Assembly (NCBI RefSeq): GCF_000374125.1
Contig: NZ_KB893625.1
Span: 840,945-904,944 of the forward strand
Direction of reading: 5' to 3'
Length of the DNA: 64,000 nt
Origin: Niabella aurantiaca DSM 17617
GTDB taxonomy: Bacteria; Bacteroidota; Bacteroidia; Chitinophagales; Chitinophagaceae
Part shown: positions 1 to 64,000 of the stretch, piece after piece
How positions within the stretch are numbered: the first letter of the stretch is position 1
Layout: each line of letters starts with the position of its first letter
The notes under the pieces: model-generated
The model's database searches: none
The model's input: the letters and a program-made list of their open reading frames with translations, nothing else
What the model was told of the DNA's origin: nothing
Translations under genes and position numbers: made by a program

Positions 1-69
1 TCGCTCAGGATTTGCAGCTTCAATCGTTATTTTGTTAGGATCCCAAACTTTAATAAAGAAAAGATATAT

Positions 70-1932
70 TTAAAACATAAGAGAAACGGGCCTCCGTTTA
101 TGAAGTTCAGGCGGAGAGCTCTTTAATGGGGATGCAGCTGAAAATCGTTTTAACGGTCCCGGATAGCATGTTGCGGCGATCTTTACCTGTGGGGTCTTTA
201 GGATCAATGCCCTGAAATCAGCGGTAATACCTGCATCGGGCTTCCGGGTAATCAGGGACACCTTATGGGGTCCGGGGGCGATTTTTATCGCCCCCCATTG
301 GAGTTGACACCATTGGCGCTCATATACTTCTTTACGTTTTACCCGGTCGGGACTAGCGATAAAAGGCGGGTTGCAAATGGTACAAAGCGAATGCGTAAGA
401 ATGGCTGAATCGTCTATCTGTAACGCTATTTCTGTTCCGTTGGGAGAGCCCGAAACCGCGTAGTCTATAAGAACGGAGAAGGATTTTTCTGTGTTTGCAA
501 TAACCTTCCAGGAGATCGTATCCATGCCGGTACCCCAGTTTGTCAGCCAGTCATGCGCCCACCCATGACCTTCTTTGTATTTAGGCCCCCCCGAAAAAAC
601 GGCCTCATAAGCGGGTAGCTCAACCCTGTCACCATAGAGGGGAACAGGCCGTTGCATATTGAAGTTTTTGGAGCAATCCCTGAACCAGGCAAGGTAATCC
701 TTTTTTAGTGTCTCCGTGATCTGCGGAAATTGACGGGAAATTTCTTCCTTTTGTGAAGGATCCTTTACCAGGTCATATAGCTCCGTTCCGTTTTTTTTGT
801 AGATCAGGGCATAGGTATTGTTCCGCACCGAGCCGGTTGCCTTGCTCAGTGTGCTGTCATGACGGCCGGAAGACCGTGATAGTACCCAGGAGTAAATATT
901 CCTGTTTTCAGATATTTTTTTCCCGGAAAGTAAGCCGGCCCGGCTGATCCCGTCTATGGAGGAATCGCTGTTTATTTTTAATCTGCAGAGATCCCTGAGT
1001 GTTGGAAAGAGGTCAATATGCTGGGAAAGATCGGCAACCTGTAATCCGCCTTTGATATGTCCTTTCCAGGTTACAAAACAGGGCACTTTGATGCCCCCCT
1101 CATATACAGAGCCTTTGATGTCCCGCAGTATTCCGTTGTAGCGATGCCCGTTGGGGCCGTTGTCGCTGAGAAAGATAACAATCGTGTTTTTATCAAGCCC
1201 GGTTTTTTTTAACATATGGGTGATCCGGCCGATATTATCGTCAACAGATGCACACATGCCATAGATGCCGGCCAGCTCGTCGGAAAGTCCTTTCTCTTTG
1301 TATCGTTTAAAATACCGGTCCGGTACCTGAACGGGCGTGTGGGGGGCATTATAGGCCAGGTAACAAAAAAAAGGCCGACCTGCTTTTTGCATAAATTGAA
1401 GAGCCCTGTCAGTGAGTACGTCGGTAATATAGCCGCTGTCTGTTTCAAAGTCCTGGTTATGCTGGTAACGGGTATTGAAGTAGTTGCTCCAGTGCCCGGC
1501 ACAGAATCCGAAAAATTCCTGAAAACCCTGACCGTTGGGATCATTGGGATAGTGGGATCCGTTGTGCCATTTACCAAAACAGGCGGTGCGGTAGCCATTA
1601 CTTGCAAAGAGCTCGGCCAGTGTATTTTCACCGGTGTTCATAATTTCCAGCCCGTTTGAAACGGAGGCGACTCCTGTCCGGAGGTGATGCCTTCCGGTGA
1701 GCAGGCTGGCCCGGGTGGGCGCACAGAGCGGACTTACGTAAAAATTGGTAAAGCTGGCACCTGTCTCTTTGAGCTGATCGATATGGGGTGTTGTAAGTAC
1801 CGGGTTCCCGGAACCGGAAAAATCGCCCCAGCCCTGATCGTCTGTCAGGATCAATAACACATTGGGATACTGGGCATTAGCTTCTCCGGCTGCGAAAAAA
1901 AATAAATGAAACAATAAGAACAATCTGAACAT
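70..1932 (-). CDS. secreted type I sulfatase (formylglycine-dependent), 620 aa
   Basis: Hydrolyses sulfate esters, probably on a glycan in the periplasm. A signal peptide (residues 1-20, ending EANA before QYP) is followed by the alkaline-phosphatase-like sulfatase fold. Visible active-site parts are LTDDQG (D31, D32, metal), CAPTR (C70, the residue converted to formylglycine, and R74), GKWH (K121, H123), and a later FLSDNG metal motif. The C-terminal third, after the DPSQKEE segment, extends beyond a minimal sulfatase and looks like a beta-rich accessory region. It is transcribed away from the FecR/SusC locus, so it has its own promoter in the 190-bp divergent gap; no strong promoter was recognised there. 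The maturation enzyme (FGE or anSME) is not in the window. The exact SulfAtlas subfamily was not determined. Confidence 0.93.
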   Translation of the reverse strand: MFRLFLLFHLFFFAAGEANAQYPNVLLILTDDQGWGDFSGSGNPVLTTPHIDQLKETGASFTNFYVSPLCAPTRASLLTGRHHLRTGVASVSNGLEIMNTGENTLAELFASNGYRTACFGKWHNGSHYPNDPNGQGFQEFFGFCAGHWSNYFNTRYQHNQDFETDSGYITDVLTDRALQFMQKAGRPFFCYLAYNAPHTPVQVPDRYFKRYKEKGLSDELAGIYGMCASVDDNIGRITHMLKKTGLDKNTIVIFLSDNGPNGHRYNGILRDIKGSVYEGGIKVPCFVTWKGHIKGGLQVADLSQHIDLFPTLRDLCRLKINSDSSIDGISRAGLLSGKKISENRNIYSWVLSRSSGRHDSTLSKATGSVRNNTYALIYKKNGTELYDLVKDPSQKEEISRQFPQITETLKKDYLAWFRDCSKNFNMQRPVPLYGDRVELPAYEAVFSGGPKYKEGHGWAHDWLTNWGTGMDTISWKVIANTEKSFSVLIDYAVSGSPNGTEIALQIDDSAILTHSLCTICNPPFIASPDRVKRKEVYERQWCQLQWGAIKIAPGPHKVSLITRKPDAGITADFRALILKTPQVKIAATCYPGPLKRFSAASPLKSSPPELHKRRPVSLMF

Positions 1933-2080
1933 CGCTATTGGTTTGATTTTAAAATAAGGCTATCAATTCTTAATTCTGTATAACTCTTCCCTTAGGCCCT
2001 TAACCCCGTAAGAGCAGTTGTTTTTCAATAAATACCATAATATTCCCCCGAACGTTAAATTTATTCGCTCCCAGATGGTA

Positions 2081-2108
2081 TTGAAACGCCGGTCCGGTCT
2101 CTATTTTG
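2081..2108 (+). promoter_or_regulatory. possible promoter of the FecR/SusC operon
   Basis: TTG at 2081-2083, an 18-bp spacer and TATTTTG at 2102-2108 resemble the Bacteroidota TTTG-N19-TAnnTTTG promoter, but the -7 box is one base short of consensus. It would give a very short leader before the ATG at 2124. Weak call. Confidence 0.25.
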
Positions 2109-2123
2109 GAGACAAGTGAATTT

Positions 2124-3194
2124 ATGAACAAGGACTATCGGCATAGTACCATTGAGGATCTTATCTGGGATGAGGGTTTCAGGAGCTGGGTATTGCACCC
2201 CGATCCGGAAAGGGACCAGTACTGGGAATCCTGGCTGGCAGAGCACCCTGAGAAGAAGGAGCTGGCAGCATGCGCGGCGGAGGTCGTAAAGGCCTTGAAA
2301 ACAGATGCCCCGGGTTATGAGCATGCAGACCGGCAGGCGCCGGTCGACGAGCTGTTCCGGCGTTTGAACAGAGGGCGCCAGGCCGGGGGGATGCTTAAAA
2401 AGCTGCACCCTGCTTTGGGATGGGTTGCAGCGGCGGCTGTTATACTGGTGGTGGGTATATTGCTGATCACAACAAACAGGAAGAGCCTGCTGAATATTGC
2501 ACAGGTGGGTCATGCAGACAGCCTGGTTACATTTTATAACAGCACCAATAATACCCAGCTGATCACGCTGCCGGACAACAGTAAGATAAGCCTGGATAAA
2601 AATTCGGGGATCCGGATCAGTACGCTTTTTAAAACGTTGAAAGAACGGAAAGTGTATTTAACGGGGAACGCTTTTTTTGACGTGGCAAAGGATAAAACCC
2701 GCCCCTTCTATGTGTATACAGGCAATATTACGATAAGAGTGGTGGGCACCTCCTTTAAAGTGCTTTCCAATCATACAACGGGCAAGGTATCGGTGGATGT
2801 GCTTTCGGGGGTTGTAAAAGTATCTTCGTTAACCGAGAAGGGGCCTACCAAAAAGGTAGAAGAAGTAACGCTTACCCGGAATCAGCGGGTGGCCATCGAA
2901 AAAGCAAAGGAACCGGATGTGGGAATTGTGGAAAACCCGGTAGTGTCGGAGAATGAATTTATCAGCTTTAACTATGATGAAACACCCGTTTATACCATAC
3001 TTGCCGACCTGGAACGGGGGTACGGGGTAAAAATACTTTACAATAAAGATGAAGTGCCCAATAAGGCTTTTAGCGGAAATATAGAAGGAAAGAGCCTGTC
3101 GGAGAAACTATTCATCCTCTGCAAAACGCTCGGTTATAAATACAGGATCGCAGACGGCAGCATCCTGGTGTTCTCAGGCAACGGCGAGCGTTAA
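2124..3194 (+). CDS. FecR-family anti-sigma factor (orphan)
   Basis: Inner-membrane anti-sigma factor that normally relays a signal from an outer-membrane SusC/FecA-type receptor to an ECF sigma factor. A cytoplasmic N-terminal region of about 95 residues is followed by one transmembrane helix (LGWVAAAAVILVVGILLI), then a periplasmic FecR domain (LPDNSKISLDKNSGIRI to VLSGVVKVSS) and a C-terminal STN-interacting DUF4974 region (FNYDETPVYTILADLERGYG). A TTG codon lies six codons upstream (2106); the ATG at 2124 gives MNKDYRH and is the better start. It sits 30 bp before an STN-bearing SusC, the expected partner. Unusually, no ECF sigma-factor gene precedes it: upstream is a divergent sulfatase. 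The sigma factor must be encoded elsewhere, or has been lost. Confidence 0.9.
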   Translation: MNKDYRHSTIEDLIWDEGFRSWVLHPDPERDQYWESWLAEHPEKKELAACAAEVVKALKTDAPGYEHADRQAPVDELFRRLNRGRQAGGMLKKLHPALGWVAAAAVILVVGILLITTNRKSLLNIAQVGHADSLVTFYNSTNNTQLITLPDNSKISLDKNSGIRISTLFKTLKERKVYLTGNAFFDVAKDKTRPFYVYTGNITIRVVGTSFKVLSNHTTGKVSVDVLSGVVKVSSLTEKGPTKKVEEVTLTRNQRVAIEKAKEPDVGIVENPVVSENEFISFNYDETPVYTILADLERGYGVKILYNKDEVPNKAFSGNIEGKSLSEKLFILCKTLGYKYRIADGSILVFSGNGER

Positions 3195-3224
3195 CACAAT
3201 CATACACATACAAACAGGCTTGAT

Positions 3225-6200
3225 ATGAATACCAGAACACAGTATTTTATTTTTGGGATTGTCTTGTTTTTATTCCTGGTATTACCGGGCGGAAGGGTTT
3301 GTGGCCAGGCCAGTCTTATGGAGCGTAAAATAACCCTGGTGGTCAAAAATGAAAGCCTGAAGAAAGTATTGGGTTATATAGAAAAAAAACTGTCCATACG
3401 GTTTACCTACAGCAACAGCGAGGTAGATGTAAGGAAGGTGCTGACACTGGAAATGGTAAACAAACCCCTGGATGCCGTGTTGAAGAGCATTGCAGATAAA
3501 ACAGGGGTGGCTTATGAGCTGGTGAATGATGTGATTATATTGCGGAAAGCGAAAAGCCCCGAGCCGTCGCGGAACAGTGTAATGATCACCGGGAAGGTTG
3601 TGGATGAGAACGGGGCCGCAGTGGCCGGCGCCACGGTTGCAGAAAAGGGAACCTCAATGGCCACTTCAGCCGCTGCAGACGGTAACTTCAGCTTAAATGT
3701 AACGGACTATAATGCTACCGTCGAAGTAAGTAATATCGGGTTTATGAACGCATCTGTGCCGCTGGAAGGGCAGAAAAGCCTGACGGTTGCATTACAGGCG
3801 GATGACCGCTCGATGGACAACGTAGTTGTGGTAGGGTATGGCTCCCAGAAAAAAAGCGTGGTTACCGGCGCCATTTCGAGCATTAAGGCCAGGGATATTT
3901 CGAACCAGCAGGTAACAAGGGTAGAGCAGGCCCTTCAGGGAAGAACGTCGGGATTAACCATAGCCTCTTCATCCGGGTCGCCCGGGGCGGCCGCCACTGT
4001 TCGGGTACGGGGCGCTACTTCCCTTAGTGACGGGGCTAGTAACCCGCTGTATGTGGTGGATGGCACCGTGATCCCCGGAAGCAACATCGATTACCTCAGT
4101 ACCGGTGATATCGAATCCATAGAAGTCCTGAAAGACGCAGCTTCAGCAGCGATTTATGGAGCGCGGTCCTCTGCGGGCGTCATCCTGGTAACTACAAAAA
4201 AAGGAAAAGCCGGAGGCCTGGTAACCAATTACAATAACTACCTGGGCCTTCAGCGCCCCGCAAAAAGACTAAACATGCTGAACGCCACCGAATACGGAAA
4301 AATGCTCAACGAACAATCTTTGAACTCTGGGGGGAAGGTGATATTTGCAAATCCGGACAGTTTGGGCGCCGGTACTAATTGGCAGGATCAGATCTTTAAC
4401 AACCATGCATTTATCCAAAGCCATGAGCTGAATCTTAGTGGCGGCGGCGATAGGTCTACTTTCTTTTCCTCTTTCAGCTATTTCGATCAGCAGGGCATCA
4501 TCACCACCAGTATATCAAGCTATCAACGCTATTCATTAAGACTTAATTCTACGCATAGGATCCGCAAATGGCTCTCATTGGGGCAGAATCTGGGCTTTTC
4601 GCATACAAAATCCAAGGGAGTGGCTTTCAGCGCCAATACGGAATTCAACAGCCCGATGAGTGCAGCGATCAATTTAGATCCGGTTACCCCTGTACTGGTT
4701 ACTGATGAATCATCCCTTACAAGACCACCCTATTCAACGCAACCTGATATTATTAAAGATAAAAACGGGCGGCCCTATGGTATTTCATCATTGGTATCCA
4801 CTCAATTCACCAACCCCGTTGCGTATGTGAAGACCCGGGAAGGAAATTATGACTGGAGCGATGACCTGGTAGGCAACCTGTTTCTTGAGATGGAGCCTTT
4901 AAAAGGAATTAAGCTCCGATCCAACATCGGCACCAAACTCAGTTATTCGGGGAGTGAGGTCTTTACCCCAAAATTTTATCTTGCGGCGAATCAGATCAAC
5001 ACGGCTAATATATTTACCCGCATCCGCGATAAAATTTTTAATTGGAACCTTGAAAATACCCTCTCTTTTAATCGCCGGTTCGGGGCGCATGATCTTACAC
5101 TTTTATTGGGTCAGGGCGCTTACCTGGATAATAATGCGAGCGGGTTAACGGTAACTTATGCGGGTATACCAGCCACAAATTTTAAAGATGCTACCATGAA
5201 CTATAATGTGGCGGCTGATCAAAAAACAGCCTCGGGTTTTGAAGGGATCCTGCATAAAGTAAATTCCTTATTTGCGCGGGGGCTCTACAGTTATAACGAC
5301 AAATACCTGTTCACCGGTATTATAAGAAGAGACGGGTCGTCCCGTTTTGGTCCCAACAAAAAGTTTGGATATTTTCCTTCTGCTTCTTTAGGATGGGTAC
5401 TGAGCAAAGAACCGTTTTTCAATGTGCCGCAGTTTGGTTTTTTAAAACTCAGGGCTTCTTATGGGGTTACCGGAAATGACGTACTGGGTGATCTGCGTTA
5501 TGCAGCTACCGTTTCTGGCGGAAGAAATTATGTGTTCGGGAATGATAGCTACCTGGTGGGCTACAGCCCTGATGCTCCGGCCAATGCAGACCTTCAATGG
5601 GAGGAGACCAGTCAGCTTAACCTCGGTTTTGACGCCCGTATCTTTACACATATAAGCCTGACCGTTGATGGGTTTCGTAAAGAAACAAAGGGCATCCTGA
5701 TGCCGGTTGAGTTTCCGGCATACGTGGGGGCCACCGGAACAGGCTACGCCAATATCGGGAATATGGAGAATAAAGGAGTAGAGCTGGAGCTGGGATACAA
5801 CAATGATTTTAATGGGTTTAAAGTAGATGTGAACGGTAATGTTTCTTACCTGCAGAATCGGGTCACTTTTCTTGGAGATGGAAAGCGCTATACAGAGGAT
5901 GGCACATCGCGGCTGACCAGCAGCGCGTATCCGCTTACCCGGATCGCAACTGGTCATGCTATCAATTCATTTTATGGATTTAAAACAAACGGAATTTTTC
6001 AGAATCAGGCGGAAGTGGAAGCGTATACCGGCCCCAAGGGGAAGATCCAACCCAATGCCCGGCCTGGTGATTTCAGGTGGGCAGATCTGGATCATGACGG
6101 GACCATTACGGAAGCGGATCGCACTTTTATCGGCGATCCCACACCCAACTGGTCTTTTGGCGCTACCGTTAATGCAGGCTGGAAAGACTTTGACCTGCTG

Positions 6201-6626
6201 ATCTTCGGGCAGGGTGTAGCGGGCAACCAGATCTTCCAGGGATTGAGAAGGCATGATGTGCTGCCGAATGCTAACTGGCAAACAACCGTGTATCAGCGTT
6301 GGCACGGGGAAGGAACTTCAAACAGCTATCCGCGTCTGACTAATAACGATACGAATAAAAATCTGTCATATCCATCAGTATTCTATCTGGAAAATGGCAG
6401 CTATTTCAGGATAAAAACATTGCAGCTGGGATACAATCTCAGCTCTTCCGGGCTGAATGGTATCGGTATCAATAAACTACGCCTGTACGTAAGTGGAAGT
6501 AACCTGGTAACGGTTACAAAGTACAGCGGTTATGATCCCGAAATAGGCGGAAACAGCTATGGTATTGACAGGGGAGTGTATCCCCAGGCAAAATCCTTCC
6601 TGATCGGATTAAATGTATCATTTTAA
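3225..6626 (+). CDS. SusC/RagA TonB-dependent outer-membrane transporter with STN domain
   Basis: Outer-membrane importer of glycan fragments, paired with the SusD encoded 5 bp downstream. Order of parts: signal peptide (about residues 1-28), STN domain (about 33-105, from KITLVVKNESLKKVLGYIEK), CarboxypepD_reg-like domain (about 118-195, GKVVDENGAAVAGATV), TonB box (NVVVVGYGSQKKS), plug (ALQGRTSGLTI, DGTVIPGSNID, EVLKDAASAAIYGARS), then a large beta-barrel ending in aromatic LIGLNVSF. 1133 aa is normal for STN-type SusC. The STN domain is the surface that talks to the FecR encoded just upstream, so transcription is probably induced by substrate through an ECF sigma factor. The other two SusC proteins in this window lack an STN domain. 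Confidence 0.96.
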   Translation: MNTRTQYFIFGIVLFLFLVLPGGRVCGQASLMERKITLVVKNESLKKVLGYIEKKLSIRFTYSNSEVDVRKVLTLEMVNKPLDAVLKSIADKTGVAYELVNDVIILRKAKSPEPSRNSVMITGKVVDENGAAVAGATVAEKGTSMATSAAADGNFSLNVTDYNATVEVSNIGFMNASVPLEGQKSLTVALQADDRSMDNVVVVGYGSQKKSVVTGAISSIKARDISNQQVTRVEQALQGRTSGLTIASSSGSPGAAATVRVRGATSLSDGASNPLYVVDGTVIPGSNIDYLSTGDIESIEVLKDAASAAIYGARSSAGVILVTTKKGKAGGLVTNYNNYLGLQRPAKRLNMLNATEYGKMLNEQSLNSGGKVIFANPDSLGAGTNWQDQIFNNHAFIQSHELNLSGGGDRSTFFSSFSYFDQQGIITTSISSYQRYSLRLNSTHRIRKWLSLGQNLGFSHTKSKGVAFSANTEFNSPMSAAINLDPVTPVLVTDESSLTRPPYSTQPDIIKDKNGRPYGISSLVSTQFTNPVAYVKTREGNYDWSDDLVGNLFLEMEPLKGIKLRSNIGTKLSYSGSEVFTPKFYLAANQINTANIFTRIRDKIFNWNLENTLSFNRRFGAHDLTLLLGQGAYLDNNASGLTVTYAGIPATNFKDATMNYNVAADQKTASGFEGILHKVNSLFARGLYSYNDKYLFTGIIRRDGSSRFGPNKKFGYFPSASLGWVLSKEPFFNVPQFGFLKLRASYGVTGNDVLGDLRYAATVSGGRNYVFGNDSYLVGYSPDAPANADLQWEETSQLNLGFDARIFTHISLTVDGFRKETKGILMPVEFPAYVGATGTGYANIGNMENKGVELELGYNNDFNGFKVDVNGNVSYLQNRVTFLGDGKRYTEDGTSRLTSSAYPLTRIATGHAINSFYGFKTNGIFQNQAEVEAYTGPKGKIQPNARPGDFRWADLDHDGTITEADRTFIGDPTPNWSFGATVNAGWKDFDLLIFGQGVAGNQIFQGLRRHDVLPNANWQTTVYQRWHGEGTSNSYPRLTNNDTNKNLSYPSVFYLENGSYFRIKTLQLGYNLSSSGLNGIGINKLRLYVSGSNLVTVTKYSGYDPEIGGNSYGIDRGVYPQAKSFLIGLNVSF

Positions 6627-6637
6627 ACGCTATGGTT

Positions 6638-8155
6638 ATGAAACGGATCAATATGTTCAAGCTGTTTGCTGTATTTTCGTTGGCGGTAGCTGCTTCCTGC
6701 AACAAGAGCTTCCTCGATGTGGACCCTAAGGCTATCCAGCTGGAGTCGGAATTTTATAAAACATCGGATCAGCTCTTATCGGGTCTTATAGCGGCATATG
6801 ATCCTGTTTCCTGGGAGGGGACTGCACCCTCATCCTACGCCAGCTTTATTTTTTTTGTTGCTGCCGGAGACGAATGTTATTCCGGCGGAAGCACGGCAAC
6901 GGATATACCGCAGTTGCAAGCTATGAACAATTATACGTTGGATGCGGCAACCGGCCCCCAGCTCAATTTCTGGCAGCAATACTATACTGGCGTAGCCCGC
7001 TGCAATGTATTTATCAATAACGCTTCAAAGACGATAGACGGTGTACCGGATGCAGTCCGGAACCGGTATCTTGCAGAAGCAAAGATTTTAAGGGCCTATT
7101 ATTATTTTACGCTGGTAAAAATGTTCGGGCGTATTCCTTTATATACGGTCCCGCTTGAAAAAAGTACAATTTATACCGTTAGCCAGGTTCCTCCTGAAAC
7201 CGTATATGCACAGGTGGAAAAAGACCTCAAAGAAGCCATTGCAGAAACCAGCCTGCCGGATAAAGTACCGGCAGCCACAGAAGGCGGACGGTTTACCAGG
7301 GGAACAGCAAAAGCCTTGCTGGGAAAAGTGTACCTCTATGAAAAAAAATGGAGTGACGCAGCACAGGCGCTTTCGGAGGTGAACGGAACACCGGAAGCCG
7401 CAAATATTTATGGGTACAAACTGTTGGAGAACTATTCCGATATCTTCAGGCCCGACAATGAATTTAATGCGGAGGCCATTCTGGAGATCTGCCATACGGC
7501 CAAGGCTGGCTCGCGGGCCGGGGGACCCATTTCATCGATCGAGGGGATGATGACCTCGCTTTATGTAGGACCCCGCACCTATAACGGTCCCGTTTATACT
7601 TTCGGCTGGGGCGTATGCCCCATCATACCGGCGTTTTACGAGTTCATGCGTGCCGACCCGCGGTATAGGGCTACCATCGCCAACATTGATAGCCTGGTTG
7701 CCTTAAAACAGGCGTCATATGTACCTGGTTACCTGAATACGGGGAAATTTATACAAAAGTTTGCCCCCTTAAAGCAATTCCGGCCAACAGGAATTCCGGC
7801 GGCCCAGCTGAATTATCCTCAGAATTATATAGAAATACGGTTGGCAGATACCTACCTTATGGAAGCGGAAGCATTGCTGCAGAGCGGTGGCGATGCGGTA
7901 AGGGCGGCAACACTGCTCAATGCCGTCAGGGTCCGGGTGGGACTGCCTGCTGCGGCTGCCACGCTGGAGAATGTGTATAATGAGCGCCGGTTGGAACTGG
8001 CCACCGAGGGGCACAGGTGGTTCGACCTGGTACGAACCGGACAGGCCCCGTCCGTGCTGGCTTCCAAAGGTTTTAAAGCCAATAAAAACGAAGTATTGCC
8101 CATTCCGTTGTTTGAGTTGACCAATACGAAGCTGGTGCAAAATGCCGGTTATTGA
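6638..8155 (+). CDS. SusD/RagB surface glycan-binding lipoprotein
   Basis: Cell-surface lid of the SusCD transporter, binding substrate before import. The lipoprotein signal ends in VAASC (Cys about 21 counted from the ATG at 6638), followed by the typical SusD opening CNKSFLDVDPKA. TPR-like helical segments (YYFTLVKMFGRIPLY; GTAKALLGKVYLYEKKW) and the C-terminal NERRLELATEGHRWFDLVRTG motif identify the family. An in-frame ATG at 6632 is also possible. It follows SusC by a few bases and is surely cotranscribed. Length of about 505 aa is normal. A long gap with repeats follows before the first sulfatase of the group, so the latter may depend on read-through or on its own promoter. Confidence 0.95.
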   Translation: MKRINMFKLFAVFSLAVAASCNKSFLDVDPKAIQLESEFYKTSDQLLSGLIAAYDPVSWEGTAPSSYASFIFFVAAGDECYSGGSTATDIPQLQAMNNYTLDAATGPQLNFWQQYYTGVARCNVFINNASKTIDGVPDAVRNRYLAEAKILRAYYYFTLVKMFGRIPLYTVPLEKSTIYTVSQVPPETVYAQVEKDLKEAIAETSLPDKVPAATEGGRFTRGTAKALLGKVYLYEKKWSDAAQALSEVNGTPEAANIYGYKLLENYSDIFRPDNEFNAEAILEICHTAKAGSRAGGPISSIEGMMTSLYVGPRTYNGPVYTFGWGVCPIIPAFYEFMRADPRYRATIANIDSLVALKQASYVPGYLNTGKFIQKFAPLKQFRPTGIPAAQLNYPQNYIEIRLADTYLMEAEALLQSGGDAVRAATLLNAVRVRVGLPAAAATLENVYNERRLELATEGHRWFDLVRTGQAPSVLASKGFKANKNEVLPIPLFELTNTKLVQNAGY

Positions 8156-8274
8156 ATTTTAATTGCAAACAGTCATTTCAAATGGTTTGTGCGGATACCA
8201 TAGCCGTCTGGATTTTTACCTCGGTCTATTGTTATGTCAACGGTACTTTTTCAGTAGTGGATGTCAGGCTGATT

Positions 8275-8346
8275 GTCACGGTGAGCCTGTCGAACTGTTG
8301 ACGAAGCCACGTTTTTATTGTCCTTCGTCTTCCGATAGTTATCGGA
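8275..8346. repeat. intergenic palindromic (REP-like) repeat
   Basis: The 488-bp gap after SusD holds no convincing gene. It contains a tract beginning with CACGGTGAGCCTGTCGAAC, a string seen in many genomes as part of dispersed intergenic repeats, followed by a hairpin with arms TCCGATA (8331-8337) and TATCGGA (8340-8346) around GT. The flanks TTGTCCT and AGGACGACAA extend the pairing imperfectly to about 40 bp. Probably a REP/MITE-like element. Confidence 0.55.
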
Positions 8347-8417
8347 ACAGGACGACAAATATCCCGCAATTTTAAGGTCGGCATGACACTCGTATCAGCG
8401 GGTTCTATCTCCGGAAT

Positions 8418-8435
8418 GATCCGAATGTTCGGATC
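8418..8435. repeat. perfect 8-bp hairpin GATCCGAA/TTCGGATC
   Basis: Arms 8418-8425 and 8428-8435 are perfect reverse complements with a 2-base loop. There is no T-run on either side, so it is not an obvious intrinsic terminator. It lies in the same gene-free gap as the repeat at 8275-8346 and may belong to it or serve as an mRNA-stabilising hairpin. Nothing gene-like was seen in the rest of 8156-8643. Confidence 0.4.
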
Positions 8436-8643
8436 CGGAAGCTGAAAGAGGGATCGGGCCGGTGGTCGTCTGTATTTTGAATGGCAAGAGGCATTGCCTC
8501 GACCAATCATTAATTGCGTACTTCAGTTCGCAGTATTAGAGGAAACCACGGAACAGAGAGCCGTAGGCTCGGGCCATAAGTTAACGGCCCTGGCGTCCTC
8601 CCTGACCGGCAATGGCTATAATCATTAAACAACCCATAAATAA

Positions 8644-10272
8644 ATGCGCTTCAGAATATTTTTACTTTGGCTTTTATCCGGCGTTGCGTATGCATCGCAT
8701 GCACAGCATGCTGCCGCCGTAACCACACAGAACAAGCGGTCCAATATTTTATGGCTGGTTACCGAAGATATCAGTCCCTACCTGAGTTTTTATGGCGACA
8801 GTACTGCCCTTACACCCAATCTTGACCGCCTGGCCAGGGAAGGAGTGGTTTATACCAATGCTTTTTCAACGGCAGGCGTTTGTGCACCCAGCAGGTCGGC
8901 CATTATTACCGGCATGTATGCCAGCTCTATAGGTACAGACAATATGCGCACCCTGGCCGATGTGCCCATACCGGGCATCGAGAGCTATTCCGCGGTATTG
9001 CCACCGGAGGTTAAAATGTTTACGGAGTACCTGCGAAAGGCCGGGTACTACTGTTCCAATAATGCCAAGCAGGATTACCAGTTTCAAGCGCCGCTTTCGG
9101 GTTGGGACGAAAGCAACAGGAACGCCCACTGGCGGAACCGTAAACCGGGCCAGCCTTTTTTTGCCGTGTTTAATTTTGATGTAACCCATGAAAGCCAGGT
9201 GTGGAAAAGAAAGAATAAACCCTTGCTGGTAGACCCTGCCCGCATAAAACTGCCGCCCTATTATCCGGAGTCCCCCGTGATCCGTAAGGATATGGCAAGA
9301 ATGTACAGCAACATCATGGTGATGGATAGCCAGGTAGGCGTCATGCTGAAACAACTGGAAGAGGATGGCCTGCTGGAGCAAACGATCATCTTTTTTTACA
9401 GCGATAATGGTGGACCGCTTCCCAGGGGTAAGCGGGAGATCTATGAATCGGGGATCCACCTTCCTATGGTAGTGCGGTATCCCAACAGGGTAAACGCCGG
9501 TAAACGGGATGACCGGCTGGTCAGCTACGTAGACCTGGCACCCACCGTATTATCCCTTGCGGGCGTCAACGTTCCTGCTTACATGCAGGGACAGGCGTTT
9601 GAGGGAAAACAGCGGCAAAAGGAACGGCAATATGTATTTGCGGCAAGGGACCGGATGGATACGGCCTATGACAGGGTACGTACGGTAAGAGACCTGCAGT
9701 TTCAGTATGTGAAAAATTTTCAGCCGGAAAAGCCGTTTATACAAAATATCACCTACAGGATGAGTATGGACCTGATGAAAGAACTGCTAAGGCTGCACGA
9801 TGCCGGTGGGCTGAATGCTGTTCAGCAGCTCTGGTTCAGGAAAAAGAAACCGGTGGAGGAATTGTATGATGTGATCGCAGATCCCGATAACCTGCATGAC
9901 CTGGCGGGCGACCCTAAGTATGCGGGTAAGCTGAAAGAATTACGAGCAGTGCTGAAACAATGGATGCGGACTACAGGCGACAAAGGGTTTATACCGGAGC
10001 GGGAACTGATCCGGCAGATGTGGGGGGGAAAGGATGCCCCACCCGAAACAGCACCGCCGGTATGTACATTAAAAAAAGGACAGCTGATCCTGGAATCTCC
10101 AACCCCGGGCGCTTCACTATCCTGGCAGTGGGTGGACGCAGGAGCAGCACCGGTAAAAAACCACTGGAAGGTGTATAACGGGCCGCTTGAAGTGCAAAAG
10201 GGCAAACGCCTGGTGGCCATCGCCGAAAGGATTGGTTATATAAGCAGCCCCGTTATTACAAAAGACTTTTAA
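8644..10272 (+). CDS. secreted sulfatase, sulfamidase (SGSH)-like subfamily, 542 aa
   Basis: Sulfate-ester or N-sulfate hydrolase. Signal peptide 1-20 (YASHA before QHAA). The metal site is E41-D42 (VTEDIS) rather than the usual DD, the formylglycine motif is CAPSR (C80, R84), and the second metal motif is FYSDNG. The usual GKWH is absent; at its place stands NAKQDYQF, matching the K-x-DY-F pattern of N-sulfoglucosamine sulfohydrolase-like proteins, which is why that subfamily is proposed. After the catalytic domain (ending near residue 460) a C-terminal extension of about 60 residues (LESPTPGASLSWQWVDAG to SSPVITKDF) looks like a CHB_HEX_C-type beta-sandwich add-on. The next sulfatase starts 4 bp downstream; the two are tandem paralogues. 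Confidence 0.92.
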   Translation: MRFRIFLLWLLSGVAYASHAQHAAAVTTQNKRSNILWLVTEDISPYLSFYGDSTALTPNLDRLAREGVVYTNAFSTAGVCAPSRSAIITGMYASSIGTDNMRTLADVPIPGIESYSAVLPPEVKMFTEYLRKAGYYCSNNAKQDYQFQAPLSGWDESNRNAHWRNRKPGQPFFAVFNFDVTHESQVWKRKNKPLLVDPARIKLPPYYPESPVIRKDMARMYSNIMVMDSQVGVMLKQLEEDGLLEQTIIFFYSDNGGPLPRGKREIYESGIHLPMVVRYPNRVNAGKRDDRLVSYVDLAPTVLSLAGVNVPAYMQGQAFEGKQRQKERQYVFAARDRMDTAYDRVRTVRDLQFQYVKNFQPEKPFIQNITYRMSMDLMKELLRLHDAGGLNAVQQLWFRKKKPVEELYDVIADPDNLHDLAGDPKYAGKLKELRAVLKQWMRTTGDKGFIPERELIRQMWGGKDAPPETAPPVCTLKKGQLILESPTPGASLSWQWVDAGAAPVKNHWKVYNGPLEVQKGKRLVAIAERIGYISSPVITKDF

Positions 10273-10276
10273 CCCG

Positions 10277-11686
10277 GTGAGCAAAATAAAAAGACAGAAC
10301 CACACAGGGTACCGGCTCCTCCGGTTGATGCTGCTGCTTTTTTGCAGCAGCGGGAGTATTACTGGAATCGCACAAACCACGAGGCCCAATATTGTATGGA
10401 TCATGACCGAGGATATGAGCCCGGAGCTGGGCTGTTACGGGTATCCCTATGTGCAAACACCCAACCTGGACCACCTTGCGGAAGACGGAAAGAAATTTAT
10501 ACGTATGTTTTCAACAGCGCCGGTTTGTTCGCCAAGCCGTTCTGCCATGATCACCGGTATGTACCAGACAACGATCGGCGCGCACCAACATCGCAGTCAC
10601 CGGGATGACGGATATCACTTGCCGGACCCGGTAAAGCCGATCACCGAGTACCTGAGATCGGCGGGTTATTATACATCGAATGGTACGTTGATTGGTGGTG
10701 GCGTGATCCGGGGAAAAGGGAAGACCGATTACAATTTCATGCTGGATAAAGAACCCTTTGACGGTTTTGACTGGGCCGCCCGCAAGCCCGGACAGCCGTT
10801 CTACGCCCAGCTGATGATACAGGTTACCCACCGCGGACCGGTATGGAAAACGGAGGTGCAAACGCATCAGCCGCAGATCGATGCATCAAAGCTGGTATTG
10901 CCTCCTTACTACCCGGATGATCCCATTGCAAAGGGCGACTGGGCTACTTACCTGGAATCGATCCAGCTGATGGATGATTATGTGGGCGGTATTTTAAAAC
11001 GACTGGATGATGAAGGTCTTTCAAAGAATACGGTGGTGATTTTCACAAGCGATCACGGAAGGTGTATGGTCCGGGATAAGCAATTTCTGTATGATGGTGG
11101 CATCCGGATCCCGTTGCTGATGCGCTGGCCCGGACAGCTGCCGGCAGGATCTGTAGATACGGACCTGCACAGCAGTATTGATATTTCGGCCACCATTTTA
11201 AAAATTACCGGCGCAACCCTTCCCTCATATCTGGAGGGGAAACCCTTCCTGGGAAAAAATGTATATAAGCGGCCGTACATCATTGCCGCGCGCGACCGGA
11301 TGGATGAAACCGTAGATAAAATGCGCTGTGTAAGAGGTCAGCGATTCAAATACATCAGGAATGATTACCCGGAACGACCCTACATGCAGCCCAATGCCTA
11401 TAAAGAAAGACAGTATCCCGTATGGAACCTGTTAAAACAGCTAAAGGCAGAAGGCAGGCTAACGCCTGCACAGTTATTGTTTACCGCAGACCATAAACCC
11501 CCGGAGGAATTGTATGACCTGTTAAAGGACCCCGATGAGCTTCATAACCTGGCAGCTGACCTGCTGTATAAAGAGCAGCTGGAAAAGATGCGGAACATTT
11601 TGCAGGCGTGGGTAAAGAAGACCAATGACCAGGGACAATACCCCGAAAAAAAGATCTGGCTGCCGGAGAAAAAGAATACCAGATAG
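10277..11686 (+). CDS. secreted sulfatase, sulfamidase (SGSH)-like subfamily, 469 aa
   Basis: Tandem paralogue of the preceding sulfatase, in the same operon. GTG is the chosen start: it gives the basic region MSKIKRQNHTGYR before the hydrophobic core (LLRLMLLLFCSSG), whereas the first ATG (10328) would leave a signal peptide with no positive charge. Active-site parts are TED (E45, D46), CSPSR (C84), KGKTDYNF in place of GKWH, and FTSDHGR, where the second metal motif has His instead of Asn. That DH is shared by some sulfamidase-like enzymes. Unlike its neighbour it has no C-terminal add-on and ends soon after DELHNLA, the usual sulfatase end. Substrate unknown; N- or O-sulfated amino-sugar residues are a reasonable guess. 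Confidence 0.9.
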   Translation: MSKIKRQNHTGYRLLRLMLLLFCSSGSITGIAQTTRPNIVWIMTEDMSPELGCYGYPYVQTPNLDHLAEDGKKFIRMFSTAPVCSPSRSAMITGMYQTTIGAHQHRSHRDDGYHLPDPVKPITEYLRSAGYYTSNGTLIGGGVIRGKGKTDYNFMLDKEPFDGFDWAARKPGQPFYAQLMIQVTHRGPVWKTEVQTHQPQIDASKLVLPPYYPDDPIAKGDWATYLESIQLMDDYVGGILKRLDDEGLSKNTVVIFTSDHGRCMVRDKQFLYDGGIRIPLLMRWPGQLPAGSVDTDLHSSIDISATILKITGATLPSYLEGKPFLGKNVYKRPYIIAARDRMDETVDKMRCVRGQRFKYIRNDYPERPYMQPNAYKERQYPVWNLLKQLKAEGRLTPAQLLFTADHKPPEELYDLLKDPDELHNLAADLLYKEQLEKMRNILQAWVKKTNDQGQYPEKKIWLPEKKNTR

Positions 11687-11725
11687 GAACCTGTCTGAGT
11701 TGTATTGATAGATGCTTTGGCTGCT

Positions 11726-11804
11726 CCCGCTCTCGCGGGATCCGTTCAGCATAACAGGAATATTGTTTCGTCACCCTGAGGAATGCAATGGAGCCGAAGG
11801 GTCT
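11726..11804. repeat. intergenic repeat tract (hairpin plus CCCTGAG...CCGAAGGGTCT)
   Basis: The 273-bp gap after the sulfatase pair holds a hairpin CCCGC-TCTC-GCGGG (11726-11739), then at 11771-11804 a tract starting TCACCCTGAG and ending GCCGAAGGGTCT whose ends pair (ACCCT/AGGGT). This string is a familiar dispersed intergenic repeat in Gram-negative genomes. No protein-coding content was recognised in 11687-11959. Confidence 0.5.
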
Positions 11805-11959
11805 CCCGGTCGTCGGGTTGTCCGGTATTACAGGGATGCTTCCATGATTTTTTTTGCAGAGCATGGTAAGAAAGAACAACGGATGTCTCTCTATATACAC
11901 AGCATAAAAAGAAAACGATCGTTGCCGGCTGTATCACTGCGGTTATTTAATAAAAACAT

Positions 11960-13153
11960 ATGAAATATTTAAAAACAATGCATGGCCTCTCTGGGCCCTG
12001 GGGGAGCACTGATGCTCATGTATCCGGTGCAAGGAAAAGACGGGCCGCAATCCTGTTTGTGTGCGGCTGTTTGTGTAGCCTGTTCATGGTGACAGTAGGC
12101 TATGGCCAACAGACTGCTTCCCGGGAAAAAAAAGGCGTGGTTAAATGGCATCCCGGGCATTATTATATGCTGGCGGGTAATGGCGGAGATGAAGCAGGTT
12201 ATATGAAGCAGGTAATGGCCGAATTGCACGCAACACCCGCGCTGCAAGGCATACAGGTGCGGTTCTCCTGGCAGGATCTGGAGCCTTCAAAGGATCAATA
12301 TGATTTTTCATCCGTAGATCGCCTGCTGACAATGCTTGCTGCTGAAAAAAAACGGATGGTGATCTTACTGCAGGTTAAATCCTTTAACCCCGACCCGAAG
12401 TATGCGCCGGTACCGGTATATGCCAGGGGGGCTGAATATTCCGGTGGTATGTTTGCCTTCAGTAGTGTTAATAAAACGGGGATCAGGGGCTATGGAACTC
12501 GGCTGTGGAATCAACAGGTATACAACCGTATGGCAGCGTTGATTAAAGCACTGGGAAAGCGGTATAATTCCAACCCCTGGTTTGAGGGCATCGGTTTTTC
12601 AGAAAGCGCCTTCGGGCAGCCTTATCCCAAGGGTTCCATTGCCCTTGCAGACTCTGCGAGATTTTATGAAAACCTGATGGGGCTCAACCGCGTTTTGCGC
12701 GCCGCATTCCCTAACACCATGACCTACCAGTTCGCAAATTATCCAAGAACGATCCTCAGCCCACTTATTCATACACTGGAAGAAATCGGCTCAGCGTTGG
12801 GTGGCCCGGATATTTTTCTTACAGACAGGGGCTTGCAGACGACGGCATCGCCCAAGGGAGCGTATCATTATTACCCGGAACTCTCTGGTATCATTCCGCT
12901 GGCGCCTTCCGTACAGCACGAGAACTTCAGGAATACACAGCACGACGGCAAAGGGTATCAGCCTACATTGCAACAACTGCTTTCCTTTGCAAGAGATACT
13001 TTAAAAGCAAATTATCTTTTCTGGACAAGGGATCTGGATTTTTATCCCCAGATACTTGAATTGCTGAATGCCCCCGGCCAAAGAGATCAACCGGCTGGAG
13101 GGCTTAACCCCGGCTGTCCGATTGCATTTAAGTCCTGTAACGGAGAGGAATGA
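11960..13153 (+). CDS. secreted TIM-barrel glycosidase-like protein (WHPGHYY family), first copy
   Basis: Not a family I can name. A 28-residue polar, basic leader and hydrophobic core ending in VGYGQ (about residue 50) form an unusually long signal peptide; no internal start replaces it. The mature part begins VKWHPGHYYML and has the layout of a clan-A-type (beta/alpha)8 glycosidase: RFSWQDLEPSKDQYDFSSVD (strand 2 motif), MVILLQVKSF (strand 3), FEGIGFSES (E209 and E215 at the end of strand 4, where the acid/base Glu is expected), TYQFANYP, PDIFLTD and ANYLFWTRD. The catalytic nucleophile is not evident. It is a close paralogue of the next gene; the two share nearly every motif. Context suggests an endo-acting or debranching hydrolase for the sulfated glycan. 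Role inferred, fold fairly likely. Confidence 0.75.
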   Translation: MKYLKTMHGLSGPWGSTDAHVSGARKRRAAILFVCGCLCSLFMVTVGYGQQTASREKKGVVKWHPGHYYMLAGNGGDEAGYMKQVMAELHATPALQGIQVRFSWQDLEPSKDQYDFSSVDRLLTMLAAEKKRMVILLQVKSFNPDPKYAPVPVYARGAEYSGGMFAFSSVNKTGIRGYGTRLWNQQVYNRMAALIKALGKRYNSNPWFEGIGFSESAFGQPYPKGSIALADSARFYENLMGLNRVLRAAFPNTMTYQFANYPRTILSPLIHTLEEIGSALGGPDIFLTDRGLQTTASPKGAYHYYPELSGIIPLAPSVQHENFRNTQHDGKGYQPTLQQLLSFARDTLKANYLFWTRDLDFYPQILELLNAPGQRDQPAGGLNPGCPIAFKSCNGEE

Positions 13154-13424
13154 AAAAATAAAAACTCAGGAAATGGTATGTGCAACCGGTTATATACTCT
13201 ATTAAAGAGTAACGTTGCGAAGATGATTTTTTCGGAAAGCTTGCTGATAGGATTCTGCACTTTTCTTGCGGGATACGTTTTAATAGGTAATAAGAATAAT
13301 TAGGTTATGGTTGCCGGAAACGGTACACAACAGGAGCGTTTAATGCCCTGATTAGGGTGCGGTAAGCAGAAGCGGCGCGACCGGGTCATGGGCTTATATA
13401 TTTTATTAATCAAACAACATTGCA

Positions 13425-14684
13425 ATGCAAATGAAAAATAAACAGAATGCAAATAAGAGTTCATTGATCTTGGCAACAGGTAAAAGCAGGATCACAAAAT
13501 GGCACTTCATAGTATTGCCATGGATGATCTGCATTGTAATCTTATTGAACTGTTCCTGTGTCCGTACGTTCCAGGAAGCCGGAACCAGTCAGCAGCAGGC
13601 GGTTGCGGATGATACTCATAATATGATCCTTGCTGGTTCAGACTCGGTTAAATGGCACCCGGGACACTATTATACACTTATGGGGTGGGGTAAAAGCAGC
13701 CCATCTTATATGAACAAAGTATACGCTGAGCTGGATTCCACAACAGCTCTCCGTGGCATGCAGGTACGGTTTACCTGGCGGGAGCTGGAGCCTCTTAAGG
13801 ATCAGTACAATTTTGCACTTATTGATTCGGAACTGGCACAATTGTCCCGGATCACCCAGGTTGCAGCAAAGAAAAAGCGACTCATTATCTTATTACAGAT
13901 CAAATCCTTTACAACGAATACGAATGATCTTCCGGTTCCGGATTATGTAAGAGCTACAGGCGCTCCCTATTACGCAGGTGCCTATGCCTATGCGCCCTCA
14001 GATACCTCTGCTGCAGCAAGCGGTTATATGGTCAAATTGTGGGTGACATCTGTATTTAACCGGCTGGCTACCCTCGTGCAAAAGCTGGGGCAGCGGTATA
14101 ATTCCAATTCTTATTTTGAGGGAATTGGCATTACCGAGACTTCGCCCGGAAAGCCTTTTCCGGCGGGCAGTGTGTCGGATGCAAACCTGGATGCATTTTG
14201 GCCAAAGCTGGAAGATCTGAACCAGGAGCTGCGCGATGCATTCCCAAATACGGTTACTTACCAGTTTGCCAACTATCCAAGGAATGTATTGACAACACTG
14301 ATACCCGCTCTTGCAGGGATGGGAGCTGGCCTGGGGTGCCCGGATATCTTCCTGACCGATCCGGGGCTGCGTACCACAGGGGGAACGAAGGGGGTCTATG
14401 ATTACTTTCCGCTGTACTCGGGAAAAATACCACTTGCTCCGTCTGTGCAGAATGAAGATTACCGGAATACCCAGCATGATGGGATGGGCTATCAACCCAC
14501 CCTTACACAGTTGCTGAATTTTGGGAAGGATTCTTTGATGGCGAACTATCTTTTCTGGACAAGAGATCCTGTTTATTACAATGATGTGCTTACACTTTTA
14601 AATAATCTGTACCCCAATAGCCCCACGGGAGCATTGAAAACTGGGTGCCCGCTTTCCTTTTCGGGGAAATGTAAAACTAATTAG
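13425..14684 (+). CDS. TIM-barrel glycosidase-like protein (WHPGHYY family), second copy, probable lipoprotein
   Basis: Tandem paralogue of the gene at 11960. The N-terminus (MQMKNKQNANK...) is again long and basic, then IVLPWMICIVILLNCSC gives a lipobox-like end (Cys about 43 or 45), suggesting membrane anchoring where the first copy looks freely secreted. Shared motifs are VKWHPGHYYTLMGWG, RFTWRELEPLKDQYNF, RLIILLQIKSF, YFEGIGITETSPG (two Glu at strand 4), VTYQFANYPRNVLT, CPDIFLTDPGL, LAPSVQNEDYRNTQHDG and ANYLFWTRDP. The second in-frame ATG (13431) is an alternative start. It ends 32 bp before the second SusC, so it probably heads that operon. The 271-bp gap before it (13154-13424) shows no gene or clear promoter. 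Confidence 0.75.
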   Translation: MQMKNKQNANKSSLILATGKSRITKWHFIVLPWMICIVILLNCSCVRTFQEAGTSQQQAVADDTHNMILAGSDSVKWHPGHYYTLMGWGKSSPSYMNKVYAELDSTTALRGMQVRFTWRELEPLKDQYNFALIDSELAQLSRITQVAAKKKRLIILLQIKSFTTNTNDLPVPDYVRATGAPYYAGAYAYAPSDTSAAASGYMVKLWVTSVFNRLATLVQKLGQRYNSNSYFEGIGITETSPGKPFPAGSVSDANLDAFWPKLEDLNQELRDAFPNTVTYQFANYPRNVLTTLIPALAGMGAGLGCPDIFLTDPGLRTTGGTKGVYDYFPLYSGKIPLAPSVQNEDYRNTQHDGMGYQPTLTQLLNFGKDSLMANYLFWTRDPVYYNDVLTLLNNLYPNSPTGALKTGCPLSFSGKCKTN

Positions 14685-14716
14685 GCGAAAGCAAAATTGT
14701 ATATGAGATCAATGCT

Positions 14717-17700
14717 ATGTTATTTAAGAACCAAAATATGCTAAAGCAACTATTGACAGCAGTGCGGAAATCCAGGCATTTGGTGTACCAGGTATGCACT
14801 GTTTTTATGATACTGATCTCTTTGCAGGGATACGGAAGTGAAGCACACTGGTTATGGGCGCCGGTAAAAGGAGTGGTCAATGATGAAGCAGGCAACCCGG
14901 TAAAGGGTACATCGGTTGTAGTGAAGGGAACTTCAAGAGGAACCACCACCGGGGATGACGGATCTTTCCAGATAGAGGCATCCGCAAATGATGTGCTGGT
15001 TTTTACCCATAGCGGGTTTTTGCAAAAGGAGCTGAAGGTAACGATTACTGCCAGCCGGTTAGCTGTGGTGTTGCAGGCCAGGGCCGGAGATATGGAAGAA
15101 ATTGTAGTGATCGGATATGGTACCATGAAAAGGAAGGACCTGACCGGTTCGGTTAGCAGCATTAAAGGGGATGAAATCCGGAAAGCGACCACAGCTACCC
15201 TCCAGGATGCTTTGCAGGGGCGTTTGGCCGGTGTGCAGGTAATAACAACCGGTGGTGCACCCGGCGGCGGTATGCAGATAAAAATAAGGGGCGGGAGTAC
15301 ACTTACCGCCGGTAACCAGCCCCTGTATGTGATTGATGGTTTTCCGCTGACGCCTTCTTTAAACCCCGACTACAATCCGCTCTCCGATATCAATCCTTCG
15401 GATGTTGCTTCGGTTGAAGTATTAAAAGACGCCTCCGCAACGGCCATTTACGGAGCAGAGGGAGCCAACGGTGTGATCCTGGTCACTACAAAAAAAGGAC
15501 GTTCCAATTCCAAACCGGTTGTGGAGGCTGGTGCTTACTACGGAATATCAAAACCATTGGCCCCTATCCGTGTACTGAATGCCGGGGAGTACAAGGATTA
15601 TAAGATAGAAGTGCTGACTCAAACCCCGGAACAGAGGGATGCCGTTGCTTCCTGGCAGGCCAAGGATCCTGCGACGGCTCATGTATGGATGGATGATATC
15701 CTGCAACAGGGTCGTATATACAATACGGATATCGGGGTAAGAGGGGGGGGCAACAACGGTACCACTTACAGCACCAATATGAGTTACTACAATGAGAACG
15801 GCATCATAAAAAAATCAAATTATGAACGGATAACAGCGAAGGTGGCGCTGGATCAGCAGCTGGGTAAAAAATTGCGGATTGGTGTAAAGATGTTTTACAG
15901 CAATATCGGTATGGACGGCTTTCTTCAGGAATATACCAACGCCAACTCCCTGTTTAAGCAGGCGCTGATGATGAGCCCATACTCACTGGGGATCCCCACG
16001 GATATTGTAACCGATTTTACTTCGGATAATGAACAAAATAATTTCGACAATAATCTCAGTGATCTGATCCATAAAGCAATAAGGACCCGGAAGCTGGAAC
16101 GGATTCAGCCTGGCGTTAACTTTCAGTATAGGATCCTCAAAGATCTTATGTTTAATTTCATGTATGGACAGGACCGGCTGCGGACCGATTACAACACTTT
16201 TTATCCTGGAACGACCCGGCAGGGGTATCCCCTGGGAGAAGCGGAGCGGAACATGTCAACTACCGTTAACTGGTATCAGAACACCCGGCTGAATTACAAC
16301 AGGGTCTTTCACAAGGCCCACCGGCTGGATCTGACAGCAGTGTACGAAACCAAGAGCACCAGCGATGAGGATTATCAGCAGCAGGCATCGGGCTTTGCTA
16401 CCGATATCCTGGGGCTGAACAATTTTGAGCTGGCATCTGTCCTGCTTAAACCGGAGATCGCAAGGACCAAACAAAACATGATATCGTATGTAGGCCGGGC
16501 AAACTATGTATACAATGATAAATACATGGTATCTCTTACCTACCGGCGGGACGGTTCTTCAAAATTTGGTACCAATAACCGCTGGGCCAACTTTCCGGCA
16601 GCAGGGCTTGCATGGCGGCTGTCGGAGGAGCCTTTCATGAAAAAGCAAAGGATCTTCTCAAATCTCAAAATACGGTATGGATGGGGCATTACGGGCAACA
16701 GCCAGATACCGCCCTATAGTTCCCTTGCCGCGTATAAAATGGACGTAGGGGTGCACGATGATGTGGAAACGGTGATTGTCCCAGGTAATATCGGTAATAA
16801 AAACCTAAAATGGGAAACCACTACACAGAATAGCCTGGGGATCGATATCGGACTTTTGAACAACCGGTTCTCCCTGGTAGTGGAAGCGTATGATAAAATG
16901 ACCCGCGACCTGCTGCTAAGTGTGCAGCTGCCCACAGCCACCGGGTATGCAACGGCGGTACAGAACATCGGATCGATACAAAACAAAGGCCTGGAGTTTA
17001 CCGTGAACAGTGTGAACCTTCAGGGGCCTTTTCGCTGGACCACCGATTTTAATATCTCTTTCAATCGCAGCAAGGTGCTGAAACTGGGGCAAAGCTCGCG
17101 GCAACTCTATGGATATCCGCTGGCAAACGGAATGGGAAATAATATCCTTATAAAAGAAGGATACCCGGTGGGGGTGTTCTTTGGATATATCGGGGACGGC
17201 GTGTATAACACACAAACGGAGATCGACAATTCGCCGGTAAATAACGTGGTGCCCAAGGCCGGTGCCCTGCTGTTAGGCGAAATGAAATTTGTGGATGTCA
17301 ACGGGGATGGGGTGCTGAACAGTTTTGACCAGGTGCCACTGGCATATACCGAGCCGCGATTTATTGCCGGACTGGTAAATAATTTTTCCTATGAGAATTT
17401 TGACCTTTCGGTTGTATTGCGCGGGTCTTACGGCAATGATATTGTCAATGGGAATGTGGGCGATCTGAATGAGCTCAACCTCTCCAATAATACATTGCAA
17501 GGGAATGTGACGAATATGTGGCGGCCAAAAAATGCGTTGCGGGATTATGTAGGGGTAACAAAAAACGGAAGAAGACCATACATGCACAGCGAGTATGTGG
17601 AGAATGGATCCTTTTTGAGATGTGACCGGATTTCTGTTGGTTATGGATTTTCAAAGAAAATGTTGATGAACATGCGCCTCAGCGCATTTCGGGTCTATTT

Positions 17701-17857
17701 CAATGTACGCAATGCCTTTTTGATCACAAAATACTCCTGGTACGATCCTGAAGTAAGCACTGGTAATGCACTGGTATTAAAACTGGCCCCCGGCGTAGAC
17801 GCCGGTGCCTATCCCCGGACAAGACAATTCCAGGTTGGTATAAACTTATCCTTATAA
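14717..17857 (+). CDS. SusC/RagA TonB-dependent outer-membrane transporter, second PUL
   Basis: Outer-membrane glycan importer. After the leader (MLKQLLTAVRKSRHLVYQVCTVFMILISLQ; the ATG at 14738 is an equally good start) comes a CarboxypepD_reg-like domain (GVVNDEAGNPVKGTSVVVKG), the TonB box EEIVVIGYGTMKRKDLTGSV, the plug (ALQGRLAGVQV, YVIDGFPLTPS, EVLKDASATAIYGAEG) and a beta-barrel ending FQVGINLSL. There is no STN domain, so control is not by the FecR route seen in the first locus. 1046 aa is normal. It is followed 31 bp later by its SusD. GADGANGV is the more common plug wording; here it is GAEGANGV, a trivial change. Confidence 0.96.
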   Translation: MLFKNQNMLKQLLTAVRKSRHLVYQVCTVFMILISLQGYGSEAHWLWAPVKGVVNDEAGNPVKGTSVVVKGTSRGTTTGDDGSFQIEASANDVLVFTHSGFLQKELKVTITASRLAVVLQARAGDMEEIVVIGYGTMKRKDLTGSVSSIKGDEIRKATTATLQDALQGRLAGVQVITTGGAPGGGMQIKIRGGSTLTAGNQPLYVIDGFPLTPSLNPDYNPLSDINPSDVASVEVLKDASATAIYGAEGANGVILVTTKKGRSNSKPVVEAGAYYGISKPLAPIRVLNAGEYKDYKIEVLTQTPEQRDAVASWQAKDPATAHVWMDDILQQGRIYNTDIGVRGGGNNGTTYSTNMSYYNENGIIKKSNYERITAKVALDQQLGKKLRIGVKMFYSNIGMDGFLQEYTNANSLFKQALMMSPYSLGIPTDIVTDFTSDNEQNNFDNNLSDLIHKAIRTRKLERIQPGVNFQYRILKDLMFNFMYGQDRLRTDYNTFYPGTTRQGYPLGEAERNMSTTVNWYQNTRLNYNRVFHKAHRLDLTAVYETKSTSDEDYQQQASGFATDILGLNNFELASVLLKPEIARTKQNMISYVGRANYVYNDKYMVSLTYRRDGSSKFGTNNRWANFPAAGLAWRLSEEPFMKKQRIFSNLKIRYGWGITGNSQIPPYSSLAAYKMDVGVHDDVETVIVPGNIGNKNLKWETTTQNSLGIDIGLLNNRFSLVVEAYDKMTRDLLLSVQLPTATGYATAVQNIGSIQNKGLEFTVNSVNLQGPFRWTTDFNISFNRSKVLKLGQSSRQLYGYPLANGMGNNILIKEGYPVGVFFGYIGDGVYNTQTEIDNSPVNNVVPKAGALLLGEMKFVDVNGDGVLNSFDQVPLAYTEPRFIAGLVNNFSYENFDLSVVLRGSYGNDIVNGNVGDLNELNLSNNTLQGNVTNMWRPKNALRDYVGVTKNGRRPYMHSEYVENGSFLRCDRISVGYGFSKKMLMNMRLSAFRVYFNVRNAFLITKYSWYDPEVSTGNALVLKLAPGVDAGAYPRTRQFQVGINLSL

Positions 17858-17888
17858 CATAGCATCACCGTATTAAATCCTGTAAAAG

Positions 17889-19541
17889 ATGCAGATCAAA
17901 AAAAATATAAGATTCATAACTGCCGGAGTATTCACTGCAGTACTCCTGTTCTCCTGTGATAAGGATTTTCTTACAGAACATCCGGAATCCTTTCTTACAC
18001 CGGGAAATAGTTTTGAATCGCGGCAAACGGCCCGGCTTGCGCTGGATGGTGTATATGAGGCGCTGCAGGATAAGGGCGCTAACCGGAAAGGGATCTATAG
18101 CTTTTTTGTGCTGGAAATGCTGGGAACCGATATTACAAAATGCTTTGCCGGTAATACAAACGGTGGCTTATCCGATTATTCCTTTACAGCGGCAAGTCCG
18201 CAGATTACATTTTACTGGGAGGAAAGCTACCAGCTCATCAACAGGGCCAACCTTTTCCTGGATAACATCGATAAGGTTGCTATGAGCGACGTACTTAAAA
18301 ATAAGTATAAAGGCGAAGCGCTGTTTCTGCGGTCGCTTATTTATTTTAACCTGGTAAGGATGTTTGGGGATGTGCCGCTTCCGCTGACAAGTGCCACCAC
18401 GCTGGACCCTGCGGTAATTCAGCTGCCCAGGAGCCCTGTAAATACGGTTTATGAACAGATCATCGGTGACCTGGAATTTGCAGAACAGCACCTGCCGGAT
18501 AGAGACGAGACCATTGAGGAAGAAAAGTTCCGGCTGGGTGATGCCACAAAGGATGCTGCACGCACGGTACTGGCGCAATTATATCTGTACCGGGGTAGTA
18601 TTGAAAAGCGGGACGGAAGGGACGGGAAAGCGGATTTTGAAAAGAGTAAAATCTATGCGCAGAAAGTAATCGATGCGCAGCACTATACCCTGGAGCCTTA
18701 TTTTCCGGATGTATGGCGTAAACAGGATAATACCAATAGCGAGGTTATTTTTGCCGTTCGTTACAGGGCAGGTGCGGGAGGTGAAAATTCGATGATCGGC
18801 GTTTTCCTGGGTGTGCGGGGAGAACGGGCTCTGGGAGGGGCTACCAATGAGCCCTCTGTCGCATTGTTTGGTACTACTTATTTTGAAGCAGGTGACACCA
18901 TACGGAGGAAATGGACAACGGTCCATGGCAATGGTATTACACGGGTAAATGGCGAGCCGGTAATTATTGAAACCACCAACAATCTGCAAAATGCCTGGGG
19001 CTATGGAAAATGGCGCCAGTTCCCGCTTCGCGGACCTTACCTGGGCGAATATGGTAACCAGGTGCCGGTATTAAGACTGGGAGATGTATACCTGGTATTG
19101 GCGGAAGCGGAAAATGAGCTCAATCATGGCCCTACCCAAGCGGCCGTTGATGCCGTAAACAAGCTGCGGCAAAGAGCCTGCAACAGCAATGCAGGCGGGG
19201 TACATGCGGATCTGCTGCCGCGGGTGCTGACAGCCAATCCCCAGCGGGTGCCGGATATTGCACTGGAGGATTTTAATTATGAAAAATTCCGGGAATACCT
19301 GTTTTATGAGCGGGCGCGGGAAATGGCGTCTGAATGGTCCCGGTATTTTGATCTGCAGCGCTGGGGTGTTTTAATAGAAACGGTGAAGCACGTGGGTTCC
19401 TATGTGAACCCGGTTACCAAAAGAACGGAGGTGACTTACCTGGCGGCGGGCAATATCAGCGAAAAGCATTATCTGCTGCCTATACCGGCAAAAGAAATAC
19501 AAGCCAACTCCAAGCTTACACAGAACCCGGGCTATAACTAA
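17889..19541 (+). CDS. SusD/RagB surface glycan-binding lipoprotein, second PUL
   Basis: Partner lid of the SusC encoded just upstream. Lipoprotein signal MQIKKNIRFITAGVFTAVLLFSC, then the SusD start CDKDFLTEHPESFLTPGNSF. Helical TPR-like elements include LFLRSLIYFNLVRMFGDVPLPL and AARTVLAQLYLYRG; the C-terminal family motif is FREYLFYERAREMASEWSR followed by RYFDLQRWG. The end LLPIPAKEIQANSKLTQNPGY is the usual SusD terminus. 550 aa is normal. It is spaced 17 bp from the DUF5017 lipoprotein gene. Confidence 0.95.
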   Translation: MQIKKNIRFITAGVFTAVLLFSCDKDFLTEHPESFLTPGNSFESRQTARLALDGVYEALQDKGANRKGIYSFFVLEMLGTDITKCFAGNTNGGLSDYSFTAASPQITFYWEESYQLINRANLFLDNIDKVAMSDVLKNKYKGEALFLRSLIYFNLVRMFGDVPLPLTSATTLDPAVIQLPRSPVNTVYEQIIGDLEFAEQHLPDRDETIEEEKFRLGDATKDAARTVLAQLYLYRGSIEKRDGRDGKADFEKSKIYAQKVIDAQHYTLEPYFPDVWRKQDNTNSEVIFAVRYRAGAGGENSMIGVFLGVRGERALGGATNEPSVALFGTTYFEAGDTIRRKWTTVHGNGITRVNGEPVIIETTNNLQNAWGYGKWRQFPLRGPYLGEYGNQVPVLRLGDVYLVLAEAENELNHGPTQAAVDAVNKLRQRACNSNAGGVHADLLPRVLTANPQRVPDIALEDFNYEKFREYLFYERAREMASEWSRYFDLQRWGVLIETVKHVGSYVNPVTKRTEVTYLAAGNISEKHYLLPIPAKEIQANSKLTQNPGYN

Positions 19542-19558
19542 TTTAAAACTATCGAGCG

Positions 19559-20257
19559 ATGAAAGTAAAAAAGATACTGGCAGGCTGGAGCACAATGGTG
19601 GTGCTCCTATGCTTTTTGCACTCCTGCAGCAGAGAGGCACCTGTTCCTGAAGTGGAGCTGAGCGCATCAAAGACAACGGTTGAACCGGGTGAAGAAGTGA
19701 CGTTTACCGTCACAGGCGCGGCCGATGGACTTGCCATTTATACCGGGGATGCCGGACACGAATTTGAATTTAGCAAATATATTTTAACAAAAGATCAGGA
19801 TATTGAAAAAGAAGTTGTCTGCCTCACGCAAAGGGGCTACGATAGCCTTGCAGCATCAGGGCTGCTGGAGGATTCCACGCTCGGTTTCATCAGGAGTCTC
19901 GTGGGCACCCGTTATAACGGGCTGAGCCATCCTACTGAACTGGTCCTGGAATTTACCAACTATGAGCTGCAGTACGATCCCCGTTTACCACAGCTTCAAG
20001 GTTATTTTACTATAGAGCATTTTACAGGAGCCCCCGCTTCAGGGTATGCTGCGGGTACCGCACTGGATCCGGAATCGGCGCCTGTCGTATATCGTTACTC
20101 ATACCCGGAGGTGGGCACATATGCCGTTCGTTTGCTGGCGACGAATGTCGGCCGGAAAAAATTTACGCCGGATGGGTATAATAAGAACCGGGTTACCAAC
20201 GAAAATGAATATAACAGGAACACACAGGTAAAAACGGTTACCATAACCGTGGAATGA
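19559..20257 (+). CDS. DUF5017-like surface lipoprotein (SusE-position), 232 aa
   Basis: Probably an auxiliary surface glycan-binding lipoprotein. Lipobox VLLCFLHSC (Cys about 23). The mature part starts with an Ig/PKD-like strand pattern (VELSASKTTVEPGEEVTFTVTG) then GLAIYTGDAGHEFEF, matching the SG-x-x-GH-x-YE signature of DUF5017 proteins in Bacteroidota, and ends with a PKD-like segment (YSYPEVGTYAVRLLATNVG to KTVTITVE). It occupies the place after SusD where surface glycan-binding proteins are usually encoded. A related protein of 300 aa is at the same place in the third PUL (56444). Function not experimentally known to me; binding role inferred from position. Confidence 0.75.
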   Translation: MKVKKILAGWSTMVVLLCFLHSCSREAPVPEVELSASKTTVEPGEEVTFTVTGAADGLAIYTGDAGHEFEFSKYILTKDQDIEKEVVCLTQRGYDSLAASGLLEDSTLGFIRSLVGTRYNGLSHPTELVLEFTNYELQYDPRLPQLQGYFTIEHFTGAPASGYAAGTALDPESAPVVYRYSYPEVGTYAVRLLATNVGRKKFTPDGYNKNRVTNENEYNRNTQVKTVTITVE

Positions 20258-20314
20258 TCCGGCTTGTGCCGTTTCATCGCAGGTGGCGGGAATTATAAAT
20301 GGATGACAGGGATT

Positions 20315-22981
20315 ATGAACCTTGCATCTTTTGCCCAGTTTAAAATAATAGCATTGTATCAACGCTTTTTTATCACTTGTTTTTGGATGATGGTTTTTTC
20401 TGTTAACTGCTGCGGGCAGCTTAAAGAGCTGTTTATTGCCGATGATGATCATACCGATTTTATGTGGACGGCAAAGGAAACAGCATACGACAGCGCCATG
20501 GTGCAGATGCTGGACTATCATCTTCAACAGATCGATTCAACCAGGGCCTTTCCCAGCGATTTTCAGGCCCGGTTTAACTGTGATGGTGCTTACTGGATGC
20601 GGGTATATGAACGGTGCCGTGACACAATGCATTTTAATCGCCTGGTTGCAGCCCTGCGCAGTGGACATATCAGCGTTCCGCTCAATTACCTGGTAAGCAC
20701 CTACGGCGCGCAGCCCACGGAGGCCGTATTCCGCGGCATGTATCCTGCGGGCCGGCTTCAGCAAAGATATAAAGTAGAACTCCCCATGGCCATCGCTATG
20801 GAGAACCAGACCCTGCCGCTGGGTTTGAGTTCGCTTTGGGCGGGGGCCGGTGCCCGCTATAGCTGGAGGGGTGTTTGTGCCTGCGCCAGCAGGTTGTCCC
20901 GTGCACAGCTACGGTACCGGCAGCATCAGCTATACCGGTATACAGGACCAGATGGCAGAAGTGTAATAATGAAATGGTACAATACAGGTACGCGGAATAT
21001 GCTTCCCGGGGGGTATGCAGAAATGCGGGGTGTAAAGAAATCGGCTCATCCGTTGAAAGACATGGCCGGTGTGGTGAAAACGCTGGATCGTATGATTGGC
21101 AGGCAGCCGGACTCGCTGGGTTATCCCTATACTATTGCGGGCGCATTTGGTTATGGCTGGGATAATCTGGCTACCTATGCTTCACCTTATTTTATTAAAA
21201 CAGCAAAAAATAATACAAACAATATCCGGCGGGTTCGGGTCTCCGATGAGGTGGATTTCTTTAAGGTCATCGAAAAAAAATATCCGCACTTACCGCATGA
21301 GTCGGTTAGCTATGGCAACGAATGGGATCTGTACAGCGCGTCCATGCAGGAGCCCACTGCGATCGTCAGAAGAGCTCTGGAAAAACTCCGGTCCGCAGAA
21401 GTGCTTTATACGCTCGCAGCATTGCAAAACAATGCATTCAGGCCTGTGCCCGATAGCGTGCAGCAGGCTGCATGGGAGGCATACGGCAAGTATTGGGAGC
21501 ATAACTGGACGGCGGACGGGCCGGTATCCCGTGCAGACCGCGCCGCCTGGCAGCTCAGTCTGAGCCGGCAGATCGCTGCATATAGTGATACACTGTTCCA
21601 TCTTGCGGGCAATGAGCTGGCCCGGCAGATCCCCGCCGGATCCGGGGAACGGTTTTATGTGCTAAACCCGCTGAGCTGGCAACGGGATGATGTGGCTGAT
21701 ATTGAGTACGAAGGAGCAGGACCGGTAAAAGTGATCGATGTGGTAACCGGTAAAGAAGCGCGCAGCCAGCGGATCGTAAAACAGGGAAGGTCTTACCTCC
21801 GGCTGCTTGCGGAACAGGTGCCGCCGGTTGGGTTTAAAGTATTTGATATGGTGCCGGGAAACCCGGCACCACAACCCGTAGCAGCCAGGTTTGAGAACGG
21901 TGTTTTTTTCAATGACCATTATGCGATCCGGCTTAGCCCCTCAGGCGCTATTACTTCGTTTATGGATAAACGGTCGGGGAAAGAACTGGTGAAACCCTTT
22001 GCCGGCCATTATTTCAACGACATCGGCGTTTCGGATATCCATGACGGGCAGCCCCTGTTTGCTGAAAATGCAGGCCCGGTGTCTGTAACCCTGCTGGCGC
22101 AGAGCACGGACCCGGTGGCGCATACGATACGGGTGACCCTGTTTACAACAATTGACCGGGTAACGATTGAAGACGGCATTCAGGAAAATTTTGGCGATGT
22201 AAAAACCTGGGCGTTTTCGCTGGATCTTGATCAGCCCGAAACGCATCATGAAGAGCTGGGTGCTATTTTGCTTGTCGATAAAAAAAGTCGGGGTGGGGAT
22301 TATGCAGATCAGAATGCCCGTTACGACTGGCAGACCTTTAATCATTTTGCAGACCTGACAGACCTGCATTCCGGTCTGACCCTTTCCAACCTGGATTGCA
22401 GCTTCTTTAAACTGGGCAATAGTACGCCGGATTCACTATGCTCCGGCAGCCCGCAGCTGCAGGCGCTGGCCGGGGGACAGATCGACCGGTACCGTAAGCC
22501 TTACGGAGATTCCGTTGTCATGGGGATCTACAATCAAAACGGGCAAAAAGATTTTAGGTATCATTTTGCGGTAAAAGCACACTCGGCGCCATTTGATGCG
22601 GCAAATGCCATGAAGTTTGCACTGGAACATCAGAATCCTTTTATTACACATTGGGTAACCGGCGGGCAGGACATGTATCCGCTTTCTTATTCTTTTTTGG
22701 AGATCAGCGATCCCGGTGTATTGCTCTGGGGCCTTAAACCCTCAGAAGAAGGAATAAAAAAGGGAGTAATACTACGCACCTGGAACCTGGGCTCACGGCA
22801 TACGAACGCAGACGTCCTGTTCGCCAGTCCGGTAGTGGGCGTCTGGCAAACAACTCATCTGGAACGCAACCTGCAACGGCTACAGGCATCGGGCAACAAA
22901 TTTGTTGCGGGGTTTGAACCGATGCAGATCAACACCTATCGGGTTCATGTGAAAACGATCGGCGGAGCGCCTTCCAGGTGA
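20315..22981 (+). CDS. GH38-like alpha-mannosidase family protein, possible altered nucleophile
   Basis: Large secreted protein of the GH38 alpha-mannosidase type. The start is uncertain: TTG 20264 is unlikely, ATG 20303 and ATG 20315 are both possible; 20315 gives MNLASFAQFKII... with a hydrophobic segment ending NCCGQ. Family signs are the N-terminal metal motif DDDHTDFMW (H46, D48), RYTGPDGRSVIMKWYN, the linker FYVLNPLSWQRDDV, and the C-terminal beta domain FNDHYAIRLSPSGAITSFMDKRSGKELV plus VTIEDGIQ. Where most GH38 enzymes carry the nucleophile Asp (D-V-P or D-P-F-GH) this protein reads AMENQTLPLGLSSLW, without an Asp. It may belong to a divergent clade with another mechanism, or be catalytically inactive. 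It lies between the DUF5017 lipoprotein and the sulfatases. Confidence 0.78.
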   Translation: MNLASFAQFKIIALYQRFFITCFWMMVFSVNCCGQLKELFIADDDHTDFMWTAKETAYDSAMVQMLDYHLQQIDSTRAFPSDFQARFNCDGAYWMRVYERCRDTMHFNRLVAALRSGHISVPLNYLVSTYGAQPTEAVFRGMYPAGRLQQRYKVELPMAIAMENQTLPLGLSSLWAGAGARYSWRGVCACASRLSRAQLRYRQHQLYRYTGPDGRSVIMKWYNTGTRNMLPGGYAEMRGVKKSAHPLKDMAGVVKTLDRMIGRQPDSLGYPYTIAGAFGYGWDNLATYASPYFIKTAKNNTNNIRRVRVSDEVDFFKVIEKKYPHLPHESVSYGNEWDLYSASMQEPTAIVRRALEKLRSAEVLYTLAALQNNAFRPVPDSVQQAAWEAYGKYWEHNWTADGPVSRADRAAWQLSLSRQIAAYSDTLFHLAGNELARQIPAGSGERFYVLNPLSWQRDDVADIEYEGAGPVKVIDVVTGKEARSQRIVKQGRSYLRLLAEQVPPVGFKVFDMVPGNPAPQPVAARFENGVFFNDHYAIRLSPSGAITSFMDKRSGKELVKPFAGHYFNDIGVSDIHDGQPLFAENAGPVSVTLLAQSTDPVAHTIRVTLFTTIDRVTIEDGIQENFGDVKTWAFSLDLDQPETHHEELGAILLVDKKSRGGDYADQNARYDWQTFNHFADLTDLHSGLTLSNLDCSFFKLGNSTPDSLCSGSPQLQALAGGQIDRYRKPYGDSVVMGIYNQNGQKDFRYHFAVKAHSAPFDAANAMKFALEHQNPFITHWVTGGQDMYPLSYSFLEISDPGVLLWGLKPSEEGIKKGVILRTWNLGSRHTNADVLFASPVVGVWQTTHLERNLQRLQASGNKFVAGFEPMQINTYRVHVKTIGGAPSR

Positions 22982-23018
22982 CAAAACGGGTCCGGTTTAT
23001 AAATAAAGAGATACACAT

Positions 23019-24512
23019 ATGAAAAGAACAGGTATCATCATTTCATTGCTGGCTGGCGCTATTTTTTTTGCAGGCGCGCAGCCCCAAACCACCATAAGCA
23101 GGTTAAAAGCCGTTGCCGGTGCAAAGAAAATGAATATTGTTTTTATCCTTACAGACGATCACCGGTACGACTTTATGGGATTCACCGGGAAACTTCCCTG
23201 GCTGAAGACGCCCAATATGGACCGGATGGCCGGGGAAGGAGCATATTTTGAGAACGCCTTTGTAACAACCGCATTATGCTCGCCAAGTAGGGCCTCCATC
23301 CTTACAGGTATGTATGCGCATGTGCATACCATTGTAGACAATCTTGCGGGCGAACCTTCGGGTCTGGTTTATTTTCCTCAATACCTTCAGCAGGCTGGAT
23401 ACCAGACTTCTTTTTTTGGCAAATGGCATATGGGCATCGCAGACCCGTATCCACGCCCGGGGTTCGATCACTGGGAAAGTTTTAAAGGACAGGGTATCTA
23501 TTACAACCCGGAATTAAATATCAACGGGAAGAAGGTTGCCTATGGGGACTCAGCATACATCACGGACCTGTTAACAGAACATGCCATTGATTGGCTGGAT
23601 AAAAGGGATAAGGGCAAACCATTCTTCTTGTATCTTTCTCATAAGGCTGTGCATTCTCCCTTAGCCCCGGCAAAAAGACATAAGGGCTTGTACAAAAACA
23701 GGGAATACCGGTTGCCCTCTACCTATTATCAAACGCTGAACGATGACTACAAGACATTGCGCTGGCCGGAATGGGTAAAACAGCAGCGGTACAGCTGGCA
23801 CGGGGTAGATTATCCTTACCATTCGCATCAGGATATCGGCGAAATCGTCCGGACCTATTGCGAAACCCTGATGGCCGTTGATGAAAGCGTGGGCACTATT
23901 ATGGATTACCTGAAGAAAAACGGCCTCAATCAAAATACGATGGTGGTTTATATGGGCGATAATGGTTTTAGCTGGGGTGAACATGGACTGATCGATAAAC
24001 GGCATTTTTATGAGGAGAGCGTAAAAGTGCCCTTTCTTGTTTACGCACCGGGGCTGTTAAAAGGCGGGAAGATTGTAAAGCAGATGATACAGAACATTGA
24101 TATCGCCCCCACCATTCTGGAACTTGCCGGTCTTAAAAAGCCGGATTATATGCCCGGAAGATCTTTTATACAATTGCTGAAAGGAGATACCATGGGTTGG
24201 CGCAAAAAGATTTTTTATGAATATTATTGGGAATATGATTACCCGATGACGCCCACGGTATTCGGAGTAAGAACAGACCGGTATAAGCTGATCCGTTACA
24301 TGGGTGTTTGGGATCAGAACGAATTGTACGACTTGCAGGAAGACCCCGATGAAAAAATGAACCTGATGGGTAAACCAGAGTATGAGGAGTTGGCAGGGCA
24401 GCTAACGGGAGATCTTTTTGACTGGCTGGAAACAACAAAGGGAATGCAGGTGCCTTTGAAGCGCACGGTTAAACATCCTTTTGGCGACTGGAAACATCCC
24501 GCACAATATTAG
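23019..24512 (+). CDS. secreted type I sulfatase, 497 aa
   Basis: Sulfate-ester hydrolase of the second PUL. Signal peptide 1-20 (FFAGA before QPQ). Active-site motifs: ILTDDHRYD (D46, D47), CSPSR (C87 to formylglycine, R91), FFGKWHMG, LSHKAVHSPLAP, MGDNGFSWGEHGL (second metal motif). The end LYDLQEDPDEKMNLMG is the usual sulfatase tail and is followed by about 40 further residues. It resembles the large heparan/arylsulfatase A-type group in which the long IDKRHFYEESVKVPF segment follows the DNG motif; subfamily and substrate not resolved. It follows the GH38-like gene by 37 bp, in the same operon. Confidence 0.93.
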   Translation: MKRTGIIISLLAGAIFFAGAQPQTTISRLKAVAGAKKMNIVFILTDDHRYDFMGFTGKLPWLKTPNMDRMAGEGAYFENAFVTTALCSPSRASILTGMYAHVHTIVDNLAGEPSGLVYFPQYLQQAGYQTSFFGKWHMGIADPYPRPGFDHWESFKGQGIYYNPELNINGKKVAYGDSAYITDLLTEHAIDWLDKRDKGKPFFLYLSHKAVHSPLAPAKRHKGLYKNREYRLPSTYYQTLNDDYKTLRWPEWVKQQRYSWHGVDYPYHSHQDIGEIVRTYCETLMAVDESVGTIMDYLKKNGLNQNTMVVYMGDNGFSWGEHGLIDKRHFYEESVKVPFLVYAPGLLKGGKIVKQMIQNIDIAPTILELAGLKKPDYMPGRSFIQLLKGDTMGWRKKIFYEYYWEYDYPMTPTVFGVRTDRYKLIRYMGVWDQNELYDLQEDPDEKMNLMGKPEYEELAGQLTGDLFDWLETTKGMQVPLKRTVKHPFGDWKHPAQY

Positions 24513-24609
24513 ATCACAAAGAAATCTACCGGGCATGCGGGCTTGCGTTAGTATTGTACCGCGCTCAGCCGCCTGATTCCATGCGGATAAAAAAGTCTTT
24601 TTATATACC

Positions 24610-26160
24610 ATGATGCATTCATTTACATCACGCATATTTTGCCTAATGACATGGGTGGTCTTCCTGACGGCCTGCAACGCAGTAAACAAAAAGTCGTCTG
24701 AACATTGGCCGAACGTCATTGTTGTTTATGTAGATGATCTGGGCTATGGTGACCTGGGTTGTTATGGGGCCACAGCCGTAAAAACGCCCAATGTTGACCA
24801 GCTGGCAGCGCAGGGCCTGCGCTTTACCGATGCACATGCAACGGCAGCCACCTGCACGCCATCGCGGTTTTCCCTGTTAACAGGCAGCTATGCTTTCAGG
24901 AACAATGCCGCGATATTGCCCGGCGATGCGCCCCTGCTCATCCGGCCGGGAACACCCACCATGCCCGGCATGTTTCAACGATCAGGGTATAAGACCGCCG
25001 TCATCGGTAAGTGGCACCTGGGTTTGGGCAATGGCACGCCCGACTGGAACGGGACGCTGAAACCGGGGCCCCTCGAAGTGGGGTTCAATTATTCCTTTAT
25101 CATTCCGGCTACACTGGACAGGGTGCCCACGGTGTACGTGGAAGATCATAAAGTGGCCAACCTGGATCCCAGCGATCCGATCAAAGTCGATTATCAAAAA
25201 AAGATCGGCGACTGGCCCACCGGGCTGGAACGGCCGGACCTGCTGAAATTTGGCGCAGACACACAGCACAGCAATACCATTACCGATGGCATCAGCCGGA
25301 TCGGGTATATGACCGGTGGAAAAGCCGCGCTCTGGAAAGATGAGGAAATGGCAGATAGGCTCATCCGGAAAACAGATACATTTATTGCAAAGAACCGGAA
25401 AGCCCCCTTCTTTTTATATTTTTCATTTACAGATATCCACGTGCCCCGCGATCCGGCTCCCCGTTTTAAAGGGAAAACAAAAATGGGCTCCCGCGGTGAT
25501 GCCATTGTACAGATGGATGGGTCCGTAGGTGCGCTGATGAAGATCCTTGAAAAGTACGGAGTAGCAGATAATACCCTCATCGTATTTACCAGCGATAACG
25601 GCGGGGTGCTGGATGATGGTTACAGCGATGATGCTGTGCGGCTTGCCGGAACACACGACCCCGCAGGCGGGCTTTCGGGGGGTAAATACAGCGCTTATGA
25701 GGCGGGTACCCGGGTGCCGGCAATCCTATGGTGGCCGGGAAGGATAGAGCCCGGCACCAGTGCGGCAATGATCAGCCAGGTAGATCTTTATGCTTCCTTT
25801 GCGGCATTGCTGGGGGAGCCCTTGCAGGCCAATGAAGCGCCGGACAGCGAAAATATGCTGGAAGCGTTACTGGGACGAACCGCAAAAGGACGCCGGGTGA
25901 TGCTGGAAGAATCGTTTACGATGGCATTGCGGGAGGGGCAATGGAAATATATTGCACCCCGGTCGGGCGCAACACCGGGCTGGCTGCAAAATAAAACCAT
26001 ACCCACCGGGCTTTCCGGACGCCCGCAGCTATATGATCTGGCCGGGGACATAAAAGAGCAAAACAACCAGGCTGCAGCCGATCCTCAAAGGGTAGCCGGG
26101 ATGCAAAAGATCCTGGAGGATCTTTTACAAAAGCCAACAAGAAAAGGATATGTTCCCTGA
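24610..26160 (+). CDS. type I sulfatase lipoprotein, 516 aa
   Basis: Second sulfatase of this operon. The leader ends VVFLTAC (Cys22), a good lipobox, so the enzyme is probably anchored. A doubled ATG makes 24610 or 24613 possible. Active-site motifs: VYVDDLGYGDLGCYG (D42, D43), CTPSR (C82, R86), GKWHLGLGNG, a substrate-side FSFTDIHVPRDP and FTSDNGGVLDDGY. The YGDLGCYG and AFRNN wording is that of arylsulfatase A / GalNAc-4-or-6-sulfatase-like enzymes. The tail LYDLAGDIKEQNNQAA is typical. Ninety-seven bases separate it from the previous sulfatase and 45 from the GH27 gene. Confidence 0.92.
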   Translation: MMHSFTSRIFCLMTWVVFLTACNAVNKKSSEHWPNVIVVYVDDLGYGDLGCYGATAVKTPNVDQLAAQGLRFTDAHATAATCTPSRFSLLTGSYAFRNNAAILPGDAPLLIRPGTPTMPGMFQRSGYKTAVIGKWHLGLGNGTPDWNGTLKPGPLEVGFNYSFIIPATLDRVPTVYVEDHKVANLDPSDPIKVDYQKKIGDWPTGLERPDLLKFGADTQHSNTITDGISRIGYMTGGKAALWKDEEMADRLIRKTDTFIAKNRKAPFFLYFSFTDIHVPRDPAPRFKGKTKMGSRGDAIVQMDGSVGALMKILEKYGVADNTLIVFTSDNGGVLDDGYSDDAVRLAGTHDPAGGLSGGKYSAYEAGTRVPAILWWPGRIEPGTSAAMISQVDLYASFAALLGEPLQANEAPDSENMLEALLGRTAKGRRVMLEESFTMALREGQWKYIAPRSGATPGWLQNKTIPTGLSGRPQLYDLAGDIKEQNNQAAADPQRVAGMQKILEDLLQKPTRKGYVP

Positions 26161-26169
26161 AAAGGGGAA
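26151..26169. other. hairpin spanning the sulfatase stop codon
   Basis: GTTCCC and GGGAAC (outer arms) pair across the TGA stop; the stem is followed on the plus strand by a run of A, not T. This is not a standard terminator for the rightward operon. It may be an mRNA processing or stability element, or chance. Confidence 0.25.
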
Positions 26170-26205
26170 CAAAAAAAATAAACGAAGCGTACCACTATCT
26201 TAAGT

Positions 26206-27465
26206 ATGAAAAAATACAGGACCAGGCCCCTGCTGCTGGGGCTGTTGCTTACGGCTGCAATACAGGGCAGCGCACAGGTTCGCCCGGAGCTGGCGCCGCA
26301 TCCGCCGATGGGCTGGAACAGTTGGAACTATTTTGGTAAGGAGGGCATCAATGAGAAAATTGTATATGAAGTAATAGACGCCATGGTAACAAACGGGCTC
26401 CGCGATGCCGGGTATCAATACGTGATCATTGATGGCGGATGGCGGGATGAAAAACTGGACAAAGACGGCCGTTTGCGGCCGCACCCGGTAAGATTTCCGA
26501 ATGGCATTAAACCCCTTGCGGATTATGCGCATGCCAAAGGGTTGAAGCTGGGATTGCACACGGTGCCGGGTACGCATGACTGCGGCGGCAACCCGGTTGG
26601 CGGGTATGGAAAGGAAGCGCTGCAGGTGAAACAGTTTGCAGACTGGGGTATTGACTTTATAAAGCTCGACCTGTGCCGGATGAAAGAAGATCCCTGCAAA
26701 CAATGTGCGATTGGGAGGACCGGCTGGAGCGAACCGACCATTAAGACGGTTTACAGTAAATGGAGCCGGCTGCTTCATCAGTGTGGGCGCGATATTGTTT
26801 TCAGCATCAGTGCCTATCAATTCCGGCCCTGGAATCCCGCGTTGGGGAATATGTCGCGGACCACGCGCGATATCCTGTCCAAACGAAACCCCTCCGGTGC
26901 CGTATTCAATGATGCCAGCCGGGACAACAGCAAAAGTTTTTTATCCGTGATGGCCTGCGCCGAGATCAACAATGCATCTGCAAAATATGCAGGCAACGGT
27001 TACTGGAACGATCCGGATATGCTGGTGACCGGCAACCAGGGACTTACTGCCGGTGAAGAACAGGCGCATTTCGCCTTATGGGCGATCATGAATGCACCCT
27101 TAATGTTGGGCAATGATCCCCGGAATATGGATCCCCGGGAAAAAACCTTACTGTTAAACAAAGAGCTCATCGCAGTTGACCAGGACCGGGCGGGGCAGGG
27201 GCGGCTGATGATAAAGAAACCCGGTTACCAGGTATGGAAGAAAGAGATGGAAGACGGCAGCGCTGTGCTGTTGTTGCTGAACCTGGATACAAAGGCGCAG
27301 CATCAGATCACTGTGCGGTTGCGGAAGCTGGGCATAAAGGGCAACACGGCCGCCCGTGATGTTATAGCCCAGGAAGACCTTGGGCTGTTCAGGAAGAAAT
27401 GGAGCGCTCGCTTAGCCCCGCACACTTGCCGGCTGATCCGTTTTGAGAAGACGGGAAAAAGATAA
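26206..27465 (+). CDS. GH27 alpha-galactosidase / alpha-N-acetylgalactosaminidase family enzyme
   Basis: Removes terminal alpha-galactosyl (or related) residues with retention. Signal peptide 1-24 (QGSAQ). The GH27 catalytic barrel is clear: PPMGWNSWNYFG at the N-terminus, YVIIDGGWR, LHTVPGTHDCGG, FIKLDLC with nucleophile D155 (usual form KYDWC or KYDNC), and the acid/base D222 in SRTTRDI. Later NDPDMLVTGNQGLT and WAIMNAPLMLGNDPR are canonical. The C-terminal beta domain starts near residue 330 (VWKKEMEDGSAVLLLLNLD). 419 aa is typical. The PG-x-HDCGGNP insert (AxE lacking) departs from plant alpha-galactosidases, so specificity should be left open. It is the last intact gene of the second PUL. 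Confidence 0.93.
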   Translation: MKKYRTRPLLLGLLLTAAIQGSAQVRPELAPHPPMGWNSWNYFGKEGINEKIVYEVIDAMVTNGLRDAGYQYVIIDGGWRDEKLDKDGRLRPHPVRFPNGIKPLADYAHAKGLKLGLHTVPGTHDCGGNPVGGYGKEALQVKQFADWGIDFIKLDLCRMKEDPCKQCAIGRTGWSEPTIKTVYSKWSRLLHQCGRDIVFSISAYQFRPWNPALGNMSRTTRDILSKRNPSGAVFNDASRDNSKSFLSVMACAEINNASAKYAGNGYWNDPDMLVTGNQGLTAGEEQAHFALWAIMNAPLMLGNDPRNMDPREKTLLLNKELIAVDQDRAGQGRLMIKKPGYQVWKKEMEDGSAVLLLLNLDTKAQHQITVRLRKLGIKGNTAARDVIAQEDLGLFRKKWSARLAPHTCRLIRFEKTGKR

Positions 27466-27538
27466 AGTTCTGCAGTTTCGCAATTATGATTTTATAACTA
27501 GGCGGCCGACCTTTTACATGTTCCTCTGAAGGATAAAA

Positions 27539-27785
27539 AAACGGTATTTCTTACCTGGCGGAATTAAAAAAGGAATTGCGCCAAGGATTGAGCATAAGCG
27601 CGGCATTGCCTTTGCAGCCTTTATGGGACCGGCCCTTGTTACGTCCGACGGCTGGAAGCTGCGGTATTCTGCTCCTAAAAAAATTATACCAATTGTATTA
27701 CCTGCCAAAAGATGGTAAGGAGCAGTACGATCTTTCTGCTCAAAGTCCTGGGAAATTAAAGGTACTGCAAAAAGCAGGAAAATGA
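27539..27785 (+). pseudogene. 3' remnant of a sulfatase with a frameshift
   Basis: Two plus-strand frames join into one sulfatase C-terminus. Frame one reads GGIKKGIAPRIEHKRGIAFA, then FMGPALVTSDGWKLRYSAPKK; at the A7 run (27677-27683) it shifts, and frame two continues LYQLYYLPKDGKEQYDLSAQ, then SPGKLKVLQKAGK and a stop at 27783-27785. The D-W-KLRY...QLYYLP-D-KEQYDLS pattern is the normal sulfatase tail, and removing one A from the run restores a single frame. No catalytic domain with a CxPxR motif remains upstream, so most of the gene has been lost. The rest of the 547-bp gap (27466-28012) shows nothing gene-like. Confidence 0.65.
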
Positions 27786-27950
27786 AGGAAAATCAATCCC
27801 CAAACCTATTCAATTCTTTCGTACAATTCGCTGAATGGAACAACTTTGGATGGGTTGAACGGAATTTTTCAGGAGTATATTCGGTCCAGCTTTGTTAAAA
27901 ATATCTAAAACAATAGTATAAAGGGTCATGTGTCGTCTCTTAAATAGGGG

Positions 27951-27974
27951 ATTTCAGTTGCAGCGAGCTGAAAT
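27951..27974. terminator. possible terminator hairpin before the cytochrome module
   Basis: Arms ATTTCAG (27951-27957) and CTGAAAT (27968-27974) with a 10-base loop, followed by GATTTTCAATTTTTG. The T-run is broken and the stem is AT-rich, so this is a weak call. It would separate the second PUL from the redox module starting at 28013. Confidence 0.3.
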
Positions 27975-28012
27975 GATTTTCAATTTTTGATGTTTTATAA
28001 CTTGCTATTGTA

Positions 28013-30337
28013 ATGAAGCTTAAAATTACGATATTGATGGTTTTGCTTGTGGGCTGCCTGCTATTTTTCTTAACACCGGGGTGCCGGAATAGCTTTGGAA
28101 AGACCGCTGCAAAGAATAAGATCAGTTATAATTACGATGTACGTCCTATTCTTTCGGATAAATGCTTTGCCTGTCACGGTCCCGACAAAAACAAGCAGGA
28201 GGCAGGTTTACGATTGGATATTGAGAAATTTGCGAAAGCGCCATTGAAAGAAACCAAGGGGGCTTTTGCTATTGTTGAAGGGAAACCAGGGGAGTCCGAG
28301 CTGATTAAAAGAATTACTTCTACGGACCAGGCCTACCAGATGCCTACGCCGGAATCTCATTTAGGCCTGCTCCACGAGGATGAAATAGCCATCCTGACAA
28401 AATGGATTGAACAGGGCGCCCCCTACGAAAAACACTGGGCATTTATTACGCCGCAAAAAGCGCCTTTGCCTGAAATAGATAATAATGAATGGGCTATAAA
28501 TGAAATAGATTATTTCATTGCAGCTAAAATGCAATCCAAAAATTTTGAACCCAATGAAGAAGCGGATAAGGAAACATTGTTAAAAAGAGTTTCATTAGAC
28601 CTTACAGGCCTGCTGCCCGACCTGGCCCTGCAAAAAGAGTTTGAAGCGGATAAAACGGAAGCCAGCTATGAAAAAATGGTAGATAAATTGCTGGCAACCC
28701 CTCAATATGGAGAAAAGATGGCTATTCACTGGTTGGATGTTTCGAGGTACGCCGACAGTTATGGCTACCAGGATGATGACCGCCGAACGCAATGGCCTTA
28801 TCGCGACTGGGTGATTTATGCATTTAACAAAAATATGCACTATGACCAGTTTCTTACCTGGCAGCTTGCGGGGGATATGCTGCCCGATTCATCGAAAGAA
28901 AAGATACTGGCCACCGCTTTTTTGCGCAATCATAAATATACCGAGGAAGGGGGCGTTATTCCCGAAGAATACAGGGTTGAGTATAACCTTGATAAAGTAA
29001 AAACGTATACAAAGGGTGTATTGGGCCTTACGGTTGAATGTGCACAGTGCCACGATCATAAATACGACCCTGTTTCACAGAAGGACTATTATAAAATGTT
29101 TGCATTTTTTAATAACAGCCGGGAAAAAGGACTGGAGGGCCTGGTAAACTCTCAGCCTGCCAAAACCCCGATTCTATACATATCGGATGATGATACTAAA
29201 AACCTGCTGACCTTTATTAACAGGAAAGACACGGGCATGCTGCAGGTATCGGTGATGGGAGAACTGAGGGACTCGATGCGTACCACCTATATCCTCGAAA
29301 GGGGCGTTTACGATCAGCACGGAGAAGTAGTTACCGCCGGGGCGCTGCCGGCTGTAATGGAGTATGACACGACCCGATACCCCAAAAACAGGCTGGGCCT
29401 GGCAAAATGGACCATCGATAAAAAGAACCCGCTAACGGCCCGTGTATTTGTAAACCAGCTATGGGCGCTGTTTTTTGGCAAAGGCATCGTAAAATCGGTA
29501 GGCGATTTTGGCATGCAGGGCAATCTTCCCACCCATCCTGAGTTGCTCGACTGGCTGGCTGCGGATTTTATGGAGCATGACTGGGATATTAAAAGGCTGA
29601 TCAAGAAAATAGTAACCTCGGCCACCTACAGGCAATCGTCGGCAATTAAACAGGAGCATCTGGATAAGGATCCCGAGAACCTGTACTATGCGCGGGCCTC
29701 CCGCATCAGGTTGCCGGCAGAAACGATACGCGATGTAGTATTGGGCAGCAGCGGGCTGCTGGTGAAAGAAATTGGCGGCCCGAGTGTAAAACCTTATCAG
29801 CCGAAAGGACTTTGGGAAAGTGCCACTTCGGGAAGGGGATCGCTTCGGGTTTACCGGCAGGATAAAGGAACCAGTTTATACAGGCGAGGTATTTATACCT
29901 TTATTAAGTTGACCGTTCCGCCCCCATCCATGATCATTTTTGATGCCAGTAACAGGGATCAGTGCGAGGTGCAGCGTTTAAAGACCAGTACTCCATTGCA
30001 GGCGTTGGTGATGATGAACGATCCAACCGTTTTGGAAGCTTCGAGGGTTTTGGGGGAAACCCTTTCCGAAAAACAAAAAAACGCTAATGAAGCGATTACC
30101 ACGGCATTTAAAAGAATTATTTGCCGAACCCCGAGTGACAGCGAGTTGGATATACTGAACAGGTACTATAAACAGCAGCTCGACTTATTTGACCAGGATC
30201 GTAATGCTGTTAAAAATGTAATAGATGTGGGGGAATATTCCCATAACGGAAGCGCGGCCAACACTGTAAAGGCAGCAGCGCTCATGCGTGTGATCAATAT
30301 GATCTATAATATGGAGGAGGCTATTGTTAGAACCTAG
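28013..30337 (+). CDS. PSCyt1-DUF1549-DUF1553 haem lipoprotein (planctomycete-type cytochrome)
   Basis: Large exported c-type cytochrome of a family abundant in Planctomycetes and Verrucomicrobia. Lipobox FFLTPGC (Cys24). N-terminal PSCyt1 domain with haem motif CFACH (51-55) and the GPDKNKQEAGLRLD phrase, then DUF1549 with VDKLLATPQYGEKMAIHWLD, a second haem motif CAQCH (343-347) followed by DHKYDP, then DUF1553 (GLAKWTIDKKNPLTARVFVN, LFFGKGIVKSVGDFG, THPELLDWLAADF, RLPAETIRDVVL). 774 aa is normal for the three-domain form. The next genes are the DUF1501 partner, a propeller and a membrane PSCyt1 protein, the usual company. The reaction is not established; oxidation of a sugar-derived product with electron delivery to the membrane is an inference. 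Confidence 0.92.
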   Translation: MKLKITILMVLLVGCLLFFLTPGCRNSFGKTAAKNKISYNYDVRPILSDKCFACHGPDKNKQEAGLRLDIEKFAKAPLKETKGAFAIVEGKPGESELIKRITSTDQAYQMPTPESHLGLLHEDEIAILTKWIEQGAPYEKHWAFITPQKAPLPEIDNNEWAINEIDYFIAAKMQSKNFEPNEEADKETLLKRVSLDLTGLLPDLALQKEFEADKTEASYEKMVDKLLATPQYGEKMAIHWLDVSRYADSYGYQDDDRRTQWPYRDWVIYAFNKNMHYDQFLTWQLAGDMLPDSSKEKILATAFLRNHKYTEEGGVIPEEYRVEYNLDKVKTYTKGVLGLTVECAQCHDHKYDPVSQKDYYKMFAFFNNSREKGLEGLVNSQPAKTPILYISDDDTKNLLTFINRKDTGMLQVSVMGELRDSMRTTYILERGVYDQHGEVVTAGALPAVMEYDTTRYPKNRLGLAKWTIDKKNPLTARVFVNQLWALFFGKGIVKSVGDFGMQGNLPTHPELLDWLAADFMEHDWDIKRLIKKIVTSATYRQSSAIKQEHLDKDPENLYYARASRIRLPAETIRDVVLGSSGLLVKEIGGPSVKPYQPKGLWESATSGRGSLRVYRQDKGTSLYRRGIYTFIKLTVPPPSMIIFDASNRDQCEVQRLKTSTPLQALVMMNDPTVLEASRVLGETLSEKQKNANEAITTAFKRIICRTPSDSELDILNRYYKQQLDLFDQDRNAVKNVIDVGEYSHNGSAANTVKAAALMRVINMIYNMEEAIVRT

Positions 30338-30369
30338 GGTCATATCAATCTGAAATTGTCGCCACAAAG

Positions 30370-30396
30370 GCCCGTTCGTCCGGAAACCGGGCGGGC
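30370..30396. repeat. nested GC-rich inverted repeat between DUF1553 and DUF1501 genes
   Basis: GCCCG (30370-30374) pairs with CGGGC (30392-30396), and inside it CCGG (30380-30383) with CCGG (30387-30390) around AAA. No T-run follows. It could tune expression between the two genes (attenuation or mRNA stability). Confidence 0.35.
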
Positions 30397-30455
30397 ACCA
30401 GGTTTCTAAGTTTTTTGAGCATGAAAGAACCGTCACGATTCGAAAAAAAAAAGAT

Positions 30456-31904
30456 ATGGAAAAAGAACAGCTGGAACATGGATTAAATATAAATCGCCGC
30501 CGGTTTCTCACCAACCTGGGGATGGGTATCGGCGGGGCGGCCCTGGGAAGTTTATTGATACCCGATTTTTTTTCAGCAAAAGATGCAGAAGAGGCGATTG
30601 TTTCAGGCTTGCCGCATTTTGCACCCAGGGCAAAGCGGATCATCTACCTTTTTCAGAATGGAGGTCCCTCACAGCTCGAAACATTTGATCCCAAACCCAA
30701 GTTGCGGGAAATGCAGGGCCAGGATCTTCCCGAATCGGTGCGCCAGGGTCAGCGCCTTACCGGGATGACTTCGGGGCAATCGAAATTTCCCTTAGCAGGC
30801 AGCTTGTTTTCCTTTGATCAGTATGGTGAGCGCCGGGCCTGGGTTAGCGAACTGCTTCCTTATACGGCGCGCATTGTGGATGACCTGTGTATTGTAAGAA
30901 GCATGTATACCGAGGCCATCAATCACGACCCGGCATTGACCTTCTTTCAAACCGGGGCACAGGTTGGGAACCGCCCGAGTATGGGCGCCTGGTTGAGTTA
31001 CGGTTTGGGAAGTGAAAATAAAAATCTACCGGCATTTTGTGTATTGCTTTCTAAGGGTAAGGGCAATGGCCAGGGCGTATATTCCAAACTCTGGTCAAAC
31101 GGGTTTTTAGACTCTATTCACCAGGGCGTACAGTTTAGCAATGGAGAAAACCCGGTGCTTTATTTAAAAGATCCCGATGGTATGAGTAAGGAAGAGCGCC
31201 GGAATATGCTGGATCACCTTTCCGAATTAAATAATGAAGGCTATGACGAGGCGGGCGACCCCGAAATCAAAGCCAAGGTACAGCAATATGAAATGGCCTT
31301 CCGCATGCAAACTGCCGTGCCAGAAGTAACCGATCTTAGCAAAGAACCCGAGTCCATTATCAAGCTTTACGGCCCCGAATGCCTGATACCCGGTACCTAT
31401 GCCGCCAACTGCCTGCTGGCAAGAAAACTTTCTGAAGGCGGCGTGCGCTTTGTGCAGCTGTATCACCAGGGATGGGATTCGCATGGTAACCTGCCTGAGC
31501 AAATGAGGGGGCAATGTATGGATACCGACCAGGCTTCGGCCGCTCTGGTAACCGACCTGAAGCAAAGGGGGCTGCTGGATGAAACCCTGGTTATCTGGGG
31601 AGGGGAATTTGGGCGCACCAATTATTGCCAGGGCACCCTTACAAAAGACAATTATGGTCGCGATCATCACCCGCGGTGCTTTACCATGTGGATGGCCGGT
31701 GGTGGCATAAAACCCGGCGTATATGGCGAAACCGATGAATTTGGGTATAATATTGTTTCCAATCCCGTTCACGTGCACGATTTCCAGGCTACCGCGCTTC
31801 ATTTAATGGGGCTCGATCATGAAAAGCTGGTGTATAAACATTTGGGCCGAAGATACCGGCTGACCGATGTGTCCGGTAAGGTAGTAAAAGATTTAATTGC
31901 TTAA
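30456..31904 (+). CDS. DUF1501 family protein, Tat-type signal
   Basis: Constant partner of DUF1549/DUF1553 proteins; the fold belongs to the alkaline phosphatase/sulfatase superfamily. The N-terminus NINRRRFLTNLGMGIGGAAL is a twin-arginine signal (RRRFL at 14-18), so export is probably folded, perhaps with a bound cofactor or metal. Typical DUF1501 segments are IIYLFQNGGPSQLETFDPKP, GQRLTGMTSGQSKFPLAGS, VRSMYTEAINHDPALTFFQT, GVRFVQLYHQGWDSHGN, VIWGGEFGRTNYCQ, and YGRDHHPRCFTMWMAGGGIK. The acid and histidine pattern (D, H, DHHP) is compatible with a metal site. It starts 118 bp after the cytochrome gene and ends 10 bp before the propeller gene. Biochemical activity unknown. Confidence 0.93.
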   Translation: MEKEQLEHGLNINRRRFLTNLGMGIGGAALGSLLIPDFFSAKDAEEAIVSGLPHFAPRAKRIIYLFQNGGPSQLETFDPKPKLREMQGQDLPESVRQGQRLTGMTSGQSKFPLAGSLFSFDQYGERRAWVSELLPYTARIVDDLCIVRSMYTEAINHDPALTFFQTGAQVGNRPSMGAWLSYGLGSENKNLPAFCVLLSKGKGNGQGVYSKLWSNGFLDSIHQGVQFSNGENPVLYLKDPDGMSKEERRNMLDHLSELNNEGYDEAGDPEIKAKVQQYEMAFRMQTAVPEVTDLSKEPESIIKLYGPECLIPGTYAANCLLARKLSEGGVRFVQLYHQGWDSHGNLPEQMRGQCMDTDQASAALVTDLKQRGLLDETLVIWGGEFGRTNYCQGTLTKDNYGRDHHPRCFTMWMAGGGIKPGVYGETDEFGYNIVSNPVHVHDFQATALHLMGLDHEKLVYKHLGRRYRLTDVSGKVVKDLIA

Positions 31905-31914
31905 CTAAAATGAG

Positions 31915-32940
31915 ATGAACAGGAAAACCTTTCTTCAATATACCGCCCTGGGCACGATGGGCGCTTTATACATGCCGGAATGGTTGATTAAAAATAAGGT
32001 GATTTTGGGACAGGGCGATAAACGGTACAGGCTGGACACCAGGTGGAGCCGTGCCGATGTCTCGAAATACCCGGTAGACGATTGTCATGAAATGGTGCAG
32101 GACCGCAAAGGTCGTATTTTGCTGCTGACCAATGATACCCATAACAATGTTATTTTTTATAGTAAAAATGGTAAGTACTTAAAATCCTGGGGTACCGAAT
32201 ATCCCGGGGCACATGGGCTTACGCTCTTTAACGAGGGAGGGGAGGACATTTTGTTTATTTGTGATAATAAGCGGCACCAGGTGATCAAAACCACCATCGA
32301 CGGCCGGGTGCTGCTGACATTGAAGTATCCTAAGGAAACCGGTAGTTATACCAGGGCCGAAGAATATATACCCACTGAAACAGCCATCGCAGACAATGGG
32401 GATATTTATGTGGCAGACGGGTATGGAAAAGATTTTGTGATACAGTACGACTATAAAGGCAAATACATCCGGCATTTCGGAGGCCGGGGCGCCAGCGCCG
32501 GGAACTTGTTAAATGCCCACGGGATATGTATGGACAGGCGCGTGGGTACGCCGGTTTTGATGGTAACCTCAAGAAAACAAAATGCATTGAAGCGATATAC
32601 CATGGAGGGTGTATACTTAGATACCATTGAGCTCCCGGGCGCGTGGGTGTGCAGGCCGGTGATTAAAGACGATTATTTATATGCGGCGGTACTGAAAAGC
32701 AAATCTCAGCCATCCGGGAAATCGGGGTTTGTAACGATCCTGGATAGAAACAATAAAGTAATATCCAACCTGGCTGGCAATCAGCCTGAGTACATAGACG
32801 GCCGGTTAAAGGAAATGTATCAAACCGTCAATGCCTTTGAACATCCACACGATGTTTGCATAGATAATGAAGATAACCTGTATGTAGCACAATGGAATTC
32901 AGGGAAAGTATATCCTTATAAATTAGAACGGGTAGTGTGA
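31915..32940 (+). CDS. NHL/six-bladed beta-propeller protein, 341 aa
   Basis: Likely periplasmic propeller that binds a ligand or scaffolds the haem module. The leader MNRKTFLQYTALGTMGALYM is signal-like and resembles a degenerate Tat signal (only R-K before the T-F-L). Repeating blades are visible: VQDRKGRILLLTNDTHNNVI, FYSKNGKYLKSWG, YPGAHGLTLF, PTETAIADNGDIYVADGYG, QYDYKGKYIRHFGGRGASAG, NLLNAHGICMDRRVGTPVLM and HPHDVCIDNEDNLYVAQWNS. The G-K-Y-(L/I)-x-x-(W/F)-G and H-G-(L/I) signatures are those of NHL propellers of the 6-bladed 6-phosphogluconolactonase/SMP30 look. No catalytic residue can be assigned. It is translationally coupled to the next gene. Confidence 0.88.
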   Translation: MNRKTFLQYTALGTMGALYMPEWLIKNKVILGQGDKRYRLDTRWSRADVSKYPVDDCHEMVQDRKGRILLLTNDTHNNVIFYSKNGKYLKSWGTEYPGAHGLTLFNEGGEDILFICDNKRHQVIKTTIDGRVLLTLKYPKETGSYTRAEEYIPTETAIADNGDIYVADGYGKDFVIQYDYKGKYIRHFGGRGASAGNLLNAHGICMDRRVGTPVLMVTSRKQNALKRYTMEGVYLDTIELPGAWVCRPVIKDDYLYAAVLKSKSQPSGKSGFVTILDRNNKVISNLAGNQPEYIDGRLKEMYQTVNAFEHPHDVCIDNEDNLYVAQWNSGKVYPYKLERVV

Positions 32941-32945
32941 AAATT

Positions 32946-35204
32946 ATGAAGCAACAGAACTGGCAGCGTTTTTTTTTTAATGTATGTATTGTTTTAAACT
33001 GCCTTCTGGCAGTCTTGCTGATTTTTGGAAGTGAGTTTGTGGTTCCCCCTTTTTTGCAGGCATTTGGGAGGGCGCACCCCCTGCTGCTGCATTTTCCCAT
33101 TGTATTGCTTTTGTTGGCTTTTTTATTCGAAATGCTGATCGTATCGCCCAAACAGATAACATTCCAAACGAGTGCAGACTGGATGCTGCTGGCGGCAGTA
33201 TTGACTACGGTTAGTGCCGCTTTAATGGGATTGTTTTTGTCGAAAGAGGGCGGCTACGAAAGTAATGACCTGACTATACACAAATGGACCGGTGTGATGT
33301 GCGCGTTTATAAGCTTTACCTGGTACACGCTCAAATCGTTTATTAGAAAAAGCAAGCTATTAACTGCTGCTACCGGCATTTTTACAACCGTCATACTATT
33401 AATAGCGGGTCACAAAGGTGCGGGTATTACGCACGGGGAGGAGTTTTTGTTGTCACCGTTATTCGCAACAGCAGAAACTGCTGCTGACATTTCACTGGAT
33501 GATGCGGTGGTATATACGCACCTGGTACAACCTATTATTGAAAAAAAATGCATGAGTTGCCATAATACTAATAAAGCCAAGGGCGAATTGATTATGGCAA
33601 CCCGGGAACTGCTGCTGAAAGGTGGAAAAAGCGGGAAGCTTTGGGATACTTCGGCGGTTGATTTGGGTTTGATGATGCAACGGATTCACCTGCCGGCCGA
33701 CCACAAAGAGCACATGCCGCCGGAGGGAAAACCACAGCTTACCGACGAAGAAGCGCGTATATTGTATTTATGGATAAAAGGCGGGGCCAGCTTTACTGCA
33801 AAGGTAACCGAACTGCCTGCAAGCGACTCATTAAGGTTGCTCGCAGCCACATTCTTCAAATCTGGGGATGCTGAAAAATATGATTTTGAGGCGGCCGATG
33901 AAAGTGCTGTCAGTCGTTTGAATACCGAATACAGGATCATAACTCCGCTCGCAACAGGATCGCCGGCGCTTTCCGTGAATTTTTATGGTGTATCGCAATT
34001 TAAAGGAGCCCAGCTGGCCGAACTCAGCAGTATAAAAAATAATATCGTTTCCCTTCATTTGGGTGGCATGCCGGTTAAAGATGAAGACTTAAAAACGATT
34101 GGCGAATTTGTGAACCTGCGGGATCTGAACCTGACTTTTACTAAAATCAATGGCGAAGGGCTGAAATATTTGTCCGGACTTCAACACCTCAGGCAGATTT
34201 CACTTTCAGGAACCGGGATCCATATCAACCGGTTAAGGCCATTAGCACAATTGAAAAATCTGAGGTCAGTAAGCCTGTGGAACACATCAATCGATAATAA
34301 GGATATGGCATCATTGAAAAATAGTTTTCCCCGTGTCAGCTTCGATCTGGGTTATAAAGGCGATACCGTAGTCGCTGTGTTAGCACCACCGGTTATAGAT
34401 ATTGATGAAGAAAAAAGAGTTTTTGATCAATCGCTTTCCGTGGTTCTTAAAAGCCCTGTAAGTGCTGCTAAAATCAGGTACACCACCGATGGCAGTGAAC
34501 CGGACAGTATTAGCTCCCCTTTATATAAAAAACCGATCAATATAGATCAGTCGCTGATAATAAAAGCAAGAGCTTTTTTACCGGACTGGATCAGCAGTAA
34601 AACGGTATCTGTGAGTTTTTATAAAAACAGTATAAAGGCAGATAGTATTTATTTAACAACGCTTCCCGAGCAGAAATTTGTTGCAGATGCACGAAATGGT
34701 AATGCCTTTACTGATCAGCTTTTGGGAACAGCCGACGCCGGAGCTGCAAATTGGATTGGATACAAGCTCAACGATTTTGCAGCATTTTTGCTATTCAAAA
34801 AAGCTGTTGTTATTAACAGCATCACCTTCGGAACCCTTATTGATGTTTCGAGGACCATTTTTCCCCCGGCTGAAATACAGGTATGGGGCGGGGCCGACAG
34901 CGGTTCTTTAAAATTATTAGCAACCGTCAAGCCAGCCCAACCCACCGTTCGGCAGCCGCCCTATATTACAGGTATTAAGTGTATATTACCTTCGCAGCCG
35001 GTTAAGATGATCAAACTGGTGGCAAAGCGGGTTCTGAAAATACCTGTTCTGAAAAACCCGGTGCCTAATGAGCAGCAGGCCAGCAAGCAGCAACTTAAAG
35101 CGAAGTCCGCTAATAAGCAGCAGCAGCCTAAGGCTCCCAAAAGTAAAAGACCTAAAGCTAACCCCGCAGGAGTAATCTATTTTGATGAGATACTATTAAA
35201 TTAG
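32946..35204 (+). CDS. membrane DUF2231-PSCyt1-LRR-CHB-discoidin protein
   Basis: Membrane anchor and possible electron conduit of the module. ATG 32946 is preferred to the GTG at 32937 that overlaps the previous stop. Order of parts: about five transmembrane helices forming a DUF2231-like domain (RAHPLLLHFPIVLLLLAFLF, then WMLLAAVLTTVSAALMGLFL, ending GHKGAGITHGEE); PSCyt1 domain with haem motif CMSCH and HMPPEGKPQLTDEEARILYL; about four leucine-rich repeats (NLRDLNLTFTKINGEGLKYL, HLRQISLSGTGIHI); a CHB_HEX_C_1-like domain (KIRYTTDGSEPDS); and a discoidin-like C-terminus (NWIGYKLNDFAAFLLFKKAV), with a Lys/Gln-rich linker before the last VIYFDEILLN. Its stop codon overlaps that of the convergent cytochrome gene by 4 bp. 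Confidence 0.9.
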   Translation: MKQQNWQRFFFNVCIVLNCLLAVLLIFGSEFVVPPFLQAFGRAHPLLLHFPIVLLLLAFLFEMLIVSPKQITFQTSADWMLLAAVLTTVSAALMGLFLSKEGGYESNDLTIHKWTGVMCAFISFTWYTLKSFIRKSKLLTAATGIFTTVILLIAGHKGAGITHGEEFLLSPLFATAETAADISLDDAVVYTHLVQPIIEKKCMSCHNTNKAKGELIMATRELLLKGGKSGKLWDTSAVDLGLMMQRIHLPADHKEHMPPEGKPQLTDEEARILYLWIKGGASFTAKVTELPASDSLRLLAATFFKSGDAEKYDFEAADESAVSRLNTEYRIITPLATGSPALSVNFYGVSQFKGAQLAELSSIKNNIVSLHLGGMPVKDEDLKTIGEFVNLRDLNLTFTKINGEGLKYLSGLQHLRQISLSGTGIHINRLRPLAQLKNLRSVSLWNTSIDNKDMASLKNSFPRVSFDLGYKGDTVVAVLAPPVIDIDEEKRVFDQSLSVVLKSPVSAAKIRYTTDGSEPDSISSPLYKKPINIDQSLIIKARAFLPDWISSKTVSVSFYKNSIKADSIYLTTLPEQKFVADARNGNAFTDQLLGTADAGAANWIGYKLNDFAAFLLFKKAVVINSITFGTLIDVSRTIFPPAEIQVWGGADSGSLKLLATVKPAQPTVRQPPYITGIKCILPSQPVKMIKLVAKRVLKIPVLKNPVPNEQQASKQQLKAKSANKQQQPKAPKSKRPKANPAGVIYFDEILLN

Positions 35205-35623
35205 CGTTGGTCTAACGAGAGAATATAGGTGGCCATCATTTGAGCATCTTCTTTTGACAACCCGGGATGCGGCGTCATTACTGAATATCCCCAGCTTCCT
35301 CTGCCGCCGGAAATTATTTTGTTGGCGAGATATTCAATATAGGCCTGGTGCACGGGATACCTTTTGGCAATATCCATGAAAGCAGGCCCCTTCGACCTGT
35401 CTTTTTCCTTGTGACAGGACAAACAATCTGAATAGCCCACCAGCACTTCCCCTTTTTGAGCTATTGGCGCCGATATGCCATCATCCTTACCTGGAATGGT
35501 CTTTATATAATCGTTTGTTTTAGAAACAAGCTTTTCTTGTTTTGGTTGGTTGTTACAGCTGAATAAAGCTCCTGTGATAAATAGCAGACAGGCAATCAAA
35601 AATAGCTTTTTAGTGCTGTACAT
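35201..35623 (-). CDS. small c-type cytochrome lipoprotein
   Basis: Single-haem class I cytochrome, probably the soluble-side electron acceptor of the redox module. ATG 35623 is chosen: it gives MYSTKKLFLIACLLFITGALFSC with a clean lipobox (Cys about 23); an upstream in-frame ATG would add an unlikely charged leader. Haem motif CLSCHKE, then GPAFMDIAKRY and the Met-ligand region GSWGYSVMTPHPGLS, and a final helix DAQMMATYILSL. It is convergent with the preceding membrane gene, and the two stop codons overlap. Confidence 0.92.
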   Translation of the reverse strand: MYSTKKLFLIACLLFITGALFSCNNQPKQEKLVSKTNDYIKTIPGKDDGISAPIAQKGEVLVGYSDCLSCHKEKDRSKGPAFMDIAKRYPVHQAYIEYLANKIISGGRGSWGYSVMTPHPGLSKEDAQMMATYILSLDQR

Positions 35624-35741
35624 CTTATCTAAATTTCTGCGAAAGTATGGCATTGTTGTATATTGACGCATTTTGAATATATCTGTTTGAAAAAAAAATG
35701 GAGGTTGTTTTGATTTTTTTGTTTACGGTGCAAAATCAATG

Positions 35742-35769
35742 AGGCAATGATAATCAGACATCATTGCCT
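35742..35769. terminator. 10-bp perfect hairpin, probable terminator of the leftward operon
   Basis: Arms AGGCAATGAT (35742-35751) and ATCATTGCCT (35760-35769) pair perfectly around an 8-base loop. It lies 157 bp beyond the stop of the leftward 615-aa gene and before the leftward cytochrome gene. The T content after the stem in the leftward direction is modest, so termination is likely but not certain. The rest of 35624-35925 shows no gene. Confidence 0.5.
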
Positions 35770-35925
35770 TGAAAAAGCATCGTCACTTAGTATATTTGAA
35801 TAATGAATCTTAAAGCCGCGTTATAGGCCGCTTGTTCTGTTTTTTGCAGCAACACTGTGCGCACAATCTTCAAATGGTTGCATATATACTGTATGCAATA
35901 ACCGTTCGAAGGTTTAAACAACGAA

Positions 35926-37773
35926 TCAAATCTTTGTTATTCTCACATTACCTAAATATATTTTAATTTTATCTGTATTTGCTTCAGTTGTCGCCGACCA
36001 GTTGACAGAATTGATCATACTCGTTGTTTCTAATCCACAGCTGATACAATTTCCCCCATAAGCGAGCTTCATGTCTCTGCTCGAAATACTTTTTCGTTCA
36101 TTCACAAATACCTCCACTGTACCATTTTGCACTGTCACTGTTACGTGAATTTTTGGTTTTCGATTGGTAAAATTGATAAGTGCATCACTTACTTTGGCAC
36201 CTTCTGTACCGTTTTGCTTATTTCGGGAAGGCGTACCTTTTACTTCCATTGTGACAGCTCCCCTGAAGTTATTTGAATTTAGAGCTTCCTGTGCTCCCGA
36301 TGCAAAGATGATGATCAGTTTTTCCCCGTTTCCATTGGTGTTTTCCCCGCCGTTATTGAGCATCTTCCGGGTGTTCAGGGTCAGGGTTGCCACACCCCCT
36401 GTCCGGGTAGAAAAATCAGTATCCGTGATCAGGTCAAATTCTAACCTGAAACTTTTAGGCAATGGATACGGCAATCCACCCGGGCGAAATTCATTATATC
36501 TCCCCAATTGCATCCAAATGCCATCATACCCATTGAGCTTGCGCACCTCCACATGCTCTTTGGCCTTGTTGAAAAACCAATCTTGTGGTCTTCCACCTGG
36601 AATATTATCCGAAAAGTCATCTGCGAAATAGGCATTTGAAGCATTCTTTTTAGAAGCAGGTTTTACGGCTGTGCCTTGTTTGTTTGCATGTCTGTAGCCG
36701 TCCAGACGTGTTTTCAATCCAAGTTCGTCAGAGGGAGTATAGGCTTTGCCTTTTATTTTATCGGGTGTAAAAAAGTAGCTGTAAATATATTCGTAATTCA
36801 GGTTCTGTGTCAGGGCGGTGTACAGTTCGTTGAGCTGTGTTCCGTTTTCTTTGGTAACGAAAGGATAATAGATCGTTACCCATTGCGGCTGCGCTTTTTT
36901 CATATTGTCCCAAACGCCAGGTGCCAGCTTGTACACTTTATAATTGTACAAGGGATTTCCATTTCTATCCGATTCGAACGGGTCCGAAAAATTAAACATA
37001 TATTCATCCGATTGAATATTCCGAACGACAGCGGGCTCGTTCAGGTTGCTTTTATATTCTACTTTCAGTTCGGATATCGTTTGCCGGTATCGTTCATAAT
37101 CCTGTTTTTTGCTTTGATTTCCGGACACAATCATCTGTGCCAAAGCTTTGTCGGACTTTTCCAACAATTCACCTTTGGTCACTTCCACAAACGGCAATTT
37201 ATTATCAGGCGCAAGCATCACGGATTGGTAGTTGTTGCGAACGGTAATGAACTTTGAGGCATTTGGATGAACACCCACAGGCCGAGGATCTTTCTTCTGA
37301 TGGACGTATAAATCGCCCGTTCCATCTGCCATCCAGGTAAAATAATAGTCGCCGTTTTTGTTGAGGAAAGCCATCGGGTGTGCACCCACGATCTGGTTAA
37401 CGTGGATGTAGAACGGTGTGTTTTCTTCCGAAACGGGTTTGAAATTTCCCTTTTCGTCCAAATATTTGCCATTGCAGCAATAACTAACATTCCATACGTA
37501 GAATTTGACGCCATAACCCCAACTATCGCGAAACCGGGTGACCGTCCCCAGCCCGGCAACCGGGGTATAGGATTTTTTCATCCAGTCCACGAAATTATTT
37601 ACGTGCTTCTCGATTATTTTCCCCTCGGAATCTGTCGGCGACTTCCAATGCCTGTCCCAATAGTTGTTACTCCACCAGCCGATTACGCTGTCCTGTATGC
37701 GCTGTTCTTTGGTTAGTTGCGCAAAACTGTCCGTAGTCCATACCAAGAATAGAAATATCAATATCTTTTTCAT
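35926..37773 (-). CDS. secreted protein of unknown function, 615 aa
   Basis: I do not recognise this protein. Signal peptide 1-18 (TTDSFA before QLTK). The N-terminal two thirds begins with a helical stretch rich in Trp (IGWWSNNYWDRHW) and contains WNVSYCCNGKYLDEKGNF and YYFTWMADGTGDLYVHQK. The last 220 residues (ADDFSDNIPGGRPQDWFFNK, then RLEFDLITDTDFSTRTGGVA and HVTVTVQNGTVEVFVNERKS) look like a concanavalin/LamG-type beta-sandwich, as in OmpA-linked or carbohydrate-binding proteins. It is the last gene of a leftward run of secreted proteins that diverges from a histidine kinase/regulator pair. Confidence 0.8.
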   Translation of the reverse strand: MKKILIFLFLVWTTDSFAQLTKEQRIQDSVIGWWSNNYWDRHWKSPTDSEGKIIEKHVNNFVDWMKKSYTPVAGLGTVTRFRDSWGYGVKFYVWNVSYCCNGKYLDEKGNFKPVSEENTPFYIHVNQIVGAHPMAFLNKNGDYYFTWMADGTGDLYVHQKKDPRPVGVHPNASKFITVRNNYQSVMLAPDNKLPFVEVTKGELLEKSDKALAQMIVSGNQSKKQDYERYRQTISELKVEYKSNLNEPAVVRNIQSDEYMFNFSDPFESDRNGNPLYNYKVYKLAPGVWDNMKKAQPQWVTIYYPFVTKENGTQLNELYTALTQNLNYEYIYSYFFTPDKIKGKAYTPSDELGLKTRLDGYRHANKQGTAVKPASKKNASNAYFADDFSDNIPGGRPQDWFFNKAKEHVEVRKLNGYDGIWMQLGRYNEFRPGGLPYPLPKSFRLEFDLITDTDFSTRTGGVATLTLNTRKMLNNGGENTNGNGEKLIIIFASGAQEALNSNNFRGAVTMEVKGTPSRNKQNGTEGAKVSDALINFTNRKPKIHVTVTVQNGTVEVFVNERKSISSRDMKLAYGGNCISCGLETTSMINSVNWSATTEANTDKIKIYLGNVRITKI

Positions 37774-37876
37774 ATCGCTAAGTATTATGTCTTATTACTT
37801 GAAGAGGTTGTCTATCCGGCTTTTGTCTGTCTTTGCACTGTCGTATATTTTAAACAGCGCTATAGCTTAAAAAAGG

Positions 37877-39304
37877 TTAATCGGCCCGTACGAGGTTAAA
37901 TTCACCCGTAATGTTGTGCGCTATTGTACTTTTACATTCATCTGAAAATCCGGGTTTATCTTCATACAATATGCCGGAAAAAGTTCCGGTAACTTTTCCG
38001 TTCCACTTATTTTCATGCGTTGTAAATGTGATGGTCATGTTAGCGCATTTAATTTCATCATCACAACTCGGCCCGGGCAGTGGCGTTCGAATAATCTGAT
38101 TCATGTCGTACACAGACTGCTGCGCACCTAAAGTAAATTGCGCTTCATCTTGCCCGCTTCCACCATGCAGGCAGTTCAGGGCCATCGTTCCGGTTGCAGC
38201 ATTCTTGACGGACAGTGCAAAACTGCTGATCATACTACTGTTGTTTTCAACATGGGTACCGGTAATCGAAAACATATTATCATCGATAGCACAATTTGCA
38301 ATTGCCAAATTATTGGGATCAGGCGGAATGCTGCCGTTAAATCCGTACTGGTAGTATTCATACGTAGTTCCGTCAACAGTAAGCAGCAAATACAAATCAG
38401 CATCCACTACTTTAATAGTACTGAGTAAGATCAGTTTGGTGGTCTTACCGTTATTCGTTGCATGGATGTCCACCGAAACAGTTACCGGGTTGGGGGACGG
38501 AATTTTATCGGGTGCTGTATAAGTCGCTTTGGATCCTGCCGGTTTTAAATTGCCTTGCCCGCTAAGCCGCCATTCTTTAAAATCGAGTCTGTAGTTTTTC
38601 AATTGCTCCATCTTTTCGGCGAGCAGAACGGGCAGCGGCGCTAAATCATCATTGCCTGCATTTTTTTTGTACAAGGGTGTAAGCGGTACCAGATCATCAT
38701 CGGCTGCCGACTCCATTTTTTTAAATCCGTTTACATACAATTGCACCTGGCCCTTCACTTTTACTACAGAACTTTGCGGGGATAACCGAAAATCGATCAG
38801 TTTACCCGTAACCCAGTCGCTGAAATGCGTGGTCCTTACCGATAAGGTTTGGGTGGTTTCATCAGTTTGGGTATTTCTATCGCCCATCCAGGTGCCGTCG
38901 GCTTTTTGCGTAACAATCCAGGAAAGGCCGGGCTTCATATCACCACCATATTTTAGGGTAATGGTTACGGGCCTGGCAAAAACAGTCCCTTCCGGCGTGA
39001 GCCGAAATGCATCGCCCGCACCTAAGGGCGCCTCGTTGGTAATAGGCTGTATGCCGATAGTTGTATTAGCACTTAGTGCGCCGGCAGGAATATCAATGGA
39101 TATTTTTCCGTCGGGCGACTGCACTTTTCCACCGGCAGTACCTACCTGTTGCGTATAGACGCTGCCCGTTGGCGTGCCTTTGGGTGTAACTTCGGGGGTG
39201 AGTGCAGAAAGATCAATGGGTGCCTCAGCATCCGGCGCGTCTGTTTTTGTACAGGAGGTCAGGCCAATCGTGAGGGCTAATAAATAAAAGTGAAGCTTTT
39301 TCAT
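37877..39304 (-). CDS. lipoprotein with ZU5-like domain, 475 aa
   Basis: Surface or periplasmic lipoprotein of unknown role. Lipobox LALTIGLTSC (Cys18), then an acidic/Pro-rich linker and a ZU5-like domain (VGTAGGKVQSPDGKISIDIP, AGALSANTTIGIQPI, LTPEGTVFARPVTITLKYGG). A middle beta-rich region (RLSPQSSVVKVKGQVQLYVN) and a C-terminal domain with paired cysteines (NCAIDDNMF, ALNCLHGG, SCDDEIKCANMTITFT) follow. The C-terminal cysteine pattern suggests disulfides. It is 103 bp upstream of the 615-aa gene on the same strand, in one probable operon. Confidence 0.8.
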   Translation of the reverse strand: MKKLHFYLLALTIGLTSCTKTDAPDAEAPIDLSALTPEVTPKGTPTGSVYTQQVGTAGGKVQSPDGKISIDIPAGALSANTTIGIQPITNEAPLGAGDAFRLTPEGTVFARPVTITLKYGGDMKPGLSWIVTQKADGTWMGDRNTQTDETTQTLSVRTTHFSDWVTGKLIDFRLSPQSSVVKVKGQVQLYVNGFKKMESAADDDLVPLTPLYKKNAGNDDLAPLPVLLAEKMEQLKNYRLDFKEWRLSGQGNLKPAGSKATYTAPDKIPSPNPVTVSVDIHATNNGKTTKLILLSTIKVVDADLYLLLTVDGTTYEYYQYGFNGSIPPDPNNLAIANCAIDDNMFSITGTHVENNSSMISSFALSVKNAATGTMALNCLHGGSGQDEAQFTLGAQQSVYDMNQIIRTPLPGPSCDDEIKCANMTITFTTHENKWNGKVTGTFSGILYEDKPGFSDECKSTIAHNITGEFNLVRAD

Positions 39305-39326
39305 CTGGATATGTTTTAAATCTTTT

Positions 39327-39558
39327 TTATTGATTGATTATTCCTTCCTTAAGCCATTGTCCTGCAAAAACCGTAATCACATCGTTCACCTCTTTACTCG
39401 CCCTGTAAATAGCTTTCCACTTGAGGGTTTGGTTTTCATAAGCGGGGTTTACAAACTTTCTTTTAATACCTGTAACGGGTGCGTTAAAATGAACGGTAGC
39501 GGGAAGACTTATATACTCCTGCAAAAATGATAGCGGCTAAAATGAAAAAATGTTTCAT
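39327..39558 (-). pseudogene. small frameshifted secreted-protein gene
   Basis: A start at 39558 gives MKHFFILAAIIFAG, a signal-like sequence, but the frame then runs into a stop after about 23 codons. The adjacent frame carries a coherent stretch, QEYISLPATVHFNAPVTGIK to WLKEGIINQ, ending 39327. Deleting one T from the T5 run (plus-strand A5, 39523-39527) joins them into one 76-residue protein. It lies in the right place and on the right strand of the operon, 11 bp after the 248-aa lipoprotein gene. An alternative is a real short ORF starting at TTG 39524. No homology recognised. Confidence 0.4.
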
Positions 39559-39568
39559 CCGTTTATTC

Positions 39569-40315
39569 TTACTTGTTATAAAACGGATTCCCCCCTACAA
39601 AAACCAGTTCGCTGCCCGCATTGACTTTTTTGTCGAGAACACCGCTAAACGCTTTGGTGATTTTGCGCCCATCAGAATAATTGAGTATTAATGTAAAGTT
39701 TTTAATTTCATAAGTACCGTTTCCCGGCGCTCTCTGCGGGTCTTGGTTGGGCATCGTAAAATTGGTAACGAATGCGCCTTTATCGCTAAAATTGCCGTTC
39801 CTTTCAAACTGAATCATCGGCTGTGCATCGTTGGGGCCATATGGATAATTCCCGCTGGTCGACCAGCCGGGGATTCCGTTCACATATTTGCCGGAAAGCC
39901 GGACGCCATCCACAGAAGCCAGCTTATATAGGTGGTTGATATAGCCCGCTGTTTCCATTTCGGTATCGCTGATCCTGGTTACATTCAGGGTTTCATATTG
40001 ATTGGTAAAGGTTCCCGAATTACCGTTGGATGTAAATGTCCCCCAGGTGCCTCCGGTTTGGCTCCTGGAGAAGTTTAAGAACCCTTCCCCCGGAAGCTGG
40101 TTGAAATAATCCCCACCCGGTAATATGACCATCCATCGCAAATTAGACCAGGTGCCGGATGATCCGGTTTTCTGACCCATCCATAGCTCGAAAGGTGCAT
40201 CGTCTGAATTATTGTTATTTATATCGTCCCCTTTTGTGCAGGATGCTATTGCCGATAGGTCAACCAACAATACAAGAAGCAATAATGATTTCAGCATTTT
40301 TTTTAGACTTCCCAT
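39569..40315 (-). CDS. lipoprotein of unknown function, 248 aa
   Basis: First gene of the leftward operon, divergent from the histidine kinase. Lipobox LVDLSAIASC (Cys26), then an Asp/Asn-rich linker (TKGDDINNNNSDDAPF) and a beta-rich mature domain with many Gly, Thr and Trp residues (WMGQKTGSSGTWSNLRWMVI, then FLNFSRSQTGGTWGTFTSNG). The layout is like a lipocalin/avidin-type small barrel, but no family signature was recognised. An in-frame ATG six codons downstream is an alternative start. Likely controlled by the neighbouring two-component pair because of the shared divergent 175-bp promoter region. Confidence 0.78.
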   Translation of the reverse strand: MGSLKKMLKSLLLLVLLVDLSAIASCTKGDDINNNNSDDAPFELWMGQKTGSSGTWSNLRWMVILPGGDYFNQLPGEGFLNFSRSQTGGTWGTFTSNGNSGTFTNQYETLNVTRISDTEMETAGYINHLYKLASVDGVRLSGKYVNGIPGWSTSGNYPYGPNDAQPMIQFERNGNFSDKGAFVTNFTMPNQDPQRAPGNGTYEIKNFTLILNYSDGRKITKAFSGVLDKKVNAGSELVFVGGNPFYNK

Positions 40316-40438
40316 TGTAATTTTTTTTAAATTGTGTGTGAAATGAAGAATTGATTTCCGGATCTTTTCTTTACGTAAAATTGGAAATCTTTGACTTCAT
40401 CAACAATCCCGTAAAAAGTGGAATTTCCGGTCAGGAAA

Positions 40439-40458
40439 AATCCCCCTAAAGAGGGATT
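40439..40458. promoter_or_regulatory. candidate operator palindrome in the divergent promoter region
   Basis: AATCCC (40439-40444) and GGGATT (40453-40458) are perfect reverse complements 8 bases apart, 33 bp before the histidine kinase start. They lie between divergently transcribed genes, where a NarL-type response regulator could bind. No direct evidence of binding. Confidence 0.35.
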
Positions 40459-40490
40459 GACCAACAAGTAAGCCCGTCGTAATTTGAATT

Positions 40491-42425
40491 ATGAAAACTT
40501 GGCTTCTAATTCTTGTCTTCTGTATGCTTGCTGCCTCTGTGCAAAGTCAACTTAGGCAGGACAGCTTGTTGCTCGTTTTGAAATCGATGAAAGATGACGA
40601 AAGCAAAGTCCTGTTGCTCATTAAAATCGGGCAGGAATTTGAGAAATCGGATCTGGAAAAGGCAAAGTCCTACTACTTGCTGGCCCGTGCTTTGGGAAAC
40701 AGGATCAACTACCCATTAACCGAAGTCAAGTTTGTCAGCAATTACACTTTTGCACTTAACATGCAAGGGAAAATTGATTCATCGTTGTATTGGAACCTGA
40801 AAGGTATCGAGGCTGCCCGGAAGCTAAATGACGATGAACAACTTGCCAAAGCTTATTTCAACACCGGGACATCTTATCAGTATTTATCGGACTACCCATT
40901 GGCTGTTGAGGTTTATCAAAAAGGGCTGAAGCTATTTGAAAAAATAGGGGACAAAGTATTTATGGCCCAGGCCTACGATATTTTACAGAATCTCTATTCT
41001 TCGATGAAACAGTACGATAAGGCAAGAGACTTCGGCAAAGCTGCCGTTGCTACCTTTCGGCAGCTAAACAATCCAAAAATGCTGGCCTATTCCCTCACTA
41101 ACCTGGGGACTGTTTATGGAAGCATCAATCAAAAAGATTCCGCACAGCGCTACTTCAAGGAAGCGGAGCAAATTGCCGGAGAAATAGAAGACGAGGTTCT
41201 ACTGTCTACTGTACAACTGAATCTTGGCGATGTGTATCTATGGAAAAAGCAGCTCTCAGAAAGTAAAAAATACAGTGAGTCCGCACTTGCGCTTGCTGTA
41301 GAAAACGAATTACCCGAAACCGAAACAATTGCCCTGCGAAGTATTTCGTACTGTTATATGTACACAGGAGATTGCGATAGTGCATTTCAATATGCAGAAA
41401 GAGCTTTGGCGGTTTCTCAAAAATACAAATTTCCCAAACAGACCATTTTAAATTTAAATCAACTGGCTTCATTGGCCTATCTTTCGAAAGACGTCTGGAA
41501 AGCAGAAAAATATGAAATACAGGCTAAAGAATTGCAGGATACGTTGTGGAACGAGCAATTACTGTTGAATACCATCAATACAGAAAAAAAGTTTGAGCTG
41601 GACAAAAAGAGCGCCCAGCTTGCTATTCAGCATGAAAAGATTAATCGCCAGCACCTGATAAACTGGCTGTTGATGATCGGCCTGCTTTCGCTGATTACCA
41701 TTTCCGCCTTGGGTTACCGCAACTATAGCCATCGCAAAAGGATGCAGGAGCAACGTATCAAAGAGCTGGAAACCGAAAAGCAATTATTGGCCACCCAATC
41801 CCTGCTCCAGGGGCAGGAAGATGAGCGCAGCCGTCTTGCCAAAGACCTGCACGATGGGCTGGGCGGGATGCTGAGCGGTGTAAAATTAGAACTAGGTGCT
41901 ATGAAAGGGAATTTAATCCTTACCGAAGAAAACGGCGCATTATTCAACAATGCGCTGCAGAAATTAGACCGGTCTATATCCGAGATGCGAAGAGTGGCCC
42001 ATAACATGATGCCGGAAGCATTGATTAATCTTGGCTTGCAGCAGGCCATGCAGGACTACTGCGATAGTATAGGAAGCTCGGGTACATTTATTGTTAAAAC
42101 AGAATTTCACGGCCTTGAACAAAGGCTTTCGGCCACGACTGAAGTAAATATTTACCGTATTGTACAGGAATTGGTAAATAATGCCATAAAACATTCCAAA
42201 GCGAAAGAAATACTGGTTCAGGTCATGCTTCATGAACGTTCACTTAGTATTACAGTCGAGGATGACGGTACTGGCTTTGATTCTGAAAAACAATCGTATA
42301 CCAGCAATGGACTGCAGAACATTCGCTCCAGAGTAAATTACCTGCGCGGCCGAATGGACATTAAATCGCAATCAGGTAGGGGTACTTCGATATTGGTGGA
42401 ATGCATAATTGAAGATAATGTATAA
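40491..42425 (+). CDS. TPR-containing sensor histidine kinase (HisKA_3/NarL type)
   Basis: Two-component sensor. Signal-like N-terminus (MKTWLLILVFCMLAASVQSQ), then about six tetratricopeptide repeats in the periplasm (for example AYFNTGTSYQYLSDYPLAVE, AYSLTNLGTVYGSINQ), a coiled-coil, a transmembrane helix near residues 388-408 (LINWLLMIGLLSLITISAL), then a HisKA_3 dimerisation domain with the phospho-acceptor His454 in SRLAKDLHDGLGGML, and a HATPase_c domain (NIYRIVQELVNNAIKHSKAK, VEDDGTGFD). This class senses peptides or envelope state and phosphorylates a NarL/LuxR-type regulator; the regulator gene follows with an 8-bp overlap. Transcribed away from the lipoprotein operon, which it may control. 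Confidence 0.94.
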   Translation: MKTWLLILVFCMLAASVQSQLRQDSLLLVLKSMKDDESKVLLLIKIGQEFEKSDLEKAKSYYLLARALGNRINYPLTEVKFVSNYTFALNMQGKIDSSLYWNLKGIEAARKLNDDEQLAKAYFNTGTSYQYLSDYPLAVEVYQKGLKLFEKIGDKVFMAQAYDILQNLYSSMKQYDKARDFGKAAVATFRQLNNPKMLAYSLTNLGTVYGSINQKDSAQRYFKEAEQIAGEIEDEVLLSTVQLNLGDVYLWKKQLSESKKYSESALALAVENELPETETIALRSISYCYMYTGDCDSAFQYAERALAVSQKYKFPKQTILNLNQLASLAYLSKDVWKAEKYEIQAKELQDTLWNEQLLLNTINTEKKFELDKKSAQLAIQHEKINRQHLINWLLMIGLLSLITISALGYRNYSHRKRMQEQRIKELETEKQLLATQSLLQGQEDERSRLAKDLHDGLGGMLSGVKLELGAMKGNLILTEENGALFNNALQKLDRSISEMRRVAHNMMPEALINLGLQQAMQDYCDSIGSSGTFIVKTEFHGLEQRLSATTEVNIYRIVQELVNNAIKHSKAKEILVQVMLHERSLSITVEDDGTGFDSEKQSYTSNGLQNIRSRVNYLRGRMDIKSQSGRGTSILVECIIEDNV

Positions 42426-43041
42426 ATTAAAAGTTCTGGTTGTAGATGACCATCCTATGGTACTGGAAGGCATGCAGGCGATGCTTTCGCAAATAGACTT
42501 TGTGCTGGTTACCGGCTTGGCCCGAAATGCCTACGAAGCAATGGAGCTGTTAAAAGCGGATATGCCTGATGTTGTGATAACGGATATCAATATGCCCGAA
42601 ATAAGTGGGATCGAACTTGCCACAAAGATTAAAAAAGAATATCCTGTTATTAAAATCATTGCTATGAGTACCTTTAACGAACGTAGTTATATCTCACAGA
42701 TGATTGCTCAGGGGGCATCCGGATACCTGCTTAAGAGCGCCTCGAAAGAAGAAATTGAAGAGGCCTTGCAAACGGCAAGCAGTAATAAATTGTATATGAG
42801 CCTGAGCCTGGAACTGAGTAGGAAGGAGCAACAGGATATAACCAACAGACCTACATTGACGAGCCGGGAAAAAGAAATATTAATCCTTATAGCAGAAGGC
42901 TATACCAATCCGCAAATTGCTGAGCAATTATTTGTAAGCCCTTACACCGTGGATAGTCATCGCAAAAATCTGCTGACCAAATTTGCTGTAAATAATACGG
43001 CGGGTTTAATAAAGTTGGCTGTAAAATATGGGATGGTATAA
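42418..43041 (+). CDS. NarL/LuxR-family response regulator
   Basis: Partner of the kinase encoded just upstream (8-bp overlap, ATG inside the kinase stop region). Receiver domain with D10-D11 and phospho-acceptor D56 (VITDINMP), switch Thr in IAMSTFNERS and Lys in YLLKSASKEE. C-terminal LuxR-type helix-turn-helix: LTSREKEILILIAEGYTNPQ, then IAEQLFVSPYTVDSHRKNLL. A TTG nine bases upstream (42409) was rejected in favour of the ATG. Length of about 207 aa is standard. Probably binds the divergent promoter region upstream of the kinase; this is an inference. Confidence 0.94.
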   Translation: MYKLKVLVVDDHPMVLEGMQAMLSQIDFVLVTGLARNAYEAMELLKADMPDVVITDINMPEISGIELATKIKKEYPVIKIIAMSTFNERSYISQMIAQGASGYLLKSASKEEIEEALQTASSNKLYMSLSLELSRKEQQDITNRPTLTSREKEILILIAEGYTNPQIAEQLFVSPYTVDSHRKNLLTKFAVNNTAGLIKLAVKYGMV

Positions 43042-43150
43042 TCGCATTGTTTAAAAGCGTCTTTTCGGGGGCGACACAAAGAAAAATCGGGTTTGACCCC
43101 TTATGGTCAGTAAGGACCTATTTTGGTATAAACGAAACTAAATACTACCG

Positions 43151-43219
43151 TTAGTTTTCACTCCACTCTACATTGGAAAAAGCAAACAGTATACCATTGC
43201 CATCCCGAATTGTCCCAAA
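43151..43219 (-). pseudogene. possible glyoxalase (VOC) C-terminal remnant
   Basis: Immediately after the TAG stop of the adjacent SRPBCC gene, in the same frame, the sequence reads FGTIRDGNGILFAFSNVEWS EN then a stop. The D-G-N-G-I-x-F phrase resembles the C-terminal strand of VOC/glyoxalase proteins. It may be the tail of a gene deleted when the SRPBCC array formed. Very short, so weak. Rest of 43042-43219 shows no gene. Confidence 0.25.
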
Positions 43220-43723
43220 CTATTTTTTTAAGGTCGATAATAATTCATCCAATTGCTCAAAGTCTATCGTCATTCCTTCTTTAAAGCCCATCTCTATCTC
43301 TTTTTCGAGGTCGGAAAGCGCATCGTAGGTGAGCAGCATATCTACCCGCACTTTATGATCTACCGGGATAAAGTTGTTCTCCCATAAATTTTGTGGAAAC
43401 GCAGGATTTATCGTACCGTTTTCATCACTGAATCCGCCTTTTGAGGCAAATGACTTTTCTTTTATGATAGAGATAAAATCGGATTTGCTCCAATGTTTTT
43501 CTCCTTCAGGGCTTACCATTGCATACAGCCACAATCCGCCCTCACGGAAATCCATTGTCTTGGTTTCGGCTTTCCAGGGTTTTGGTCCCCACCACTTGTC
43601 TAATAATTCGGCATTTGTCCACGCTTGCCAAACCAATTCAAGGTTGGCGTCAAATTCACGTTGAATGTGAATGGTTTTGTTTTCCTTGCTGACTGTAAAG
43701 TCAAATAATAAATTGCTGTTCAC
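43220..43723 (-). CDS. SRPBCC/AHSA1-domain protein, third of a tandem triplet
   Basis: Small START-like lipid- or ligand-binding protein of the AHSA1 (Aha1 C-terminal-like) group often linked to ArsR repressors. N-terminal ENKTIHIQREFDANLELVWQ, then AWTNAELLDKWWGPKPW, WLYAMVSPEGEKHW and a C-terminal helix (ELLSTLKK) are shared with its two neighbours. It begins 2 bp after the middle copy's stop, in the same leftward operon. Length of 167 aa is normal. Ligand unknown. Confidence 0.9.
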   Translation of the reverse strand: MNSNLLFDFTVSKENKTIHIQREFDANLELVWQAWTNAELLDKWWGPKPWKAETKTMDFREGGLWLYAMVSPEGEKHWSKSDFISIIKEKSFASKGGFSDENGTINPAFPQNLWENNFIPVDHKVRVDMLLTYDALSDLEKEIEMGFKEGMTIDFEQLDELLSTLKK

Positions 43724-43725
43724 TT

Positions 43726-44232
43726 TTATTTGGTTTTTAGTGTTAATAATAGTTCGTCTAAGTTTCCCAGAGCCATTGTGAGCCCTTCCCTGAAGCCCAT
43801 TTCAATTATCGTTTCAATCTCTTCGGGCTTTTCATGCGTTAAGGTGATATTTACGGTTGTGATGCCATTCTTTTCCGTGAAAATGTTTGTCCAAAATGAT
43901 CGTGGCTTAATGTTGTTCCCGTTTCCGTTTTCATCACAAAAAGCGTCTAACCAAGACAACAATTTATTTGTTTCGATGGCTTTGTAATCTGCTTTACACC
44001 ACAATTTTTCGTCCTGTGGGCTTACCATTGCATAAAGCCACATTTTGCCCACTTTCAAGTCCAATGTTTTGGTTTCGATATGATATGGTTTCGGCGCCCA
44101 CCATTGGTCTAACAGTTCTGCTGTTGTCCAGGCTTGCCAAACCAATTCAAGATTGGCGTCAAATTCACGTTGAATGTGAATGGTTTTGTTTTCCTTGTTG
44201 ACTGTGAAGTCGAATAGTAAATTGCTGTTCAT
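43726..44232 (-). CDS. SRPBCC/AHSA1-domain protein, second of a tandem triplet
   Basis: Nearly the same N-terminal half as the third copy ([20 protein letters not shown], then [16 protein letters not shown]) with WWAPKPYHIETKTLDLKVGK and MWLYAMVSPQDEKLW; the C-terminal half has diverged (AFCDENGNGNNIKPRSFWTN). Its ATG overlaps the previous gene's stop as ATGA, so translation is coupled. The strong N-terminal identity with copy three suggests a recent duplication or gene conversion. Confidence 0.9.
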   Translation of the reverse strand: MNSNLLFDFTVNKENKTIHIQREFDANLELVWQAWTTAELLDQWWAPKPYHIETKTLDLKVGKMWLYAMVSPQDEKLWCKADYKAIETNKLLSWLDAFCDENGNGNNIKPRSFWTNIFTEKNGITTVNITLTHEKPEEIETIIEMGFREGLTMALGNLDELLLTLKTK

Positions 44233-44738
44233 TTATTTTTTTTTAGTGTTAACAGGAATCTGTCCAGGTTTTTAAGATGCGATGAAAAGCCTTTTTTGTG
44301 GCTGGTTGTAGCCATCTTTTCAAAAATTTCCAGGCTGCTGTATCGTTCAGTCATTGTTACCAAAGTTTTACCTTCAGTGTCGCTGAAAACAATGGTGCAT
44401 TCAGTACTTGGAAAATCCGGATTAACAGTTCCGTTCTCATCACTAAATGCCCTCAATTCTGTAATGCTTTTTTTAGGCTCGATATCTTTATAATCATACC
44501 GGCTCCAATGTTTGTTTCCTTCGGGGCCTACTATTGCGTAATGCCAGAAACCACCCTTCCGGAAATCCAACGTTTTGGTTTCTGTCCTGTAAGGATTGGG
44601 AGCACACCACTGGTCGAGCAATGCTGCTGTTGTCCATGCCTGCCAGACCAATTCGAGGTTGACATCAAATTTACGTTGTATGCGAATGGTTTTGTTTTCC
44701 TTATCTACAGAAAAATCGAATAAGAAGCTACTGTTCAT
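44229..44738 (-). CDS. SRPBCC/AHSA1-domain protein, first of a tandem triplet
   Basis: Starts [20 protein letters not shown] at 44738, where ATGA overlaps the ArsR stop; the longer in-frame reading that begins 84 bases upstream lies inside the ArsR gene and is not credible. Contains the shared [20 protein letters not shown], then [38 protein letters not shown] and the C-terminal [20 protein letters not shown]. More diverged from copies two and three than they are from one another. Confidence 0.88.
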
Positions 44739-45055
44739 TTTCTTTGTTTTTTCATTGTTGCTAATAAATTGTCGAGTTGATTGAAACGGGTTTCCCATAT
44801 TTTGCGAAACTGTTCCAGCCAATTATCTATTTCTTTCAGTTTGTCAATTTCAAGTTGGTAATAAATTTCTCTGCCTTTGTGTTCCGGTTTTATTAGTTCA
44901 CATTCTATCAGAATGCGTAGATGTTTTGAAACTGCTTGCCTTGTAGTATCAAAGTGTTCGGCAATGGCGTTCGGCGTCATTGCCTGTAATGCAATTAGGG
45001 CAATAATTGCTCGTCTTGTCGGGTCTGCGATGGCCTGAAATATGTCTCTTCTCAT
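44735..45055 (-). CDS. ArsR-family transcriptional repressor
   Basis: Winged-helix regulator, 106 aa, heading the SRPBCC operon. [20 protein letters not shown], recognition helix region [20 protein letters not shown] and wing [16 protein letters not shown] are the ArsR/SRPBCC-linked type. The metal-binding ELCVCDL motif of ArsR/SmtB sensors is absent, so it probably responds to a non-metal ligand. Its stop overlaps the next gene as ATGA. Two 16-bp palindromes straddle the -7 element upstream, consistent with autoregulation. Confidence 0.92.
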
Positions 45056-45074
45056 TAATCTGAATCATTTTGAT

Positions 45075-45116
45075 GAAACCAATCAGTTGCAAATATACGT
45101 GAAACCATTCGGTTTC
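45075..45116. promoter_or_regulatory. paired ArsR operator candidates around a -7 box
   Basis: GAAACCATTCGGTTTC (45101-45116) is a perfect 6-bp palindrome with 4-base spacer. A degenerate second copy, GAAACC then AATC then AGTTGC (45075-45090), lies 26 bp away. Between and beside them is CAAATATA (45090-45097), which on the minus strand is TATATTTG, a perfect TAnnTTTG -7 element for the ArsR operon. Binding would block transcription. Confidence 0.55.
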
Positions 45117-45242
45117 TCATTTTTTCCCGTTCTATTCTCCGGAATATTTCGTTTTACAAAGAATGAATGCCCAAAACGAATATCCTGATGTGACATTTGG
45201 CCTCGGGCCTGATACGCATACCGGCAATTCTGCCTTGCACAG

Positions 45243-45380
45243 GATAAGCTCAAAAACCGGGTTTGCCGGTCAGGAATATGCGCGGGTAAATACAGGATCA
45301 TTCTACAGGGAATAACAGAAGACGGCAGCGTTTTTTATGCGGATAAGATCATTATGGTTAAAGGCAGTGAATCGCAATGA
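45243..45380 (+). pseudogene. possible C-terminal remnant of an alpha-2-macroglobulin-like (MG) secreted protein
   Basis: One plus-strand frame ends GKYRIILQGITEDGSVFYAD, then KIIMVKGSESQ stop at 45378-45380. The pattern G-x-Y-R-(I/V)-x-(V/L)-x-G-I-x-E-D-G matches the C-terminus of large MG/carboxypeptidase-regulatory secreted proteins of Bacteroidota. Upstream the frame is broken at 45210, so only a scrap remains. The rest of 45117-45563 shows no gene. Similarity judged by eye. Confidence 0.3.
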
Positions 45381-45563
45381 TTTTACGGACCCTGCATCCG
45401 GCGGGCAGAGTATGTTTTCTCTATATGGAGCATAACGGATCTGAAAACCTTCGCGCCGTACCCGGCCCGGACAGCCGTTTATACCGACTGGGTATCCGTG
45501 ATAGACCAATTCCATCGGCACTATACGGGAACGTATCGGTCTGCATGATCATTCACTTTCATA

Positions 45564-47408
45564 TTAGTTGTTGCTTTCTAAACTCTTCATAAAAGCAATG
45601 ATCTCTTCTTTTTCTTTTTCAGTAAGACCAAGCTTTTCTCCGGGAAGTGTTTGATTGGGCAGCGATATTCGCAACCCTGCGGCGCCCCCGTTATTATAGA
45701 ATTCCATTACCTGGTCCAAAGTTTCGTACACCCCATTGTGCATATAAGGAGCTGTTCTGTCAACATTCCGGATCGTAGGGATCTTGAACGCATGTTTGCA
45801 GGACTCAACACCGATCACATCGTAATAGCCCTGATCCGGGTCCAGCGTGGAGTCTGCCATGGATGCGGGGACGCCCAATACCTCGGTTTCGCTCACAACA
45901 TATTTGGGTGGGGTGACCCCGTTGAATAAAGGAATAAAATGACAGGTGGCACATTTTGCTTTCCCCATAAACAGATTGAAGCCTTTCAATTCCTGTGCTG
46001 ATAAAGCCCCTTCATTACCCCGCATATATTCGTCGAACCGGCTGTTGAGCTTTGTAAGACTACGCACATAAGACGCGAGCGCATTCGCGACCTGGTCCGG
46101 ACTGATTTCTTTTTCAATTGATCCGGGAAATGCGTTTGCGAATAGCGACGTATATGATTTGCTCGCTGAAACATACCGTATGATCGCATCCATCGAACCA
46201 TCCATCTCCTGTTGATTCCTGATCACATCACGCGTCTGGTCCTCCAGCGTCAATGCCCGCATATCATAAAAGTAGTTCGATTGCAGTGCAGCGTTGAGTA
46301 ATGTTGGAACATTCCGTTTCAGCAGCTTTGCAGGATCGTGCAAAGCCGTATTCTTAGCCAGCCCGTCCGTAAATGCCTGTTGGGGGCGGTGACAGGATGC
46401 GCAGCTTCTGGTGCCGGTACCGGATAACGAGGCATCATAAAAAAGTTTTTTGCCCAATGCTACTTTAGCGGCAGTTGTATGAAATGAAGGGCCGGGAGAA
46501 AATGCATCCACATTGAAGGCGTCCGGGTCAAACAATGTTCCGGCTCCCTGCTTCAGCAACCGGTTGTAGCGGATTTTCGGTCCCGGCAAGGCTTGTTCCA
46601 GTTGTGCTATTCCGGTGCTGATCTTATTTGCGAAACGGGTAATGAATACCGCTCTGTCGAAGGAAGCAAAGTCGGAATGCTGGTGCAGGTACCCGATGGC
46701 GGTATCCAGGTCCTGTAATAAAGCCGTTTTGTTGTTTTTACTTATATAGGAGGATAGCATGTTCCGCATGCTTTTTAAGGATGCGGCCGATTCTTCCATA
46801 CTGTTCAGGGAAAGCGCATTGTCAAACCCCGTAATGCCCAGGGCCACGATCCGGAATACCTCTAACTTGGCGGCATCCAGGATCCGCCAATCGGCAAGCG
46901 GATGATCGGCGAAATAACCAACCAGGTATTCAGTGTTGGTTATTAAATGCGCTACTTCGCTGATCAGTGCTTCTTTACCGGCAGCATTATACTCCGGATA
47001 AAGAAAGGGCTCAATTACCTGCAGCCCCACAGGATCAATGGCCCGTGCCAAAGAGGGGTCTAACAGGTCGGCATTCTCGATCTCCTGTACCGGCGGACCA
47101 TTTAACCGCTCCGCCAGGTCGGCCGCAAAATATGTTGCGGCCCATTCAAATTCCTTGTACAGGGATCTTGATCTTAAAAAGGCCCGGCGAACCATGAGCG
47201 TATCTGCCGGCTCTTTGTTGACGGCTGCAAAGAAACTGTCTCTTACATAATCCCGGAAGGAAACGATCTGGTGGAAGACGTTTTCCCGGATCTCCCGTTC
47301 ACGCCGGCCGGGCCGGGTTTGTGCTGTACGATCCGTATAAAAGGGGGTGAAGCTTGCAATGAATAGCCCCGTAAACAGCATGAACACTATGGCCATCTTT
47401 TTATGCAT
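45564..47408 (-). CDS. MauG/CcpA-type di-haem cytochrome c peroxidase with N-terminal extension
   Basis: Periplasmic peroxidase-like enzyme. ATG 47408 (MHKKMAIVFMLFTGLFIASF) is chosen over an upstream in-frame start whose leader lies outside a signal-peptide shape. The first 300 residues are helical, without haem motifs, and not recognised. Then the CCP domain: LGKKLFYDASLSGTGTRSCA with haem motif CASCH (336-340), DGSMDAIIRYV linker, second haem motif CATCH (486-490), and RTAPYMHNGVYETLDQVMEF. Both haems are present, so it is probably active. Bacterial CCPs are normally about 350 aa; the extra N-terminal region is notable. It follows the phosphoesterase gene by about 28 bp on the same strand. 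Confidence 0.9.
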   Translation of the reverse strand: MHKKMAIVFMLFTGLFIASFTPFYTDRTAQTRPGRREREIRENVFHQIVSFRDYVRDSFFAAVNKEPADTLMVRRAFLRSRSLYKEFEWAATYFAADLAERLNGPPVQEIENADLLDPSLARAIDPVGLQVIEPFLYPEYNAAGKEALISEVAHLITNTEYLVGYFADHPLADWRILDAAKLEVFRIVALGITGFDNALSLNSMEESAASLKSMRNMLSSYISKNNKTALLQDLDTAIGYLHQHSDFASFDRAVFITRFANKISTGIAQLEQALPGPKIRYNRLLKQGAGTLFDPDAFNVDAFSPGPSFHTTAAKVALGKKLFYDASLSGTGTRSCASCHRPQQAFTDGLAKNTALHDPAKLLKRNVPTLLNAALQSNYFYDMRALTLEDQTRDVIRNQQEMDGSMDAIIRYVSASKSYTSLFANAFPGSIEKEISPDQVANALASYVRSLTKLNSRFDEYMRGNEGALSAQELKGFNLFMGKAKCATCHFIPLFNGVTPPKYVVSETEVLGVPASMADSTLDPDQGYYDVIGVESCKHAFKIPTIRNVDRTAPYMHNGVYETLDQVMEFYNNGGAAGLRISLPNQTLPGEKLGLTEKEKEEIIAFMKSLESNN

Positions 47409-47436
47409 ATTGCATCTCCTTCCTGGTCGCCAATAT

Positions 47437-48783
47437 TTATTTAAAGACCAGGGCATTCCGGAACGGGCTGGCATTTTTATCCCGTTCGGCCAATGGCGTT
47501 ATTCCCCATCTATGTTCTATAAATGAAAGAATGCTGACGGTTTCATATTGGGTGTGATCTACATGCCCTTTTTTAGCAAAGGGCCCTATAACAATAGCAG
47601 GAATGCGGCTTCCCGGGCCCCACCGGTCAATAACCGGGGGCGCTACATGGTCAAAGTAACCACCAAACTCATCATAAGTGAGGATCACCAGCGCGTCCTT
47701 TGCATTGGGCCCCTCTAATACGGCATTGATCAGTTTTACTGCCAGTTGTTCCGAAGAGTATACATCGGAGCTGCCGGGATGTTCGTCATTTCCCCCACCG
47801 GGCTTCACAAAAGAAACGCTGGGCAATGATCCTTCTTTCGCCGCCTTCAGGAAATCGTTTTGATCCTTCATGTGCTTTCTGCCTTCTGTTCCGTCTTCAT
47901 AGTTGGTAAAATACAGGAAGGGCTCGTGGTTATAAGCAAAATTATTTTTTCTTCCGGCCACTGCATCGTCCCATCCTTCTGAATACCATGCCCAGGATAC
48001 TCCTTTTTCACTCAGCCGGTCGCCAATGGTCGGCATCGTCTGCGAGGGCAGTAATTTGGAAATATCCGATTTGGCCGGGTATGGCTTGTTGCGGGAAAGA
48101 ACATGGTTAACGGCATAGCCATCAGGTGTAACGATGCCGTCCTTTACCATATTTCCGTTATCGTCCAGTTTAGCGATCAATGATGCCGGGGCATCCTGCC
48201 AAACCGGGGCAGCTGCTGAAATTAAATAGACGTGGTTAAAATAAGAGCCGCCAAAGACGCTCTGGAAGAAGTTGTCGCACAAGGTGTATTTTTTGGCCAT
48301 CGTATACAAAGGCAGCTTTTTAGTTGTATAATAGCCCATTGCCAGTCCTCTGGAATCGTTATATGCTGCAAACTGATCCATCTTTCCGCCGTGAATCTGC
48401 AACTGGTTATGAAAAAAACGGTGCGTAACATCCGGTGTTTTTTTATCAGATGGAACGTATTGGTCGATATTAAAAAGCTTATTGGGCAAATTGGTCGGGA
48501 ATGAATTGTTCCTCGGGATCTCGGGCAGGTATTTATAGGGTATTCCTTTTTCGTCGACCTGGACAAAGTTTCCTTTTTGGGCATTTTTAATACCGTTCGC
48601 CCCTTTGAACTCACCATACAGGTTATCGAAACTATGGTTCTCCATATAGACCACCACAACGTGATTGATCTGGTGGATCCCTTCATCAAAGGAGATGGGC
48701 TGCCGTTGCGCCTTCCTGCCGGTTCCGCAACTATTGAGTCCCAGGATAACAAAGAGGATAAAAAAAAGCCGTTGTACTGTCAT
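47437..48783 (-). CDS. phospholipase C/acid phosphatase-type phosphoesterase lipoprotein
   Basis: Exported phosphoesterase of the AcpA/PLC superfamily (non-specific phospholipase C or acid phosphatase). Lipobox FVILGLNSC (Cys19). Motifs: VVVYMENHSFDNLYGEFKGA at the N-terminus, KYTLCDNFFQSVFGGSYFNH, a later PGGGNDEHPGSSDVYSSEQL and ILTYDEFGGYFDHVAPP with metal-binding Asp/Glu/His, and HRWGITPLAERDKNAS at the C-terminus. Cotranscribed with the peroxidase. Phosphate scavenging is a plausible role, as an inference. Confidence 0.9.
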   Translation of the reverse strand: MTVQRLFFILFVILGLNSCGTGRKAQRQPISFDEGIHQINHVVVVYMENHSFDNLYGEFKGANGIKNAQKGNFVQVDEKGIPYKYLPEIPRNNSFPTNLPNKLFNIDQYVPSDKKTPDVTHRFFHNQLQIHGGKMDQFAAYNDSRGLAMGYYTTKKLPLYTMAKKYTLCDNFFQSVFGGSYFNHVYLISAAAPVWQDAPASLIAKLDDNGNMVKDGIVTPDGYAVNHVLSRNKPYPAKSDISKLLPSQTMPTIGDRLSEKGVSWAWYSEGWDDAVAGRKNNFAYNHEPFLYFTNYEDGTEGRKHMKDQNDFLKAAKEGSLPSVSFVKPGGGNDEHPGSSDVYSSEQLAVKLINAVLEGPNAKDALVILTYDEFGGYFDHVAPPVIDRWGPGSRIPAIVIGPFAKKGHVDHTQYETVSILSFIEHRWGITPLAERDKNASPFRNALVFK

Positions 48784-48847
48784 GCGAATGATTTTTAGAA
48801 AATTTAATTATAAAATGATCGGATGCTAACGCTGGTTACAGGTGTAT

Positions 48848-48855
48848 CAAAATTA
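48848..48855 (-). promoter_or_regulatory. -7 promoter element of the phosphoesterase-peroxidase operon
   Basis: On the minus strand TAATTTTG matches TAnnTTTG exactly, about 65 bp before the phosphoesterase ATG. The expected TTTG some 19 bp upstream is degenerate (TTTC), so only the -7 box is well supported. Confidence 0.4.
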
Positions 48856-49049
48856 CGGTAATCAGGAGAAGTACTGAAAAAAACGGTATCCCCCGTTGTA
48901 AAAATGATCCTGCCCCTCGTAAAACAAATGCAGTAGCGCTGTTAAAAAGAGCCATTATTATGAGCGCGGGTTACGGTGTTTATTTAAAGCATAAGACTTC
49001 AGCACCGAGCCGGGTCCTCTAATTGGCCGGCGGAAGCATTCCAAATTGT

Positions 49050-49265
49050 CGCTGTCATGCTGAATTTATTTCAGCATCTATGCCTGTTGTCGTTCAATAG
49101 ACCTTGAAGCGAGTTGCCAATGACAGATTATTATCTAATTATTGGAAATGAATCATACTTTGGTCATGCCGTCCGAATGGCGATCGGGATTGTTTCGGCA
49201 TCTATGCAAGATTCACGCGGATTCTGAAACCAGAATAGATCCCGGAACAAGTCCGGGATGACATC
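49050..49265. repeat. cluster of intergenic palindromic repeats
   Basis: In a 729-bp gene-free gap. Repeat one: TGCTGAA (49058-49064) and TTCAGCA (49070-49076) within TCATGCTGAA...CAGCATCTATG. Repeat two: TCATGCCG...CGGCATCTATG (about 49164-49206), a diverged copy with the same flanks. Repeat three: ATCCCGG (49239-49245) and CCGGGAT (49253-49259) followed by GACATC. They look like REP/MITE-type elements dispersed in the genome. The rest of 48784-49512 has no gene I can support. Confidence 0.55.
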
Positions 49266-49512
49266 TTCAGGATGACCCAAAGCAGGTTTGTCATTGCGCC
49301 ATTGATTTTGTGTTCACAAATGGAAAACTCAGGGTGACAGTGCGTTTATAGGAATGTGCCCTAAGCCCTGACCGGCCGGCCGGTTAAAAATTTATTTATA
49401 TATTTACATGCAATACAACATGCATCCCGGTCTTTTATTTTTTTACCAGAATATAAAGGCGCTGAAATATTATCAGGTGCTGATCCTGAGAAAGACACCG
49501 CAAAACTGATCG

Positions 49513-49806
49513 ATGAAAGATTATATGTTACTATTGTTTACCCTGATTGCTTCCCGGTGCTTCGCACAGGAAGCAATTACTGTATCGCATGTAACTCCCA
49601 TGCCCCGTTTTATAGAGATCGTTTATTTCATAAACAATGATCCTTCCCCGGGATATAATAACCTGACCCTGAAGGATCGGAAAACCGGTATCCGGTATGT
49701 ACTGGCAAAGCTCAAAAGAGGGATCTCCAAAGCTGAGCTGGGTGAAATTCCTGTAGAGCTGATGATCGAAAACGACGCATCCATAAGAAAAATACCTTTG
49801 AGATGA
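49513..49806 (+). CDS. small secreted protein of unknown function, 97 aa
   Basis: Signal peptide MKDYMLLLFTLIASRCFAQ, mature protein of about 78 residues with VSHVTPMPRFIEIVYFINND and LGEIPVELMIENDASIRKIP. Not recognised. It lies 21 bp before a second small secreted protein and is probably cotranscribed. Confidence 0.6.
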   Translation: MKDYMLLLFTLIASRCFAQEAITVSHVTPMPRFIEIVYFINNDPSPGYNNLTLKDRKTGIRYVLAKLKRGISKAELGEIPVELMIENDASIRKIPLR

Positions 49807-49827
49807 ATAGGGTAACACTTGATTAGT

Positions 49828-50208
49828 ATGATATTAAAATTAGCCATCATGTTGGTCCTGGCCGGTCTTCCCGGGGCCGGGGTTGATCCGGGCCCGCTCC
49901 CGGGTGAGCTGTTGATAAGCGGCCATTTTGAGGGTAATGAACCTTTCTGGAAGATGGAGATCACGAACAACCGGATCGTGTTGCAATGCGCCAATGATAC
50001 TTTGCAGGATACCCTGTTACTATCCCGGAAACAGCAGCACAGCGAAACGTATGCTTTCAGGGGCAGGCATTTATTCGGTATCGTCAGGTACCCGGGAAGT
50101 GGGGGCTGTATGCTTGATATTACAGAAGAAGAAAAGCCTTCACACGAAATTTATTTTTCGTACAGAGGCATAACCTATATGGGATGCGGTAAATTGAAAA
50201 AAAAGTGA
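49828..50208 (+). CDS. COG3650-like small secreted protein, about 126 aa
   Basis: ATG 49828 chosen; TTG 49819 also in frame. A short hydrophobic leader (MILKLAIMLVLAGLPGAG) precedes FEGNEPFWKMEITNNRIVLQ. The G-N-E-P-F-W motif and the C-terminal Y-M-G-C-G with an internal Cys (GGCMLDITEEEKPSHEIYFS) match the COG3650/META-adjacent family of envelope proteins of unknown role. Probably one operon with the preceding gene. The 209-bp gap to the convergent GntR gene has no evident gene. Confidence 0.65.
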   Translation: MILKLAIMLVLAGLPGAGVDPGPLPGELLISGHFEGNEPFWKMEITNNRIVLQCANDTLQDTLLLSRKQQHSETYAFRGRHLFGIVRYPGSGGCMLDITEEEKPSHEIYFSYRGITYMGCGKLKKK

Positions 50209-50417
50209 ATGGCTATTGCGTTCATCGGCTCCTGAAAACATCCTTCTCCAGCCACCGGACTTTCAGATCCGGCGTTTGATCGGTCTGCTGGGATGCCCGG
50301 TCGTTAATATGAGATTGCAGGGTAAGGTTGTTAAAAAAATGATCTCCTTTTGCAGGTAAAGCCGGCAGCCGGAACTGCCCAAACCGGCGAACGATTTTCT
50401 ATTACCGGATCATCCGA

Positions 50418-51392
50418 TTATAGCGATTTCCTTTTGATGATCCTGGTCGGATTTCTTTTTACCACTATTTTATCTTCTATGATGGCCTCAGCGACTGTTT
50501 TTCCCATTGCTTCAAAATCGGTAGAAATTACCGTAATGCCTTCTTCGAGGATCTCTTTTACATCGGTATCGTTATAAGAGATCAGACCAACGTCGCGGCC
50601 CAGCTGCAGCTTCTTTTTACGCGCCAGCTTGATCAACGCCACATCATCTGTGTCGTACCGGCTAAACGTTACGTAGGCGCATCCTTTCTGGAAATTTGTT
50701 TCATCAATTTCTGACTGGATCAGGTAGGAAAATTCCGTTTCTGTACAATATCGCAAAAACCCCTCAATGACCAGCCGTGCATGAATGGCTTCGGAGTGCG
50801 CCACGAGGATCAGCCGCTTATATTTTACCAGTTCATTTTTTAATTTGTGAAGACTGTGATAAATATCATAACCATAATCCTGGTAGATGCAGCTGTAATT
50901 GCCCGTCAGGCCCTGCTGGTTCAGGTCGATAATGACCCTTTTTTTATCCGGGATCAAATTCAAAAGCGGCGCAACGTCTTCCTTAAGAAATGTGGCAATA
51001 ACATAATGAGTATATTTTCCGATATTCTCCCGGATCAGTTTTTCAAATACCTGGTAGTTGTGGTGATGAAAATAAATATCAATATCGGCACGATTCTCCA
51101 GCTGGTTAAATAGGTTGCGATAAAACTGCTCGCGCAAAATATTCATTTTATCCAGCAACAAAAAAACACGGAAGGAGTGTGCAATATTTTTCTTCCGGAC
51201 AAAATATCCTTTCCGGTAAACCGATTCGATAATGCCTTTCTCAACAAGCTCGCTCAACCCCTTCAGCAACGTTTCCTTACTCATTTTTAATTGCTGCTGC
51301 AGCTGCTTCAGGGAGGGGACCTGGTCACCAATATGCAAGGCATCGCTTTCAATCAATGAAATGATATGATCGGCAAGCTGACGGTATTTCAT
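50418..51392 (-). CDS. GntR-family regulator with LacI-type sugar-sensor domain
   Basis: Transcription factor likely controlling the third PUL. Start chosen at ATG 51392 (MKYRQLADHIISLIES), directly at the winged helix-turn-helix (GDQVPSLKQLQQQLKMSKET and GIIESVYRKGYFVRKKN). Upstream in-frame starts exist (ATG 51449, TTG 51467) but the good promoter ends near 51465 and would leave almost no leader for them. The remaining 240 residues form a periplasmic-binding/LacI-like effector domain (HSFRVFLLLDKMNILREQFY, VIATFLKEDVAPLLNLIPDK, DVGLISYNDTDVKEILEEGI, VISTDFEAMGKTVAEAIIED). It is divergent from the SusC gene. Confidence 0.92.
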   Translation of the reverse strand: MKYRQLADHIISLIESDALHIGDQVPSLKQLQQQLKMSKETLLKGLSELVEKGIIESVYRKGYFVRKKNIAHSFRVFLLLDKMNILREQFYRNLFNQLENRADIDIYFHHHNYQVFEKLIRENIGKYTHYVIATFLKEDVAPLLNLIPDKKRVIIDLNQQGLTGNYSCIYQDYGYDIYHSLHKLKNELVKYKRLILVAHSEAIHARLVIEGFLRYCTETEFSYLIQSEIDETNFQKGCAYVTFSRYDTDDVALIKLARKKKLQLGRDVGLISYNDTDVKEILEEGITVISTDFEAMGKTVAEAIIEDKIVVKRNPTRIIKRKSL

Positions 51393-51464
51393 CTTTCCGT
51401 GCGAGTCTTTCCGTGTCCTGCTGACTTGTTGGGTTGGTAGTGGCGTCATTAAGAGAAATTTCAG

Positions 51465-51495
51465 CAAAAGTAATTAATCGACCATACAAACCAAA
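51465..51495 (-). promoter_or_regulatory. promoter of the GntR regulator gene
   Basis: On the minus strand TTTG (51492-51495), exactly 19 bp spacer, then TACTTTTG (51465-51472): a perfect match to the Bacteroidota TTTG-N19-TAnnTTTG consensus. Transcription should start around 51458, leaving a leader of about 65 bases to ATG 51392. Confidence 0.65.
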
Positions 51496-51568
51496 CCAGT
51501 TAATAATTTATCATTGCCTGCCGGAAAGAAGGCTAACCGTCTGATTTTAAAAAAAAGGATCAAAATAT

Positions 51569-51598
51569 TTTGTTTTCTGAAATTTTATATTATGTTTG
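51569..51598 (+). promoter_or_regulatory. promoter of the third SusC operon
   Basis: TTTG (51569-51572), 18-bp spacer, TATGTTTG (51591-51598), a full -7 match. Transcription should begin near 51605, about 45 bases before the SusC ATG. It is back to back with the GntR promoter. Confidence 0.65.
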
Positions 51599-51609
51599 CT
51601 AAGCATACC

Positions 51610-51624
51610 AGTCCAGACCAGACT
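51610..51624. promoter_or_regulatory. candidate GntR/LacI operator at the SusC start site
   Basis: AGTC-CAGACCA-GACT: AGTC and GACT pair around 7 bases, in a tract CATACCAGTCCAGACCAGAC that starts right after the -7 box. A related CATACAAACCAAACCAGTTA lies at about 51483-51502 in the regulator's own -33 region. Consistent with one repressor controlling both directions; not proven. Confidence 0.35.
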
Positions 51625-51649
51625 ATTTTTATTACTTTAACGATTGAAT

Positions 51650-54600
51650 ATGAAATTTGTACTCATCTTTTTTACATTTCTTTTATCTGTACCGCTGTGT
51701 TTTGGTCAGTCTGTAAAAAACATTGCGCTGACAGTGACGGATATGGAGGGGAGTCCCCTGCCTAAAGCGACGGCTGTTACTTCGAAGAGCAATAAGTCCG
51801 TTGTTGCCAACGATAAAGGATATTTTCACATAACAAATGTGATCGCGGGCGAATCGATTACCGTATCGATGATCGGTTATCTGAGCAAGACGATCGTAGT
51901 AGGCTCAGAATCTGTGGTAAAAATACAGCTGGAGGCAGCGAATCAGACCCTGGATGATGTAGTAGTGATCGGCTACGGCCAGGTGAAGCGGAAGGACCTT
52001 ACGGGTTCAGTAGGATCGGCAAACGTGGAAGATATGCAAAAGGCTCCCGTTGTTTCTTTTGAAGATGCGCTGGCGGGCAGGGTTGCGGGCGTTCAGGTGA
52101 CCACCAATGACGGACAGCCGGGGAGCGCGAGCAATATTGTGATCAGGGGCGGGAATTCGATCACACAATCCAATGCTCCGCTGTATGTGATCGATGGTTT
52201 CCCGCTGGAAAACCCAGACAATAATGCCGTTAATCCCGACGATATTGAGTCCATTGAGATCTTAAAAGACGCCTCTTCTACCGCCATCTATGGCGCGCGG
52301 GGCGCCAACGGGGTTGTTATTATTACCACGAAACAGGGAAAAGCAGGAGCACCCGTAGTAACGTATAATAATTGGCTGGGCATACAACAGCCGCAAAAGC
52401 GTATCCCGGTAATGAGCGCTTATGAATTTGTAAAATACCAGTCGGAACTGAGCTCCGCGAGCGCTGCCCAGCTTTATTTCCAGGATGGTAAAACACTGGA
52501 GAGCTACAGAGACGTACAGGCTGCCGACTGGCAGGATCAGGTGCTTCAAAATGCATTCATGCAAAATCATGGTGTTGCTGTGAGGGGCGGAACAACGGCA
52601 ACCAAATACTCTTTAAGCGGCTCTTTTCTGGACCAGAAAGGCATTATGATCAACGGTGGTTTTAAAAGATACCAGGGAAGGTTCCAGATTGATCAGCGGG
52701 TTGGTAAAAATTTTAAGGTAGGCATCAATACCAACTATACATATTCTGTTAAGAACGGGCAAATCGCCAACCTTACCAGCGATGATCTCAACAGCAGCTC
52801 TGCCGGCAATGCATCTTCCTACCTGCTGTATAGCGCATGGGGCTACCGGCCCGTTACCGGCAACGGCAGCCTCGAAGATTTTATGAACGATCCTTTTGAT
52901 GAGGATATGACATCTTCGGTAGACTTAAGAGTTAACCCGGTCATAAACGCCCGGAACGCGTATAGCTATGCATTTATCAAGTCGCTGTACTCGAATGCTT
53001 TTATGGAATATTCGTTCTTAAGGTACTTTAAGCTGAAAGTGAGGGGCGGTATAACAGAAACGGATACCCGTTATGAACGGTTTAATAATTCCAAAACGGC
53101 AGCGGGTAACCCGGCAACAGTATATGGTTCCACATACGGGATCAATGGTTCTGTATCCAACTCGGCTATAAGAAGTCTGCTGAACGAGAACCTGCTGACC
53201 TTTAACAGGGTGTTTAACAAAAGACACCGGGTAGATGCGGTAGGGGGCTTTACCATGCAAAGGAATTCAAGAGAGGCGAACGGCTATGTTTCTATTTTAC
53301 TACCCAATGAATCTTTGGGTATCAAGGGGTTGGGTCAGGGAACGGTATTGTCAAAGAACTATAGCGGCTCTTACTCCACACTTGTATCCTTTTTGGGACG
53401 GGTGAACTACAGCCTCGATGCTAAATACCTCTTTACAGTGTCATTCAGAAGTGACGGATCTTCTAAGTTTTCGCCGGAAAACAGGTGGGGTTATTTCCCC
53501 TCAGGGGCCTTTGCCTGGAGTCTTGGCGATGAAGAATTCATTAAGAACATCCCGGCGATCTCATCTGCCAAACTAAGAGCTTCCTATGGGGTTACAGGCA
53601 ATAACCGGGTATCTGATTTTGCCTACCTGAGCGTACTGGATCAGGAAGTAGCAGCAAACAGTACAAATACGAACAGCGGCTATTATTTTAACGGGGAATA
53701 TATCAAAGGAACCGTTCCTACGGTTGTGGGTAATAATAAACTGAAATGGGAGCGTACCGGTAACCTGGATATAGGATTGGATGTGGGTCTGTTAAAAGAC
53801 CGGATCCATGTTACCGCAGATTATTATTATAAAAAGACCAGGGACCTGTTGTTGGATGCTTCGCTGCCCACTTCATTCGGCTATCTGAGCGGGTATAAGA
53901 ATATAGGTGTTGTGTCAAACAAAGGAATAGAGCTTACATTGAATACAGTTAATGTAGACACGAAGGATTTTACATGGACATCGGCCTTTAACATCGCGTT
54001 TAACAACAACAAGATACTGGAACTAAATGGCGATGAGCCGAGCATTACGACCCGTGTTACCTGGAATGCGAACTTTAATAATTCATTGCCTTATATAGCA
54101 TTGCCGGGTCATAATGTTGCCTTGTTTTATGGATATGTGTTCGACGGGCTTTACCAGTTAAGCGATTTTAATCAGCTGGCCGATGGGAGTTACACCTTAA
54201 AGGAGACCGTACCGAATAACGGAAATGCCGCATCTACAATTCAGCCGGGGCATATCAAATACAAGGATATTAATGGCGATGGTATCGTAGATGCCAATGA
54301 CCAGACGATCATCGGGAATCCCAATCCCATACATATTGGCGGATTCACCAATAATTTCCGGTATAAACAATTTGATCTGAATGTATTTTTCCAGTGGTCG
54401 TATGGCAATGATGTATTGAATGCCAACCGCATCGTGTTTGAAGGCGCAGAGGCCCGGACCAATCTCAATATGTTCCAGACCTTTGAAAACAGGTGGTCGA
54501 TGGACAATCAGTCCAGTTTGCTGCCGGTTTCGAAAGGCTACGGCCCCAATGTGTACTCAGACCGGACAATTGAGGATGGATCTTTCCTGCGTTTAAAAAC

Positions 54601-54820
54601 GGTATCACTGGGCTATAACCTGCCGTCGTCTCTGATGCAAAAGTGGAAAATGCAGTCCATACGCATTTACAGCTCGGCCCAAAATCTTATAACATGGACC
54701 AAATACACAGGGTTGGATCCGGAAGTATCTGTCCGCAATAAGGCATTAACGCCCGGGTTTGACTGGAGCCCCTATCCCAGGGCCAGAACGATCACTCTTG
54801 GTCTTAATGTAACATTCTAA
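51650..54820 (+). CDS. SusC/RagA TonB-dependent outer-membrane transporter, third PUL
   Basis: Outer-membrane importer with its own SusD. ATG 51650 gives MKFVLIFFTFLLSVPLCFGQ, a clean signal peptide; the TTG six bases upstream was rejected. CarboxypepD_reg-like domain (VTDMEGSPLPKATAVTSKSN), TonB box DDVVVIGYGQVKRKDLTGSV, plug (FEDALAGRVAGVQVTTNDGQ, YVIDGFPLENPDN, EILKDASSTAIYGARGANGV), barrel ending RTITLGLNVTF. No STN domain, in line with control by the GntR protein rather than by FecR. About 1056 aa is normal. SusD follows 17 bp later. Confidence 0.96.
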   Translation: MKFVLIFFTFLLSVPLCFGQSVKNIALTVTDMEGSPLPKATAVTSKSNKSVVANDKGYFHITNVIAGESITVSMIGYLSKTIVVGSESVVKIQLEAANQTLDDVVVIGYGQVKRKDLTGSVGSANVEDMQKAPVVSFEDALAGRVAGVQVTTNDGQPGSASNIVIRGGNSITQSNAPLYVIDGFPLENPDNNAVNPDDIESIEILKDASSTAIYGARGANGVVIITTKQGKAGAPVVTYNNWLGIQQPQKRIPVMSAYEFVKYQSELSSASAAQLYFQDGKTLESYRDVQAADWQDQVLQNAFMQNHGVAVRGGTTATKYSLSGSFLDQKGIMINGGFKRYQGRFQIDQRVGKNFKVGINTNYTYSVKNGQIANLTSDDLNSSSAGNASSYLLYSAWGYRPVTGNGSLEDFMNDPFDEDMTSSVDLRVNPVINARNAYSYAFIKSLYSNAFMEYSFLRYFKLKVRGGITETDTRYERFNNSKTAAGNPATVYGSTYGINGSVSNSAIRSLLNENLLTFNRVFNKRHRVDAVGGFTMQRNSREANGYVSILLPNESLGIKGLGQGTVLSKNYSGSYSTLVSFLGRVNYSLDAKYLFTVSFRSDGSSKFSPENRWGYFPSGAFAWSLGDEEFIKNIPAISSAKLRASYGVTGNNRVSDFAYLSVLDQEVAANSTNTNSGYYFNGEYIKGTVPTVVGNNKLKWERTGNLDIGLDVGLLKDRIHVTADYYYKKTRDLLLDASLPTSFGYLSGYKNIGVVSNKGIELTLNTVNVDTKDFTWTSAFNIAFNNNKILELNGDEPSITTRVTWNANFNNSLPYIALPGHNVALFYGYVFDGLYQLSDFNQLADGSYTLKETVPNNGNAASTIQPGHIKYKDINGDGIVDANDQTIIGNPNPIHIGGFTNNFRYKQFDLNVFFQWSYGNDVLNANRIVFEGAEARTNLNMFQTFENRWSMDNQSSLLPVSKGYGPNVYSDRTIEDGSFLRLKTVSLGYNLPSSLMQKWKMQSIRIYSSAQNLITWTKYTGLDPEVSVRNKALTPGFDWSPYPRARTITLGLNVTF

Positions 54821-54837
54821 CGATAAAGCCTAATAAA

Positions 54838-56409
54838 ATGAGAGTAAATAAAATTTTAGCAGCCCTGATGATTAGCGGAACCCTGTTCTCCTGCAATAAA
54901 ATCCTGGATACTACTCCGCAGGATTTTGTAACGCCGAATCAGTATTATACTACGGAAGGCGAATTGCAATCTGCACTGGCTGGGGTGTACGACCGCTTAG
55001 GTGATGTTCGTATGTATGCGCAGGCAATGACCAGTTATATGGTGTTCAGCGACGAGTTTTTTATGAAAGGGCGCACAACGGGCATCCTTGCCAATATTAT
55101 CGATGCGTCCACTTTGGAGATCAACCGGCATTGGGAATCTTTATACACAGGTATCGAGCGTGCAAATATGTTATTGGAAAATATTGACAATGCTGCCGGT
55201 GTCAGCCAGGAAAAAAAGAATGAGGTCAGAGGCCAGGCACTGTTCCTGCGTGCCTATTATTATTTTATACTGGTGGATGAATTTGGTCCGGTACCGCTGA
55301 AGCTCGCTTCAACGAAATCCCCGGAGGAAGAACCGTTGCCGGGAAGTCCTGTCAGGACCATTTATGAGCAGATCACAAAGGATATGAAGGAAGCTGCCAC
55401 GCTGGTAAGATCTGTTACCGATTATGGTTATAATACAAGGATCACCAAAACCGCCATCCAGGGCATGTTGGCAAGGGTATATTTAACCATGGCAGGGTAT
55501 CCGCTCCGCGATGTATCCAAATACAACGATGCGCGGGACTATGCAGACAGTGTGATTTCATCAGGAGCACACCGGTTAAATCCCAGCTTTCAACAAATAT
55601 TTATCAACCATACAGCGGAAGTATTTGATGTAGGCGAATGCCTGTGGGAAGTGGAGTTTAAAGGCACGAATCAATCAGAGATCACGGAAGGAGGGATGAT
55701 CGGTTCCTACAACGGCATTGTATGTTCCAATATCGATACCGGCTGGGCATATGATTATGTGCATGCTACTGCAAAACTGTATGATGCGTATGAACAGGCC
55801 GATGGCAGAAGAGACTGGACCGTAGCCCCGTTCCGCTTTGTAACAAGCGGCTCCACGGTGGTACGCACTCCCTGGCTGGCAACGCAAATATATGAGCGCA
55901 ACCCGGGGAAATGGAGAAGGGAATATGAAACAACACTGCCACGGGTTCAGTTTTATACCGGCACCAACTGGCCGCTACTGCGCTATGCAGATGTGCTGCT
56001 GATGTTTGCCGAAGCGGATAATGCGATAAACGGTAGCCCGTCGGCCGAAGCATATGATGCCCTCAACCAGGTACGCCGGAGAGGATACGATGTTGATATT
56101 CATGCAGCAAATGCTGCCGTAGATGCCCCATCGGGAATGAGCAAGCAGGATTTCCAGGATTTTATTATGAATGAAAGGCTGCGGGAACTGGCGTTTGAGG
56201 GCTTGCGAAAACACGACCTGATACGGTGGGGTATTTATGTGTCTACCATGCAAAGCCAGGCGGGGATATATGCGGCAAACATACCAGCGGCACTGAGGGA
56301 TCCTGCAGTGGCACAGGCGCAGCGTGTTACGGAGAGAAGCGTGCTGTTCCCGATCCCCAATAGCGAGCTGGCTACCAATTCGATGATCGATCAAAATGCC
56401 GGATGGTAA
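54838..56409 (+). CDS. SusD/RagB surface glycan-binding lipoprotein, third PUL
   Basis: Lid of the third SusCD pair. Signal MRVNKILAALMISGTLFSC with Cys19, then CNKILDTTPQDFVTPNQYYT, the SusD opening. Helical segments LFLRAYYYFILVDEFGPVPL and QGMLARVYLTMAGYPLRD; C-terminal FIMNERLRELAFEGLRKHDL and IRWGIYV; ending NSELATNSMIDQNAGW. 523 aa is typical. Confidence 0.95.
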   Translation: MRVNKILAALMISGTLFSCNKILDTTPQDFVTPNQYYTTEGELQSALAGVYDRLGDVRMYAQAMTSYMVFSDEFFMKGRTTGILANIIDASTLEINRHWESLYTGIERANMLLENIDNAAGVSQEKKNEVRGQALFLRAYYYFILVDEFGPVPLKLASTKSPEEEPLPGSPVRTIYEQITKDMKEAATLVRSVTDYGYNTRITKTAIQGMLARVYLTMAGYPLRDVSKYNDARDYADSVISSGAHRLNPSFQQIFINHTAEVFDVGECLWEVEFKGTNQSEITEGGMIGSYNGIVCSNIDTGWAYDYVHATAKLYDAYEQADGRRDWTVAPFRFVTSGSTVVRTPWLATQIYERNPGKWRREYETTLPRVQFYTGTNWPLLRYADVLLMFAEADNAINGSPSAEAYDALNQVRRRGYDVDIHAANAAVDAPSGMSKQDFQDFIMNERLRELAFEGLRKHDLIRWGIYVSTMQSQAGIYAANIPAALRDPAVAQAQRVTERSVLFPIPNSELATNSMIDQNAGW

Positions 56410-56443
56410 TCAATTTATTAAGGTTAAATGAAATGACAATACA

Positions 56444-57346
56444 ATGAATAGATATTTTATCCTCATAGTAGCGGTGCTGCTGCTCTCTTCCTGCCAGAAG
56501 CGTTATGAGCTTGTCACAATGGACACGGTTGCCGTTCAGCTGGAGAAGGACACTTATGCCGTAGGCGATACGGTTCGTTTTTTGATTAGCGGCAATCCGG
56601 ACAATATGGTTTTTTGGTCCGGTGTACCCGGACATGTGTATGAATACCGCAACAGGACTTTTACGGAGGGCAATGTTCTTTCCCTTAATTTTAAAAGTTA
56701 TTCTCAATATGGCCAGGTAGATCAGACCAATCTGAAAGTACTGGTATCAAATGATTTCACCGGGATCTATGATTCTGCGAATATTCGTTCGGCCACGTGG
56801 AATGATATTACCGACCGTGCTGTCCTGTCATCGGGAGCCGATCAGACCCCGTCCGGAGAGATCAGCCTGGATGATTTTGCTTCGGCCAATAAGCCGATTG
56901 CAATCGCCTTCCGCTATGTTACTTCAGTAGTAAAGCCGGCTACCACTCAAAACAGGTGGGTGCTGCGGTCATTTGATCTTAACAGCACCAACGCGGATGG
57001 AGACGTATCGTTACTGGCCAGTATGTCCACTGCGGGATGGACTTCCCGGAGTTTTGCAGGCACGTCATCAAACTGGGCAATCTCATCGTCTCAGTTGATC
57101 ACTACAAGAAATTTTGCCGAACTGGATGATGACTGGGTGATCACCCGGCAATTCAATCCTAATAAAGTGTCGCCGGACCGGGGTGTTGCCATTAAGAACA
57201 TTTCAGAAAATTTATCTGAATATACGGCCGTATATGACCGGCCCGGCGTCTTCAGGGTAACATTTGTTGTTACCAATGCAAATGTCAAAAGCCAGGTATC
57301 GGCAATAAAGGAATTTGATCTGCACATTACACCAACCCAGCAATAA
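56444..57346 (+). CDS. DUF5017 surface lipoprotein, 300 aa
   Basis: Auxiliary lipoprotein at the SusE position of the third PUL. Lipobox VAVLLLSSC (Cys17). Family marks: VAVQLEKDTYAVGDTVRFLI, then SGNPDNMVFWSGVPGHVYEY, a DUF5017 signature, and a C-terminal PKD-like DRPGVFRVTFVVTNANVKSQ. The middle (WVLRSFDLNSTNADGDVSLL, SRSFAGTSSNWAISSSQLIT) looks like a jelly-roll beta domain able to bind sugar. It is longer than its relative in the second PUL (19559). Confidence 0.85.
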   Translation: MNRYFILIVAVLLLSSCQKRYELVTMDTVAVQLEKDTYAVGDTVRFLISGNPDNMVFWSGVPGHVYEYRNRTFTEGNVLSLNFKSYSQYGQVDQTNLKVLVSNDFTGIYDSANIRSATWNDITDRAVLSSGADQTPSGEISLDDFASANKPIAIAFRYVTSVVKPATTQNRWVLRSFDLNSTNADGDVSLLASMSTAGWTSRSFAGTSSNWAISSSQLITTRNFAELDDDWVITRQFNPNKVSPDRGVAIKNISENLSEYTAVYDRPGVFRVTFVVTNANVKSQVSAIKEFDLHITPTQQ

Positions 57347-57363
57347 AAGGATTTATTTTGAAT

Positions 57364-59979
57364 ATGGGTAAAACATTTCAATATTATTTGCTTCTTTTAA
57401 CCACGGCGCTTACGGTGCACAGCACCACCTCGCTGGGCCAGAATAAAGACCTGCTTCAACTGAAAAATAAAAATCTGCAGGTAAGCTGGAGCCGGGGCAG
57501 GGAGGGATATGCGATTCAGGAATTGAAGGTCTTTACGGGGAATGACTGGTACCGGTTTCCCGAGCCGCTTGGCCGATATACCCTTCTTTATTCTCCTGAA
57601 AAGCCCGATACTGCGGCATTGCGCGTTACGGATGAACATGGAAAAGTCATTTCTTTTCCGGAGCCCGAATACAGGTATCTGATAGGGAAGTGGAGGGAGA
57701 GTACGTCTGCCGTTGCATTGAACCAGGCAGGAACGGCGTATTCTTTTTACCCTGGCACCGGCATATCCCGGGGGGATGCGCTTGTGTTTAAAAACACGAA
57801 TGCGATTGCTTTTACAGAATCGGTATGGCAGCCGGATGCGGCAAATGGTAACGATATTGTGGTCCGTTTTTGTGTAAAGGCACGCAGGAATGGTTATTTT
57901 TCGATAGCTACGCCTACCCTGGTAAACGGGGACGCCCGCCGTTTTCAATGGGCGGTGATCCCGGGTATCTTACAGGGGAGCAGCGTGAACCACAATTTTG
58001 TGGATGCATATGCTTATGGCCACGGGGTTCCGGACAGGCCGGTGGTTGCGCGGGAACGGACTGCTTCCGCATTGACTTCCTTATTAACGAATAAAGATGG
58101 CATTACGCTTGCCGTAACTGCCGCTCCCGGTACGGGGCGGGATCCCTGGATCAAAGACCGGTCTACACAAAGTGACTGGCTGCTGGGGTTGTCGCTGATG
58201 AACCGGGAACGGGCGCTGACCCCTACCTTATACCATCCCGTCCTGGGAGAAAAGTATTCCTATCTGAAAGCAGGGGACAGCGTTGTGTTTCATTTCCGCT
58301 ATACCATCCGGAAGGCAGACTGGTACACCGTATATCAGCATGTTGTAAATGACGTTTTTTCATTTGACAGGTTCCTGTCCTTAAAGCAAACGCGTCAATC
58401 CCTTTCTGACAGGGTGCTGCGGCTTTTGCAATATGTGAAGCATGACAGCACTTCCAGGTGGAGGACATTTGAATATAATGGGCTCACCATTGGAGCACAG
58501 GAATACCTGGGGGGTGTTTACGAATCCAGGAAGGATGCCATAAAAAATGCAGACTACGGCGCCATGTGGATGATGGCCGATATGACGGGGGATGCCGTTT
58601 TAAAAGATCAGCGGTTGCCGTATGCCTTGAATTTTAAACGTGCCCAGCAGCAATTAATAGATCCTTTCTTCAGAGGCGCTGCTGCCGGTCAGTATTACCT
58701 GCATGGCAGCAAACGCTTTACCGAAGAGTGGGGGCCTTATACAGAGCCGATCGCCACTACGTATTATTTGCTGATCGATGCGGGAAATATCCTGCTGTTC
58801 GACCCCGGGCACCCGGAATTGAAAAAAGAATTGCGCCTGGCCGCGGATTGGCTGCTGGGCAAAATGCATCCGGAGGGCTATTGGGAAATTGCGTATGACA
58901 ATGCCACTCATAAACCTTTGTTCCGGGATGAACGTGATTACAGGCCTACATTTTACGGTCTGCTGGTTGCATACAGGATATTGAAGGATAAAAAGTTCCT
59001 GACGGGCGCGATCAAAGGAGCTGACTGGTTTGTTAAAAACGCGGTTGATAAGGGCTATTTTCTGGGGGTATGCGGCGATACCCGTTTTGCCCCGGATTTT
59101 GCAACGGGGCAGAGCGCGCAGGCCTTACTGGACCTGTTTGAGGTTACCGGCATGCAGCAATACAAAGAAGCTGCTTTAAAAGTAGCCCGCTTCTATACCA
59201 CATCGGTTTATACGCACCCGGTTCCGTCCGTTAAAGTAAAAAAAGTAAAGGGGAGGGAAGTAAAGGACTGGGAGATCAGCCAGGCAGGATTGAGTTTTGA
59301 GCATGGGGGCATCATTGGGTCTGCCAATACCCACGGGCCGATATTGCTGGCCAGTCACGCCGGCATGTTTGTCCGGCTATACCGGTTAACAAAAGACCGC
59401 TTGTTCCTGAATATGGCACGGGCCGCGGCCTGGGGAAGAGATGCCTTTATTGATCCGCAGACAGGGGTGGCGTCGTATTACTGGAATGGAATGAACAACG
59501 GTGCAGGCCCTTTTCCACATCACGCATGGTGGCAAATAGGATGGATCATGGATTATCTGATCTCCGAAGCAGATATACGTTCAAACGGGCAGATCACTTT
59601 TCCGGCCGGGTTTATTGCACCCAAAGTGGGACCCCATCAAGCATATGGGTTTAAAAGCGGAACTATTTTTGGTACACCGGCAAAGCTGGTTTTAAAAGAA
59701 GGGAGCATCCATATGGACAACCCTTATATAGAAACGCTGACGGCGGTCAGTGATGATCAAAGAAGCTGTTTCTTCATATTGCAGAATAATAACATCCATG
59801 AACAATCAGTAAATATCTCCATCGATTTTTCTAAACTGTTTGCCGATGAGGCCGCCCCGGTATCTTCGATCGAATTATACAATAATGACGGCCGATATAC
59901 TAAAATAAAGAAGGGCGGAAAACTTAAAGTGCATATCGGCCCGTGTGGTCTTAAAGCTATAAAAGTAAACACGAAATAG
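57364..59979 (+). CDS. large secreted alpha-barrel enzyme-like protein, 871 aa
   Basis: Unnamed family; similar proteins are often given the unreliable label 'glycerophosphoryl diester phosphodiesterase'. ATG 57364 (MGKTFQYYLLLLTTALTVHS) chosen over TTG 57358. An N-terminal beta-rich third (NKNLQVSWSRGREGYAIQEL to HFRYTIRKADWYTVYQHVVN) precedes a helical region with paired helices typical of an alpha/alpha toroid (RLAADWLLGKMHPEGYWEIA, FYGLLVAYRILKDKKFLTGA, GQSAQALLDLFEVTGMQQYK, SHAGMFVRLYRLTKDRLFLN). Potential active-site clusters: DERDYRPTFYG, RFAPDFATGQS and FEHGGIIGSANTHGPILLAS. A C-terminal beta domain (SVNISIDFSKLF) ends it. Lyase, hydrolase and epimerase families share this layout; no reaction is assigned. 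Followed by a paralogous gene. Confidence 0.75.
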   Translation: MGKTFQYYLLLLTTALTVHSTTSLGQNKDLLQLKNKNLQVSWSRGREGYAIQELKVFTGNDWYRFPEPLGRYTLLYSPEKPDTAALRVTDEHGKVISFPEPEYRYLIGKWRESTSAVALNQAGTAYSFYPGTGISRGDALVFKNTNAIAFTESVWQPDAANGNDIVVRFCVKARRNGYFSIATPTLVNGDARRFQWAVIPGILQGSSVNHNFVDAYAYGHGVPDRPVVARERTASALTSLLTNKDGITLAVTAAPGTGRDPWIKDRSTQSDWLLGLSLMNRERALTPTLYHPVLGEKYSYLKAGDSVVFHFRYTIRKADWYTVYQHVVNDVFSFDRFLSLKQTRQSLSDRVLRLLQYVKHDSTSRWRTFEYNGLTIGAQEYLGGVYESRKDAIKNADYGAMWMMADMTGDAVLKDQRLPYALNFKRAQQQLIDPFFRGAAAGQYYLHGSKRFTEEWGPYTEPIATTYYLLIDAGNILLFDPGHPELKKELRLAADWLLGKMHPEGYWEIAYDNATHKPLFRDERDYRPTFYGLLVAYRILKDKKFLTGAIKGADWFVKNAVDKGYFLGVCGDTRFAPDFATGQSAQALLDLFEVTGMQQYKEAALKVARFYTTSVYTHPVPSVKVKKVKGREVKDWEISQAGLSFEHGGIIGSANTHGPILLASHAGMFVRLYRLTKDRLFLNMARAAAWGRDAFIDPQTGVASYYWNGMNNGAGPFPHHAWWQIGWIMDYLISEADIRSNGQITFPAGFIAPKVGPHQAYGFKSGTIFGTPAKLVLKEGSIHMDNPYIETLTAVSDDQRSCFFILQNNNIHEQSVNISIDFSKLFADEAAPVSSIELYNNDGRYTKIKKGGKLKVHIGPCGLKAIKVNTK

Positions 59980-60147
59980 TGGCGGTCCGGAATATTGATG
60001 GTGTTGTGCGCAAATAAATTTTTCACAGTATGAATGGCGGCATCCGGCCGCTTAAGAATAGCGTTTTCTTACCGGAAGATTTGTTGAGGACCGGGAGAAA
60101 AAAGCTATAAGCATTCATTCGGGAACAGAGATAAGCGATCAAAAAAA

Positions 60148-63100
60148 ATGTCAGTCATTTACAAAATATGGGCTTTGTTAGCGGTCTTCTGCCTTAGTAA
60201 GCAAACCCTGCTTTCACAAAATGATGTGTACCTGCTGGAAGCGGAAAGCTTTCAGTTCAAAGGTAAATGGATCACCGAGCGGGATAAGAACTGCCTGAAT
60301 GGGTCTTTATTAAAATGCATCGGTGGTGAAAACGACCGGCTGTTGGACGCATTGAGCGTTCTGACCATAAAAGAAACAGGTACCTATACGGTTTGGATGC
60401 GAACCCCCGATTTTGCAGACAGGCCATCTACCCGGCAAATACAGCTATCAGTTGGCAGCCAGCTGATGGATCGTGCGGGGAAACATGGGAAAACAGGTTT
60501 TTACTGGGAAAGGGTAGGCTCCGTAAACCTGCGGCAAAAAGAAATTTTACTGCGGCTGCACAATTTTAATTACGGGCGTTGTGATGCTGTTTTACTGACA
60601 AAAGATGCGGCAGTTGATCCGAACAGTTTGTCGTTGGTCCAATTGGCAAAATGGCGGAAAAAACCGGCAGCGCAGCCTGTGTATGCGGATACACCGGACC
60701 GTTCAAGCGCCTATCTGCCGGTAACCGGTAAAGACACCGTTGTTGCATCCATCGAAAAGCACAATATACGCCTGGCTTTTGTAAAAGCTGCGGCGGCGAA
60801 AAATGCAATTGCCTGCCGAACGGAGGTGAAGGTCAATGGCCAATGGCGTCGCTTTCCCGGAGGGTTGGAGGATCATAAGATCTTCTTATTATATGCAGAC
60901 AGTACATCGCTGTCGTTCAGCAAATACTTTCCTTCCTGGAACAGTAAGAAACGGCAAAGCTATTTTGTATTCGACGGCGCCAGGCAGCCTGTTGTAGCCG
61001 ATGGCGATGATTTGGACCCTTTTAAAGCGGCGGATCTGAGCGAGGCCATACCCGTGGCGGTGCAGCAGGCAGATAAAGAGACCATCGCCGTTCATTACGT
61101 TACCCGTAATCATTCCGCCATTACCGGTTATTGGACCGTTTCGGAAAAAGGGTACCATTTAAACGTACGGCTGGTGTGTAAAACCGCCCGCGCCGGTTAT
61201 TATAGTATGGCGGTTGCTGCATTCAGACCTGTTGCGGAAGCAGACCTGGGCAACGTAATGTTACCGCCGATGTATCAGTATAAAAGAGTACCCCCCAAAC
61301 CGCAAATGCTTACCTCTTCTATGATGCAGCAGCCCCTGGCAATTACGGAAGCGCTTTTGAATGATCAGAAATGGGCCGTATTTATTAGCGGCGGCAACGC
61401 TATATTACCAAAAGACTGGGGAACTGCGGCGAATGCCACCATTGGCTTTTCGATCAAAAATCAGAAAAATGAGATCCAGCCGGTAGCGTTTGCACCGGTA
61501 CTTGGAATGAAGGATTCCTGGTATGCAGCAAACGGATATATCGATAAAAGCTTTACACTTGGCCTGATGGCGGCAGGGTGGGAGCCGGCGCTTACCTATA
61601 TTTCAGACAGTGTATTTAAGGTGACGGACTACCGCCGTCAAACACAGGTGTCGCTTACCAATACGGTCTTTAATATGATCGACCTGATCAATAATGATGC
61701 ATATGGCGGATGGAGTGCAAAGCTTAAAGGTTTTTATGATATCGAAGGCAATCCGGAGACCGCACCTACGGTTGTTAATGCAACGCCGCTGGTGACCATG
61801 TCCCTTGCGGCCTTAACCAACAGCGAACAGCTGTATCTGACACGCGCATTGCCGGTTATCGAATATACACTTTCGAGAAGCGGTTACCGGTGGGCTACGG
61901 ATATTGTTCCGACGGCTTACAATAACACCCTGAAAACGTTGGAATTAAACCCCTTTCGATCGCAGTTCACTACGTCCTATTACGCTGGGCTGGATCGTTT
62001 ACTTGGCGGGCTCAATCCGTGGTTAAAGGAGATTGCGTTGCCAGGTGATCATCTCCGGCAGGCTACGGGCTATTCTACAAAGTTCATTCCCTGGATAGCC
62101 GCTTTATCAGCTTACAAGCTCACCGGTGCAACCAGATGGCTTGATTCGGCAAAGACTGGTGCGGATCAGTTTATCCGTCAGCAAGTCTATGTCAATACGA
62201 AAACGCCGCTGAGCCCAACGCCTTTTTATAACGCGTCTTTTTACGGCCCGTGGTGGAACCTGCTGGACCTCTATGAAATTACAAAGGATAAAAAGTACCT
62301 GGATGCGGCGGCCTATGGAAGCTTCTTTACCATTGCGGGCGTCCGGTCTTACCCTGCAGTAAAAGACAGCCTGATGGTGATTCACCCGGCTGGCAGGTTT
62401 GATGGCAATGACCGTATCTGGTGGAAGGGGAAACAGCAATACCGGCTGGGTTTTCCGAGAGTGCAGGACGACGCCCGGGAAAAGAAGGTTCCCGGCTGGC
62501 TGGTATCGCCCGTGGGGTTGGGATTTGAACAACCCTCAACCTATTATCTTACGGCAAAAGGGAAAAACGTGAGGCCGGTATTTATGAGTAGCTGGGCCCC
62601 CCATTTATTGCGGCTGTTCCAATACACAAAGAATAAGATTCATGAGACTTATGCCCGTAACGCGGTGATCGGCCGGTTCACCAATTATCCCGGATATTAT
62701 GCTACCGGTTTTACCGATATCACCATGCAGCCGGATTTTCCTTATAAAGGACCCGACGTGAGCTCTATTTATTACCACCATATTCCTCCGCACCTGGCGT
62801 TCTCCCTGGATTACCTGATCACAGAAATGATACAACGGGCTAACGGGAATGTTGCATTTCCATACAGCAACCAGGAAGGGTTTGTATGGTTCGCCAATCG
62901 GATTTATGGAGGGGGCAAAGGCATGATCTTTGGCGACAAAGAAGCATCGTTATGGCTTAAAAAAGGGCTAATAGAAATCCAGAATCCGGCAATCAATTAT
63001 GTTACGGCAGTTTCAAAGGACCGGCTATGGATACTGGTTTCCAGCGAAGCGCAAAAGGACGAACGGATAACGATCGGCTGGAATGCCAATGCAGGTACCG

Positions 63101-63549
63101 CGGCTAAAGGACCTTGCGCTATTTATGATGCACAGAATGTCCGGGAAGATCTTTCCTTTGAGAACTATCGTGTTTCGACAACCGTTCCGGCTAAAGGATT
63201 CAGGGCCATAAGTGTTCCTCTTGCTGCTTCCAGACCCAACACGGGCTATACGGCGTTGAAACAGGGCATGCAGGTCGTGGATGCGGGAGCACCCTGGGGA
63301 AAAGTTTTTTTGTTCCGTATCCGGTCTCCCTTTGGCTGGGATTCAGTTTATGGTTTTGCGGAAACCAGTCCTTTGAACGGGGCAGAGGTCCGTATAAGCT
63401 GCAACGGGCAAATGCAAACGATACCGGCATATCCTTACGAGTGGAGCTTTTACAAAATAAAAATGGAAGACGCGGCCAATATCTCCATTACGCTCAAAGA
63501 CGCGCAGGGGAAAATAAAAACAGAAAAAATTGTACTAGATGGGAATTAA
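60148..63549 (+). CDS. large secreted protein: CBM-like N-terminus plus alpha-barrel, 1133 aa
   Basis: Paralogue-like neighbour of the 57364 protein. Signal peptide about 1-22 (QTLLSQ). Residues about 27-155 (YLLEAESFQFKGKWITERDK to GRCDAVLLTKDAAVDP) resemble a golvesin/CBM6-35-type sugar-binding domain (TGTYTVWMRTPDFADRP). A beta domain and an alpha/alpha toroid follow (YYAGLDRLLGGLNPWLKEIA, WWNLLDLYEITKDKKYLDAA, SSWAPHLLRLFQYTKNKIHE, HIPPHLAFSLDYLITEMIQR); the last is parallel to HHAWWQIGWIMDYLISEADI of its neighbour. The FEHGG...SANTHG cluster of the neighbour is here FEQPSTYYLTAKG, so the two probably differ in activity. A final C-terminal beta domain follows. The preceding 168 bp shows nothing clear. 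Confidence 0.72.
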   Translation: MSVIYKIWALLAVFCLSKQTLLSQNDVYLLEAESFQFKGKWITERDKNCLNGSLLKCIGGENDRLLDALSVLTIKETGTYTVWMRTPDFADRPSTRQIQLSVGSQLMDRAGKHGKTGFYWERVGSVNLRQKEILLRLHNFNYGRCDAVLLTKDAAVDPNSLSLVQLAKWRKKPAAQPVYADTPDRSSAYLPVTGKDTVVASIEKHNIRLAFVKAAAAKNAIACRTEVKVNGQWRRFPGGLEDHKIFLLYADSTSLSFSKYFPSWNSKKRQSYFVFDGARQPVVADGDDLDPFKAADLSEAIPVAVQQADKETIAVHYVTRNHSAITGYWTVSEKGYHLNVRLVCKTARAGYYSMAVAAFRPVAEADLGNVMLPPMYQYKRVPPKPQMLTSSMMQQPLAITEALLNDQKWAVFISGGNAILPKDWGTAANATIGFSIKNQKNEIQPVAFAPVLGMKDSWYAANGYIDKSFTLGLMAAGWEPALTYISDSVFKVTDYRRQTQVSLTNTVFNMIDLINNDAYGGWSAKLKGFYDIEGNPETAPTVVNATPLVTMSLAALTNSEQLYLTRALPVIEYTLSRSGYRWATDIVPTAYNNTLKTLELNPFRSQFTTSYYAGLDRLLGGLNPWLKEIALPGDHLRQATGYSTKFIPWIAALSAYKLTGATRWLDSAKTGADQFIRQQVYVNTKTPLSPTPFYNASFYGPWWNLLDLYEITKDKKYLDAAAYGSFFTIAGVRSYPAVKDSLMVIHPAGRFDGNDRIWWKGKQQYRLGFPRVQDDAREKKVPGWLVSPVGLGFEQPSTYYLTAKGKNVRPVFMSSWAPHLLRLFQYTKNKIHETYARNAVIGRFTNYPGYYATGFTDITMQPDFPYKGPDVSSIYYHHIPPHLAFSLDYLITEMIQRANGNVAFPYSNQEGFVWFANRIYGGGKGMIFGDKEASLWLKKGLIEIQNPAINYVTAVSKDRLWILVSSEAQKDERITIGWNANAGTAAKGPCAIYDAQNVREDLSFENYRVSTTVPAKGFRAISVPLAASRPNTGYTALKQGMQVVDAGAPWGKVFLFRIRSPFGWDSVYGFAETSPLNGAEVRISCNGQMQTIPAYPYEWSFYKIKMEDAANISITLKDAQGKIKTEKIVLDGN

Positions 63550-64000
63550 GCAATACCAGTTTTGTAAAATGGTGCTCGGGTTGGTGCTGCTGTTCATAAC
63601 AGCTGGAGGCAATGCACAAACGGCTTCGGATGCCGATAAGATTGCTGCATCACAGTCGGGGGCTTCACCGCTGTTATTCAATGCCAGCATAAAAGAAATT
63701 CCATTGATCTCAGGGGGAAGCTTTTTTAATCCGGCGGAATGTACTGTCAGAAAAGGATTGCCCACTTTTTTTCGAAAACTGGATGGCCGGAAGCCGGTAA
63801 CCGTTGCCTTTATCGGCGGAAGTATTACACAGGGTAATTATTGTTACCGTTTGCAAACAGCTAAATATTTGCAAACGACCTATGCACGGGTACCTTTTAC
63901 CTGGATCAATGCCGGTGTATCCGGAACAGGTACCGATTTGGGCGCTTTCCGGTTAAAAGAGCAGGTCCTGGCTTTCAGACCGGACCTCATATTTATTGAG
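63539..64000 (+). CDS. SGNH/GDSL-type hydrolase, 5' part (runs off the window)
   Basis: Starts at ATG 63539, overlapping the end of the previous gene by 11 bp, and stays open for 154 codons to the window edge. Signal peptide MGIKQYQFCKMVLGLVLLFI ending GGNAQ. After a short linker (SGGSFFNPAECTVRKGLPTF) comes block I of SGNH hydrolases, PVTVAFIGGSITQG, with the nucleophile Ser in GGSIT, then WINAGVSGTGTDLGAFRLKE with the oxyanion Gly. Likely a carbohydrate esterase removing acyl groups in the third PUL. C-terminal catalytic Asp-His not visible here. Confidence 0.85.
   Translation, partial: MGIKQYQFCKMVLGLVLLFITAGGNAQTASDADKIAASQSGASPLLFNASIKEIPLISGGSFFNPAECTVRKGLPTFFRKLDGRKPVTVAFIGGSITQGNYCYRLQTAKYLQTTYARVPFTWINAGVSGTGTDLGAFRLKEQVLAFRPDLIFIE

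Follow-up and report, generated by a model that had tools for sequence, protein, structure and literature searches.

Positions 28013–35671 of the window (the whole 64,000-nucleotide stretch of Niabella aurantiaca DSM 17617 DNA that was analysed) hold one copy of a widespread, uncharacterised haem-protein gene set. In close relatives its core is three genes, for a DUF1549/DUF1553 protein, a DUF1501 protein and a DUF2231 membrane protein with a haem domain (DUF2231cyt), and the propeller and small cytochrome genes that accompany them here are optional. With a probability of about 40%, the set encodes a periplasmic, membrane-attached electron-transfer complex that oxidises sugars, sulfation of the substrate not being required. 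The genes, and the sulfatase remnant before them, are:

27482..27742, + strand: remains of the 3′ end of a sulfatase gene, decayed and no longer in a single open frame; 77% identity to a sulfatase gene on the source genome's contig C19
28013..30337, + strand: DUF1549/DUF1553 (PSCyt1-PSCyt2-PSD1) dihaem protein, 774 aa; haem motifs at residues 51 and 343
30456..31904, + strand: DUF1501 protein, 482 aa; twin-arginine motif; predicted alkaline-phosphatase/sulfatase-like fold without the sulfatase motif
31915..32940, + strand: NHL-type beta-propeller, 341 aa; optional in relatives
32937..35204, + strand: DUF2231 membrane protein with PSCyt1 haem domain, 755 aa; GTG start
35201..35671, − strand: small class I cytochrome c (c551/c552-like), convergent; outside the conserved core

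Composition and spread of the gene set

The five open reading frames and the families assigned to them by the first-pass annotation are borne out by frame positions and Pfam matches. Its four CxxCH motifs were found too, the two in the DUF1549 protein being joined by one at residue 205 of the DUF2231 protein and one at residue 83 of the small cytochrome. The tight packing it described also holds: 118 bases separate the DUF1549 and DUF1501 genes and 10 bases the DUF1501 and propeller genes, the propeller and DUF2231 genes overlap by 4 bases, and the last two genes converge with a 4-base overlap. (The small cytochrome frame ends at 35671; an in-frame ATG yields 35623, the end given earlier.) A promoter scan of 27466–28100 with the Bacteroidota consensus gave only a −7-like match, inside coding sequence.

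The first protein scores 54 bits for PSCyt1, 280.3 for PSCyt2 (DUF1549) and 330.4 for PSD1 (DUF1553), against cut-offs of 22, 29.8 and 28.5. With all three domains on one protein, DUF1501 adjacent and haem motifs intact, the set has the features of PSCyt/PSD1-DUF1501 clusters. The first haem region (C51/C54/H55 with M110) is kept in 48 of 51 relatives, the remaining three rows being gapped, and the second (C343/C346/H347/H349/D352/P353) in all 51. Electron transfer is a reasonable reading, since both CxxCH motifs are retained in 81 of 85 DUF1549 proteins longer than 650 aa. The protein is possibly a lipoprotein: Cys24 is present in 40/51 relatives, yet a simple lipobox pattern fits only 13/51. 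The DUF2231 protein has four hydrophobic segments and matches DUF2231, PSCyt1, Fn3_assoc and CHB_HEX_C_1 (a weak LRR match falls below cut-off), the propeller gene matches NHL and 6-bladed propeller families, and the small cytochrome matches Cytochrom_C. All three haem motifs of the core proteins, the one in the DUF2231 protein included, are conserved. Other relatives of the propeller are TRIM-type NHL proteins and a peptidyl-glycine amidating enzyme, matched only weakly and uninformative.

DUF1549 lies immediately 5′ of DUF1501 in 73 of 79 related loci, a pairing that is therefore not due to chance. At 70% identity or more it does so in 31/31, with DUF2231cyt no more than four genes away in 29/29; below 70%, DUF2231cyt is downstream in only 17/43. 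Relatives of the small cytochrome (60–62% identity) occur on their own in four genomes of the genus: G000 (on contig C2), G022, G030 and G034. With the propeller optional as well, a single five-gene unit is ruled out, and of the earlier description of ‘one electron-transfer machine’ it is the electron transfer that remains reasonable, with three genes rather than five as its core.

There are three copies in the source genome (in the window and on contigs C15 and C2), and three other genomes, titled Acidobacteria, Aminicenantes and Acidobacteriota, have 47–57 PSD1 matches apiece. Despite up to 57 matches in one genome, the open-licence literature searched yielded no report of a tested function for PSCyt/PSD1 genes. 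The Bacteroidota version, compact, with three core genes and present in cultured lineages, offers a small system for functional tests.

Sulfatase neighbours

What had been called a six-sulfatase region consists of five PF00884 genes within the window and, in addition, the decayed fragment at 27482–27742; sulfatase genes lie at 8644–11686 and 23019–26160. From this setting the first-pass annotation proposed oxidation of a sugar released from sulfated glycan; on such a reading the module would serve sulfatase loci as their redox component, with specificity for sulfated glycans. As a general rule the argument from neighbours fails. Among 20 close loci a single one lies within about 10 kb of a sulfatase, when genome-wide density predicts about 1, and overall the count is 7 of 82. 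In the copy-rich Acidobacteriota genome G084, 2 of the 40 listed copies are near a sulfatase against 3.5 expected. In the source genome, where 12.9% of positions are within 10 kb of a sulfatase, 1 of 3 module copies is so placed; the C15 and C2 copies have none nearby on the available DNA (upstream of its module, C15 extends for just 1.8 kb), nor have the same-family copies L134–L136 among their neighbours. General linkage is thus ruled out beyond the genus. With linkage at chance in most relatives, the sulfatases here tell little about substrate.

Within the genus the picture is different. Absence of linkage in other genomes, which had been named as telling against the proposal, is not what is seen there: the copies with the small cytochrome are beside sulfatases in 3 of 3 cases, and same-type copies without it in 0 of 7. 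In G028 the upstream sulfatase shares 82% identity with a sulfatase of the sulfatase locus on C19; in G036 a neighbouring gene, itself cut off, matches a different gene of this locus at 74% identity over 103 aa; and the decayed piece directly 5′ of the window module matches a third C19 sulfatase over 264 columns. A sulfatase-PSCyt neighbourhood has also been reported in lake Verrucomicrobia, and members of the PSCyt clusters that bear a carbohydrate-binding module are known (PMC5615132, from the part of that text available). However, the sulfatases beside the cytochrome-bearing copies are only 24–33% alike between the window and its congeners, and the three genus copies may represent one inherited state. 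Specificity for sulfated glycans is judged quite unlikely.

A candidate sugar-oxidising complex

A carbohydrate link, proposed earlier for such genes in Verrucomicrobia (PMC5615132, available part), is supported by accessory domains (Fn3_assoc, CHB_HEX_C_1 and, in a paralogue, a sub-threshold CBM6) and by some contexts. The paralogue is the C2 copy, where the CBM6 match is 24.2 bits, under the 28.9 cut-off, and which lies near a GH3 gene and two PF10091 genes. There the propeller's place is held by a TIM barrel (PF01261) with a Tat signal. A sequence search of the PDB at E 0.01 gave nothing for this barrel; its E168, D196, H226 and E275 are invariant in 9 distinct sequences and, by eye, are taken here to be metal ligands. 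Near the C15 copy, one gene away and converging, is a COX1 haem-copper oxidase gene.

In the proposed complex, DUF1501 would dock on DUF1553 and would bind the substrate, perhaps by means of a metal site. The second haem of the DUF1549 protein, with its invariant Thr340, His349, Asp352 and Pro353, would accept electrons; the first haem would relay them to the PSCyt1 domain in the DUF2231 membrane protein, from which they would reach the respiratory chain either directly or via a c551-like carrier. The substrate would be a sugar or an oligosaccharide, and its oxidation may yield a keto sugar. That product is suggested by the sugar-isomerase-type barrel in the C2 sister module taken together with a 3-keto-glycoside eliminase whose annotation reads sugar phosphate isomerase (PMC10628242, in the portion available). 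The TIM-barrel variant supplies a concrete chemical hypothesis.

Several results count against sugar oxidation. Among the five proteins the Pfam scan turned up no oxidoreductase domain of the flavin, PQQ, NAD or molybdenum kind, which would make the oxidising chemistry unusual. The predicted DUF1549/DUF1553 model has no Foldseek match in the PDB, and a mechanism cannot be borrowed; its three PDB sequence relatives all match the PSCyt1 part only (best FoxE, 8.5e-5). Outside the module no family is seen repeatedly in more than 10 of the 83 loci (SusC reaches 10, the window included), and thus no substrate is indicated.

The DUF1501 protein (Pfam 511.4 bits, E 2.3e-153) had been described as Tat-exported with a sulfatase fold. 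Its twin-arginine pair, R14 R15, is present in 66/66 relatives, and the fold is upheld by prediction, with the model finding sulfatase-like structures by Foldseek (best E 2.6e-6, TM 0.34) and hhalign against the window's sulfatases giving E 6.5e-7. The formylglycine sulfatase motif is C/S-x-P/A-x-R, of which C87, P89 and R91 are invariant in the five window sulfatases; DUF1501 lacks it, NHDPAL being aligned to CSPSRA. The predicted fold is of the alkaline-phosphatase superfamily, with conserved Asp, His and Glu. Apparently His157, invariant in 66/66, stands at the catalytic Cys and Glu-Phe at Asp-Asn, in a global alignment of 40% probability.

Such a fold would also suit a hydrolase or transferase acting on phosphate or sulfate esters, its haem partner merely sensing or scavenging redox state or peroxide. 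In the same genome a divergent DUF1501 is paired with haem-free DUF1800, so DUF1501's own reaction need not be redox, and Asp341, His343, Glu384, Arg387, Asp403 and His404 are common to both types. (At position 157 of the DUF1800 type MAFFT places Pro.) Against this ester-directed reading, which is unlikely, are the substitutions of the sulfatase Cys and Asp-Asn in that alignment, and the 51/51 invariance of the partner's second haem region.

DUF1800-DUF1501 genes also accompany a bacterial chitin synthase and a sugar epimerase (PMC5122149, available part), which would fit a role in the cell envelope or in biosynthesis, such as polysaccharide modification, rather than catabolism. Varied neighbours and a stretch apparently common to DUF1553 (about 465–544) and DUF1800 (about 242–303) agree with this: hhalign gives a score of 47.8 (E 7.2e-5, probability 63%) over only about 60 residues, falling to 42.9 (E 3.3e-4, 38%) when the PSD1 set is broadened. 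Decoys scored at most 28.3, excluding DUF2231cyt, which was dropped as a decoy because it shares the haem domain with DUF1549 (167.7). However, glycoside hydrolase, SusC/SusD (13/80 loci) and sulfatase contexts occur, and 47–57 PSD1 matches per genome fit substrate variety better; an envelope role is judged quite unlikely.

An extension of the sugar-oxidising reading is more doubtful than that reading itself: DUF1549/1553 with DUF1501 would be a new class of covalent-haem sugar oxidase with an alkaline-phosphatase-fold subunit and no flavin, PQQ or NAD, its keto sugars passing to exported TIM-barrel eliminases, and haem-free DUF1800-DUF1501 would be a sister system.

Comparison with known systems

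The domains are those of the PSCyt1/PSCyt2/PSD1 plus DUF1501 clusters of Planctomycetes and Verrucomicrobia, and the DUF1549-DUF1501 pair is also in a locus titled Verrucomicrobiales (L057). Unlike those clusters, the close Bacteroidota loci also contain the membrane cytochrome DUF2231-PSCyt1 and, in many cases, a gene for an NHL propeller or a TIM barrel. Rhodopirellula baltica has DUF1553 and DUF1549 41 times each (PMC2754498, available part), against 3 copies in the source genome. In the DUF1800-DUF1501 pair, DUF1800 is, like DUF1549, directly 5′ of DUF1501 on the same strand, but 30/30 DUF1800 frames lack CxxCH and the source genome's own copy has no adjacent cytochrome gene. S1 sulfatases, the formylglycine enzymes, are similar to DUF1501 in predicted fold, and have the modified Cys and Asp-Asn where DUF1501 apparently has His and Glu-Phe. 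Similar in proposed role are Cbp2D-type cytochromes of Cellvibrio, in which c-type haem domains are joined to a carbohydrate-binding part and for which a redox role on glycans, feeding polysaccharide oxidases, has been put forward; compared by description, Cbp2D carries YceI-like, FN3 and DUF1587 domains rather than DUF1549/1553, and the available part of that report (PMC8981238) makes no mention of DUF1501.

The haem module and its copies in the genus

The haem module of the window is real, conserved and of a known kind. The five genes named in the first-pass annotation were located as ORFs in the window, a Pfam scan returned their families as stated, and all four CxxCH motifs were found. The adjoining "six-sulfatase region" holds five sulfatase genes plus one decayed fragment, not six genes. 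Features referred to here are:

27482-27742: decayed sulfatase piece in the gap 27466-28012, directly upstream of the module
28013-35204 (+): DUF1549/DUF1553 dihaem protein, DUF1501 protein, NHL propeller and DUF2231-PSCyt1 membrane cytochrome
35201-35671 (-): small class I cytochrome c, convergent with the module
45564-47474 (-): 636-aa ORF in another part of the window, carrying two CxxCH motifs
L087:2622-4880: 752-aa ORF with eight CxxCH motifs, on contig C1 upstream of the window

The window genome (5.93 Mb, 25 contigs) has three PSD1 (DUF1553) genes, on C1 (the window), C15 and C2. The C15 copy has the same four genes as the window, with DUF1501 identity of 88%, and one gene past its DUF2231 end there is a converging COX1 haem-copper oxidase gene (L084:4883-6772). 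The C2 copy (L085:7946-14600), near which are a GH3 and two PF10091 genes, represents a second module type that congeners also carry.

Genes of the C2 copy
DUF1549 protein, 916 aa, with a sub-threshold CBM6 match
DUF1501 protein
Tat-signal PF01261 TIM barrel, replacing the propeller
PSCyt1 membrane protein that falls short of Pfam's DUF2231

A fourth, divergent DUF1501 on C22 (L086:7247-9983) is paired with DUF1800. PSD1 is present in 12 of the 17 genus genomes and 16 of the 59 relatives examined.

Conservation of gene order

The best 80 of at least 584 confirmed stretches with a DUF1501 relative were fetched, so the survey samples near relatives; the DUF1501 ORF was recovered in all but one (79/80, the exception being L066). 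The best related locus among the matches listed is that of Pedobacter ghigonis (85% DUF1501 identity), and in the DUF1501 tree the window sits with genomes of the same genus, close to loci of Chitinophagaceae and other Bacteroidota. Among these best 80 of at least 584, loci at ≥70% identity have DUF1549 directly upstream of DUF1501 in 31/31 cases and, where at least three downstream genes are available, the DUF2231 cytochrome within four genes in 29/29, with an NHL gene up to three genes downstream in 10/29 and upstream in 2/29. Below 70% the corresponding counts are 42/48 for DUF1549 and 17/43 for the DUF2231 cytochrome within four genes downstream. Of 72 loci, one carries the small-cytochrome label up to five genes downstream. 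The constant part is therefore the DUF1549-DUF1501 pair, which the DUF2231 cytochrome joins in close loci. The most frequent family outside the module, SusC, is present in 10 of the 83 loci (window counted), which gives the module the look of a portable island.

Linkage to sulfatases

The sulfatase neighbours had been taken as a pointer to oxidation of a sugar from sulfated glycan. This argument is weak in general but modestly supported within the genus. The 20 genomes reached via 21 close loci (among the best 80 of at least 584) give 397 PF00884 (sulfatase) matches in ~120 Mb, so that with ~14 kb of flank per locus about one sulfatase is expected beside 20 loci; one was observed (L010). A sulfatase is present in 7 of 82 loci, window excluded, as counted with our own HMM from 16 seeds, which could miss divergent sulfatases. 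Of all positions in the window genome, 12.9% have a sulfatase within 10 kb. PSD1 matches number 50, 47 and 57 in G081 (locus L066), G083 (L072) and G084 (L075), from assemblies titled Acidobacteria, Aminicenantes and Acidobacteriota respectively. No sulfatase excess is seen beside the 40 listed of the 57 G084 copies, with a sulfatase within 10 kb of two against 3.5 expected.

Within the genus, ten copies of the window's module type were compared, window counted; the set includes neither the weak or broken PSD1 hits of G023 and G032 nor two remoter copies, L137 and L138. The convergent small cytochrome is present in three, the window and congener loci L132 (a 9.7 kb contig) and L133, and sulfatases adjoin all three. 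None of the seven copies lacking it (L084 and L126-L131) has a sulfatase in the DNA examined, which for L084 reaches only 1.8 kb upstream; the ORFs of L129 are broken. In the DUF1501 tree (26 rows, L129 omitted) the window lies outside the group of the eight remaining genus rows, and L132 pairs with L133 (forks 89/77, 94/92, not starred), so the cytochrome-bearing copies may reflect one inherited state or two events.

The sulfatase upstream in L133 is 82% identical to one in the C19 sulfatase locus of the window genome, and the outermost L132 gene, cut by the contig end, matches another gene of that locus (74% identity over 103 aa). The decayed piece upstream of the window's module is a 3′ part, 77% identical to a third C19 sulfatase gene (L200:13903-15531), and may mark a rearrangement border. 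Within this genus the cytochrome-bearing module has therefore probably been linked historically to that C19 sulfatase locus.

The small cytochrome itself matches c551/c552 structures and is read as a general carrier. Its relatives at 60-62% identity are on C2 and in G022, G030 and G034; no module genes or sulfatases were found around them in the fetched DNA.

Proposed mechanism and known relatives

From its anatomy the complex would be periplasmic and attached to the inner membrane. DUF1501 would bind the substrate, haem 2 of the DUF1549 protein would accept electrons, and these would reach the respiratory chain by way of haem 1 and then the haem of DUF2231-PSCyt1. The substrate would be a sugar, judging from accessory domains, the C2 PF01261 barrel and glycan gene contexts in some loci. 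The main weakness of the proposal is that a Pfam scan found no dehydrogenase cofactor domain in the five proteins. The C2 barrel conserves Glu-Asp-His-Glu residues. PF01261 is also the family of a 3-keto-glycoside eliminase. That eliminase activity is proven for a protein that carries the annotation sugar phosphate isomerase (PMC10628242).

The DUF1549/1553 model is confident (pLDDT 85.9, pTM 0.87), Foldseek gave it no convincing PDB match (best E 0.18, probability 0.06), and the second haem region of DUF1549 is invariant in 51/51 sequences. With hhalign, DUF1800 residues 242-303 align to DUF1549/1553 residues 465-544 (50 DUF1800 sequences; score 47.8, E 7.2e-5, probability 63%), and DUF1800 to a broader PSD1 set (42.9, 3.3e-4, 38%); decoys other than the DUF2231 cytochrome score at most 28.3. 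This is a lead, not proof, that DUF1800 and DUF1553, alternative partners of DUF1501, may share a part of ~60 residues.

For Verrucomicrobia, the way PSCyt-PSD genes are organised, their CBM domains, sulfatases close by and an interpretation in terms of carbohydrates have already been published (PMC5615132). Other papers describe 41 copies each of DUF1549 and DUF1553 in R. baltica (PMC2754498), DUF1800-DUF1501 with chitin synthase (PMC5122149), DUF1501 as lacking biochemical characterisation as of 2015 (PMC4452313), and Cbp2D (the subject of PMC8981238). Family-name searches, covering mainly open-licence literature, turned up no paper recognisable as describing a tested function for these families.

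The DUF1501 model (pLDDT 77.9, pTM 0.81) has 106 matches at E ≤0.001 to arylsulfatases and their relatives, the best at 2.6e-6 with a TM of only 0.34, and hhalign aligns its C-terminal part to the five window sulfatases (E 6.5e-7). Asp341, His343, Glu384, Arg387, Asp403 and His404 are common to it and the window genome's DUF1800-type DUF1501 protein. In a global alignment of 40% probability, invariant His157 stands at the sulfatase Cys and Glu384-Phe385 at the sulfatase Asp-Asn. DUF1501 has its predicted fold in common with the sulfatases, but not the sulfatase motif.
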